In this document: in pieces, positions 1 to 64,000 of the stretch
How positions within the stretch are numbered: the first letter of the stretch is position 1
How the letters are laid out: each line of letters opens with the position of its first letter
From: Paracyclopina nana
Taxonomy: Eukaryota; Arthropoda; Copepoda; Cyclopoida; Cyclopettidae
Reading direction: 5' to 3'
Length of the DNA: 64,000 nt
Assembly (NCBI GenBank): GCA_019096065.1
Contig: JAGUCH010000005.1
Coordinates: 5,642,001-5,706,000, forward strand
Program-made: the position numbers and the translations under genes
Notes under the pieces: generated by a model
What the model saw: only the letters and a program-made list of their open reading frames with translations
What the model was told of the DNA's origin: nothing
Databases searched by the model: none

Positions 1-81
1 ACAGAGTGTCCCACATTTTTCGGAGTGTCCTAACAGGATGAGGACTCAAGACTGGCTTTTAAATTATATGCCTGAAATTTA

Positions 82-460
82 GGCCTGGTTCACCTGCGAT
101 ATTATGATCAAAATATCGAGCGATGTTATGCTGATGGCCCGGTTCCAACAAGCAAAATCAGCATAGTCAAGAGACGTAGCTTGACTTTTTAGCATAGTCA
201 GGTCACGGCTAGCTCGCGCGCTCAGCTCGACCTGACTTAACTGGTTTACCGTACTGCACTATGCTGATATCCCGTGTTGGAACCGGGCTGATATTTACAA
301 ATATGAGGTACTTCCAAAATCATTTTTTAGATTTTTTCTTCGGATTCGGTCTTTTGGTACCAAAAGCCATCCTACTACAGTATCTAAATTCTCAGTTTCT
401 CAGTATTTCGCTCTGATAATTTGACAAAATATCAGATATTATAAGCAGGTGAACCATGCC
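82..460. mobile_element. Nested miniature inverted-repeat element (PIF/Harbinger-like MITE) in the last TOGARAM intron
   Basis: Outer terminal repeats GGCCTGGTTCACCTGC (82-97) and GCAGGTGAACCATGCC (445-460) are inverted copies with one mismatch and are flanked on both sides by TTA. A 3-bp TWA target duplication and GG-starting ends are typical of PIF/Harbinger (Tourist-type) MITEs. Inside lies a second inverted pair, GCCCGGTTCCAACA (137-150) and its complement (276-289), followed inward by ATCAGCATAGT (157-167) and its complement (258-268). The 379-bp unit therefore looks like one fold-back element containing another. There is no coding capacity. Confidence 0.72.
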
Positions 461-534
461 TTAATCTACTTCAAAAACAGTGGGACATTCTAAATTGTTG
501 GAACAAAATAATATTTTTTTGATGATTTTTCCAG

Positions 535-1122
535 GTGTGCAGAGCTGCTGTTATGGTCGTTGGTGAGCTCTTTATTCACCTAAAAAGAAACATGGAGGCA
601 GAGATCGAGAAAATCATGCTGCCTTTGATATTGAAATCCGGTGATACCAACAAATTCCTACGAGAGGATTGCAACGTGGCACTCGATGCCATCGTGGAAA
701 ATTCCTCTCCCAGCAAGGTTATCATGATTGTGTCCACTGAAGCAGTCCACCACAAAAGCCCTTTGGTCCGAACAACAGCCTCGCGAGTTTTGGCCTACAC
801 AGTCGAGAAAATGGGCGTGCACAAAGCGTTGAGTTGTGGCAAAGACATCACAGACAAATTGTTGCCAGCCATAGCCAAATTAGCCCAAGATGGCAGCCCT
901 GACGCGAGGAACTACGCGAAATCCTGCCTGCATCGCATGCTCAACGAGCATCCAGACTTTGAGAAAATCCTCAAGAAAAGCATCACGCCGAACATGATGC
1001 GAAACCTGGAGAAAGTCATTGATGCTCTCAAAAATCACGGATTCAATTTAAGTAATGGATTCTCGGGGAGAACTCCTCGAAGCCGCGGCAGCCTCGGAGG
1101 CCGGTCAAGGAAAACCCTCTAA
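535..1122 (+). CDS. TOGARAM1: TOGARAM/crescerin-like protein, last exon (C-terminal TOG domain), partial gene
   Basis: This is the final 195 codons of a gene that starts left of the window. A splice acceptor (polypyrimidine tract then CAG) ends at 534 and the reading frame opens in phase 0 with V-C-R-A-A; there is no start codon here. The sequence reads as alpha-helical HEAT/TOG repeats: motifs such as VGELFIHLKRNME, LREDCNVALDAIVEN, LVRTTASRVLAYTVEKMG and DGSPDARNYAKSCLHRML follow the helix-turn-helix pattern of the C-terminal TOG domain of TOGARAM1/FAM179/crescerin, a ciliary microtubule regulator that binds tubulin. A basic Ser/Arg/Gly-rich tail (SRGSLGGRSRKTL) follows and the protein ends at TAA. 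Family assignment is by remembered pattern; choosing TOGARAM1 over TOGARAM2 or another TOG-array protein is less certain because the first TOG domains are not in view. Confidence 0.78.
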   Translation: MCRAAVMVVGELFIHLKRNMEAEIEKIMLPLILKSGDTNKFLREDCNVALDAIVENSSPSKVIMIVSTEAVHHKSPLVRTTASRVLAYTVEKMGVHKALSCGKDITDKLLPAIAKLAQDGSPDARNYAKSCLHRMLNEHPDFEKILKKSITPNMMRNLEKVIDALKNHGFNLSNGFSGRTPRSRGSLGGRSRKTL

Positions 1123-3740
1123 AAAAATTTTTATAAGTGATACAAAAAATTATCCTGTTCTGTTTTGAAAAACTATGCGAGTTTGTTTGCAAGAAATTAC
1201 AACTTTTCTCTATATACATGTAGAGGTGAACTCGAGTAATTTGCTTTCTCTTTAGTATATTTTGTACTGTGCTATAAGTGCGCGTTGCAGCTGTGCGGTG
1301 AGTCGAAAGTATTTTCAGCGATTGCTGCATCAACTTCTACGAAGACAAAGTTATTCTAGACTATACGTATATATAAGAAAGCGTGCAATTTGCCATTTCA
1401 GCTTTACGATCTGCACTTTTGATGACGACCCTGCTTCCCTTTCAACACTCTGGATTGGAGATACTACAACATCTCTAATGTCCCGTTCATCTACTTCCTC
1501 AACAAAAAAGCTCAATTTTGATGATCTACTTAACTTTGACAAATCACCGAATATTAGAAAGCAACTCTATTTTATCCATTGTGGCCTCCAAAAAATCCAA
1601 AATATTTGAAGCTTGAAAAGGTTTTTGCGGGATAACTTATAGTGCAAAATCTTGCAAATTATGAAGAAGCCATAGCTTGCATTATTTTGTTGACGGGATG
1701 GTGCTCGAGATAAGAAGTAACGCTCGCGCTTTCTCGCGCGACGATAGACTATATAGTATACATCCGTACCCAAGGAGAGGAGAAACAGTCTCACGAGCGG
1801 CCTCGAGGGTCGTCGTAAGCAATGCAGTTTTGCTGCAGCAGCCTCAGATAACAGCTCTTGATCAGTGAACTCGTGCTTCAACCCAATCGTGACTCTAATG
1901 AAGCTATAATTTGTATTGGTGAGAAAAACACAGAACTGACAGAAGAAAAATACGAAAAGAGGAGAATATCAGCTGAAAGTAAGATATTACTAGGTACATG
2001 AATTTTTAAGCCTTATAGAAAAAATTGATTTTAAAGGGCTATATTTATTAGGTCTTTGTCTGCTCAGCTAAAATTGGATGTAACTACGTAATACTGCTCT
2101 AAAAAGTGGGCCATAAAAAAATGCCGGATTATGCTTGGAAAAAAGCCCAAAAGGTCAGACACAAGGCAAGCCTTGAAATGAGCCTGTGCAATTAATCTTC
2201 ATAATAGGAGTACATTGCAAAAATGTACTACTAAGTAAACATCAGAATGGCCAGCTAATGATGACAGGATATGGAACAATTTCCCTTATACGTTGTATCT
2301 TAGTTGCGGAGGAGCGCAGAAAAAACGCTGATAGTTCTATGCTCGATTTACTCGCAATTATTCTTGAGGATGATCAACACTAAGCCAATGTTTACACACA
2401 CTGGGAAATTCTTCAATGACTCATAAAGAGTCTTTTGACCTAGACTTTTTGCCACTTGAAAAACTCAACTTTCTCTACTTTTGCTGTAACTTACTCAGTT
2501 TATTTCATTTCTGAACGAATTTCTATTTATTCTTAAAATGTTCATCATTAACCTTCAAGAAGGCAGCCTTGGCCTTTTTTCGAGATCGAGGTGAGACGAG
2601 CAAATAAATGACGAATTAAAATTCAACCCATCTAGAAAGCAAGGTCATGCGGTCATGCATAGACTAAAGTTATACAGCTTTCTTTCTACAACAGCAACAG
2701 AAGTGGATAAAAACGACAAAAGATGCGCTCTACGTGACCAGAAATGACCACGACCTTCTTGTCGACAAGCAAAGCAGCGCAGCTATGTTCTAGTGCTGCA
2801 AAAATAGTCTACTATTCAAAATCCACGCTCAAAACCTGCAGCATGAGAATCGAAGCTCCAAGGAATGCGTAAAATCTCTGCAGCTGTCACCCTCTTTTTT
2901 TCAAGTGGCCAAAGAAGGCCTTTTTCGAAAATAAAGGCCAAATGAAGATATGTAGTCGTGGACAGTTACACATTCAATGTTTGGCTCCGCCCTCGTGTCC
3001 AATCTGACATGCATTTTGGCCTTTGACACAAACCAAAGTGATTGGGCCTAAACGGATACAGATGCCAAATACATAAATACACATCAGCGTCACAGCAAAC
3101 GTGCAAAGAGGCTGAAGGTGCAAGCTATTGAAAAATAATGCTTTCGAGGCCATTTTTCAAGCCAAGTTACTGCTATATAACAAGCTACTGTTTTCACTGC
3201 ATAAAAGATAAAGTTGTGGCGAAAATACAATTAATCAAGCCCCTGTTAGAGCATATATTGATAAAAGTGCTTCTCTACTGAGATAGATGAGCTGGCCCAA
3301 CAACAGATATGCTACTGCACCTTCTTGGTTGTCCATAGTATGTCTACACGATTTATGAAAATATTGACATAAATGACTTTAATCTCCAAAAATTGTAACA
3401 TTCGTTTAGGGAAGTAAAAGAAAAACCAGAAGATAGTACTTTAGAACACTGATTCAAGGTTCATAGTTTAAACTGGGGAAAAAATACCAGATGCGGAATT
3501 TTTCCTGTTAATGATTTTTGGCATTTTTTATGCTCGAATGGTGAAAATAGATGGGTGCCTCTGGCAATTTCTGGGAAAACAAATTGCAACTCCACCTGGC
3601 GGAGAAGTATTTTTATGTAGTCTCAATTTTCAACCTTGTTTAATTTGCATGAACTAAAGAAGATATATAAGCTATAGTCTATGCTTGTCTTCTAGATAAA
3701 AGGGATATGATCTAATAAAAGAAGACGTATCATCATCAAC
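1123..3740. other. Intergenic region between the TOG-domain gene and the PPPDE-PUL gene
   Basis: About 2.6 kb of AT-rich sequence between two plus-strand genes. The open frames here are under 120 codons, lack supporting splice signals and read as random sequence. The region must hold the 3' UTR of the upstream gene and the promoter and 5' UTR of the next; I cannot place either precisely. No RNA gene is seen. Confidence 0.5.
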
Positions 3741-6700
3741 ATGAATGGCCACGTCCTCACTTTCCCCATTGACCTATGCGTATATGACCTCAGCACCAAG
3801 ATAATCTCTCCTAATGGTACGCAAGAGAGATCATTTGGTATACATTACAATCATCTCTACTTTTTCCTTTTAGGAGATCCTCTGGAGAATCTTTGGTACA
3901 CATCGATAATCGCGTTCGGACGCGAATACGCGTACTCTTTTGCTGGAATTGAATGCTGCCAACCTGTAAGTTGGATTATTTTTCATATGCCATATTAACT
4001 CAAGAGGCAAAAAAAGATTAATGTGTTTTTTCTCTCTCAGAGGAGCACAATTTATGGGGAGCCTAAAAGAATCCAGCATATGGGAGACACAGAAATTCCG
4101 TATTCCATTTTCTTTGACTTTGTTCTCACTCTGAGTGAGAATGCTTATAGGTAACATAAGAGGCTTTGCCTATTATTAGCCTATCTTGCCTAACCACCTT
4201 TATTTCGTAGGCCAATGTCATATGAAATCCGAGGTCATAACTCAACCAAATTCTGCGACGATGTGCTTCAATTCACGTGTGGGGTTCGCATACCAAAGTA
4301 CCTGCTTGAATTGCCTCAAGACGATATTTTCACACAGTAAGGTTTTTGGTAGTATATCTATGCATTTTTAGTAAAAAAGCTTAAATTGGAAAATGGCCAA
4401 AATGGAACAAAGGGCTTTGACGAAATTTTCCAAATAAAATTAAAAACCAAAAGAATTTTTTGGTTGATAAGAAAAGCAACTTTTTGTCAACTAGAAGCAT
4501 TTTCAGGTCATTAGAAGAGCTCGTTCTGCCACTTTTGAAGAAAGTTGGAGGCTGTAACGAGGCTGCAGGCTCTAGCCCTTTGGATTTATTGCTGTCCTCA
4601 GGAGAAGCCAAAAACCAACATGTTCTTCTTAATTACATCCCTAAGGCGTCATCCCGGAAAGCTCGCGAGCCTAGCCCCGACTTGATTGAGATTCAGGCTC
4701 AAATTGAAGCCATCAGGTTTGTTACCTTTAAAGTCACCTAATTTTGTCAATTTGGGGTGAAATCCATTGCAGCTACTGAAAGTGTCACAATGGACAAGGC
4801 CACACATAAATTTCCTCAAAGCGGCTAAAAATGGCTTAAATACGGGCTTGTAATGGCTTTAAAAAGGCTTTTGCTACTATAGGATCTGAAGAGAAAAAAG
4901 GGAGCCTCTTAGGAGGTGCAGAGAAAATAGAAAACTTGGAGTTTTAAAGATCTTTTGCCAAAAGTTGAGGTGACCTTCTAAAAAGCAAAGAATCTGGTTA
5001 AATTAATCAGTTTTAAGGACAGAATAACCAGCTTAATTTTTGCTGTTACAGCCCAATATTTTGTCAAAATGCTATCAAATCGAATTATCTTCAGTAGCAA
5101 AAAGGATGAAAATTCAATTTTTTTAGATGAAAATCAGATGCTGCATATAAAATCTGCCTTTCAATCTAGGCATAACTTGGAAGCATGGCTCAAAATGCGA
5201 CGTTGGCAGCTCGGATACAACGGCTTGCAAAATCTGCTGCCGCTCTAAGATTTTCTCCCATTTTATTCCAGGGAAGATAGGAAAAACTTGAAGGAACGCA
5301 GAAGCAAATTGCGGCACTCAGTTTCACCTAGCAGTGACAAACTTTCCTCCCTGGCTTCCAAACTTGAAGTTTCAACTTGCAACAACAACAACAGCAGCAG
5401 CAGCAATCAAAGAAGCAAAAGAACGCCTTCAATGTCTCCGCCCTTATTGGAAGCCAGGAAACCGCAGCATCGAAAACCTCATCAAAGGCAACGACAAAAA
5501 AGTCCTCATCCTCGAAAAAACAGGAAAAGCTCAAGCACTGAACGGGACAGTGGGACTTCTAATTGCCAACAATGCGTGAAGATACCAGCTAAAGAAGACG
5601 ACGAAGATGAGGCTAATTCTAAAAGCCGTCGAAGCACGAGTAGAAAGCCCTCGTTGAAGAAAAGGGTCTCATTTGATGAAACACCCGTGGAAATATCTAG
5701 GGAATCCTCTCAAGTCCCAGTGGATCAAATGCCAAACGGGCATCACCATCTTCATCACACTGAAGAAGATGATGAATGTGAAGTAGATATGCTGCCAGAA
5801 TTACAGGAGGATGACTTATTTTCCACATATGACAGCTTAAAAGCCCACGCATCCCCGTCCCCGCCCCCTTTACTCTGGACTGACTTGTCCAAAGAGGAGA
5901 AGAAATCTTTGGCGGCTGCAAAGATGCTGCCACCAGAAAAAGAGGTGGTGGAAGAAAAAAGAGTTCAAAATGGTGTTGGTGCAAGTGAGGCTGAGAAGGA
6001 GCCAAAGCCCATAACTTTTCGCGAGCTAGATGTGAGTTTTCAAAAAGATTGCACGTCACAGTACATGTAGCCTAGCTGCATTGACTTTCTACTAAATGTG
6101 AGTTCATGAAAATGCACATAATGCTCCTCTTGAGAGAAAAGTTCTTGGAGGTGCTTCAAACGCACCATCCAAATCCCACCACCATTTCTTCCTGCAGGAA
6201 ATGCTTTTTCTTTCAAGTCAAAAACAGTAGCAGCCTAGTTGCTTCAAATATTTTTTAGGGCAGGAGTAAAACACAAAATAAAGAGCTGGCAAACCCACAA
6301 AAAAATTAGTCAAATGTGGCTTAATTTTTTTTGGTCAATTCTCTTGCCTGAAGACCTTATCATGGTTAGTTGGCTATACTTTTTCATAGATTTTTAATAC
6401 ATTTCAAAAGCTAGAATGTGGGCAAGGGTAAAACACAAAAATAGTACTTTAAGGAAGCAGTAGCTATTAGATTATTTTTACTAGCTTCTAAGCTTCCTCC
6501 CCTTCATATTTCAGCATTTATCTTGCTAAAAACTGTTTGTTTATCTAGAGTTGAAAATTGCTTACACTTTCAGCACATGGGAGACTTTGAAGAGTTTGTG
6601 AGAGACATAATAGATTTACTTACCCACGAGGAGCAGAATCGTCTCTATGAGATGGAAATGTGGATCATGAATGGAGAAGGCGTTTGGGTACTTGAGGACA

Positions 6701-7562
6701 ACTTCATTGCATTTCTTGGGCGAATCCTCCAGGACAGCCAGACTTTCTCCTCTGACAATAGAGTCACACTACTCAGGCTGCTCGCATATGGAGCCACACA
6801 AGAAGACTTCTCCATGATTCTGCACCTGGACAGGAAATCTCACGTCATCATGAATTATGCCAAGGAGTTTGACAAGCTGCCAATCCTGGAGCAAGAAGCT
6901 CTGGCACTCATGGTAACACTCACACCATATATTTGTCACAAAAACACCTCGATCTCACTTATATCAATTTTTTTTCACAGTTTGCCAACTTGTTTGAAAG
7001 TTGTTCAGAGTGGCTGTTGTACATTTCCGAATGGACGCAAAGCTCCACAAATTTGTCAAATGTCAAGGTGACGACCAAAGTGGCTGTGAGCTCTCTTCTT
7101 GGGGAGACATCTTCGTTACAAGACTATGGCAGCGCCATAATTCACAATTTCAGTACCAAAGAGGTCAAATCTGTGGTAAGAAACTGATCCAAACTACTGA
7201 GCTCAATTTGCTGAGTTCAGGCAGCTTTTCTCCTTTCGCAAAGTTTATGCTTAGAAAGCTCGCAACCTTTCACTAGGGAATTGATCACATGCAATAAAAA
7301 AGCCACCATAATGTTGCAGGTGTTCGACGACGTTTACACAGAATTGACAATGGCAGTTCTGCAGTTCTTCCAGGGGAAACCATCTGAAGAGAAAGTCTTT
7401 CGTTGCTTAAAGGCTTTGGTGAAATTCTGCAGTCTCTCCAGGCGAGAGGTGCCACAACTGGTTAAAATGATAGGCCCTGACCCCTCCAAATTCACGGGAA
7501 TGTCTTCTCGTGTAGACGAGCTCATCGAAGAAGTTTATGCTCACATGTCAAGAATCGAGTAA
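3741..7562 (+). CDS. DESI/PPPDE-fold pseudoenzyme fused to a PUL-like C-terminal domain
   Basis: Nine coding exons: 3741-3816, 3874-3965, 4041-4150, 4211-4336, 4507-4716, 5272-6031, 6574-6912, 6981-7175, 7320-7562; 716 residues. Residues about 9-135 follow desumoylating isopeptidase 1 (PPPDE fold): LCVYDLS, LENLWYTSI, a Gly-rich strand, GDTEIPYSIFFDFV, HNSTKFCDDVLQFTCG, RIPKYLLELP. In DESI1 the catalytic pair is His (in WHTS) and Cys (in HNC); here they are Tyr34 and Ser104, so peptidase activity is probably lost. The middle (about 205-455) is disordered, with Asn/Ser runs, RS/KR-rich stretches and acidic blocks. The last 258 residues are helical, and the pattern around VKVTTKVAVSSLLGE recalls the armadillo-like PUL domain, which binds p97/Cdc48 in other proteins. 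The start ATG has a good context (ATCAACATGA). An upstream non-coding exon cannot be excluded. Confidence 0.75.
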
Positions 7563-7832
7563 CTAAATAAGTAACCTGACTCACCCTTACTTGAATATTT
7601 TAACACAATAGAAGGATTTCAATGCAGCAGTGAATATAATATTTTCTGTACTACACACATTTTCGAGTGCAGTCACATTAATGATATCTTATATTAATAA
7701 CCATAGACTGACAAATACAGCTTATTATAGTACATATAGTACCAAATGGGTGGTATATATACTGAGAGTAACTGTTTCAAATGCATTGGTATATAGTTCT
7801 TGTCATGGCCATCACATGCAGAAGCTGTTTTT

Positions 7833-10640
7833 TCAGAGGGCCAACACTCCAGTACTCAAAGAGCCACTTGATGTTGTCAGCCTCGAAATCTTCCGGAACT
7901 TTTCCATTGAGGCTGTTGCACTTGTAGCTGAAGTAGGACTCACTATTGTGAATGATTCCGATTGGTGGATCATGGGACGATTCTCCTCTTCCACCTGAGG
8001 ATCAAGTATCTCTTTTCGAAATTGCTTGGCCTCGTCCATGCTTATCTTCTTGCTACGATGAATATGGGGCAAAATCTCATTAGTGGAAGCTTCTGAGGAG
8101 CAGCAAGATTTGGCAGAACGAGGGGAAGAAGAGCAACGCTCAATGAGGTCAACTTCAACGTGATTTGCACACGTTGAAGATGTAATATTGGATATTTTCG
8201 TAATTTTCCTGCGAGGAGAGGCATACAATGGAGACCTCACTGCATTGAGGTTGTTGCCATTATTCCCCATTCTGGAAGAGCTCTGAGATGTCGAGTTTGT
8301 ATGACGTCGAGGCCGAAAGGCGAGGCTGAAAAAGCCATTACTCCGCTGGCCTCCGGAATCACTGTTGCTGCTATTAGCTTGCACCACAGATGACCTCGTG
8401 AAACATCTGAGAAAAATCAGGGCCGTTTCAGCCTTTGTGTCCTCCACGTGATCCTCGGGATCCTCCAAATCTTCCTCATGACGCATATTGGGATGCCAAT
8501 CGTTGTGGCCTTGGAGGTTGCCTGTTTTTGAGCCTGAATAGGAGTATCCCAGGCAAATATGCCGAGCCAGCCATGGAAGCTCTCCTGTTCTGTTGTAATG
8601 CCTTATGTCATATCCCAATTTGGACAAAATCAGCACGAGCAGGAGAACCTCGATGACCACCAAAACAGCCATATAATCGATTCCGGATGAGCTGGAGCAA
8701 AAATGGCTATAATCCAATGCCACCAAATATTGATCCTAAAAAATAGCCTTATGACAGACATCCTGAGATTTGCATTTATCAGTTTGCTCACATTGCTGCA
8801 CTTCATGAGCTCCACATCCGGAAGGAAAGTTTTGTACTCAAATAGAAAGCTCTGGATCTCATTGATCGTTTCACATTCGCAAGCCCATGGGTTTTCAGCA
8901 AACATAAATCTTACTGACTGTGGATGGGCAAACACTTCAGCCACGATTGGCCGAAGTACATTCAGGTCAAACTGGAAAAAGACCATTAATTATCCTGTTA
9001 CGAAGCAGGCAAAAAAGTCCTGTTACCATGGTGAGCTTGTTAAATTGCAAATTGATCGTAGTTGGCCTATTCTTGACAAAATGGCTGCCAATCAGGTCTG
9101 ACATGCTTACAATCTCGTTATCACTTGCCATGAGTTGGCGTAATTTCGCGTAATGGTGGTTAGTTCTGATTGGCTCCAAACTTGTAATCTGAAAATTGAA
9201 ACAAGGTTGCGTGACTTCATATAGAGGAAAATGTTCCGTTTGCGGAAATGGAAGCAAAGGCTCACTTTGTTGGAAGATACATTCAAGATGAGTGTATTTG
9301 GTGGCAAAATACTGGGCAAGGCTGTCAAATTGGCGTCTGTGCAAGAAACTCTCACTTTGAGGGGAGTATTGGTGTTGATAATTGCACATTCGCACATTTC
9401 TGGGCATTTCTCAACCACAGTCTGCAAGGAAAAGGAAGTAAATGAAGAAGGCTCTCCTTTTGCTATAGGGGAAAATGCAATCTTTGCATATAAAGTTTGC
9501 ATACTTGGTTGAACTGGAGTAAATGCAATAAAGTGACATTGACATGACTCGCATTGGAGTTTTTGTGCCATATTTTGGATTTGGGCTTGGCACAAAAAGT
9601 TTTCGATGCATCCTTCACAGTTTTCCCATAGCGTTGCACCAACCAACCAGCCATGGGTGAAACATGCCAAGATGACCTCTTTTTCTCCTCATCTTCAATC
9701 TCGCTCTTGAACAAAAATGAGCTGGACTTTTGGCGTAATTCACCAATAACTGGTGCTTCTATGGTATCCCTAAAGCAAGCCCATCGATTTCCTGAGAAAA
9801 AAAGGAGAAACCATTTTTTTCACAAACCATTAAGGTCTCTTCTTTCGAAGCTTTTAATGGCCCAAAAAGGCTTTCTAAAGGAAACAGCAAAAAGGGACCA
9901 AATTTCCCACAACTGTAGTAGATTACCTGATAAGTAGATCTCTTCTATTCCTTCTAATCTGAATTCGTCGAGGTGAGATAATTGGTTATCCCTCAAGTCG
10001 AGTATCTTGAGGTTGCTTACATTCTTGCAGGCAATCAAATCGCTTTCATGACCTTGGTCACTGAAGTGCTTAATATTTTCTCTCTGGAGGCTGCAAATGT
10101 TGATGCTGTGCAAAGTGGTGTTGACGATCCGAATCCTCTCCAAGCTTGCGAGGTCGAGGCCAAGCCTCATAAAGAGATTGCTTGTCAGCTCAAGATGGTG
10201 AAGAGGTGAGGACTCTATCACCAAAGATCGTACTTTTCCATACTCCACTGTATTCCTGGAAATACATATCAAAAGCCATAGTATTTGGCACTTATTGGCT
10301 AGCTTGCAAAACTGGCAGAATCATGGAAAAAAATTAAAAGGATTCAAGGGAGGTTAATTGCTTCAATTTATGTCACTTACAGTTGCCTCGTTTGGCTGCT
10401 GCTGCTGCATTTAGAAAGCTCCTTGACCGAAGTTACGTTGCAGCACACGAGCTGGCCCTTAAAGTCTTCAGTGCATTTGCACCCATCATCACTTACTGAG
10501 GTGGGCCATTTGGAGCATAACCCAATTGGCAAATTGGAGGCTGGTGACAACGAATTGGTCACGAAATGGGGCCTCGTTTCGCAAATGAATATAGAAACGA
10601 CCAAGATTACGAGCTGTCTTCTGAAGTTGTTGTAGCTCAT
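7833..10640 (-). CDS. Type I membrane leucine-rich-repeat protein, singed wings 2/halfway-like
   Basis: Seven coding exons read on the minus strand: 10640-10381, 10255-9927, 9791-9505, 9421-9266, 9188-9027, 8971-8792, 8735-7833; 758 residues. Order of parts: signal peptide (LVILVVSIFIC), a Cys-rich N-cap (GCKCTEDFKGQLVCCNVT), leucine-rich repeats (LKILDLRDNQLSHLDEF), a GNRWAC cap, a second cap CPEMCEC, more repeats (LPSILPPNTLILNVSSNK, LQFNKLTM), a closing NPWACEC cap and a hydrophobic span near residues 479-500 (MAVLVVIEVLLLVLILSKLGY). The cytoplasmic tail is about 250 residues, Ser-rich, beginning RHYNRTGELPWLARH. This order matches the insect singed wings 2/halfway LRR family as I remember it, which has been linked to ecdysone-dependent development. 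The role here is inferred. The acceptor CCAG just beyond 10694 suggests a separate upstream 5' UTR exon. The gene converges on the PPPDE-PUL gene with 270 bp between stops. Confidence 0.78.
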
Positions 10641-10694
10641 GGTAAAATCAGAAAATCAGTTGCTTGCTTCCAACGTCATCATGTCTGATTTGGG

Positions 10695-13600
10695 CTGGAA
10701 GAAAGAAAGAAAGCACTAGTCATTATTTACCAATCTTTAGTGTGCTAACTATGACGTTGGATGATAAGCACAATTCATTAATGAAAGCCTCTTTGTTGAG
10801 GCAAAATGTACCACAAACCACATCAAGTGAAGTGGCTTTCATTTAGCTTATAATTATAGTGAAATCCGACCATTTCTCAATGTTGTGCGTCAAAGTAGCT
10901 TTTTTCAATTCTGTTTTTCCGTGTGGAAGAAAACAAGCTGGCTTCTTTTTGTCAGCATGTTAAACGTATCATTTACAGCACCTTCTGCACCTAGCATAAA
11001 CACTGAAAAACAAGTATGTTGACTTGCCAGGAGATGTGCAAATCTCTGCTAAAAGGGTCAACATTCTGTGTATTACTAACCAAAATGAGAACCAACACTG
11101 CTTTCTAATTGTACAGCAAAATTGGTGTTTTTTACACTTTTCATATAATAAGGTTGCACTAGCTTAAAATTTTTCAAAAAGCCCCATAAGAAAGCACTAA
11201 AAAAACCTCGTTTAAAAGTGTTGATGTTGCTACAGAGAAACAGAAGATAGCAGATTGCTGTCTGAAACAATACTTTCTTGACCTCAATTTCTATGCAGCG
11301 GAGGCCGAGGACATTTACTCGGATTCAATGTCACACAAAATTAACGGCGGTCATCAACCCTACTTAGGCAACCTAATCCTAATGGAGGCCAAATATATCC
11401 CAAGCTATTGCATTATTAGATTGCTCTAGGAGATGAAATGAAGCGTTGAAAGACTTGCACTCATTAAAACACTCGGTTTTTTAATAGGAGCGAGCATTTT
11501 TAGATATGCTTTATTACTGAACTTTCTGCAGCTTTCTCAGCATCTCCTCATAGTTGCTACTATTTGCTTCGACTTGGAAATAACAAGGTCAAGTTTAAGC
11601 ACTTTTTTCGAATGCCAAGTAGTGTGAGGCGTTTTTCTTGGGAAAATTCTCAGAGAATGAGTAAAGGTCGTAAATGTTATGTTAAGCTCAATTATGAGGC
11701 AAAAATGCAGGTGCATCAAGCTTATAATTTTTTCGGCAAACAAAAAGTGCACTTTTTTGCAGACTTTATTTGTGTCTGAATAGGATTTTAAGGCATAAAA
11801 TATTTGCTGTCAATCGCAGCACCGGTTAAAAGGTAACAGACAAATTAACGAGAAGTTGTAAAAAAGCTTGCTGTTTTATCGGCTATATTGCAAAGTTTGC
11901 AAAAAAATACTTTATTGCAGAAGGATTACTACTTTTTAATATAAGCATACTTTGAAGGCTTCAAAAGTGAAGGTCATTTCGTTTTCGTTTTCATACCTTT
12001 TGCGAAGCATAAATAGCATTTTTATGCCCATAAAAGTATTCCAACCCGAAATGCATTTGCCTTTTGGTGTTGTAAGTCCGAGAGCAAGTTTAAATAGACT
12101 TTGAGATTGATATCGATTCATCAATGAGCATCTATTGTGCTTTCAATGGAGGCAAGACTACAAAGAGATTGATTATTATCTTTGATTGGAAAAAAGCAGC
12201 TTACATTATTTGCTATTTTCAAGAAAAGAAAACTTTGAGCCCTCAAACTCAACAACTTCAAAGGAGCCATCAAAACTGAAATCCTCGGTGATTTTAGGCT
12301 AAGAAAAGTGCAAAAAATACCTGCTTAATTTCAATTTTGGATAGCATGGCAGGGGGGCAAAATATGGAAAGCTAATTTACATAAATACAGCAATTAAGCT
12401 CGCGTCAAATAAAGGCAATTGCTCGTGACACAAAGGTCAACCTATTATGCAGCAACAGTTAAATAATATGAGGCATTTCGTCCAAAATTGGGAGGACAAA
12501 GGAATTCTGAGAATCTAAACCAAAATAGATTGGGCAGATTTAGATTTTTTGTTCCTGCTGAAATATCAGAAATTCTCCATAGTGCAAAGACACAAATCAA
12601 TTATTATACGGAGTGAGTTTTTTTGTAGGCCTCAGAAAAGTCGGTTTGCAGTTTTAGTATTCAGATTGAGGATCACGATAATGATTAGCAGCAACTCTTG
12701 CTACATACGAAATGCAGCTCTATATTTATGAAAGAGCCACCACAAGCAAAAAGTAATAAAGAGCTGTTGTTTTATTTTTCCTCTGACCTTCAATTTTTCG
12801 CCATTGCAAGCAGCAAAATATGCGCTGACTTGATGAAATCTCAAGCCACAAAGCTCTGCTATGAAAACAATTTATGAACACTTGCTTTTCTTTTTTGTAA
12901 TAATAACTAGCAACCTCGTAAAAATGCCTGCTGAGCCTTTGTAAACATATCTTTCCTTATATACATATTATGTGATGAATAGAGAGGATGTCATCACTTT
13001 GATAAGCAAATAACTCACCTCATTGCCTATGAATAATCAAAGCCTGTTTTGCCTGAATAAGGCCTAGTCATGTTGTTTTTTCGGTGGGCTTCGGGCTGTC
13101 ATTGTACAGCGTAACACAGAGCAAGACTGAAGGGCCAAAAAAACATGGCACTGTTTTTGCTCCTTTTTGAATTACAAAAACTGAGCTGCTTTACACGAGC
13201 TATTTTTCTCTGCTCTTCACTTCTTGCTCGACTTTAGACGACTGACTCGAAATCGCTGCTGGACGGAAAGTGTCAGATAAACTCGCGCAATGAGAGCGCT
13301 GCGCGTTTTTCTTACAGCATAAAAGTCAGGCGCAATCTCAGCCTTCTCTTTTATATGTTGGCATAATTAAAGCTTCAACCATAAAATGACTCCAAGTTTT
13401 GAAACGTAATGTCGAAGCTCAATTCGTGGAAACCAGCAATAAAAACTACTGCAAAAAGTCTCAAAACTCGTTTCTGCATGCATAATAAAATGATTACACA
13501 TTGCATTGCATAATTGTTTCTAAGGAACCATGAAATGAGACAAGCCTTTTGGGCTTTTTTTTGGAAGGATTCCTCAAAAGAAGGACCAACAGAGCAAATA

Positions 13601-13784
13601 ACATGGAGCCATATCATTGCAATTTCAGAAGCTTGCTTAAGCCCCATTTGGTATATCCTCAAAAGGGAAATGCCCAAAGAATACATACATATAAACTGTA
13701 ACAAGAAGGGCCACTTTTTTCGGTGAAAAAAAGATAGTAAATAAGAAAAGGATATTTCTTGTCTATACTAGCAAAGAATCCAGC
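10695..13784. other. Intergenic region between the LRR gene and the Cht6 3' end
   Basis: About 3 kb of AT-rich DNA. As both neighbours are on the minus strand, it should contain the promoter and leader of the LRR gene and any long 3' UTR of the chitinase. I see no plausible coding exon, RNA gene or clear transposon. Open frames around 11.0-13.8 kb are short and low in coding character. Confidence 0.5.
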
Positions 13785-13790
13785 TTTATT
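13785..13790 (-). terminator. Candidate polyadenylation signal of the Cht6-type chitinase
   Basis: The minus strand reads AATAAA 351 nt downstream of the chitinase stop codon (14141-14143). It is the best canonical hexamer seen in the downstream stretch examined. The cleavage site is not determined. Confidence 0.4.
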
Positions 13791-14140
13791 GCAATTGAAT
13801 TTGCACAAGTGACATTCACAGATGATAAGTAACAAAATATCAAAGAATTGCATACATCAACAAGAAGTATTAAAACATCATGGAGGCATCATTATCCAAA
13901 ATATAAAGACTTTAAAAAACATGTAAAAATATCATCAATAGGGATCAGTGGTGTCGATGGAAAGGGGAAAATGTAACAACTATAGTATTGAAAGAATGGC
14001 ACAGTGGTAGAAGGAAATCTAGCCATTTACAGGAGCACCAACATTTTTCCTTATTTTCCTAGGCTACCTCCAAGAGAGAGTGGGAGATACATTTAGCTGC
14101 CTCCAGATAAATAGTAAGAGCAATGATATTTGTGTTTTTT

Positions 14141-17100
14141 TCAGTGTCTTTCTGCACAAACAAACTCATTGGCCCAATTGCATCGGCCTCCCACGGGATC
14201 AAAGGCCAAATACGAGGGGCATTCATATACCCATCCCACAACTCCGCTGCCTATTGCTCGCATTGAGCATGTGATGAATTTACGACACGATCCTGGATGA
14301 GGAAAGACGCCAACATCATGACACACTGGCTTGCCATTATCAAGAATCTCCACCTAAAAAAAGGCAAACATTTTGACTGTATTCAAATCAACTTTTTTGA
14401 CCAAATGTTACATAAAGCTTTCGAGTTTCTAGCTTCCGTCTATTAATTTGAGTGCCTGGGTACTTTCACAAATTAAATCAATTACTTAGTAATGGTATTT
14501 ACCTTGCTAGTTAGGGGATTGAGATCATAGTCTCCAATGGCAGAGACCAATGCAGGAGAGGAGTCGTAATCGTCGTACTTGTCGTAGTCATAATTAGCAT
14601 ACTCAATATCAGACGTTGGAGTGGTTGAAGAAATGACTGGCCTTCTTACAGGGGCTCTTGGTCGGGCTACTGGTTGCACTGGGGCAGCTACTGCTGTAAA
14701 TTGAGGGAGTGTCACTATTGGGAAAGGAGTGGAAGAAGAAGGATCAGTTGTGGTGGAGAATGGATGAACCCTTTGGGTGACAGCTTGGAGTAAAGGCTGA
14801 CGTTGCCTTGACCTCAAAGCAGGATCCCTATTAGGCAAATTAGGCCTTGGTGGGAGTTCACGTACAGGCGCAGGTTGCTCCAGTCTCCTGGGAGTCTCTG
14901 GCAACCTTCTCCTGGGCGACTGGGGCCTTTCCAATAAGGGATCAGTTCTAGGCCTTGTGATGGTATCAAACTGAGTTTGGAAAACGCTGTTGAACAACTC
15001 CTCTTCTGGACGCAACCTTTCAGTCACTGGATCCAGGCTGTTGAAAGCATCCAGGCCAGTGACAACTGAATCCTGGGGCTGAACCACTGGCTCCTCATCA
15101 AAAATGTCCGCTACAGCTGGAACAGGCCTGAATGTGCTGGTGAAAGTAGGCCTAGATAAGCGAGTGGCAGATAAAACAGGCCTATTGGGAGTGGCTTGAC
15201 TGTCCTCAAAAGTAGGCCTGAAAGTTGATGATGCAGGTTCAATGTTGGAAATGGTGGTGTCCACAGTATCTTCAAACACATCCTCATCTTCAATAAGGTT
15301 TGGATTGGTCAGGAACAACAGTGATGCCCTCAAGTTGGGTGGGGGTGTAGTGGTCTCTTGTGGAACAGCTGGACTGGCTCTAAATGTAGTAGTGAGCAGG
15401 AATCGGTCTCCTAATTCTAACTCGGCTGGTTCTTCTTTGATTTGTAGCTGAAAAGAGTCAAAAAATATATTTTAGTTTATCTTTTGGGTGAATTGTGAAA
15501 TTGCCAACACAATGAGCAGCACTGTTCAACTCCTCAATAAAGCAATGAGATTAACTTTTGTAATAACTTTAATGAAAAGTGGCTCACAGTGATGGCAATT
15601 TTTTCAAAAAGTTATTTTGGTGTTAGTTTTTTACACTGAAGTCTTCTGATTGGAGTAGCAGCAGCTTCTGTTTTTTACCTGTATTTTAAGTGAGAAATAT
15701 GGTAGAGGTTTATAAAAGAATTATGAGCTTTGACTCTAAGACCTAATTATCTAGAAAGGAATATTGGTTTAAAAGGTTTAGGATTCAGTTTTTAGGTGAC
15801 TGTGGGTGGCAAATCTACCTGGTCAGCATCTTGTGGCTCAGAGAGGTCATCAGGATCAGGAGAAGTTCCAGGTTCAGGAGTGGAGGAAGACACCTTAGAC
15901 TTGAGAATGCTGCCAAATACCTTCCTACCAAATTTAAGCTTTTCTTTAAGAGCCAATTTTTTGGCTTTATCAGCTGAAAAACTAGTACTACTCTTCAACA
16001 ATAATGGGTTTGTGGTTGTTGGAGCAGCATCTTCAGTGGAGGATGATTCTGTGGTTGATTGAGAGCTGAGTGGTGGTGTAGCAGAAGACACATCCTGAAG
16101 AGCTTCAGTGGGATTGCTTTTTATCACTTTGAATGACAAAAGTTTGGGCTGAAGAGACCCAAATCTTGAAGTGTCAAAAGATAGCTTGAATTTCCTAGAT
16201 AAAAGAGGATTGACCCCATTGCTACTTTTAGTAGTAGTTGGTGTCTCAGTGGTGAGTGGCTCAGTTGAAGGCTCGATTTCAGCTGTTGTAGGAGCCAAAG
16301 TGGTTAGGTCGTTCTCATTAGGTTTTCCATCAACCTCAATTTTGTCCTCAAGCTCATTTTCAGCAGTGCCATTGGCAGATTTTGTGTTGAACCTTCTCCT
16401 AGGCCTATTCAATGCATTGATATCATCCTTGTTGAGCTTATTGCCAAAAAAGGACTTTCTTCTGTCAACCTTATTTCCAATGCCACCAAAACTCTCCAAG
16501 AGTGCTCTTTCTTGCTTTTGAACAGCAGCCACTTTTTTTTCTAGCTGCTTGAGAAAATCTAACTTAGGCCTAGCAAAAGGGCCTTTCTTAGGCCTAGCTT
16601 CCACTAAATCATCTGAAACACCAGGCGTAGTGGTTGGAGTGAGCTCTTCAAGGGCTTGATCTGAAATAGTAGTTGGCTCTCTAGTTGTTGAAATTCCAAG
16701 GGTTGTTTCCTCATCATATTCAACTTCTAATGAGCCAGCTGTGGTCCTAAGCTTTTCTCTAAAATTGGAGTCTCGTCTCAATGTATTAGGCCTAGTTGTT
16801 GGATGATCAGGATAGCCAATGGTGCTCCTGCCTATTCTCTGCAAGGGACTCAGAGTTGGCAGGAAAATATTATCAGCTTCTTCTTCTTCCTCTTTGGCTA
16901 GGGCCTCTAATGGAGACTCAGTAGATGGCAAAAATGTGGGAAGAAATCTTGGGGTTGTGGTGAAAAAGCTGGCAGGAACAAAATTGATTCCATCGCTGGG
17001 AGAAACAGTTCTAAAAGCCTCAGTTGTTGTTGTCTCACTAGTCTCAGGTTCAGAAGTACTGCTATCCTCATCACTAGCTTGCACCTCAGTTTCAAACAAT

Positions 17101-20100
17101 TTAGCTTTCAGCCTATTTCTCACAGCATTCCTTTGCCTAGCTCCAAATTTGGGTTTGAAAACCCCTAGACTCACTTTCAACTCATTTGATGATTCTTCTT
17201 CTTCATTCTCAGCATTTTCTTCTTGTCCACTGGGAGTTTCCTCAGTTGCCTCTTCTTCTTGAGTGACAGTGTTATTAAGCAAACCTTGAGTCTGTTCAGA
17301 CTTACCTAAAGATGACTCTTCTTCTGCAGTTGGTGCATCATTGGCACTTTCTTGAATTGGCACTCTTGACCTTGCTCTTGACCTTACTATAACCCTATCA
17401 TTGACTCTGGATGAGGTCCTAAGATTGCCTTCTCGGTCTCCAAAAGCTGCATTTGTTACAGGTCTCTCATCACTAGAAGATGGCACCTCAGTTGTTCTAG
17501 CAAGGGCAGGTCTTCTTCTCCTTCCCTCAAACCTTGATGAAGATCTTGAGCTTGAAATCACAGCCTCAGTAGTAGAAGAAGGAAGCTCAGTACTTTCAGA
17601 GTTTTCATCTGGGGCTATGCTACTAAGACTGACTCTTCCTCTCTGTCGAATCTTCAGTTGCCTGTTATTGATCACATTTTTGCTGCTGCTATCTTCTTCT
17701 TCAGTAGATTGAACTGGAGAAAATCTGTGCTGAGTAGGAGGAGCACGAGCACGAGATCGACTTCTAGTTGGAACTCTATTAGCGAGAGGCTCAGCCTTTT
17801 CTTCAGGCTGAGGCTCAGGAACTGATGTAGTAGTGGATGCTGAAACAACAACTACTGAGTTGAGGATCTCAGCAACTGATGGAGGTTCCTGCTCGATGGG
17901 TGAATCACTTGGCTCATCTTTGCTTTCAAACAAGCTTTCTAAAATGCTGGAGGAGTCAGAGCTCTCCACTGGTTTGCTCTCAGCCTCTTTCTCATCACTC
18001 ATGACACCACTGAGTCCCAGACTGCTCAGCAAATCATCACTAGTCAAAATTCTTTCTCCTGTTGGAATGTTCTCATCCTCTTTGACTTCTGTTTGAGGTT
18101 TTTGAGGGGGCTCTCTTGCAACTAAGGGTTGCTGTTGTGAAATGGGCCTTCTAGGCCTAATGGGCCTACTTACAGGAGATGATGCTCTGAGTGGAGAAGC
18201 ACTTCCAACAATAGGCCGAGTAGGCCTGGATGGAATCACTTTACGTCTGGGGCCTCCTGAAGTAGGCCTTGCATTAGTAACGAGCTCTTTTTCTTCTGCT
18301 TTGCTATCTTCCTCTGCATCTTCTTCTAATGGAGCTTCTTCTATTTTCTCGACAGTTTCATCGTCCAAATCCCCATCACTTGTCTGATCCTCCAATTGCA
18401 ATCTAAGCCTTTCTCTGAGCTTATTTGTGTCGGATTTGGGCCTGAAGGAATGTGGCCTCAAAGTTGTGGTTTTGGGCTCTTGATCGACTTCTCCATGAAG
18501 GCCAGCAAGAATGTCACCCACAGTTAATTTGTCCGTAGTTTGAGCTCTTTCTGTGGCAGCCGTGGAAGCATCCTCGTCATGGCTTTCAGGCCTCTGAAAA
18601 CTAGGCCTGGCCCTACTTATTGTCTTACTCGGGGAAACATCCAAATCTAGAGGCTTGTTAGGCCTGACGAGGCCATTCCTTGACTTGGGCAACTCAATGG
18701 GTCTTGAAGTGATTGAGCTTGGAGGCCTAGTAGGCCTAGACTTGAGTGAAGGTCTCAAGGGAGAACTTGGTTTTTTGAGTAGGCCAGAAATGGGAGATTT
18801 GGTCGAGCTAGATTCATCCGTCTGAGGTGTGTCAGACTCTACCACAGCTTGCTCCAAAAGCCTCGAGTGAAGGCTTTTGGGCACTTGAAACTTGGGCCTT
18901 TCATTTCGATTTGACAGCAAAACATCCAACTTTTCAGTGGTGGTGTTATCAATTATTTCGTTGTTATCCTCAGACTGGTCTTCATCATCAGTTGAAAGTT
19001 GGTCTTCCTCTTCTTCTATCATTTCCTTGGCATCTCTATTGTTGAGAATATTCATCATTCCCATGAGTTTCAGGCTGTCCAAATCTTCTGATTTTTCCTC
19101 ATTTTCAGCGTCATTTGCTTTCTCCTGCGAAATTGGATTATTCTTGGGAGAAGAGGCTAAAGAAGGCAAAGTCTTCTTAAGTGCAAAGCTTCTTTTTGTT
19201 GTAGTTGTTGTTGTGGGAGGCTCAGTGCTTGTAGATTTGCTATTAGCCAAAAAGGGATGAGTTCTCGTGTTGGGCTTGAACAAATTCAGCAATTTGTTTT
19301 GGCTGGCTTTGGCCTTTTCAGTAGTAGTAGAAGAAGACAAGATTGCCTGCTCAGTTGTAGAAGAAGTAATTAAAGTGGGATCTGTTTGCTGATGGGTTGT
19401 CTCAACATTTGTGGCAGAAGTTGAGCTTTCTTCAGTCTCGTCAGATGAGCTTGGTGCCAAAGTTGAGGTGACAAACTCGACCAAGTCGTTGATGACCTTG
19501 GCCACAGAAAAAGACTCTGAAACACTCTGGCTCACAGACACGTTGATGATTTCATAGTCATCAAAGTCATCATTTGCTGTTTTTTCTTCTTCAGATTGTT
19601 TATCATTGACGATGTCTGCAGCTGCCACCTCTTCATCATTCTTTATTGGCAACAATTCAGTAGGAATGTCTGCAGAGTGAATCTGCTTTTTGGCCCTCGT
19701 CAAAGGAGCACTGCTTTCAGGGAAAACATAGGCAACTCCATCATTTTCTGGCAGCACTGGAAGAATCTCAATGTGGTGATCTTCTCCAAGTGCCATCCCG
19801 TTGAGATGACGAGTTGGAAATACCAAGGAAATGGACTCTGGTGATCTACGAGTTCTGAAACCTTCAGCAGCTTCTCTTCCAGGTGTTTTTAAAGGATTTT
19901 GGTCATTGGGGGATCTACGTTTTCTCACTTCAGATTCATAATTGATGGCAGCTACACCAGCACGTGGCTGCCTCAATCTCGATCTCAAAGCATTCTGGGC
20001 AGTTCCAAAGCGAGAAATGATATTGCTACTACCAACCTTATTATTATCCTCGTCTCCGCCAAATTGATTGATATCCGGCCTCTCTATTGGTGCCTCAGCC

Positions 20101-23100
20101 TCATCTGAGGCACTACCGCGACCACGCTGAATGGTGACGTACCTACAAAAAGAAAATAACATATAAACTGGATTTCATCATGTCTTTTCTTGCGGTGTTC
20201 ATCTACAAAACCTTTAAAAATCTTGACGCAAAGGAACTTTTTGTCTTTGCAGTCAATTTCAGTTTTGGGAACTGAAAATAAAATTGGAAGATCACAATTG
20301 AGACTCACACTACAGTTGGTTGATTTGAAAGCAACATTTTGCCAAAAAAAAATTGCTTTACGTGAGACAGTATGTGCAGATGAACACAGCATTTTTACAT
20401 TATATAGCTGATTTGTTGTTGTTTAGGATATTTTCTGTCAGGTCAGGGGCATTATTTTTAGGAAGAAAGGAGCGTGATGGAGGATTATGTTAGTATTAAG
20501 GTACGACATATGGTAAAAAAGTGCATCAGGTGATTTTGGTGGCATGTGTGTAAGTGATATAGGAGGACTTTGCTGATTCTGGAGACGATGGATGATGGTG
20601 TGCAGTGATGGCAGTTTTTTTAAGTATAAACTTACTCCAAATTCCTGACACCTCCTTGCAAGCCAGACTTGGGGATTTCTTCTTGGTCCTCTTTTTCCTC
20701 AGATTCCTCAACTATTTGGAAGCTACCTACTCCTGGCAAGGGAGTGACAAATTGGTTGCCCTCTTCAGCTCCACCACGTGAGGCACTTCCACGGTCAATC
20801 GTGACGTACTCCAAAGGTTTAAGAGTGCTAAAGGATTAAATTTGTACCAGCTTTGTTTTACGAAAGTCATGCTTTCTTAAATATAGTAGCGCGCTGTCCA
20901 AAATGCCAGCTGTATATAAAGTACCTTGAGTCTTCATCGTCCTCCTCAATGGCAGAAGGAGGTGGACCTCTATTGGAAATGGAAGCTACATTCTTCCTGA
21001 GGCTGGAAGGCCTAGATTTAGCAACAACAACAAGTTGATGATAACAAAAAGAGAGTCGAGGAGGAGGAAGAGAGAAAGAGGGAAAGTTGGTTAATATCAC
21101 AATAAATAGAACACTACTCATTACTGTTAAGATAATAATTAAGCTACTTTACTTTGGAGGATAAAAAGCAGCAACTTCTACAGTTTATAGTACTATAAAT
21201 ACGTAGCAAGCAAGAATAACAATGTCTGGTCTGGGATTTAAACTAACAGCCTGCAACGCAAGGTTTACCTTTCAGTGGCTGCAGCAGCTTCAGAGTTACT
21301 TAAGGCCGGATTTCTTTGGCGGATCGAGGCAATATTGGGGCTATTGTTGCTGTTGGTTCTGCAAGGAAAAAGGAGGGTTTAAAAGGAGCAAATACGAAAA
21401 AGCAGGATACATTATGCCTAGTGCATTCCTAGCTGGTGAAAGCAGGCATTTTTACTCCAGAAGCACTTCTTGATGAGAGACAAAGTGCAAAAGAAGTGCA
21501 AAAGTGAGTGTGTACCTTGTGCTAGCAGTGCTATCGTTAGTGCTGCCATCTTCTGACAAAGTTTCATCCTCGAGAACTTCATGAAGACGGCTACGCAAAC
21601 GGTTTCTAATGCCAGCCTCAGGCCTGAACCGATTGAGCCTCAAAGGGGCGGGTTCACCTGACTCGTCTTCAGAGGCAAATCCCAGTAATTCCACTTTGGG
21701 CGGCTCGGTCTCGGCATTGAGCCTGAAAAAGTGCAACAGTCCAAATGACAGAAGTGCAAAAATGCAGGTGCACACAGGAATGCATTAAAATTATTATTGC
21801 TCAGAATACATGCCTTACAGTTGTGTATTTTACAGTATTTATGGGGTGTGAGTGTGTGTTGTTGTAATATGTATGCCTTACTGTTCAAATTGTGTGTTTT
21901 CAAGGGATGAAGGAGGAGTTGTGGTTCTCGTCAAGAGATTTCTGAAGCGTTCACGACCTCGGAGGATGTTTTGCGTGGCTGAGGGTCTGGGGGAAGTGGC
22001 TTCAGGGGCTGCAGTGGACTCGTCCACAGATCCACGGTTCAGGTTGAACCGTGATCGGTTTCTAAAGAGGTTGGAGCGGACTGTGGTGGCAAGGGAGGAA
22101 GAAGTGGAGGATTCCGAGGATTCAGGGGACTCAGTCGACCTGAACATAACATTTAGAGGTCATCAATTTGATTTTACTCATTTGACATTGCGGCGTTCAT
22201 CTCTTACAATTGTCTGCAATGTCGCATTACGATACTTAAATTTTTGTCTAAAAATGAATTTTTATGACTGAATGTTGAAAGCAAATCAATCAAATTTCCA
22301 GTGAGATTCAATTGAAATATTTTGAGCTAACTTTCAGTTTCCAAAACTGAGCAAAATTCCATAGGAAAAAAATCCTAATATGGACTTTTTTTTAGAGATA
22401 AATGCCATGAATTAAATTATGCGACAATTGTGAGTGCAAAATGATCATGGTGCAACTCAATACGTGATTTTTTACGTACTCCTCATCAACATCATTGTCA
22501 TCACTAGTCCTGGTGACAGGCTTGTCAATCCTGGTGGCCTTCCTTTTCTCGGCCAGTCTGGCCAAAAGATCACGCCGAGAGCTCTCAGTTGGGGGAGGAA
22601 TTCGGGAAGGGATGGTAGAAGCTGATGTGGTAGGAGGGGCAGTGGGTAGGGTGATTGGAGGCCGAGAAAAGGCCGAGGACGAGCTCGACTTGGTGGCCTT
22701 CTGGTCATCACTGCTGATTGATCATGCATCAGTAAAATCAAGCTACAATTCATGCTCGAACAAAAAATCTCGAAAGATATACCAAGTACACAGTGGAATT
22801 TTGAGCAAAATGTAAATATGGCTTTTCGATATGCCCAAGAAAGAATAGCAGTTTTTACCTTTCTAATTCCTGCATAACTTCGGCTCTTTTTCGATCTAGC
22901 AGTTCGGAAAGTCTGCTCCTGGTTTTCTTGGAAATCTCAGCTCGTCTCTCTTCCTCACGGCGTTTGGCAGCCTCACGTTCCTCTTCCTCCAAACGGAGCT
23001 TCTCCTCAAAGGCATCGAGACCACCTGAAAAAAAACCCGATAAAAATGAGCCAATATTGGAGCTTGACCAAACAACATCGTACCAGCTTCCTTTATGGCT

Positions 23101-26100
23101 TCCAATACTTCTTCCAGAGTCTCTGGCTCTCCTCCATTGGATTTGGTCGAGGCTGAGCCAGCCTCGGTGGTTTTCTGGGTGGTTGCACTGGTGGTTTGAG
23201 GCTCATCTTCTTCCTTCTCATCTTTGCCATCGCAGTCGACGTTTCTTCTGAAATCGCAGCCATCAGTCAACGAGTTGAAATAGAGGCCTTGAGGACAAGT
23301 GAAGGTATGGGCCACCATTCCACTTCCAGGCACGTCCAAACACCAGAAATACTTCTTGCAGCTGCTCGTGTGAGGGAAAAATCCCTCGTCCTTGCATTCA
23401 TAGGCTAATAATCAAGAAATTGTTAAATACCTAATTCATTATGCAAGTAATTATGATAATTACCTGGAGCACTGCTCGGAGTGGTTGGAGGTTCAGGGGT
23501 GCTGAAAGGGTCAAAGGGGAGTGGGTCAAATTCGAGGGATGTTGTTCCAGAGGATGGCCTCGAGGTCACTGAGGTCGTTTTGGAAGGACGGCTAGAATAG
23601 TACACAACATAGCTGATTAAAAATGTAAGCAATTAAGGTACTACATCTAGGTACTAAGCTGTAATTTGGTAAATGCTTTACAAACCTTGGGCCATAGTAC
23701 ACACATTTATAATTTTTAAGGGTAGAAAGCTGGAAAGGTTATGAAGTGAATTATAAAGGGAAGAATTGCGCAATAGGGATAAATGTGTAAAAAAAGAAGG
23801 GGGAAAAGACCGAGTCATCAATCTCGTTTTGTACAAGAGGATTACCATGCAAAGGAACAAAAAAAGCTTTCTTGGAATTGAATGAGTCTGGTTGCAAGTT
23901 GAAGAAAATAAAATGTCATGATGCACTTCAAGAAAATTGATGGCTCAGTTAATCAGGTGAGAGAAGACAAACTCTACTTTTAAGTGGTGTTCATCAACCA
24001 AATTAAATAGGCAATATTCGTCCTTTGTAGTTTAATTTCAGTTTTGAAAACTGAAACTGATATTGGAAGATGACAATTGAGGGTCATCTGCAAGAGCATT
24101 GATTTGAAAACAACATTTTGCCAAAAAAATAAATCTTTTAAAATGACGATCAATGGGAAATATGAAGAAGATGAACACCACCATTTAAAAGTAAGGAAGG
24201 AAATCAAGGAGAAATCGAGGTTGTGTGTTTTATGTGCGAATACCTAGCGAGTTCAGCTAACTGCTCTCTTGACAGCTTGAGCATCTCAATGCGAGTTTGT
24301 TCAGATGTGGAGATGGATACCGAGGTTGCACTGAAACGAAATTATGGTGCAATATCGTGAGGTGATTTTTGCTTCAATCATAGAGGTGCAAAAAGGCTTC
24401 AGAAGGAAATAGGAGAAAATAAAAAAAGGCTTACGTTCTGATGGCTGCATCCTTGCCATACAAGGCCTCTTTGGCAGCCTCAATCAAGGGGAAAGGCCGA
24501 GCTCCACAAGCTCCTCTGAAGTCATCATTGTCAATGGTCCAAAACATGATTCCACCCAAGGACTCCTCGTTCACAAAATGGGCCTTTTCCCTCACGATGT
24601 ACTCGTCGTCGAAGCCAACCCAAAATTTGCCTTTGTGAGCATATGGGCCCATGACTCCAGGATATGGAGTCTCCACTTCCCAGCCATCCTCATCTTGGAC
24701 TGATTGGCATACTTCATAGTAGGCCAAGTATCCATCCTCTTTGGTACCTTTGCCAGCCTCACCAGGACCATCAGTGGGGCTGCCAATCTCATGAGCATCC
24801 GGATTGACGAGAGTGTAAGATCTTCCATATGTTGGAATGCCCAAGACAAGTTTGTCCCTGGAGGCTCCAGATTTGATGTAAAATTGAATGGTAGCATCCT
24901 TAAAAGCATAATTAATTAGTTGAAATGAAATTAATTTGGCTTGATAATTACAATATTCAAATCGACTCTGAAGTCGAATTCAGACCAATCTCGTGGCTTG
25001 TACAATGGGGAGTGGTGATTGGTGGCTGGCTCATACGCTGAATGGTAGTCATAGGTGAGCAGGTTGAAAAAGTCCAAATGCTTGTCCAGGGTGGCGATAT
25101 CGAAGCCTTTGCCAGCATACTCCAAGGAAGCAGGGACAGCCATAGTGATGAGCAGTCGAGGCTTTCCAGTCTGCTTGGCCTCAGACTCGAAAGCTTGACG
25201 CATCTCCACGACAAATTTGGCATAATTGTGCCTGTCCTCCGGTTTGCCTCCATCCCTGAATGAGGGATACTCCCAATCCAAGTCGAGTCCATCAAAGTTG
25301 TATTGCCTCAGAAATTTGAGTGCGCTCCGGATGAACGTTTTTCTGCGCTCCGGATCGGCCACCAAAGGGCTGAATCGTCTGGAGCCTTCATTCCAGCCTC
25401 CAATGGCGATCAAGGTCTTCAAATCTCGATTGTAAGTTTTCAGAGCTGCAAATTGGCCGTACCCACCTACGTGAAAAAAAGCAAAATTGAGAACTCGTGC
25501 CCGCATATTTCTTCATAGCATATGGGAAATTGGGCCCAAAATTACCTTTCTCAAGATCTTGGTACTTGTCAAAAGTCTGGATGGTGTCGTCTTTTCCCAA
25601 GCCGGCAAATGCATAGATGAGATGGGTGCAGAGGTAGGGGTTGATGTTTTGCGGCGTGAATTTCGCAGTGCCTTGTCGGTAAACTGCCCAATTAGCATAA
25701 TAACAGACCACTCGTCGGTTCTCGATTTGTCTTTTCGCCAAAGAATGCGAGTCTGACAAATCTTGGGTAGTAACTGCAAAAATCAAGAAAAATGCATTCA
25801 ATACCAAGTTCTCCAACTTTTTTCACATGAACTGATAATTCACATATTAATAAAATTTTCTGATTAAAAATTAATTTTCTTGATAAACTGCCAATTTAAT
25901 TGCCAAAAAAATAAATGAGGTTACAATCCGCAAGATGGAGCTGCTATTTGTTTTTTCTTAATATTTTGGCCACATAACCACCAAAAATGCAAAAAAACAA
26001 AAATTCGCAAGATGGAGCTGCGATTCGTTTTTGCAGAAAAACATTTCCATACTATTTTGGCCACTTAGCCTCCAAAAATGCCAAAAAACAAAAATAGAGA

Positions 26101-29100
26101 CAAATCTGCTTCTGGTTGTTCATTCTACGGTAGCGCCATCTCAAGCATTTATGAAAAACGCCTGATTGAAATGAAAAGGACAAAAGTACAAAGGAAATGA
26201 GTGGTTTTCAAAAACCAACCAAAGAATCATATGGAGTTGTAAGCCTTGAGCTAGCTATATGAGGAAATCCCGGAAAAAGCAGCAATTGCTGTTGTCATAT
26301 AGTTTGTTGCCACCCATAAAGTGAGAAGAGATGATCGTCATGAGAAAAAAGATCTTTTGATGCTTTCCGCAGGAAATGGGTTTTTACTCGGAAAACCCAC
26401 CACGTGACCTTGACCCTCCGAAGGCAAAATAAAAAACCTTTTGACCAGAAACTTGATTTAATGGCCAACCTGCCACGCTTAATATTCACTTTACGGAGCC
26501 AGCACTGAAGAAGAAAAAGTGGCCATAAAATTTCGACACTGATAGTGATTTATGGGGGATGATGATGTTTTTCCCCGTTTAAAGGGTCAAAACGCACGTG
26601 CGTGAGAAGATTCGACAAAAAACCTATTTCACAATGAAGCTCGCTGTTTGCCCATCGTGCTGACCTCTTCTGTCAAATATTAGCATCATCAGGCAGAAGA
26701 AAATGCTTGGCCTTCTTCACGACCCTCTGGCTTTGCTGATGTGATTACAGCTTTGTGGCGCCTTAATGGAGCATTATGGAGATGCAGCATATCTTGAGAA
26801 AATTCCAGGGAAAAAAACTTGACCTCTTAGGAACGCAAAGGAAGAAGGACAAGGATAGACAAGGAAAAATTAGAGTGCCAAGTGGCTGGTTAATTTTTCA
26901 GCAATACATCTCTCATTCAACTTTTGTAGTTGCTGACCTTGCAAAATTAATGTGAAGTACATCAAATTTCACTCTTTGATGACATTGAGGTTCATCGCAC
27001 ATCAAAAGGATTAGTATAAGTGTCTCCCATCCATTTTTTTTGTAATTGCACTGCAAAAGTGCAGGGTTGCAGAAAATGAGAGAAATTAAAAAGTTACAAA
27101 AAATAAAATAGAAAATTCCTAATAAATATGTCGTAGAGGTGGTCGATCTACTTGCACAGAGAAGGTCACATATCCAGTGCACAAACTATTTTCGAGCAGC
27201 AATATAGTAAATAACTGTAAAGTCCTGAAAAGAAAGAGGACTACTTGATTGTTCCAACGTTCTACCCAAGAAGACTTGGAGCTTAATTCTTTCTCACAGC
27301 CTTGAACTCTGTCTGTGCGAAAATCTGCACCAACTTTGTACATTTGATGACTAACACCTGACAGAAAATCAGAATGCACGATTGGATTTTCAGTCCGCCA
27401 AGGCCTAGATAGTCCAGCATACATACAAACAAGTTGACCCGAAAAGAAGAGATGCAAATCAAGATGGCCTTCGAATGGTGTTAACCTTTATGGCAGAATC
27501 ATGATAAACGGATATGGAGCATCATCGTTTTGAGACTTGCTCCATGATCTGCAGAAAAAAGGCAATGGGATCGTGATGGGATGCACTTTTGTTGATATCA
27601 TACAATGTTGCCATTTTCGCCGCACAGTGCATGCTCATAAAGGATTATCGTCCCATGAAAAGGCTCTTTTACATTCCAAGACGATTTTTCTTTAATGTTT
27701 ACGCAGCTAAAAAAAGGCACATTGCCAAAGGAGATAGTTTTGGAATGCATTTAGCAATGGCCAATCTGCATGAAAGCGATGGATACCAAGAATTTCCTCT
27801 AGTGATGACAATCACCGCGCGTTGAAATCACTTGTTTAGTTACGCGTTTCACTTAACATTGCATACCTATCTTTTGATCGAGTTGACTGAAACCGAATCT
27901 CAAAAATAAACCTGAAGCCATATGATAATTAAGTTAGGTGGGCAAAGGGAAAAACCTGCAAAAAGGGCACAGAAGAACTTAGAAAACACGTTGCACTTTC
28001 AACTTCACCTTGACAGAAGAATGGAGAATTTTTAGAAAAGTGAACTCAAGCAGATCTAAATAACGACCTAAAAAGGAAAGTGTGCTTAACTCTATTATAC
28101 TTAATATGGGACCTGCATGACCTCCTAAGCAACATTATAGAGACCCGGAGGTGATGTATATGCGTCGTGATCCGTCACGATGTAATGACGTTCCTTCTCA
28201 AACGAGAGAGAAACATTGGCAAAAAAGCAAACTACTGCTCGTATGTGCCTCTGATGTGATAACGTTTTGAAGGTCAAGCCCAAATTGCCAGCATCCCACA
28301 TCCATGTGCTATTTAGAAATGTATGCAAATTGCTGTTGCTGTTTTACTCGCGGCCTCGAAGATCCTTGCGAGTCATAAAATATTATGAGCAGATGGGTTT
28401 CCCATCATTTCTGACCTTCAATTTGCCAAATATTGGATGATGAAGAGCCCAATGTCATCATCATATGGAACAGAGGTGGTTTTCCCACTTTTCTTGCATA
28501 ATCTTATTATTGGGAGACAATGCAGGTTTCGTGATAGAAAATAAACAATGCGAGGCCGCAAGGCTCAGAAAAAAGTCCTTGCTCCCTTTTTCTAACAATT
28601 TTTCTTTTTAGTAAATCATCATGTGGCACCAAAAATCACTTCAGTTCCCACTTAAGAGCTCCAAAAATAAAACCGGGCTGGGCTCATTTCAATATGATTT
28701 GGAAATCATTCAAATGATTTTTTTTAGCCTCAAGGTGACAGCAAAGCTTAGGCATGGTATAAGCATATAAAATCACAACAAAAGGCTGTATAGAAAAATG
28801 TTTAAGGAAGTTTGCAATTAGCAATGGTCACGATAGGTAATAAAGCTGATCACTGCTTTGCGGTTGTTGTTGTTGGAAGAAAGACCGCCATGGTCAATCA
28901 GGGTCAACAAAGGAAATACCACCATAAAATACTATTTTTCCTTTTTGCCAGCTTATGCGGAAATAACGACGAATGACAGAAGCATTTCTCGATACGTGGA
29001 AATAGCATGATTTTGGCTTAGTCTCTTCTGGAGATTTCATAGTGACCAAGCCACGGTCATTATCGTTTCTTATGTACTGAGTGGGTTGCGATGGAACTAC

Positions 29101-29783
29101 ATAAGAATCGATAATGACCGTGGCTTGGTCACTATGAAATCTCCAGAAGAGACTAAGCCTTTGATTTGTCCTCAAGGAAATTCCTAAATTGGACCTGAGT
29201 GTGAGAAGGTGACTTTTTGTGGTGTTCATCTACTAGTTGATTGAAAATTGTCATTTTCGTGGATTTGTTCAATAACTTGTCCTATTTTCAGTATTTCCAA
29301 GTGCTGAGAAGATTTTTACACCCCTCAAATTGCAATGGTCAATACTTATTGAAACGAAATAGTTGTGGCTAGGCAAATTATCCGGCAAAAACGCGAATAT
29401 TTGCGAATGCCACGAGCTCTGCCAAAAGTAATTCCATTAGGGAATGAATTAAAAATTCAGAGGCATGGAGTGAATGACACAATAATTATGGATCAGATTC
29501 CACGATGCAATTCGATCAGAAATGACGCAAGATCTAAAAATGGAGCTGGAAGTTCTCATCATCAACTCTGCAAATGATGCTGAAAATTCCACACACCGAC
29601 ATAAAAAAGTGAAGCTGGAGTAAAATGCTTTGCCAAGAAACTAATTGATTCATTTGGAGCTAATTGCTGTGCTATAATAGTTTTTTTTTTTGGCTTACCT
29701 GAATGAATTAAGCTCGATGCACCACAAAATATTAGCAGTGCTAAATGTGACAAATGCCTCTGCCCAGTTTTATGGCCACCCAT
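14141..29783 (-). CDS. Cht6: Cht6-type chitinase: GH18 domain, CBM14, long low-complexity tail, C-terminal CBM14
   Basis: Seventeen coding exons on the minus strand: 29783-29699, 25773-25546, 25466-24952, 24898-24435, 24330-24244, 23591-23464, 23404-23084, 23024-22859, 22710-22480, 22139-21882, 21722-21516, 21358-21269, 21011-20925, 20827-20636, 20142-15819, 15447-14503, 14353-14141; about 2846 residues. Exon 1 encodes a signal peptide (LALLIFCGASS). GH18 (about residues 40-425) keeps all four conserved motifs: KTLIAIGGW, catalytic FDGLDLDWEYP, LTYDYHSA and GGIMFWTIDNDD, so hydrolysis of chitin is expected. A six-Cys CBM14 lies at about 504-565, then a charged coiled-coil (REEERRAEISKK). The tail is about 2,200 residues, rich in Ser/Thr/Glu/Arg/Pro. 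A second CBM14 (about 2787-2843) ends the protein. This architecture is that of insect Cht6 (group VI), a secreted enzyme of the cuticle matrix. Exon 1 opens directly after an acceptor (CTTTTCAG then ATG), so a leader exon lies upstream. Confidence 0.9.
14354..15818 (-). other. Cht6 introns 16 and 15 flanking exon 16 (14503-15447)
   Basis: Intron 16 (14354-14502) is short. Intron 15 (15448-15818, 371 nt) separates the 315-codon exon 16 from the giant exon 15. Donors (GTAAAT; GTAGAT) and acceptors (TTTTTTTAG; TTTTCAG) join the frames in phase 0. No mobile element or RNA is seen in either intron. Confidence 0.65.
20195..20388. mobile_element. MITE copy 1 in the intron between Cht6 exons 14 and 15
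   Basis: The ends GTGTTCATCT (20195-20204) and AGATGAACAC (20379-20388) are perfect inverted repeats about 194 bp apart. Internal blocks (TTTCAGTTTTGGGAACTGA, ATTGGAAGAT, CAACATTTTGCCAAAAA) recur in the same order in the copy near 24.1 kb, so this is a dispersed non-autonomous family. It has no coding capacity. Confidence 0.7.
23984..24182. mobile_element. MITE copy 2 in the intron between Cht6 exons 5 and 6
   Basis: The left end GTGGTGTTCATC (about 23984-23995) faces the right end GATGAACACCAC (about 24170-24182). The similarity of the two ends extends outward into TACTTTTAA on one side and TTAAAAGTA on the other. Internal sequence is clearly related to the copy at 20195-20388 (TTTCAGTTTTGAAAACTGA, ATTGGAAGATGACAATTGAG, CAACATTTTGCCAAAAAAAT). 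Confidence 0.7.
25929..26095. repeat. Two-unit tandem duplication in Cht6 intron 1
   Basis: Units 25929-26005 and 26006-26095 share CGCAAGATGGAGCTGC at the start, then ATTTTGGCCAC, then a CCAAAAATGC/AAAAAACAAAAAT tail. They differ by point changes and a roughly 13-nt length difference in the middle. No more units are seen. Confidence 0.75.
29015..29159. repeat. 62-bp near-perfect inverted repeat (long hairpin)
   Basis: Left arm 29015-29076 and right arm 29098-29159 are reverse complements at 61 of 62 positions, around a 21-nt spacer. The arms begin GGCTTAGTCTCTTCTGG and end CTTATGTA. The similarity stops sharply at both outer ends. There is no terminal motif or coding content. Confidence 0.9.
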
Positions 29784-31414
29784 CTGAAAAGCAAAAGAAA
29801 AGGGCAACATGTAATTAAATGTTTGAAAATGCACTTCCACAGCCTGTGCCAACCAGGAATTCAAAACTTGGCTGCTCCAATTTATTCCAAAGTTTCATCA
29901 ACATTTCTGGGATGAATTTTCAATCAGTAGCAAGCATGCAAGCAGCCATCATTTTCATCACACACTCAAGTATCCACAGCCTTGAACTTGAATATCGTAT
30001 TTTCAATAATTTCCTATGTTTCTGTAGGATATTGAGTAACAGTCGTTTTTTTTCTAAAGGCTACAAATCCCAATCAGGTATTCTAGCCAAATAGAAAATC
30101 ATCATCAGCACGACAGGGTGAGAAACTGCTCAAAAATCCAGATCTCCTCCCAAAGCTGAGCCAAGCACCGGAGGACTTTTGAATATGGTCTCATTACTCT
30201 CGCGACGACTACCCAGAATCGTGACACATTTCCACGCGTTTTTGCGCAATATGCCACTCAAAAAATAACTGTCAACACAAAGAGCTGCAATTTACTATAG
30301 TATAGTACTACGTAACATTTTCTGCCTGGATTTCCCTCACATGAAGTGAATATCTCTGAGGAAATCAAGGGTCAAAGCGATGAAATCTTGCCATGCAAAA
30401 ATTATTCCCCATAAAAAACCAACTCTTACGAAAGGAGGCTGAGAAATAAAAAAGTGCTATCTTTCGATGCATATTGAACGGTTTGAATAAAACAGGGGCG
30501 TTTTTCCGTTCACCACCCATAATGACACGATTGGTTGTGGAGAGGACGTGGGTGCAGATTTTCTCATTTCGAATGCGCTAATATGTCGTGAAATTTCGAG
30601 GCTTTGACCTTGATCTAGAAATTTACCCTCTTCACCTCATACCGAGCCTTCTTCTTCATCTCTGCGCTCAAAGCACGCAAACATGACCATATAATCATTA
30701 AGAACAAAAAGGATCTCTACAGACAAGTGAATTTATGTCCTGAGTCCTATAAGGCACGACCGTAAAGGAAATTGCATCACATAGTAATTTGTTAAAATGT
30801 CTTATTGGCACCTTAAAAATCCAATCTAGCTGAGTCATAAGTGTAAACAATGCTTGAGTGAAGCATTATAATTTCAACTTAATTTTCAAGTGAAGACTGA
30901 AAGAAAATTTTCGTTTTCACAGTCACAAAATCCTGGAAGACTTTAGCTCCAGAAAAATAATGATGATTAGCCTTGAAAACACAGTGTATGGAATGCTGCT
31001 AATTTGTTTTTGAATGTCAATTGGCTGCATTAAGGTAGACCAAAGTTCTGCTTGACTTCTAAATCAGGTCAATTTTGGCAGCTAAACGCTATTTACATCC
31101 ACGTGAACTGCATTGTGACATTTTCCGCAAACCTAGCAGTGTGGTGACGAAATTGGGATGATGGATAGCACACACACACAATTTTTGCAAGATATATCAT
31201 TTCACTTTGCTAATTTGAAGTGGCCTAAAAATGGCCTTCTTGCTTTATCATCAATCCAGTTTTTTGGTCTCATGGTCAACACATCTCACTTACCTTGTGT
31301 CAAGTCCAAGTCAGCAGCAATATGGGATAGTTTTCTTGTAATGCCCACAGAAAACTGAACTGGTTATGCAACAACACTCACAGCAAGAAAACAACTATGT
31401 GGAAATTATGCACA

Positions 31415-31440
31415 CCATCATACAAGTGATTGTATGATGG
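31415..31440. repeat. Perfect 11-bp hairpin with GTGA loop
   Basis: CCATCATACAA and TTGTATGATGG are exact reverse complements around the four-base spacer GTGA. The stem is not followed by a T run. Confidence 0.7.
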
Positions 31441-33240
31441 AATGTTGTTTGTTTGCTTGAAGAAGGGGAGAAAAAATGCTCAGCTTGATCTTCGATGTGC
31501 AATGTCTGACTGGTGACTAAAGGCATTTTTGACTTTGAAAGAACATGTGCTACATAGAAGATAGCTAAAGCGCGGCTGTAGCTGCTGCTGCGCGCGCAAA
31601 GCCACTTTATGGTATGTGTATACTAGATGGCCTCTAAAGTTGACTTGCTACAAAGCAACTTTGATGCTTAATGTTGGGAAAATGCCTCATGCCACAGGTT
31701 TCAATCAACTAATTAGCAAGTTTTTAAAGTTGATTTCTAGCCTCATAGATGGCGCCATCAACATTGATTATCTAACAATATTTAAGCAGAAGTTGCAATG
31801 ATTGTATATAATAATGAAAAAGAACTTTGGTTTTACATAAACCAAAGTCTTAGGAAAATATTCCTCAGAATGGTTACACTGAAGAGTCATAGATGGCGCC
31901 AATTAATGTTAGCAACTAGTGACGCCATCTGTCGGGCAAGATGGAAACTATGGGAAAGTACTTGCTTTTGGTGCTTTCAAGAAGCTAGGAGTAATTAGAG
32001 GCTTATTTGCAAGAAATGAGCTTGTTAAGTAAAGATTTAGTTGCTTTTTAGATCTTCAGCTTTTGATGGCAGTAATTACCTGATTTTCTTGTCTTGTGGT
32101 AGCAATGTAGATTAGTGGGATTAATAAGCAGCTAGTGGCCTTGTAACGTCTCCTCCTTTGAAGAAATTTTGGATCATCATCTCATGTTTCCTGCCCATAA
32201 ATGCCCTAATAACGGACCTCTCTTCCACAGCAGCAGGAGATTCTCATTAACAAACCAAGCTGAAAGTATGAAATAAGAAATTTGGCATTCGAGTATGGAA
32301 AATATTTAGTCATACATTCCAAAGGGTTGAAGGTCAAGAAGACCGCAAGCCAAACAACTTTACTCACGACTTTGCTCATAAAATGAGGTGGAAAACTATG
32401 AGTTGGTTGGTCAGGGTCAAAACCAGGATAATTTTGACATTACCTTCTTTCTTGGAGAATTTTCTGTCTGGGGGGGTCAAGAAAAAGTTTGGCCAGCTAC
32501 CAAATTCTTCTGGACTATTGAGAAATTGCCCAACAATGGCTCCTCTTTTTTCCAGGTGGACGGCACGCTCGTAAAAAGGATAGATGCACATTTTGACCCC
32601 CGATCGTCTTCTGGCCAAGGTCAAATGTTATATACCAAATGACCTCAGGAAATCTTCTAGGAAAGCAACAACTTGGGATGATCATCGAATGAAAAGCCCA
32701 TTAGAGTAAAGCATGATGATTGCAGCCTGGGGATTTCCTGGAGGCATTTTGCTGCACACCTTGAGCTTCTTCATGAGCATGGTTAAAAGGCACCACAAGC
32801 TAAGTGACCTTAGAAGAAAATGCATCATGACCCTCGGTGAAGCACTATCATCTGCAGCAGGGACACACACACCATCATCATTATTTTATCCAGCCAAACT
32901 TAAGCTATGTACAGTTATGGTTAATTGCTTTTACCAAAAAAGTCATCTCTTCATTTCAGCACTGGAAGGCAAATTTGAGGTTAGGAATGCAGAGCAAGAA
33001 AACCTGAGTAAATTACCTCAAAGCATGTTGTGCTCAATAAGCCAAGCACAAATCAATCCAGATCATGCCATAGCAAAAATATATCATCTAGGTAGGCTCT
33101 CATCTTTGATAATCTGTAAGTAAAAACATGCCCAATTAAGACATTAGTTATAGTTTTTGGACATTTGATATTGCTATATACATTAACATATGACTCTTGA
33201 AATATGGCTCAAGATAAATAATAGGCTCTTAATAAAGTCA

Positions 33241-33259
33241 TATTATTATTATTATTATA
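33241..33259. repeat. TTA microsatellite
   Basis: About six uninterrupted TAT/TTA units in AT-rich intergenic sequence. Confidence 0.8.
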
Positions 33260-35262
33260 CTATAATGTATTTGAAAATAATGAATCAAAGAAGTGCAGGC
33301 CTTGTAAGAGACCTTTTAAGAAGACACTTTTGTCAAAAACCCACCTTAATGCTGGGATAATATATAAGGAACCCAATTTCATACTCGCCTCCTCTATAGC
33401 TAACTAAGAAAACTATATGACTTTACTACGGTACTTTTCTCCGCATGTGTGACGATGGATTACTTGCCTCATCCTACATTAGGATTGTGATTTTTCACCC
33501 AAAGGTCACAGCCACCCATCTTGGCCACTCCAAGTCTCATCATGTAATTTAGGCAGCGCTCTGTTGTTTTCCAAGACATATTATGCGAATTGGCAGCCTC
33601 CATAGAAATTCAAACAATGTTCAAGATAATCTTGAAGCTGCTGCTGCTGTTGAATGGCCAAGGTTATCATCCTGATTGGGAGCTGCTTTTATCAGGTGGG
33701 ATTTTTAACCATGCCAAAACTGACGCCCTGCTTTGGTCCGTCTGACCACGAGTTCAACCTTCAAAGTTCAAATTAAGCCTAAATAGAAATTATAAAGCTC
33801 ATATTACCAGTCACAAAGCCACCAGTTTGATCGATGCTCAAATAAGCCAAATGGGAGCAAAAATGGCCTTGACAGTCATTCCTTAATGACTCGGAATCTT
33901 CAAAGGTTGCATTGATGAAATGAATGAAATTCCAAATTGCACGTGCAGAAAAAACTGAGTATGTCTGCTTGAGCTTTGAGGGCGGGCGCACTGGTCGTGG
34001 TCTCAGCTAATCGACGTTGGCCGGCATCGAGCCTACAATTTTGAAGCTCAATCTTGTGACAGAGTGTCAAAACAATTATGGTTCTGGGACGTCCAAAGAA
34101 CGGTATTTTCTTCTCCTTGGAGGCACAATTTGGAAAAAATCGTTTGTCGGAGCTCCAAGGAGCTAGTTTGGAATGATGGTGTCAAAACTGAGGCAAGCCT
34201 TGATGACTTGACACTTTAAATCGATCCATGATGCTCAATCCGCTCTCAGCAAAGTGGGGCGAGTGCTATTAATTGTTGTTGATTTGGAGTGGGCGACCCC
34301 CAAATTTTGGCAAGGTAGGTGAATTTTTTTATGGCTAGATTAGCGCAAATGGAAGATTTTCCTTCTCTTATCGCTTCTAAATGGATTCAAGGCTTTTTCC
34401 TCCTTGATCCTTTCAAAGCCTGTCAATGTCATTTACGAGTCACAAATGCTGAGGTGAAGAAGCTGCCCATTGAATTGCTGTTTGCGGCTTATTATCCGAA
34501 GCCAAGAAAGGGCATAGTACTAAAAATGTCAAGATGCAAATAATGCATCTAACCACAAGCTTTTGGCCATTGTTCTACTATTTAAAATATATGCTTTAAT
34601 TGCAATTTGTCTTGAGAATGTCATGCATTTAAATCCTACTGCTCTATTAAGCTTGGAAGCCAATCAAGCTTCAGTTCCTTAGTGAATTGCCAACGCCCTT
34701 AACCTGACAAACGACTTTTTTTAACCGTCTAAAGATAACTAAATATCCTTTAAGGAAGGATGATTAGTAATTTTTTTGCTCTGTTTGCCAACAATAATTG
34801 CGATATTAAGCTACTGAAAGGTCATTTTGCGTTGAAGGTCAAGCAAAGGCTTCGTCATAATATCAGATAGATCCTCAATCTGTGAAGCCAGAGGCAAATC
34901 TTGGCATTTTTGCTCACATTTATTGAAGTGCTGAAAAGACAAGCACGAAGTCTGGTATATATATTTGAACAGCGACATCAGATATACTATTTTTGAGGTT
35001 TTTTATTGTGTGCAATTCTTGCCCCAAATCGAAGGTCAGAAATGGATATTTTCAGCCAGGCCTTGTCTCCTTCCCCAGTTTCCTTTTTCCATTATCTTTC
35101 ACAGTGGTATGATAAGGGTATAACCAGTTTTTCAAAGTTGGAGTATGTCAGGGTCAAGCATAATGCGCATCCATATCATAAACATGGCTCAAAATCAATG
35201 TGTTGCATTATGGTATACTGTGTATGATCATGCAGTATTTCAAGTAGCCTATTTACAAGTCC

Positions 35263-35378
35263 AGGAAGTGATTGCATTAATAGAATGAAAAATCGATCTA
35301 GTTCACCGAAAAATGCACGGGGATAAAAAAAAAAAGTCGTTGAACTGGTGCACTCATTCCATAATGGATCACTTCCAC
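35263..35378. repeat. Degenerate fold-back repeat
   Basis: Arms 35263-35305 and about 35341-35378 are imperfect inverted copies: GGAAGTGATTGCATTAAT and the complement of ATAATGGATCACTTCC, with the shared inner block AGTTCA. An A-run lies in the spacer. It may be an old small MITE. Confidence 0.45.
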
Positions 35379-36866
35379 AGCTTCACCTATGATATAGTTA
35401 ATTGCAGGAATTTACTATTTATAGTATGTTTTCATATGGTATGATCTTCCTTGTTGGCTTGAGAAATGTGTTCAAAAATTGGACTGAGCTCGGGAAATGC
35501 TACAAATAGATATCGTGCTCTAATCCGCCATGTCATTCCGGAATGAAACCTCCTCCTCCTCCTCCAAGTTCTATATATATTATATATACACGATGAATTG
35601 ATAACCTTGGACTTGAGTTTTGCCGACAACAACACCACACACACGCTTTTAATCGGGTCCTTTGCATTGTTAAAAAGTTGTGCTGTTGTCTTTTAATGCT
35701 TCACGACCTCACATTTTCGGAATTCAATTTCCCCACTCGTTCAAATGGCAACACGTGACTTTTTCAATATTCATGATCTTTTGCATTATTTGAATGCTAA
35801 ATCCTGCAATCCTTTCAAATATCCAAATGACTTAAATATCACTCATTCAAAATCAAAAGTCAGCTAGGAAATTCGTAAAATGGTAATTTTCTCCAAAATT
35901 AGAAAGATAGGGATCCACCCATATTTTTTTGCCAGGAAGTCATTGCTTAGGAAATAATACAAATAATGGATGAGAAAAAACCCACTGAAGGTCCTTAGCT
36001 CATTTTAAGTACATTATGACTTGTGTTAGTGGGCCTGGGGTGAAAATTACAGGCAACAACTTGTAATTGCGTAGTCTTTAGCAAATATTAGAACCTTGAC
36101 TCATCTCTAAACGGCTTGCAATAAATGCTCGGCCGCATCTCATTTAGTTTTCCTGTTGCCATAGACCAAAAGTTTTCCGCAGCAGCAGCAGCACCAAATG
36201 TCAAGGACGTTTTTCACCTCCTCCGCTTCAATATGGCATAACAAGCCCAAAACGTTGGCCTATTTTAGTAGCAATTCAGCGTTGCGTGTCGCGCTTCAAG
36301 AAAACCTATTTTGCTAACCAGGGAAGTTATATATAAATGGATGTGCAGGTCAATGAGTTTGACCTTTGCTCATCTTTACTTGGAGGCCACGCATGGTCAT
36401 TCTGGAGGGGGAAAAAAGAGTTTTTGCATTTTTCACCAATTGGGCCTGATTTGGACATGCCTTAATAGTGTGCAAATTGATCATTAGCCCTCGACTGAAA
36501 AATAATGACAGACAGGAATTTTCGCACCTGGAATGCTACTATGACCTTAGACGAGAGATTGGATCTTAAATCTGTCATTCCAGCATGCCAAAATTCATTT
36601 GACTTGGTGAATCAATCCCCCAGCTTTTTTGTATATTCAATTGGCCTTTTGTAATAAGGATTTGGCTGCTACATGATTGGAGTTCACCTCTGGTTTGATG
36701 GCTTAAATTGCAATGCTTGTTTTTTAGGCCTAATCATAGAGGCCTTTAAAACAGTGCCTATTTATAGCTTTTGCTTCATAATGAATCATGCATTTCTGCT
36801 GCTATCAAAAGGAAGTGGGAATTTCACAATATTAGCTGAATAGTGCAAAGGTTGAAAATAACTGCT

Positions 36867-37524
36867 ATGAATTGCACCCTGCTGCTTTTGTTTTTTGGCA
36901 CTCTGATTTTTTCAGTGGAAGCTCTGCATGTGAAATCTGGTAGCAGACAAATACGAGTGCTTCTTCCAAGGAACCGAGTCAAAAATGCCTCTGTTGTAGG
37001 TAAGAAAAACTCGTAAATAGCATAAAGTTTGGCCCGATCATAAATTACTATAGCTGAAATCAATTGCTGACAGAGCCGATTCAATAGCATGATTGTCAGA
37101 TTACTGCTCCTATTATTCGTTCCACTTTCTTCAGGTGCTTTGCACGATGCACTGAGGACAAACTTTGGCTGTGAAGGCAGCTTAAAAGTGTCCATTTTCA
37201 ATGAGGAGACAAGTGTTTTTGAAAGTGTGCTTGTACTGCAGCATTACCAAAACGACCCATTTCTTGATGGAATCAAAAGGATCAAAACCATGCTAAATGG
37301 GAATATTTTTCAAGCTGTCGTGGATGGAACTTGCTGCTGGAGGATCTTTAAAGAGTGAGCAATACATTTTAAATGCGAAAAAAGGAATTTTTAAAAGTTT
37401 GCCATTTTTTCTAAGGGCAAATTATAGAAGAGGCCAAATGTTGCTAGCTCCAGGGCAAAAGGAATATTTGAGTTTCTTCCCAAAATCCCTGTATCTTGAC
37501 AAGTGTCCTGTAAAAGAGGTTTAA
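36867..37524 (+). CDS. Small secreted protein, possibly beta/gamma-crystallin-like
   Basis: Three exons: 36867-36999, 37135-37354, 37416-37524; 153 residues. Exon 1 encodes a clear signal peptide (LLLLFFGTLIFSVEA). Junctions fit: phase 1 (GTAAGA donor, CTTCAG acceptor) and phase 2 (GTGAGC donor, CTAAG acceptor). The mature region has paired cysteines in DGTCCWRIFKEANYRRG, followed by a Gly/Pro turn (LLAPGQKEYLSFF) and DKCPVKEV. The W-x-x-[FY]-x3-N-Y-x-x-G arrangement resembles a beta/gamma-crystallin Greek-key motif, and the preceding SIFNEETSVFESVLVLQ could be the paired motif. This family call is tentative. If the resemblance holds, a secreted structural or defence role is possible, but the sequence does not show it. 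AATAAA lies 8 nt after the stop. A DNA transposon begins 176 bp downstream. Confidence 0.62.
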
Positions 37525-37531
37525 AAATGAA

Positions 37532-37537
37532 AATAAA
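37532..37537 (+). terminator. Polyadenylation signal of the small secreted-protein gene
   Basis: AATAAA occurs 8 nt after the TAA stop of the three-exon gene, which would give a very short 3' UTR. Confidence 0.5.
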
Positions 37538-37699
37538 AAAAATTTGCACACTGGATATAAGGTCAGCAGAATGTGTTTTTATATATTTGCTGTATATGAG
37601 CAAGGTCATGTAGCCAAGTTTTGAGATAGAAACTCTGATCGGGAAACGTTGGAAGCGAGGAGATGGAAGAATGCTCAAAATATTGCATGGTGGCTGCTG

Positions 37700-37716
37700 C
37701 CCAGCGAACCCTTTTT
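37700..37716 (+). repeat. Left terminal inverted repeat of the transposon
   Basis: CCCAGCGAACCCTTTTT, an exact inverted copy of 45622-45638, directly preceded by the target duplication TGCTG. Confidence 0.9.
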
Positions 37717-38124
37717 TGGAAAAGTTCATATTATCAGTTTTCCAGTCTATCGTGTTTGAAAACGTTTTTATCAGTTTTTATCAATTTTCTTATCAAAACA
37801 AGTTTCTGAACGCATTTGAAATGTGTTTTTGTTTGTTTTCGCCGAAATCGTTTAAATTCTAGTTGTGGAATTAGAAAATAACAAGTTTTGAAATGCGTTT
37901 CCAAATTCGATAGGAATCTAATGTCTCGGAGATCAATTTTCAATCAATTTTGAAGAAAATTGTTCCTGAAATTTAATGAAATTTGATGAAAATCAATAAT
38001 TTTCCAACTAAATTCCAAAATGTCCGTCTTGCTTTCATAACTCCTGTTAGCGATTTTAAATTGCAAATATGTCGGAAACGTGTTCAAAATAATGGTTGAA
38101 CCAAAATGATTTCTCCTGATAACT

Positions 38125-38130
38125 TTTATT
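38125..38130 (-). terminator. Polyadenylation signal of the transposase gene
   Basis: The minus strand reads AATAAA about 120 nt after the transposase stop, inside the element. Confidence 0.5.
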
Positions 38131-38248
38131 TGGTGCAATTAAGTTATGCAAATGAATTCCAAAGTTACAATTCAGGCTTAATATTGTGACATACGCACAT
38201 AACATACATTTTTTATCGCGATTCGCTTACAAACACATTTCAATACTT

Positions 38249-41122
38249 TCAGGTGTAATATACGTCGTTCGGGACTGACACCAGGACTTTGTCAGCCAAT
38301 ACAACTTTGCACAATACTTTCTTCTTTGGAACGAGAACGTCTTCGTCGTCGACTCTATCCATGACTTTCACAAACACCTCGTCCCAATCCAGGTCAGGAG
38401 CCTCCGGTGTAAAGAATTTCTTTGTGAAAATCTGATTGCATTTGTAATGCGTGTCACCTTCAGTGTCAAAAACGAAATAGAAAAGGCCATCCTTGGTGCA
38501 AATAATGTTGTTGACTGTTCGCTTTCTTCCGCCTGTCTTCACAACGACTTGGTAGCCACAGCAATGGTCGTTCATGTTTGAGATGAACGATTTAATGAGG
38601 CATTGCTTAGCAAAACTCAATGTGTACGGCTTGATGATTTTCTTTAAGTAGGAGAAATAACTTTCGAATGGCATAGCACTTAGGTCAGAGAGTGCTCCAA
38701 TTCTTCTGATTTCGAACAGATGTGAAAACGTGTGTAAATTGAAAGAGCAGCTCTTTGCGCCAAAGTTTCTTTCATACAATCTGTAGAATTCCCTTTGCTT
38801 TCGGAATCCAACACTAACCGGCATAATTTGTTCGAAAATTGGGTCAGGGAGTAATGCAGCATGAACAATGAAGCTGAAGTAAAGCCAAGTCTTGATGATC
38901 GAAGTTGATAGGAATGGCTTCATGGCGGTGTATAAGTGTGTGAAGCCACAACAGATGATTGCCAAGATTTCGCTTGCTTTCAAATGCTTGAAATTTGATA
39001 GAAGTGCCCTTGGAGCCCTTGGAAACTCTTGCGGCAAACTTGTCTGCAGCCACAGCTTGTCGAAGACTTTCACTATTTCTTTGGCAGCAACACAGGTTAT
39101 CTCCTTTGCATTATTGACTTCGAAAATTAATCCGAGTAGAGCTCTTCCGACACCTAATCCAATATTATGCATTGGATCTGGTACAAAATCACGAATAATG
39201 TCAAAGTTTGAGAGCTGCAGCAAAGGTGATGATCCTTTAATGCCGAAGCGGTCCTTCTCCGCAATGCTTTCGGGATTGTTTTCAATTTTGGCAACAATTT
39301 CGATCCATTCTGCATGTGTCCGCCTTCGGTAATTCATGGATGCTGCATCAAAGGACATTTTTTTTTCTGTTTTCAAATACTTTCCTACGCAGTAACACCA
39401 TTCACAGCTGCAGTACCCATTGTGCTGCTTCAAACTCTTCATTTTCGCTCTCATTGGGCTGTCGCCTATAAATTTCCGAACCACAAAGTTGTTATCCAAA
39501 CATTCTTGCAAAGTTCTGCTGCAAAGATCGACAATATCTGTTGTCTGGCCTTTCCGGTAAATGTGTATGGCCAAAGGCCACACCTTTCGGCAAGGTATGA
39601 ACCTTACACACAACACATTCATCAATGCGTCAGAAGATTTTGCCAAGGGAACACCGTCTACAAACAGGTCTATTATCTTCTTGCCTCGAAATTCACTTTT
39701 TATGCCATTTGGGTGGACGCTCAAAAAGAATTTGTAAAGGGCCGTCAACTCAACAGTGGACCATTCGCAAAGTAACAAATATCTCGGTCTCGGGTACTTA
39801 GATCGTGGAAATGATGTTCCGTGATGCTGATGAACAGTCTTTGTGACCGTATCCAGGAATTCGTACGTCATATTCACGGGGGGTATAACCTTTTCGAAAC
39901 GTTTTTTGATCGCTTTAAACGATAGCAAAGTTCGCTCAGTCAAACTTCTTGCAAAGTTCCAAAAAACTTTTGCTGCTCGGTCCGTCACAGCGAGAATGGA
40001 TGCAAGGAAGAAGAATCTAGCGTACAAGGAATGGTTCCTCTCCTTGACTGTGGGCAATTGATTTTCCTTTTCCAAAGCTTCTCTGAAATCACTTAGATTT
40101 GTTCCATGCTGCAGCAAAGCGTTATCTTCTCGCGGATCATCATTGCCATCCTCCTCAAATTCCTCATGTGCGTCATAAAACACATCCTCAGTTTCGACGT
40201 CCGGCATAGCTATCATGTCTCTCAATTGAACCTGTAACGAAAAGAATTTGTAATGCATTTGAATGAAGCATGGGTAATATTAGATTCTCACTGGATCTCC
40301 ATCACAATCTGGATATTGGTCAGATTCTGTGTCTGACCTTCCATTTTCCTTAAAGTCCAGGATTGGCTCGCCTGAATGAATCGGCACAAAGTTGTCATAT
40401 ATCTCGGAATGCGACAAATTTGTGTCATTGTCGGAGCCATCAATGAAAATGATGCTACCGTTGTCAGATTCGCTACTCCTCGTATCATTAGCGACTGGAA
40501 TGCCTTTGGAAGTTGATGGCTGAGGATTGTCCAGACTTTGCGATGCCAGCTTGGCTTTCTTGTTTGACATCTCCTCTAATTCCTCCTGAGTTGGCGCTTC
40601 AAGTGCGTTACCAAAATCTTCGTAGCCAAAAAGATCTGGCGTCTCAGCGTTTGGTGAAATCGGACCAATAGCCTCCAATTTGCGTTTCAGATTCTTCTGG
40701 AGCAATTCTTCGTTCCTACGCATAGCCTCCTCATCTATTGCTTCCGCAACTTCTTCCTTCCCTTCAGAGATCTCATCTTCGGATGAGCCCGACGACGAAC
40801 TTTTTAATTTTCGAATGCATTCCTCAACAATTGCTGGATCCTGGTCGTTGAATGGGCAACAATCATTTAAATGTTCCCCGTACAATGCTTCATCACGGAG
40901 GCTGAAAACACAATTGGAAGTTGTACGTAATTAATAACGAAACGTAATTAAATGAACTTACATTTCCTCATCGACGCCTTGCGCCTTCTGGAGTAGACGA
41001 ACTCGAGCTGCGCAACGATATTGGATTAAGCGTAGCTTCCTTTCCGCCTCTGCTGCTCTAAGCCTGTATCGTGCTTGCTTTGCAGCATTTTCAGCCTTTG
41101 ATCGCTGCTTTCGCTTCTTCAT
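38249..41122 (-). CDS. Transposase, TNP2/Transposase_21-like (CACTA/EnSpm group)
   Basis: Three exons: 41122-40962, 40901-40292, 40231-38249; 917 residues with no internal stop. Exon 1 is a basic helix (KKRKQRSKAENAAKQARYR), exon 2 acidic and disordered. Exon 3 has the transposase core in its usual order: IDLFVDGVPLAKSS (Asp at about 449), IGDSPMRAKMKSLKQHNGY (Asp at about 514), zinc-binding-like CSCEWC, DFVPDPMHNIGLGVGRALL (about 609-612), then the MPFESYFSYLKK block near the end, where the third acidic residue of an RNase-H-type DDE site is expected. These match plant TNP2/TnpD and the animal transposase-domain proteins of the same family. It would cut and rejoin the element's terminal repeats. 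AATAAA (minus) lies at 38130-38125. Its promoter must lie in the 445-bp gap shared with the divergent partner gene. Confidence 0.85.
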
Positions 41123-41567
41123 TCTTCGAATTTACTTTCTTTTTCACTTTGGAATTTCATGCGATGATGAATTTTGGAAATTGTGCTGTCTGCTGACGCC
41201 AGCGGCCGATACGAAAATGGAGAACTTAAAAAATTAAAAAAGTAATAAACACTTTTTTTATTGCATATATAATGATAGCATTATTTGCTATAATTTTTTA
41301 AGTAAATTTTCAAATTGCAAAAAAAAATATTTTTTTCTAGTCGCCCCTGAAATTCGATAAAAATCGACGCCAAAATTGATATCTACTTACAGGCAGCCCA
41401 AGCCGGCCAATTCTGCCTAAACTGCCAGTTTGTGCCGCCAATTGCAACGGCCGCTTTTCCATAATTCAAAAAGTTCGTCAAAGCGAAAGGCGTTAAAAAA
41501 CCGAAGTGGAAAGATTTAGAAAATCTTAAAAAATCGTTTGCATCCGAATTAATTTGGATTTTTTGCG
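41123..41567. promoter_or_regulatory. Shared divergent promoter region inside the transposon
   Basis: The 445 bp between the two divergent start codons must contain both transcription start regions. The transposase side is AT-rich with A/T runs; the partner-gene side has GCCGGCC-like and CCGCC-rich blocks. No canonical TATA element can be assigned with certainty. Confidence 0.5.
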
Positions 41568-44500
41568 ATGGGACCCAAGAAGAAGCCGCAGCAAACTGAC
41601 GATACGCCTCCAGATTCCCCCGGAACGGTTTACGACAGGCTAATCTTCATTTGTCTGAAGCAAGAGGAGCCGGTCCTTTGGATGCCGACGGATCATGTCT
41701 ATGCTGACATGCAAACCGTGACCGAAGTCATTTCGAGCTTCAATCCGTCAAAAAGAATGACTTTGGCTCAAAGGGCGAAAGTTCACAACTTTCTGTTCGA
41801 CGAGACTGAGCCGGCCAAGGCGATGTCTATTTTCTGCCGGGTCGAAAGAGGTTCGTATAAGTTAATTTTTTCCCAAAATCGATTAGAACTCATTTTCAAT
41901 CATTTTTTTTCAGGAACGGACGATGCACGGGTCACGGCGCTCGTTAAAGACCTTAATGCAAGGTTTAAGTCTCTGTCGTACCCTCAAAAATCTGGCGTTA
42001 AGGCGGCGATTCTCAAAAATTTTGGAGAGAAGATGATGAAAAATTGGACGTACACGGAACGTGATTCCATCACCAACAAAATCACGTATCAACGCTGGAA
42101 TGAGGTCTCAACTCGTAGGCGTGGAGGACAAGAAGAGTTGCCTGCAACAACAACCGAGGCCGAAAGCGAGGGAGAATTAACTCCAAAACGCGTTGGGATT
42201 AAAGGAGCGAAGAAAGCCATTTCCAGCTCTTCTGAGAGCACCAGATCACCTGACGGTGCTGTAAGTTGCCTTCTTATTAAGAAAAAGCACTTTGCTTCTT
42301 TCGAAAACGCAATTTTTTGATGCAGGCTGCATCTGGAATCTTTCTTCAGAACCCTTTCTTCACTCCGGGGAGTGCGAGGACAAGTGGCCAGGCGGTCGTT
42401 CGTAAGGTTTTGGATCCAAAGGAGGGAACTTCCAAAACGAATGTGGAAAGTCTTGCGTCAAAGGCGGTTGACACTCCTGGACGAAAACGGATCAAACATG
42501 TTTCCGAATCCGATAGCGACACGATCACGCCATCGCCAAGCAAGAAGATGGCTACGGAGGCGTCCTCGGCAAACTTGCCACCAATGGTGAACTTGTCTCC
42601 AAGCGCTGAGGAAGTTGCAAATGCTGCAGCTGCATTCGCATCGGCAAAGGCTATCGTCTACGACTGCGAGTTGCCAAGAATGGTAAGGACTAACTTGTCG
42701 TCACAAACGCATTACGAGTTCAATAACATTTCCCTTTCAAGGATGCTCCGACTTACTCCGAAGCTGTCTTGATAAGTGAGGAGCAGTTAGATGCGAAGCT
42801 GAATGCATTTTTGAATGCATTTTCCAACAAGCAGCAACCGAAAGAGGAGTTGAAGTCCATGATCCGTGAGGTTGTTGGCCAAGTACTGGATGAGAAGTTA
42901 GCCGACTTGCAGGACGCTCTCCATGATGCCATCATCACTCAAATTGCGAAAGTGATTGAAATCCTTGGTAACAAGGCTACGAAGAGCAGCGTTGCAGTAA
43001 GTACTTTTAAATTTTAAAGTAGGAGGTTTCACAGAAACTGTACTAATGCATTTTAATCTTCATTAGAAAATTTTGGAGGCTATCAATTCGACAAAGACCA
43101 CCATTGAGGATTTCTCCATTGAGCAAGTTCGTATTCGCAACGAGATTGGAAACATCAATGAAAACGTGGCGGAAAAAGAATCACGTTCTTGTGGCATTCT
43201 TGCTCGATTCCTGCCTTTCGACCTCATGGGCCAGGGCCTCGATGTATTTTTGGCCTCTCATTACGTCCAATCCAAAGTCGTCTCCCTCATTAAGGACGAA
43301 TTGTTCTCCCAAAAAGGCCATGTCAATGTTAGGATTGCGTTTGCATTCACAAACATTTTCTTGACCAGGATTGCTATGGCCCATCTTGTTTGGCGTCACC
43401 CAAAGAAGTAAGTTTCTTTTCCCTGTGCCAATGCATTGCTAGGCTTATTTGACATTGTTTAAATTGCACTCTTAGCCCTGACAAAGTCTTGTACTACAAG
43501 CGCAAAGTTCCAAGTGCGTTTCAAAAAATTATTCAATCGGACATCATTCCATTTGTCCGCGCACAACTCAAGATGGGGAATGAGACTTTCGTTGGTAGTT
43601 TCGAAGGAGTCAAGAAGGTAATGGCGAGGAGATTTGCCAATGCTCGGACAAAGCAGCTGGAACTAGCCTTTGAGGACAGCTCGACTCCGGATGCGGCACT
43701 GGATGCTCTGCACAACTCAGATAATGAGTACTACATTCAAAACACTGTAAGTGCAATTTATTGTTCTAAATGAATTCGAAACTATTTGTTTCACAATTTC
43801 CATTTCTTGTTTTCTCCTCAGCATGCAATTCCTAGCACTGCCGCAATGGAGGATCGCGCAGAGTACAAGAAGAAGCTCATGGACGCTAGGAGCGAATGCA
43901 AGAAAGCGTTTGCGGACTACCAGGATAAGGTTGCTCTTGGCAAGAGTTTCACCGAGCCGGATGATTTGTTCGATTCCATGCGAGGACCAAAGAAGACTGA
44001 AAAGGTTTTCAGCCCGTACGAGGTGATGCAGGGTATAATCGCGGCTGCACGTGCTGATGGTCTTGACGTGACCAAGTTGACTTTTGATCTACCCAAAACC
44101 GTTCCGGACGTAAGTTTAAATTAATTGTGCATTGCAATCCTTCGCAAACTTTACAATGTCCTTACTTTCAGATCCGGAACATTTACAAACGTGTTTTGGA
44201 TGATCACATCTCCGACCTGGATGCGCTTTTGACAAAGTTCCCCGTGGATACTCAAATTCCAACTCGCCGAACTCGTTCCGATAGCGAGAATGAAGAGCAA
44301 GAGCGACTCAACAAATTGACGGCCATGGACAGCAACTCCGATGAATCCACTGAGGATGTGCCAGACACGCCAGAGGCCCCACAGTATTCCACGGCCACCA
44401 TTGAGAAGCCTGCATCTGAAGAAGACGAAAGTCCTTCGGAATTGGAGAGAAACGTTCCCCTTATCACCCTTTCTGATGAGGAAACCAGCTTTAAGCCTCC

Positions 44501-45045
44501 TGATGCCTACACCCAAAAAATGGAAGGTTATAAGGCCATGGTCGCTGAAACCACTAAGAAGATGTCTGAAAAGTATTCGTGGTTTTCTGGAAAAAAAAGC
44601 GATTCTTCCCAACCTGGGCCTTCCAAAGTCGTTTCAGCCCCAACTGCTTCTGCCTCGTCCCAACCTGGGCCTTCTAAGGCTACCACTACTGCAAGTGGCA
44701 CTGTTCCGCCACCCTTGCCACCAGTGAGTCCAAACTCTTTTTTGAAAATTAATTGCAAAGCAAAAAAATTCTTAAGGGGCGCAATATTGAAACGTCTTAA
44801 AATTTTGCAAATGTAATTGTAACTCATTCTTAAGCATTGGCTGCAACCCTTAAGTGCCTAAAAACCTTCTTACATGAATGCTCCTTTTCCAGCTTCCGGC
44901 CAATCCTTATGCTCGGCCAGATCCATTCGAAGGCATGAGCAATGAAGAAATCGAAAAGCGTTTGCAAGCCTACTATCGCAAACGCATGATGGAGGAGATG
45001 CGATTGGAGCAGGAGGGGAAGCAACGTCGTCCAGAGATGAAGTAG
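41568..45045 (+). CDS. Transposon-encoded partner protein, function unknown
   Basis: Nine exons: 41568-41850, 41914-42260, 42326-42682, 42742-42996, 43067-43407, 43476-43746, 43822-44109, 44172-44723, 44893-45045; 948 residues in one frame. Intron 1 (63 nt, weak GTTCGT donor) could be retained without a stop. I do not recognise a named domain. Seen: a basic N-terminus (GPKKKPQQ), a folded-looking segment (about 10-130, with LWMPTDHVYADMQ), a Ser/Glu-rich linker, a coiled coil in exons 4-5 (EEQLDAKLNAFLNAF to VIEILGNKATK), a conserved-looking globular block (CGILARFLPFDLMGQG to FVRAQLKMG), then an acidic/Ser-Pro tail with two SSQPGPSK repeats and a charged C-terminal helix. By position it corresponds to the second protein (TnpA-like) of two-gene CACTA elements, which binds subterminal repeats. 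That role is an inference. AATAAA at 45224-45229. Confidence 0.8.
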
Positions 45046-45223
45046 ATGGCTTCCAAACAATTTTTGCTTTTCTTTTTTCCTTGCCACTAGGCCTTACTGT
45101 AATTACTTAAGTACTGGGAAGTCATTTAGAACATTTATGCCTATTACTACTGTAAATATGTTTAACAAAAGAAAATTTGACGAGTAGATAGCTTCATTTG
45201 CATCACTCTTATGTAACAATGAT

Positions 45224-45229
45224 AATAAA
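45224..45229 (+). terminator. Polyadenylation signal of the partner gene
   Basis: AATAAA about 180 nt after the stop codon, inside the element. Confidence 0.5.
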
Positions 45230-45621
45230 TATAACATCTTTTCGAACGAATTTGTAATTACTGCCTTAGAAAAGGCCTTCAAAGCCTTTTTGGTCAGCGT
45301 GTAGGCCTTCTTTTCATCAGTTTCCGAACAGTTTCGATATCAAATTCCTTGAGGACTGCTTCAGTTGTTATCAATTTCTGAACGGCTTCCAAATCGGTTT
45401 TCCTAGAAAAAAAACAAATTTCAAACACGTTCCGAAATATGAGACATCACTACAAAAATTAAATTTTTTATCAATTTTTATCAATTTTCAGATCGGTTTC
45501 GGAATCTGATATCTCATCGATTTTAGTTCAACTTTCATGTTACCACTTTAATAATAGCAAATGCGTTCGGAAAAAAACTTTTCATCGATTTCTAATCAAA
45601 TTATTTATGCTTTTCAAAACG

Positions 45622-45638
45622 AAAAAGGGTTCGCTGGG
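45622..45638 (-). repeat. Right terminal inverted repeat of the transposon
   Basis: AAAAAGGGTTCGCTGGG, the inverted copy of the left end, directly followed by the target duplication TGCTG (45639-45643). Confidence 0.9.
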
Positions 45639-48600
45639 TGCTGTGGTAGCCTGCGCTGAACAAATAGATGCTTAAAATGCCAGCAGCCGTGGATATGAAG
45701 GTTCATGCCTAATAAATTTCGTCACACAAAGAGAAAAAAGCTGGGCATTATCTCATATGTAGATTGCAATGCTCAAGGATTTCTGTTCTTATCAATTGAA
45801 AAAATATGGAATATTACTTTCTAATTGATAGAAATTTTTTTTTGGTTTTGGTTTCAGCGAGAGTTCCTGGAAAAAGAAACTATTTAAAAGGTGTGTCAAT
45901 TTTGCAAAATCTTGAGTCCGGATTTCATGCCTTCAATGCGACTTCGGCTAAAAATTAATGGCTCAGTAGTATCATTGTTCTATTCCGGATTGCTTAATTA
46001 CCTATAACTAGCAAATAAATTATATTTTTTGAAAACTCTGCGCAATGGACACTGATCCCAAGATAAAATCCGGAATGGGTGCTTACGCAATTCTAATTTT
46101 ACAACCTTTAACTAATAGCTTAATATCGCTAAATAGCTGAAAACTGAGGCATGTTGCATGTTATTCAAGCCACATTTTTGAAAGAGTGACCAAAATGTGA
46201 ACGCAACCATTTTTCGAAAACCAAAAAAGTTCCATTTTTTTAAAATGTGCGAATTTTGACTGAATTTTGGCTGGAGGATCATTTCCCAACGTCTAGAAAT
46301 TTTCATGTAAAAGCTCTTTTTCCTCCTTATCAAACTTAAAAAACATCTCTAATGCCAGAAAAGCACAAGAAATGCTGCCAAATAACAAAAAACTCGTCGA
46401 CAATTCGTCTAAGATTTAAGAAATTGTGGACAATTTGCCCAATCCGGATTTTCTTCAATTGGAGTTCATTAATTGATTCAGTAACTATTCAAATCCGGAT
46501 GCTTAAAATTCCTTGAAAAAACTAAAGATTTTGTGCATTAATATGGGTTTCATTTTTTTAGAGCTCATTGACAACAGCATATAACTATTACAATGGAATT
46601 TAATTCACCTTTTATAAGGAAATCTCATAAAGTTATATGGAGCAAGAAATAATGGCCGAAGAATTACCATAATCTATGAAGCGGAACAAAGAGGCCACGC
46701 TCGCACTTCACTCTGAGCTTTTATTGGACTGCTTTCAAATACGCAAAAGACAAATAGCCATCGAAGCTCGATATTTCACTTACGCCTAATTACCCATCTT
46801 TTTTTGTTGGAAGCAGATCCGAATTAGATCAATTCTCTCAGAAGATCCCTATGATTATTTTTGGAAGGTATCTTTTTGGTTGGCCTCCCAATATCCACTT
46901 ACTCCAAGTCCAATAAATTCCTTGTGGGGTGGGCTGAATTTTAACTAGACTGCCTCGATATGTGCCCTGCATTCATCCTGGTGCCTTTTAAAGGTAGAAA
47001 AGAAATATGTGCAATAATTCATTTAAGCAGCATACATTGTGGTTTGGTCTTTAAGCGTTCCTTTATTGGGCTGCTTTGGGTGTCTGCAGTAGTTAGAGAA
47101 AGTTTGCCTAGCACCTAGCTTCCTTCTCACCCACAAAGTAGTGCAAAACAAAGTTTTTCCTTCTCAGGTTTCTTCCGCGTCGTGAGAAAACCAGCATCTT
47201 GGTTTCCAAGACAAGTAAACCAATTAGAATGGACACTTTTGGCCTTTTATGCTTGGGCTGAGGAGCCTTCTGTTAGCTATAGTCAAGTGACAGCTATGGG
47301 TTAACTGGGTGTTCTTTCAGGGCATCTCAGAGATCTCAATCGTTGGTGAGGATATTGCAGTAATGGTGGCCCTTTATCTTGGAGACAGGGCTAAATCTCT
47401 GGTTTGTGTGGAGGAGTTGAAAAAAGTCCTCCAATCTACGAGGGGAGAACTATATACTGGGAGCATTTTCCTCCTTGGCTACTCTCGTGGAGGGAAAAAG
47501 TTTCCATCAGCTTTCTTGAGTAATTTTGTAGCTGAAAATAAGTGACATTTTAGCCTAGCTCCTTTGTTCCACATATCAAACTTGATTTCAGAATTTGATC
47601 TTCTACCTATTATCTGCTAGAAGGAAAGTTGATAGCAAATGGAAATGAGTCATACATTTGCTACAGAGTGATAGCTTTCTAAATCATAATGCGATGATCA
47701 TCTATTTTCATTGTCGGATTCTTTTGGATCTAAGGACCAAATATGATGTTGATAATCGACTCTCTTTTTTAGGCAAACTCTCGGTTTTTTTATTGGTATG
47801 ATTTTGCAGTATAGATGATCACCTGATAGTGTATAAGAATTGGAGGGTGTTTTGTACAAGCAGAACAATTATGAGAAGTTTGTCAGAACTGTCAGTGACA
47901 GCATTCATGAGTGGCTGCTATTGCATCCTCTCCATTCAACACCAACTGATTTTTAATTCTGGGAAGGAAAGCACTGCCACAGACATATGGACCGTCCCTC
48001 CACTCCATTCAAAATGGGTCCCTTTGATGTCCAACTTGACTGGGTGCTAACCAAACTTTTGGGGTACAAATCTAGATCAAGCTTTCTAAACCAAATGCAA
48101 GTTTGGACGTTTGCTTCCAAACGCCATTGAAATACTCATTTTGTAGCCAAATCAATTCCTAGATTAAATCTGCAACAGGCTCTGCTATGTGGTAGTTAAA
48201 AGAGCCTTTCTGTGCAATGAGACAATACTGCTAGTATTCAGTAGACGTGGCATATAAAGGGTGAAGTGTGTCCTCCGTGGTCTATTTCGAAAGCTGTTCA
48301 AGTCCTTTGCATCTATCTATATGCAAATCAGTTTACTTCTAGTACTTGCAATAAAAAGCAGCTTGCTAGCTAGCTGGGTGGCTTGCAAGACCTTGGTCTA
48401 TTATCTCAATAAGGTTATCATCCTGGCTGCTATATGCAAAATGACGAGGAACTTTTTTAAGGGCAACCTTTTTGTAGCTGTGGCATCAGTCGTCTGATCT
48501 TGCAGAAGACTGAACTTGTGTCTTCCATCATGCAGAAAACAACTCAATACAAATACTGTCTCGTCAGCGCTAGATACCATATCGAAAATAGGGCGAACCG

Positions 48601-49129
48601 AGCCATATGTCAAAGGGCCAGTTCGGGGTGGACCCCGATCCTACTGCAGCTCTCCAAGGAGCCACAATTTAATGCCAAGCACGTAGGGCTGTGCCTGGAG
48701 CGAATTAGCTCTCCCCTTCCATAAATCATCCGGCCAGAATGGAGGAACAGAAAAAAAAGCTGGCAGAAGAATGGAATTCCCCTTTGGTATATACTGCACA
48801 GTTGTAGCTGAATAACAAACTGATCCTTAGAATTTTGCGAATCCCCAGATGCATTGTTGCTCAAACGCAGCCTCCCTCCTCGCATAATTTATTGTTGTGC
48901 CTCAAAAAAGGTTTTAGCCATTATGGCCGCCTCCGCTGGTTATAGGGGAAAAAGTCATGCTTCTTTCACGAGCAGAGTCCATGTATTGTAAAAGTTGCAG
49001 CTTTCTTCTTTTGCAAGACTTGTACTATATGTCGTTGTGTAAGGTGAGAGGAGGCTACTGTACTCCTACTTCTGTAGATGAATGGGTAGGAGAAATCAAG
49101 AGCACAAAGTCAACTAACGACCACCTGGG

Positions 49130-49456
49130 GATGTTCACCTGCTGAATTTTTCAATATATGTAGTCGTGGAAAAAGGCTGTAGCAAGATGTACTACTATTA
49201 CTATGATGTCAAATCAAATTAGGAGATTGGTTGTCATAGTATTCCAATTTTGCTTTCATTTTCCAATACAGTCAAATTGGATATGTGAAACTTGAAAGGC
49301 AGAGTTTAACCGCATGTTTTAGTTCATGTATTGTAAGATACATTTTTGCTGTATTTTCAAAAATTGCGCCTTAAAGCGATGCAGGATTTGGAGAAAAGTT
49401 TAGAAATTGTAATCTATGTATTTGGGACAATCTTGTGAAAATTGTAGATGAACATC
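49130..49456. mobile_element. Candidate MITE with GATGTTCAYCT ends
   Basis: The left end GATGTTCACCTGCTGAA (from 49130) and the right end (complement GATGTTCATCTACAATTTTC, to 49456) are imperfect inverted repeats 327 bp apart. They resemble the GTTCATCT ends of the Cht6 intron elements. No target duplication could be fixed. Confidence 0.4.
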
Positions 49457-49934
49457 ACCTTTGGGTAAAGCTGCTCCACCTTAACCACGAGGTGGTTTTC
49501 TGGGATGGAAGAAGCAAACTTTTCTACTTATAATGCGGCTTCTTTCTTCTTTTACCACGTCAGAGCCACATTCAGCAGCTGGAATTTATGGCACACAGAT
49601 TAATATGGTTGAGATGAGCCCCATTATCTCATTATGGAGGTGAAAAAGAGAGCCTAGAAGAAGGCCTTCTTCCTCTCCCTTCTACATTTTCACGCTCTAA
49701 AATGCCTTCAAAAGGATATGGAAGAAAGTGCCCTTAAGTGAAATGAATCTGCAGCTGAAAGGGTCAAGTTCAGCCAGAGACCGAGCAACGTTTTCATGGA
49801 CTATATTTGCACATCACAACTAACATTTTTTTCTCATAATGCCATTAAGCTTTCTTAGTTATTGTATGCTAACTAAGGATAATATGATAAGGTTAGGAAA
49901 ACTCAATTTTAAAATAATTTCTAGCTCATTTTTC

Positions 49935-49950
49935 AAAAAAAAAAAAAAAA
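49935..49950 (+). repeat. 16-nt poly(A) run
   Basis: An uninterrupted run of sixteen A. No tRNA- or LINE-like sequence was found directly before it. Confidence 0.7.
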
Positions 49951-51953
49951 CAATTAATAATCCCAAGTGGACTTAAAAGTCGATCTGTTTTTTGTAGCAG
50001 CTTTTCTTTTAAGGTAATTTTTCGAAAAATTTCCCCCTTATGAAAGCTTGGTCATAGCAGCAGAAGAAAGAAATTGAAGAAAAACATATACTATATACAG
50101 CAGCCTAGTCTAAGGGAAAAAGTGGCCCAATTTCCGAGCAGTTTTTGGTAACTACCAAGCGCGCGTGTATTAATCTTTTTTTGCTCTCAGCTCACCACCT
50201 AGTTTAGTTGCTCGCAGATTAAGCTACTTTAGTTTTAGATTGATTTTCTTCACAACTTTATTCTGGAAACTTTAGCAGACGAGCAGAGCACCTAGTTAAG
50301 AGAAACTTTGCTCGATTTTAAGGGGAATAATTGCCATGTTTCCGCCGCCACGAACCACAAGCGAAAGCCTCTTGTCCCAATTAGTGCTGCACATAAAAGG
50401 TGCTTAAAAAGTTTTGCTCAGAAAGGGATGCTTGTAATAGAAAGAAGTTTTGGACGTTTAGACGAAGCTCCTCGTTCTTCTTTGTTAGTATTCTGTATCT
50501 ATTCTGAAGTAGGTGTTTTCTAGAGTTTCTCAGCAAAGTTACGAATTTTGATGGCATGTTTAGGTGTGAAACTAGGGGAAACAAACGTTTCCATCATGCT
50601 GTCTATTTTTTGCTTAGTTTTTTCTGCAGGAAGTAAATAGCTGACATCCGCAAGCTATTTTTTCTCAGAGCCTCAAAATTGAGTGCATACAACAGTAAAT
50701 GTATCCTACAAAATAAAAGCAGCTAGATACTATTTTTAAGGTCACTTTTTTACACTGACGAAGGTCAAGGATTATGCGACACGAGGCCAAGACTTTTGCT
50801 AAGATAGCAAAACACCTCAATTTACGTAGAAGATGGAAAAGCCGGCTCAGCCCTTTGTTGGAAAACAGTTTGATGTCCTGTTCATGTACGCCCCAGACTC
50901 CTTAGGAAAATGCACGAAAAACACCTCAAGGAAAGGAGAAAAATTGTCTTATGACAAGCGCCAGCTGATACTAAAAAAATCAGATCGACTTTAAGACAAC
51001 TGGAAAGTAAACAAATCTAATTTGGGCAACTAAGCACTCCGCATTTTACCCATTTTGAGCAAAATCACTAGTTAAATTTCATCTCTTATCAAAGGAACGT
51101 TAAGAAAGCTAGTTTGTTTTGAAAAAAAGCTGAAAACGATGAGACAAAATAGCAAAAATTGCCATTAAAAATGCTGCTCGGCCCCAAGCTGAACTCGTAG
51201 AGTAGCAGTCAGCAACAGATTCACTTTTCCTTATGACAATTTTTCCATACCTGAAGGCATTCTTAATACATATGAACAGGGCATTAAGACTCTCTTCTTT
51301 CCACCTTCTACAAAAGGATGTGCAAACACGTGCTGAACTTTTCGGAATCGACTGCTGCAGCAGCTAGTCGCGACCCTTCTCATTAAGTGTAAAAAGAAGG
51401 GGATGATCGAAAAACGAGTGAATTGGAGGATAAAAGAGAGTCAATGATGTGCGCTAACAGAGAACATCACAGAGTCCGCTCTATAAATAATGCCACACCG
51501 TTGAACATAGCACACTATTTCCCAAAACTAATATTTCTAGCTTTCACTTGAAATCAATCAGCTCAGACAGAGGCATTTTTATACTCTTTGATTTCTCTGG
51601 AATTTCAGATCAGACTTTAGTGAAAAAAGGGAAAAAGCGAGTGTGGATCGAGGAGCTCGCAATCTACGTTGTAGGTAAGATGAGTCCTTTTCACGCACGA
51701 CTGCGTTTCTCGCTGATATGGTGCAACAGCTTTCTTTCTTTTCTCGTCTTGGAAATGAAATGTGTGCGTGATGCCGGCCGGCGAAAGGCTCGCATCCTTT
51801 CCGTTGTCGAGGGGGGAAAAGAAAGCCAATTGATCATATTGTTTCAGCACGAATTGCACCCTTTGTGCCCCTATTTCTCTTGCAGGCTTCTATGGGAAGT
51901 GACAGTCCATCACCTTGGAACGTGATGATTAATTCCCATCAAATCGCGCTCTT

Positions 51954-52440
51954 ATGCCGAGGTTAATGGGCTCTGCTCCGAGCGGCCTCGTTTTGCGAGC
52001 AAAGCTGATGAGCAACAGCCTCGGCGTGGCGGCCTCGGATTTCGAGGCTGGCGCGCGCGCGCGCGTAAGCAACCTTTTGGCGTCTTATGGTCGACGATGC
52101 AGTTCCTCAGTCCCATCCTGCGCAACACCCTTCCCACAACAAACTCTACACATATCTTTGCCATTATATACATACACTCCATTGTAGTGCAGAATCTCAC
52201 ACTCTCAACCCCCGAAGCATTTTAGCCTTTCTTCTAGAAAGCAAAAAGCATTTTTTGCCTCCTCTTGCCCTACCCCTTTTAGCAGCCCCACCCTGCCTCC
52301 CTAATTGTAAAATTTTCCACCTGATGAATTAATTTTTAAATTCTGATAAAGGTGCTTTGTTTCGTGACGACGAGTGCTGCGACGAGTGCAACTAGCAAGA
52401 TATTTTCGCCACGATCATGCTTCAAAATAGCAATAGGTAA
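51954..52440 (+). promoter_or_regulatory. CpG-rich patch with candidate plus-strand first exons
   Basis: CpG density rises sharply here against an AT-rich background. It includes a (GC)7 run at 52051-52065 directly followed by GTAAGC, and an open stretch from the ATG at 51957. A second possible exon ends AGCAATAG before a consensus donor GTAAGTC (52438). I cannot tie either to a downstream coding exon inside the window. They may be 5' leader exons of a gene to the right, or chance. Confidence 0.3.
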
Positions 52441-55400
52441 GTCTTGTTACGTACATCATAGGAAATGCAGTGTTTTTTGCGATTTCGAGAAATGCCGATA
52501 AGTTTGACGATTTCCTCGAGGACCTCTTGGCCTCGATCGTGGATGCGATGATGATGCAGCTAGGCTTTCTCTCAAGCAACAGCCTTCGTAGCAGTCCAAC
52601 TTATATAGTCTACCTCGCCTATCTAGCGCCGTCTTTAAAAGGTCTTTATTGATTTTGCTGTAAGGTTTCCGAGCGTCGACGTCGTCGACGACGAAATCGG
52701 ATTTCCTCCGGTGAGCATCAACTGCAAAGGGTATTTTCATCCGATGAGGAGCAGCAGCTGCCATTCCCTAGCTGGCTGCTATATCCCCAGTATTGGACTC
52801 GATCTTCACACATATGGAGGAATACTGTAGAATGCAATTCAAGCAAGAGTTGTTTCTCATTTATGATGATTCCGATACTTCCTTCGGGCTATCGCCTTTC
52901 TAATGGGTTATCGGACACGCAAGTAGTGCATTACTTCGAAAGGCATTGCAATGAGACTATTACTCTTCACCTTTCGACATTTGCCCCACCCCCCAAATGA
53001 TGATGTTGATTATAACTCTCCAGAAAACTCTGATTTTTTGGCAAATTCTGGGATTCACTTTGGAATGGAATTCCTGCTAGCTCCACCAGGAGAAGCCAGG
53101 AGATCTACCTCTAATCCCCTGGCGGATTTACTTCCCGTGTCCTCTTGGAACTTGACCACAAACAAAGTAGGCTAGGCAAGGCTTTCTTTTTTCATTCATG
53201 CTCTGAGCTGAGGAGGAGATTTAGGTCCCTTTTTGAGCCAACCCAATTTTGCGTCAACGTAATAGTAGCCTGGTTGCTTTGCTCGTTTTCACAAAAATTG
53301 GCCAGAAACATCTTTCATTCTTGGGTCGACAGTCTCGAATGGAAGACACTGTAGCAGCCAGGTGCCACGAGAGAGAGAGACAGCTGTTGGTATGGTGTGC
53401 TACAGGGGTGGGGAAGAAAAATGGTTGGTGGGGGGGAATATGATCACAATATTTTGAAGCTGGAAAAGATGGTGATTATGATCTCTGTCTGTTTGGACAA
53501 CAGCCTCGGGGCTGCTTCTGCTGGCCAGCAAAAAGAGCCCAGGGCCATCATCATCTCCTGCTAGAAGTAGTCCACCACTGCTGTGGCCTTTTTCTCCAAT
53601 GCTTATGATATTTTCCCCTGCTGGTCCGACGGCTACTATACATGTTATTATTGCTCTGTCAGGTAACAAAGATGCTCGAGCATCTGTTGTTCATCTCATT
53701 TTGGTCCAACAACATGAAATATCCCTGGCTTTCAGTATCGATCTCTTTTGTTGTATTGCATACATCAAAAAATGAAACGATGGCTAGATTAGCCAAGTAA
53801 TAGTTTGTGGGGTTTTAGAATTTAGAAAGCCCTCCCCTTTTTGATAAACTGACCGTGCAATGGGGAGAAGCTAAAAAAAAGATGTAAGCAGTAATTCAAT
53901 TCTGGATATTGTGTGGTATGACTGCCACATGGTCAATACACAGAAGTATTGCCTTTTTTGTCTTTCTTCCCTGCTCTCCCTTGGAAGTTACATGCACGAA
54001 AACGTATACTATATATGAGTATACGTGCTTCAACGGTGCATGTGACTACATGCTACGTATGCGTAGTATTTGTAGTACATCGTCGTATCAAAATGTATCT
54101 ATTAGAAGCTTCTTCTTCTACAGAGAAGCCATAACTTTGGTCTTCGACTGCACACTTTGAATGCAGATGTACCAACATTTCGTCTCGCAAAGAAAACGTC
54201 TGCAGTGCTCTACAAGACATACAGTAATGTGTCGATCATGAAGCCCATTAGTCTTGCAATTACTCCATGTCGCAGTACTGAGCATTGAGTTTGCCTCAAC
54301 ATCGGCCATCGCTACCTTACATATAGTACTACGCAGTATGTGGAAAGTGAAGAAGGGGGAAAAGGTGAAAGAGGCTATCAAGGAGGCTGGGAAAACAATT
54401 ATGGTACCATTCAAGAAAGAGGAGGAGGAGGAAGAGAGTAGTATATAGTTTTGATCGTGTGCAACAAGAAAGCTCTTCTAATAGTGGAAAGTAAAACCAG
54501 CCAACTCAGCTGCTGACACGTACAGAAAGGATGGAAGCAACTGCTAAAAGATCCAAGCCTTTCCTAGCTTCTGCTGGTCAATAATTCACCACCCAAAAAT
54601 TGTACCAGGAAAATATAGTATCTAAGATGTCTATTAGCTGCAACTAGATGTATTTATGTATTGGTACATAGCATGTAGTCACAGTGCCAAATCGATGATG
54701 ATAATGATCCCACGAAAATGAATGCTGCTGACCAAACAACAATGTGTAAAGCCACTGCTATAGTTTGCTGTATTTGACGCAGCAACATCTCGCAGTAGCC
54801 AACTTGTGACCATGCACTAATGCCACGACCACAGTGAATTATTGCGTGATATGTATAGTTAAGCCAGTAGCAGTGCTAAGCTGCTGCGGGGCTTATATAG
54901 AAAGAATCTGACATTCGTCAATCTCTGATTGCATACATATTCATATGTAGTATATGTATGGATTGAATACAAGATCTCGACTATTCGTCTGCCAAAGGAT
55001 GGTCTGAATATTTATACCAAGTTAGGGGCATATCTTTTTGTGTAAAATAAAGGATTGAAAATAAGGAGGAGCTTTGAGGCAAACTGGGCCCTTAAAAGTA
55101 GTATGGCACCAGCTGGCGCCATCATCTCGAAACTTGGCACCAAAGATTGGTGGAAATCGACGAATTGCAGCAGAATGGTGATGATCCATCTTGGGTCAAA
55201 AGCCTGAACAAATACAGAGTAACACTTAGCCCATCATGATCGTTTGACTCGAGAGAGCTTCAAGCACCACCAGTTGTCCCAAGGGACCTGAATCCTGGAT
55301 GATGGGCTTTCTAGTATCTTTTCTAGCACTCGCATACGTATATAACATTCTGGAGGAGGTGAAAAAGCAACATTTACCATCTGACTCACCTTTTTTCATG

Positions 55401-55970
55401 CTAACTGGAGTTACTCAGCTGGCTGTTCATATCACATGCATGTGAGATATTATGATTGATTGACTCGTAATCTGGACGTAATGATGCTTCTCCAGCTTCC
55501 AGAGCCGCATGTAACAGTGTAGTAATTATTTTGATCAAATTAGTTGCATTACTCGGTGGACTGCTCACTCATTTCCCCCTCACTGCCTATTATTCATACT
55601 ACATATCTGATACATATGATGCTGCAGGATTCCTGCCAATTCTCAGTTCAGAACGAGAGAAAATGCTGTCTTTTTGAGTGCTACTCCATCTCATATTTCA
55701 CTCTATAGTCGAAATAGCAGCCATATTGTAGGTATAGAGTAGCCTGGTTAAAAGTAGCATGCAGCCTAGCTGTGGAAGCAACCTGAGCTTTGAGAGAGCA
55801 GAGCCTCAGGGACTGCACCAAAGTGTCATTGTTGCCAAACATATCCTCCATAAGCCGATCTCACCACACAAACTACTATTACGAAACGACTGCGATAATT
55901 CAGTTTTACGACTCCGAAATGTACTACCATTACGACTTCGTCCTTCTTGTAAAAAAAACCCCTATCTATT
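52441..55970. other. Non-coding stretch with no assigned gene
   Basis: Mixed-composition sequence with G-rich (around 53403-53440) and GAGGAG-rich (around 54420) tracts. Open frames are at most about 100 codons and lack family signatures. No RNA gene recognised. Confidence 0.45.
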
Positions 55971-56155
55971 TATATATGTAAACAATTTATAAAACAAGCT
56001 AATAAAATAGCTGAGCAAATTTTGTAACGTAAAAATCGAGTGGCATTTTTGCGGGCTCGAGCTTGCGAGAGCCAAGTAATGCTACGAGATTTTTACTTTG
56101 AAAAATGAGCTCAGACATTTTGTTAGCCTGTTTTATAATTTGTTTACATATATAT
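55971..56155. repeat. Large imperfect palindrome (about 75-bp arms)
   Basis: Arms 55971-56045 and 56081-56155 are inverted copies at about 83 percent identity, ending in TATATATGTAAACAA outside and TGGCA/TAGCA inside. The 35-nt centre itself contains a small stem (GGCTC and GAGCC). Confidence 0.8.
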
Positions 56156-56159
56156 ACGA

Positions 56160-56741
56160 TTTTATATGATGGAAAGTAATTTTCAAATGTAAATGAAGTT
56201 ACCAGACCATGCAATCTTGACTTAGCATCTGATCCATTACTTTGAAGGCTTGGGTTGAGAGGCCCTCAGTAGGACAAGAGTAGTTGAAAGCGTTAATCAA
56301 TCAATTAAAAATTGTGCATTTTGAATTTGGCACTTATTGGATCTTAAAGATCTGTTAGCTACTGTTTGGTCTGGTATATCTGATAACGAGTCTACTCTTC
56401 TATTAAGCTTAGCTCAGATTAGAAGAACAATCAACAGGAACTCTAACAGCAATTTTTCTATATGTAATGGTAGATCAGTCAGCAGAGAGCTGGATACCTA
56501 GTCCTAGGGTACAGGGTTCGATCCCCATAAATGGCATTTTTTCTCCTTTTTTCTGCAATCGGATTTACTTCTTGGACAATATCATTGTAACAGAGGAGCA
56601 ACACACCTTATAAAATACTTTATAATGTGTGTCACTTGATAAAGTTAAACGTCAGAGCTTTTATATATGTGTAGTAATATGAACTGAGACGAATTGGTAA
56701 ACTGAATTATACATGCGAAAATTGCTTTCCATCATATAAAA
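56160..56741. mobile_element. Element with 30-bp inverted ends around a tRNA-like segment
   Basis: TTTTATATGATGGAAAG at 56160 continues into AATTTTC and ATGTA. The complement of the same block, with a few changes, ends at 56741. Between them lies a pol III A-box/B-box-like stretch (56471-56526). The element begins 5 bp after the palindrome 55971-56155. Confidence 0.55.
56465..56536 (+). repeat. tRNA-like, SINE-type segment
   Basis: An A-box-like block (TAGATCAGTCAGCAGAG, from 56471) and a perfect B-box context (GGGTTCGATCCCC, 56514-56526) are spaced as in a tRNA. The acceptor stem does not pair, the T stem pairs only three bases deep and the anticodon loop lacks the conserved T before the anticodon. 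It is more likely a SINE head or decayed tRNA than a working tRNA. Confidence 0.45.
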
Positions 56742-58667
56742 CATTTTATACTGGAGGGAAAGCAGGTTTAGTATTTACACATTTATTATGCGGAAGATGG
56801 GCGGAAATGAGTCACGCAACCTCTGGCCATTTCCATCTCGCAGTAACCGTGATACTCCATAAGGGAGAGCATTTTAAAGGGCTTTTATCGTCGCGGCGTC
56901 GCGGAGGTGAAAGGAAGGTATATCATGCCGCACCTTGCGCCCTTATACTTGTATATACCATGCGAAAGGTGCTTTCTACTATACCGAAGAAGATACGGTT
57001 TGAATTGTGATGCAGGTCACGGCATTCAAGGGGATTACACCAACAATTGATCTCCTTGCTTCACCACTTGGTCTTCAGTGCGATTTTCCAAAGACTTGCG
57101 CGTTGTTGTTTACTCTATGTTCAGCTGCTTTGATGTTGGTTTTTTCCTCGACACCTTCTTTTTTCCACGCACAAATTTCTCTTTGATGATGCCTAGACTG
57201 CTGTTGAGTTGTCTTTGAGCCAATCTAATTTCCATTCTGTCGTGTCAGCCTATATGCCAACATGGTACAGCATGTATGAAGCCCCGAAAAAAGGGGGAAA
57301 AGGTAGGAGTAATTTTTTGCCATATTTCCTTGTGTGCCCTCTGGGGCCCTTTCAAAGGGCTTTTTATAGCCATTTCCTCTGCCAGCTCACCATGATCAAA
57401 GTTGGCTAACTAGCTAATCTTAAACTTTAATTGCATCAAAAGACCAACAACCGCTATGCAGTGAAAAGCTACCAGTTTCTGGTTGCTTAGCATTCAAATT
57501 TCAGCATCAGCTTAAAAAGAGGCTAACTTATGCCTAGCTCAAAGTGAGGGATCGAGTTAGTTGGCTGCTGTTGAAATTCAGTAGGTGCAACAAAGCTGGA
57601 AGAATATTTGACAAAAAGCAGACTTCTTCTTCTCCATTCATGCAGGAGAAGAAGAAGCCAGAATTATTCTGAATTATTGAAGACAAAGGCCAGAGAAACT
57701 CTACTATGCGTATGGTGGGTCCATCAAAGGCCGAAGAGCTGAGGCTGGATGCTCTTTGGAGGCGAAGGAAGACTCACGGGGGAGCTTGATAATGGAAAAG
57801 AGGGAGGAGAGCTGCTGTATGGCTGCTGCTGAGGTCAACTTTTGAAAATTTGAAAAGGTCTCTTTCTCTCCAGCTGAAGCTGCCAGCGTCGCCAGAGGAG
57901 CTGGTAATAGAGCGTATGGAAGTAGTAGGACCGTGGACGATGAAGAAAACTTTTGATGGCAAGAGAAAAAGCCTGAGTGGTTGGATTTTCTTTTCCTGTC
58001 CCTTGGGGCATCTGCCGTGGAAGCAAGGCTTTCACATTAATGATGACAGGGTAGTAGAAGTAGTGACTGCTGGCAGCAATATAACAAAAGCATTAGAAAA
58101 AATGAGAGATGGTGGTGGTGGTGTGGCCATATCCCCATTTGAGTTAACACTATTTTTACTTAGGGGGCCATCATCTTGATGAGAACGACAGCCCCACTAA
58201 TTGCTGTAAGTCGACTAGCTCTAGGTGCAATTATCTGAGTGCATTCAAAGATTGTTTTTTCTGCCTTCTCTCTCTGTGGACATCTCTCATGCATTTTGTA
58301 CTATGCTTCCAAGTCTCTTGCATAGCAAGTTGGAATTGCGGCTCTACTACTACTACGTAGTAGTTCTTGAAAACAGGAAATTGAATTTCACTTCAACGAC
58401 AAAAGCATCTTCAGGTTGCCACGACTGCTTTTCCCCCTCTCTTACTTGAATGCTGAAGGTGTCCAACGATTTTCAGCCCTAGGTGATGCGCACCAAGATT
58501 TACGAGATACAATTTGAGGAAAGTCTTCCGCCATGTGTAGCATTGAATTTCATCCCATTGAAAGAAGTTTTATTTGATAACGATGCAATTTAGGAAACGA
58601 GACTCATAACGAGGTGATCTTGTCTGAAAAAGAAAGTAAATTATCGGAGTGCGAAAAGTCAAGACCT
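56742..58667. other. Non-coding stretch, nothing assigned
   Basis: Short open frames only (the longest is 109 codons, at 57850-58179) with no recognisable domain or splice structure. No RNA gene or repeat stands out. Confidence 0.4.
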
Positions 58668-59043
58668 CTTGCATTCAAATCATCGCACAAACTAATAAAA
58701 ATGGCTTGATTGGTTTCAATTTTGGTGTCAGTTTGCTTTAACACCACATTTGGACTTTTTCTTCCTAATACGAGCCCTTAGGTTTGCTCCAATTTTGGTT
58801 GAGCTCAGAATTTTTTAAATTGAGACCAAGTTGCCAAACTTTTTGGCTGGAAAAGTCAGGCTATGGCGCCAATCCACTCAGTAGTTGCTGAGATATTCGC
58901 TCCACAATGTAGTACATTATAGCTTAACTCGACCTTCGATATTTTGAAATAAGCCAATAATTTTGTTCAGTTTTGGAAACTGACACCAAAATTGGAAGAC
59001 ACCAATGGAGCCTTATTAATTTGTACGATGATTTGAATGCAAG
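58668..59043. mobile_element. Fold-back element with about 67-bp terminal inverted repeats
   Basis: Arms 58668-58734 and 58977-59043 are inverted copies. The outer ends CTTGCATTCAAATCATCG and the inner 18-nt block (CAATTTTGGTGTCAGTTT and its complement) match with at most one difference each; the middle differs by small gaps. The right arm also resembles the interior of the two Cht6 intron MITEs (AGTTTTGGAAACTGA, ATTGGAAGA, GATTTGAA), so they are related. Confidence 0.7.
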
Positions 59044-61950
59044 ATGCTTTCAAAAATGGCCACCTAAAATAAAATGTAAGCATAAAGTAAAACTTTTTCA
59101 TAACCATTTTCCGATACTGCGATGACCCTTTGATCGAGAAAGGAGCATCATCTGCAGTCTTTGTGTGGTAGCAACCGCTGGAACAATTTCCATTAAAGGC
59201 TTTACTTGATCTTCTCATCCTGCATGGACGTCTGTGTGTGGATGTGTGTGTACCAGCTTTCTACACATTATGAATGCAGACATCAAAGGGAAATTCTTAA
59301 TTAGAAGAATATTCGAAAGTCCTAGCTCCCTCTTTCAACCTCCAGTTTTGCCTTTGCGCTTGATGAATACCCGCATTTCCTAGCTATGCTATATATAGCA
59401 CGTAGCTCGTCGCGGAAGAATTTCTCCTCCTCCTTTTTCTCCATCTCTCGCACAAACTTTGATTTGATTGTAATTTTGCCCACCAATCTCCATTTTTAGA
59501 GCTTCAATCCTGAACCATATGATAAAATGTGTTTTGCAATGATTAAGACCGATTCTCAGAAATCTAAATATTTTACACAAACCTCAATGTTGCGGTTCAC
59601 TTTTCCTCAGAAGCAGATTTTGCTAATGTTGTTGCAGTGCAAGCATAGTAGCACCTTGTTTTGGGGCCAAAAGCGTTACAAATTTGGCTATATAACATTT
59701 CGGCGACAAAGAGCGTGTTGTTGTTGTTGTTATGTTCTTATCTACCTTTCACCATATGTGAAAGCTTGATTTTGTCATCACCTTTCGCTCTTATTCTTCT
59801 TCTTTTCCTCGAGACATAATACAGCAGTCAGGATTGGATTTTCGACCTTAGCTCCTCTTGAATTGATTGTAATTGACACCTTGTCGACCTTAATCAACGC
59901 ACCATGCTCTGTCGTCTTCCTGAGCTTTACTACTGTCAGGTAAAGTGCTTGTCTTAGAACTTGCAGTGGCAAAGAAGCTAAATTAATGTGAAACAAGCAC
60001 ACACTGGTCTGAATGCTTTGATGCCATGAAATTAGCCATGTACTATTTAGCAGCAGCACAATCTGTCCACTGCACTATAGAGCTTTAGGATTACATTTAC
60101 TACGACATTTTTGTGCAGAAAGTTGCTCTCACCTGCGCATTCTTCGTTCTTTTAGCTTCTTGCTGCTTGTTGAGCATATTGGATGATTTGACACTTGACT
60201 AGCTCCCTGTAGCTCTAGCATATAACGGAATTCTTTTTTGATATTGGGACACACATATTCTTCATCCATCAATCAATATGGCAGCCTTTATAAAAGCAGA
60301 GCTAGGGGCAAAGTGTGAATTTTAAACAAACGAAATAGTATCCTTTCAACTGCTACTGCCGCTCTCTGAGTCATCAGTAATGGATTCCTAATGTAGAAAG
60401 AGACCCGGAACATGGCTGTCGACTGATAGCACAATTCAATTTCCCTATCCGTCATCCGTGATCGAAATAATCCCCTACTTGCTTATTTCGACGCGAGAAC
60501 GAAGACGGCGAAGAAGTGATGATGTAATTTAGGCGGCAAAATTGCAAAATTTCCCCTATTTGCTGCTACCTAGTCTCATGTTATTAATAAATGTATTGTG
60601 CATGGAGTTGAAGGAGGCAAGCTCATCGCATTTACGACTCCAAAAGGATTCACTCTAATATTATTGAACATGGAAGTGGCTTATCTGAAGATTTGCACTC
60701 TTTCTCAGCTGCTAAATCATTTAGCATTTTAATGCATGGTGAAGCACCATTATTTTTCTGTTTCGGCTCAACTTTGGCTCGTATTGATTCTCAGAGTCTC
60801 CCTCTTCATCATCATCTTCCAATAGCTGCTCCGCCAGCTTTGTTTTTATTCATTTTCGGTTGATGAGGATGCAAGCTGAAAACCGTGTTGACAGCGAGCC
60901 AACTTTGGAGGAGGAGAGGATTTCATCATCAGAGTTTGTTTGGAACCATTTGAGAGAGGAAAGTTGACTGACCTTTTATTCCGCATCGTGCATCATCGGA
61001 CAAATTACTCCATTTCCTACCCTACAATATTAGTAATCATACGTTTCCTTCTGAGGAAAAGGGGCACTTTTTCAGATGACGAGGCACAATTGCGGTATTT
61101 GTCGAAAATGCCGGAAGAAGGCAAGAACCGCGCAAAAAAGTCTGGTAATGCTGCAGTCAGCAAAACTGGCTCGCGATCAGCTGACTGCTTAATAACAACA
61201 ATACGGAAAAACATTAAAAGTAGGTGCACCGATGACTGCGTTGCAAAAACATCGGGAAAAACGCGGCTAAAAGTGCATTTTAATTTCGAGAGCTGAATCG
61301 GTTTTTGCCTTAGCCTCAGCCATGAAGCTTATTACTATATAAAGTGGTCAGAGCATAATTAATATTGGTGGAAAAAGGGTTGTTTGCGTGATCTCGTGTA
61401 GCTCTCATATGATTCCATGGCTCATCAGATCTAATCTTTTGAGCTTCTTCTCAAGGGTATTTTTTGAGGAACCGCAGCGCATGTGGTAGCTCTAATAGAT
61501 AATTGAGATTTGCCTGCTCAGCGATATGGCGGCTTTTATGGCAATCTCGCGAACACGGCTGAATTACCAGAGCATAGTCTACAACGTTATGCTGCTTTGG
61601 TTGCGGTTTTTTAATGAGGACTCCCTTTTTGCTGCCTTCCAGGTTTTTCTAATAACCGAACATAATGGAGTGGGAAATCGTCTGCTCTGGCTGCAAAAAA
61701 TCACATCTTTCCATTTCTATGGTGGCCTCCTTATCACCACCAGCAGCAATCTCTGACATATCTTCAAGAAGGATAACGATGGGCTGACGCTTTTAATTAC
61801 GCTGCAAATGACACCATTATTTCTACAACTAAATCCGAGAGCGCCGTGTTACCCACATCAGATATCAGAGGTAAGGAAAAAAGTTACACCACACACAGTA
61901 TACCAAGAGTTCCATGGATAATTCATATCCATTTGGAAGTTCTCCTGGCA
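59044..61950. other. Non-coding stretch, nothing assigned
   Basis: AT-rich sequence with a TTGTTG run (around 59718). The longest open frame (60940-61296, 118 codons) starts by chance and shows no domain or splice support. Confidence 0.4.
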
Positions 61951-62123
61951 GATCGATCATCCCATATAAAGTCTACGCCACACACGTGAGATTTCGAAAA
62001 AGCCGGCTAGGTATACCCATCCTACAGAGCCGCAGCATAATCTGAGCTTGAGCGGAGACGCACTAGCTGATGGCAAAGTGGCACGGAACGCTAGCTTATA
62101 GCTATCTTTTGTCAAGTTCTTAC

Positions 62124-62237
62124 CTTTCGCAGCTTCGGTCGTCGTCGTAGCATCGTCTGTAGAAAGTCCGCGCCGCCGTTGAAGTCGCTGCTTTCTCTTT
62201 TTCCGACGCCGCGCGAGTCGTCGCGTTTTGCGTGCAT
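62124..62237 (-). promoter_or_regulatory. Candidate minus-strand first exon in a CpG-rich block
   Basis: The minus strand runs open for 38 codons from an ATG at 62237 (a basic, Gly/Arg-rich peptide) and stops exactly at GCTGCGAAAG before the donor GTAAGAAC at 62123. Composition is strikingly CpG-rich (CGACGACGACCG, GGCGGCGCGGAC) against an AT-rich background. It may be a coding or 5' UTR first exon. The nearest minus-strand gene lacking a leader exon is the Cht6-type chitinase, 32 kb away. Confidence 0.35.
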
Positions 62238-62530
62238 GTCTGATATGTCGGAGTCCACCTCTATGTAGTATTTAGTAGCTTCTTCCTTTTACCTTCAAGA
62301 GCTTAGCAGGAGCGCGGCCGGTGCTGCAGCAGCAGCAGCAGCAGCCTCAGCCTCCACCAGGAGCGGCCGCAGTTCACCGGAGGCTTTTTCGTCGTGAGTA
62401 GTGCACGAGGAGGCGAAATTCAATGTGCGACGACGAACGCGAGTCGGAGGCTCTTCTTCTGTACTAGCAACCAAGTTCTTCTCGAGTGTCCTCGTCTCGT
62501 AGTGGTGCACGGACTACCTTGTCAGTCAAT
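62238..62530. promoter_or_regulatory. CpG-rich, possible promoter region with CAG repeat
   Basis: Contains GCGGCCGG, GGAGCGGCCGC and an uninterrupted run of GCA units at 62325-62345. A plus-strand donor-like GTGAGT follows TTTTTCGTC at about 62394. Base composition suggests a promoter or first-exon region that could act in either direction. Confidence 0.35.
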
Positions 62531-64000
62531 GAACAGCCACGTGCAACTCAAGACAATACTGAGCTGGCACCAACGCAAGGAAGAGGATACTGCTGCATAC
62601 AGCTCCAAGATACATATACCACTCGTAATTCTCGAACGGTCGCCATAGGTACAGTTTTCTTTCTGCTTTCTCTCTCGTGCGCGCACATTATGATTCCATA
62701 TCTTTTGCACCAGACCACGAAAGCACCGTAGTTTTTCATAGGCAGCCAGCCGCGCGGAAAATTCGAATTCAGCTTTTTTAAGGATATGCTATCCCCCGAT
62801 CCTTTGATGTGCTGCAAATGCCGTGGGCATGCATTGCTGCATACAGCAGTGGCTGTGGTGGTACGTGGCACGAAGTTTTGAATACAGATTTGAGTCGGTG
62901 ATTCCTGAAGCTTTGTAGGATTTGCCGGAAGGAATCGGAATCCATTGTAGGAATGGAATGAAAGCTATGCGCGAGCTCCTACTCTCATCTGATAGATAGA
63001 AGATCTCAAAGTTAATCTCCTTCATCAGGTTGATGCTAGTGTATGGTATAAATTAAGATTTATGCCTTGCATCGCAGCAGCAACAGCAGTAATGTCAGCA
63101 TAGTGCGCGGGGTTTTGGAAATCCTCCGCCTAATAAGGTATGCTGCATTTCAACTGGGCTTACAGCAAACAGGACATAATACGAACAGAGGGGGAAATAA
63201 TGAAGACTAAGCATGAAGAAAGTTGTGTCGTGCTCGCTGAGCTGAAGCCAGATAATTAGAATGTATTATTGCGCCACCTCGAATATATTTCCTATTTGGA
63301 TTTGTTCCCATATAATATTGGTACCCAACCAGAAAATGCTATGACCTCAAAATGACCCTCATGCAGCTTAAACTACATCTACATAGAGTTAATCTCATTT
63401 AACTGCCTTGCCACCTAAGTAAAATCAACCAAGGGCAAAATACCGATTTGACGTTTCACCTTTGAATTATTTTTCAATGGCAGCTACATTAACGCATCTT
63501 TAATATAACTTGTTCTGGTTGAGCATATCAAACGAAAAACCGATGTTTGGTTTCATGTTAGGTAGTTAGGTACTGCTAATGAGTTTTAACCTGATACAAT
63601 CATGTTCAGAAAACCTGGGAAAATTTCTGGTTGGGTGCAGCCGTGATGCGTGGAGATAGCTCGTGCATTTTGTCGGACACGCGTGTTGATCATTGTCGTC
63701 GTATCACACAATAGGTGGCCAGATTGACAATATAAGCTTTGTAGAGGAGTGACCCACCCTCGATCGTGTATGGTAGCATAGTTGCTAAACCAGGAGCCAG
63801 ATTAAAGTCAGGATAACATCTACAAAGTTAGTTTGCTGTGACAGATTGGTCGGCTTTCTCCTCTGACATTTTCCCTAGTGTTCACGTCCATGTAGCATAT
63901 AGAGTATACATAGAATTAGCTCTGCATCATTTTCCCTCTGTTCTTCCCATTGCGTTCGATTTTCTGTCTATTATTGAGGTTTAGATGCTCGCTGGCTGCT
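62531..64000. other. Right end of the window, nothing assigned
   Basis: AT-rich, with a few CAG runs (around 63080). No coding exon, RNA gene or repeat can be supported. Confidence 0.4.

Follow-up and report, generated by a model that had tools for sequence, protein, structure and literature searches.

A complete two-gene transposon with CCC ends, probably allied to the animal TRC elements, and its intact relatives in a copepod genome

The transposon at positions 37700–45638 of the window, the 64,000-nucleotide stretch of Paracyclopina nana DNA analysed here, is a real and complete element with two genes, and this genome also carries many intact and varied relatives of it. The element is very probably of the cut-and-paste type and a member of the CMC(T) clade (CACTA/EnSpm–Mirage–Chapaev–Transib), nearest to the animal TRC elements, with an element-borne second component besides. 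New here are a conserved, divergent partner gene without a known domain and the genomic setting of many intact lineages. The genome holds 80 Chitin_bind_4 matches, which point to an arthropod and bear out the animal host assumed in the original prediction. Searches for SL2 RNA and cuticle collagens, as marks of a nematode host, came back empty, but so did their controls.

The element is bounded by a left terminal inverted repeat (TIR), CCCAGCGAACCCTTTTT, on the forward strand at 37700–37716 and a right one on the reverse strand at 45622–45638, which pair over 17 nt with 100% complementarity, as had been predicted. Inside them, two genes diverge. The transposase gene, on the reverse strand, encodes 917 amino acids in 3 exons: exon 1 (40962–41122) gives a basic N-terminus, with 34% lysine plus arginine in the first 50 residues, exon 2 (40292–40901) a part that is acidic and of low complexity by composition, and exon 3 (38249–40231) residues 258–917 and the stop codon, with the catalytic part located by alignment of 16 exon-3 proteins. 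The partner gene, on the forward strand, encodes 948 amino acids in 9 exons, at 41568–41850, 41914–42260, 42326–42682, 42742–42996, 43067–43407, 43476–43746, 43822–44109, 44172–44723 and 44893–45045, the last including the stop codon; exon 5 is the stretch aligned across relatives, and exon 8 is mostly of low complexity. The splice models give open frames and GT..AG introns for both genes. The AATAAA signal of the transposase transcript lies on the reverse strand at 38125–38130, its complement past the transposase stop, and that of the partner transcript downstream of the partner on the forward strand at 45224–45229. The gene models thus agree with the uninterrupted frames, splice sites, AATAAA signals and divergent layout, nine-exon gene included, that were read from the window at the outset. 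The intergenic stretch between the start codons (41123–41567) is a presumed two-way promoter, judged by position and gene orientation, and AT-rich subterminal regions on the left (37717–38248) and right (45046–45621) both carry repeated short motifs of the AAATTGATA and GTTTGAAA types. With 20 end regions from 14 elements pooled, several AT-rich motifs are commoner than in shuffles; a single specific binding motif was rejected, as no 8- to 10-mer among those listed at the top is shared by all 20 end regions.

The partner gene accompanies the transposase gene throughout the closer relatives. A partner match lies in divergent orientation within 7 kb at all 41 transposase loci of at least 40% identity and near 10 of the 24 loci of 30–39% identity; random placement puts a partner match near a mean of 0.26 of 65 loci. 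Partner and transposase co-diverge, their distances correlating at r = 0.949 across 14 elements. Neither the window partner nor the window transposase has a Pfam match at E values up to 10, no Myb/SANT domain is matched in the window partner or its relatives, and a DUF4806 look-up returned no relative, with controls equally silent, so that this result does not establish that the genome lacks one.

We infer the role of the partner, whether co-factor, end-binding or anti-silencing, from its conservation and position. In the mechanism that we propose, the transposase would bind the CCCAGCGAACCC ends, cut them and join them, staggered by 2 nt, to the target DNA, which would leave 2-bp duplications, and the partner would be a second component held by selection together with the transposase. 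It would most likely act as a DNA- or end-binding, oligomerizing co-factor, in a role like that of maize TNPA, by analogy rather than by demonstrated homology; TNPA binds subterminal repeats. A different role, possible but rather unlikely, is that the partner, instead of being a transposition subunit, counters silencing or controls expression by acting on the non-coding ends of the element that carries it; VANC plays such a part in VANDAL elements and, to some extent, TNPA in En/Spm. The short motifs that recur in the AT-rich ends, the acidic and basic low-complexity parts of the partner protein and its presence beside 41 of 41 related loci of at least 40% identity fit such a protein as well, but no known domain is matched, and the end motifs are AT-rich and were compared with shuffles only.

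The transposase carries the signature of the CACTA/EnSpm–Mirage–Chapaev–Transib clade, D..D..C(2)C..H(3)H..E (PMC12730594), which is kept in 16 of 16 aligned transposases and upholds the predicted DDE-type kinship with CACTA/EnSpm. The positions in the full protein are D449, D514, C533, C536, H612, H757, H761 and E780, and the corresponding exon-3 columns (D192, D257, C276, C279, H355, H500, H504 and E523) are invariant in all 16. The nearest published elements are the TRC (Transposon Related to CACTA) elements, represented by SmTRC1 of Schistosoma mansoni and by elements of Aedes aegypti (9.2 kb) and Tribolium castaneum (approximately 5.2 kb), as described in PMC1636069. The core of their motif A, D-x-[LM]-H-x3-L-G, is found in 15 of 16 transposases versus 10 of 32,000 shuffled proteins; the strict eumetazoan form given in PMC1636069, L/V/I-D-X-L/M-H-X3-L-G, matches 1 of 16, and 15 of 16 without its first residue. 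Strict motif I, which that source gives as I/L/V-X-I/L/V/F-X-I/L/V/F-X2-D-G-X3-F/Y-X7-9-W-P-I/L/V for ‘most of the elements’, matches none of the 16, and a relaxed DG..WP[ILV] with wider spacing matches 12.

Profile searches give a sparser picture. The prediction had called for a check against TNP2/Transposase_21 (PF02992), and Pfam at E values up to 10 finds this domain neither in the window proteins nor in the 16 exon-3 proteins, which leaves published motifs, and no profile hit, as the basis of the ‘TNP2-type’ label. Likewise, neither DUF1258 (PF06869), which has been identified with the Mirage transposase (PMC3985635), nor any other transposase model appears among the matches of the 16 members at E values up to 10; the relatives' proteins have only weak matches, to unrelated families. 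A Transposase_21 search of the genome gave no matches, with controls equally silent, and so is no proof of absence. PDB searches give no relative, one returning a single match at an E value of 0.74 and another none, and AlphaFold2 run on the single transposase sequence reaches a pLDDT of 34. The silence of the Pfam transposase models, Transposase_21 and Mirage included, would fit a transposase from another superfamily whose ends had converged on CCC and 2-bp duplications, but this is a doubtful reading with a low probability: the seven signature residues stand in the right order and are invariant in 16 of 16, the motif A core is far above chance, and the TIR resembles the published Aedes CCCAGTCAAC (PMC1636069) and Hydra CCCAGCCAACATTGAC (PMC4298943).

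We therefore place the element next to the TRC elements, because of its CCC ends, its 2-bp duplications and the D-x-[LM]-H-x3-L-G motif. As described in PMC1636069, TRC elements share with it the CCC ends, the 2-bp duplications and a CxxC after an aspartate, and the Aedes element is of similar size; unlike here, a Transposase_21 domain is named for them and the strict motif I occurs, and SmTRC1 makes its second products by splicing and from tandem ORFs within a single unit, not from a separate divergent nine-exon gene. The Hydra element Spongebob_HMa (EnSpm-4N1_HM), placed by its authors in TRC of the CACTA superfamily, has a similar TIR and a 2-bp duplication, but its exact transposase is unreadable, with stops or frameshifts, and the passages describing it mention no partner gene (PMC4298943). 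Plant Spm/En, of comparable size at 8.3 kb, likewise has a CMC clade transposase and two functional proteins, TNPD and TNPA (PMC1636069), but it ends in CACTA rather than CCC, makes 3-bp rather than 2-bp duplications (PMC12730594) and has one spliced unit rather than divergent genes; the partner here, by contrast, matches no Pfam family. A transposase with a second element-borne protein is also found in RAG-like transposons (PMC7204232), whose RAGL genes are convergent rather than divergent, and in Harbinger/Nuwa elements (PMC12730594), where the Nuwa partner carries Myb/SANT. For animal CACTA/TRC elements, no second gene is described in the sections of the literature surveyed, which includes PMC4298943, PMC2884549, PMC12730594, PMC3985635, PMC12220107 and PMC1636069, with Repbase outside the comparison.

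The relatives are numerous. The 92-Mb genome holds at least 84 transposase loci, and the search for other copies that the prediction proposed found them with TIR pairs and empty sites. By hand count, 57 of the first 65 loci give an uninterrupted, near full-length match, and 22 full-length elements have paired TIRs. Short non-autonomous copies and nested insertions occur in the family, and near-identical copies in related lineages stand at different sites (99.9%, 99.5% and 99.2% identical, and another at 99.9%). No relatives in viral and prokaryote contigs were confirmed. Across 15 transposase pairs, synonymous sites are saturated at dN values of 0.06–0.36. If the loci were host genes that had been domesticated from transposons, the saturation of synonymous sites alongside intact frames would be accounted for, and the 57 of 65 uninterrupted loci fit this too, but such an explanation is highly improbable given the full-length elements with paired TIRs, 2-bp repeats at 25 of 29 pairs, the near-identical copies at different sites, the nested insertions and the short non-autonomous copies.

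Recent insertion and mobility, as originally proposed, hold for the family, by the 99.2–99.9% copies at different sites. The window copy has no near-identical sister, the DNA of its best-scoring relative being 75% identical, and intact ends and frames are what suggests that it too moved recently. It is probably still mobile, and we infer present-day activity. More tentatively, and somewhat against the odds, the group may be an old and separate branch of the animal CMC transposons with two components, in which a DDE transposase with CCC ends needs an obligate second subunit without known domain; its dozens of mutually saturated intact lineages would have radiated within one compact arthropod genome and been kept alive by repeated transposition, by horizontal entry or by both. 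For the little-studied animal relatives of CACTA, the element provides a two-gene system whose ends are defined and which comes with intact copies, exact empty sites and short non-autonomous derivatives. If required, the partner would make this another CMC-type transposase needing a co-factor, beside TNPA/TNPD and, in the wider clade, RAG1/RAG2. Many intact, synonymously saturated lineages side by side in 92 Mb pose a question for transposon population biology.

The terminal pattern CCCAGCGAACCCNTTT has 62 matches in the genome versus none for the reversed control; 58 of them assemble by position into 29 TIR pairs, leaving 4 without a mate. Flanks match over 2 bp in 25 pairs and, without a 2-bp match, over 3 bp (AAT) in two pairs, the 3-bp duplication of plant EnSpm thus being seen in only these two, and at neither length in two; one of the 29 has a flank match of only 1 bp. 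Comparison of a nested insertion with its empty site gives a duplication of exactly 2 bp, CT, and the empty site of another nested pair, which is among those matching at neither length, shows AA duplicated with an extra TT. The target duplication of the window element is therefore the TG at 37698–37699 and 45639–45640. The predicted TGCTG does stand letter for letter at both borders, 37695–37699 and 45639–45643, but as TG plus chance: it starts and ends with TG and so fits a 2-bp TG duplication, and three extra matching bases have, by simple arithmetic, a chance of approximately 1/64 per copy. The reading of a true 5-bp duplication, marking an undescribed lineage by insertion chemistry, draws on this TGCTG and has a negligible probability, since the 29 pairs and two empty sites rule such a duplication out, a 5-bp match occurs in the window copy only, and most copies elsewhere are flanked by 2-bp repeats, the refuting outcome set beforehand.

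The ends themselves, CCC..GGG, are unusual, as predicted, only against plant CACTA: the window TIR starts CCCAGCG, and the CACTA/CACTG start of plant CACTA/EnSpm is not found, but animal TRC elements have published CCC ends and 2-bp duplications (PMC1636069, PMC4298943), so such ends were already known. The CCC core recurs at the TIR start of the window element and its relatives (CCCAGCGAACCC, CCCCACGAACCC, CCCCACTAAGTGTTCG and CCCCACCAGAATTTCT), and in the CCCCACTA of one related family CACTA begins at base 4. Two further families in the genome have 16-bp CCCC ends, and 4 of 4 insertions are flanked by 2-bp repeats.

The window element is a CACTA-like transposon of 7,939 bases (window 37700–45638), bounded by terminal inverted repeats (TIRs) of 17 nt at 37700–37716 and 45622–45638 and flanked on either side by TGCTG. 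On the minus strand, it encodes a 917-aa transposase (exons 40962–41122, 40292–40901 and 38249–40231) and, divergently on the plus strand, a 948-aa partner protein (9 exons, 41568 to 45045). Splice models, in which every intron is GT..AG, arrive at the same protein lengths as the original prediction, and the two TIRs are entirely complementary, as it had claimed. Two putative host genes lie near the element, both recognized by eye on the minus strand: an ORF resembling chitinase (24431–25822) and a 1,460-aa low-complexity ORF (15792–20174).

We surveyed the 92-Mb genome of the same species (10 contigs), in which the window occupies C5:5642001–5706000, for related elements. With the whole element as a DNA query, the search for further copies yielded 46 matches, self included, but no near-identical sister of the window copy, the next best match having 75% identity. 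The pattern CCCAGCGAACCCNTTT occurs 62 times, versus 0 for the reversed control, and 58 of these matches could be put together by position into 29 TIR pairs, with 4 remaining single. Full-length elements of about 7.9–8.8 kb account for 22 of the pairs and short elements of 1.3–1.6 kb for the other 7, one of each being sized after subtraction of a nested copy. Two short non-autonomous elements of 1.3 kb (L027 2978–4289 and L028 5445–6786) are 96.7% identical, contain internal repeats and resemble the window element only at bases 1–28 and 7815–7939 of 7,939; a short element on contig C4 resembles other loci mainly at the ends, plus one weak internal match of 45 bases. Near-identical pairs of copies, at 99.9%, 99.5% and 99.2%, show that several lineages moved or duplicated recently. 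On contig C2, three copies of one related element with ends CCCCACGAACCC lie head-to-tail (C2:2562768–2587671; loci L026 and L066–L068), with TTAATAT between them twice; the outer flanks are compatible with two insertions a few bases apart, with duplications TT and AT, followed by an unequal exchange producing the middle copy.

The target duplication is 2 bp long. Of the 29 TIR pairs, 25 have flanks that agree at 2 bp, where chance would give about 1 in 16; 2 pairs have a 3-bp match (AAT) without a 2-bp match, and 2 have neither, one of these matching at 1 bp. A 5-bp match is found in the window copy only, so that TGCTG can no longer be read as the 5-bp duplication originally proposed. In a nested pair on contig C8, comparison of the outer flanks joined across the inner element (121 bases) with the inner element's own uninterrupted sequence reveals exactly two extra bases, CT. 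A nested pair on C2 (C2:4510471–4518606 inside C2:4509452–4518918), one of the two lacking a 2- or 3-bp flank match, shows AA duplicated and TT added beside the left end relative to the intact C4 short element; the extra TT is perhaps donor flank brought along or a later footprint. Two more families, each a 99.9% identical pair, carry CCCCACTAAGTGTTCG and CCCCACCAGAATTTCT as 16-bp ends, and all 4 of their insertions are flanked by 2-bp repeats (TG, TG, AA and TA).

The exon-3 proteins of the window element and 15 own-genome loci (88% to 33% identity to the window's) were aligned, excluding loci with a stop or frameshift (L011, L019 and L020) or with an interrupted or truncated sequence (L024 and L025), as well as L063 and L065, which are sister copies of L062 and L064. 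All 16 proteins share D192, D257, C276, C279, H500, H504 and E523, which in the full-length protein are residues 449, 514, 533, 536, 757, 761 and 780. PMC1636069 gives, for proteins of CACTA-related transposons (TRC), a motif (motif A) with the core D-x-[LM]-H-x3-L-G, found in eumetazoans and in 3 of 4 fungal proteins but absent in plants. This core occurs in 15 of our 16 proteins versus 10 of 32,000 shuffled ones, and in 1 of 16 when the motif's first residue is required; motif I of the same paper occurs in 0/16, and a relaxed form, DG..WP[ILV], in 12/16. The signature residues place the transposase in the CACTA/EnSpm-Mirage-Chapaev-Transib clade, CMC(T), and its ends and the motif A core put it beside TRC, possibly as a full member. 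A profile search for Transposase_21/TNP2 had been proposed, and the complete window transposase is without a match in Pfam; the 16 exon-3 proteins give just nine unrelated families, all weakly and none in more than 4 members (the best being Tricorn_C1, at E 0.0034), and PDB a single match (E 0.74).

The element shares CCC ends and 2-bp duplications with SmTRC1 (duplications in 7 of 14 copies) and the Aedes and Tribolium TRC elements, as described in PMC1636069, and with Hydra Spongebob/EnSpm-4N1_HM, in PMC4298943; ends of the kind originally called non-canonical had thus been published. One related own-genome family begins CCCCACTA, in which bases 4 onward spell CACTA, a single case that may be either a CCC-CACTA bridge or chance.

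The first transposase query detected at least 65 loci (hand count), and in 57 of them the match is unbroken and nearly full-length. Five of the remaining eight have a stop or split frame (C2:4516240, C7:5767477, C1:375234–377208, C1:600923 and C3:9131650) and three are short matches (C9:2350221, C2:2568689 and C2:10574787). The transposase of element L064 detected 19 further loci, for a total of at least 84; as scoring reached 67 of 237 candidates in one search and 72 of 234 in the other, these counts are lower bounds skewed to good matches and hence give no decay rate. By a simple Nei–Gojobori count, non-synonymous distances in transposase exon 3 are 0.09–0.36 between the window copy and 12 relatives, and each of the 15 pairs computed has synonymous differences past saturation. 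The picture for partner exon 5 is similar, with finite dS in only 2 of 13 pairs.

Partner exons 5 and 6 have 137 genome matches, and a subset of these was used to score partners lying divergently within 7 kb of a transposase locus. Such linkage is found at 11/11 transposase loci of at least 70% identity, 14/14 at 50–69%, 16/16 at 40–49% and 10/24 at 30–39%; random placement gives a mean of 0.26 of 65, with a maximum of 2. Among the 19 loci detected with the L064 query only, 11 have a partner (20 partner matches used), one of them just 121 bp from the transposase and possibly an overlap artefact. L064, one of the 14 loci without a scored partner, has a weak partner match (E 1.7e-4) and two ORFs (2320–2733 and 3970–4323) similar to each other by eye, which makes the reach of the query at least part of the reason for the misses. 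Transposase and partner distances correlate at r = 0.949 across 14 elements, one with its partner borrowed from a 99.9% identical sister copy, and at r = 0.928 across 12 without two distant families. Within the literature searched (mostly titles and abstract openings, Repbase lying outside the search), we found no published account of the divergent conserved partner gene or of the scale of the intact radiation, and these two features constitute the apparent novelty.

The sequence data show the ends, the 2-bp duplications, intact genes and signature residues; the transposase would pair the element ends, cut and insert with a 2-nt stagger. The window partner has no Pfam match, its relatives' partners give weak, unrelated families only, and PDB returns zero matches; with no known domain, its function has to be approached from conservation, linkage and position. 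These suggest that it most likely acts as a co-factor, the main rival being an anti-silencing role. The element ends are AT-rich, with recurring short motifs in excess of dinucleotide shuffles (20 end regions), such as AAATTGATA (12 seen versus 0.48 expected, in 8 of 20 regions), which are candidate binding sites for either the transposase or the partner. Partner-like exons of about 114 codons also occur without an adjacent transposase among the loci scored, for example at C1:4859925, C2:8446487 and C3:6458861, and possibly represent further lineages or solo copies.
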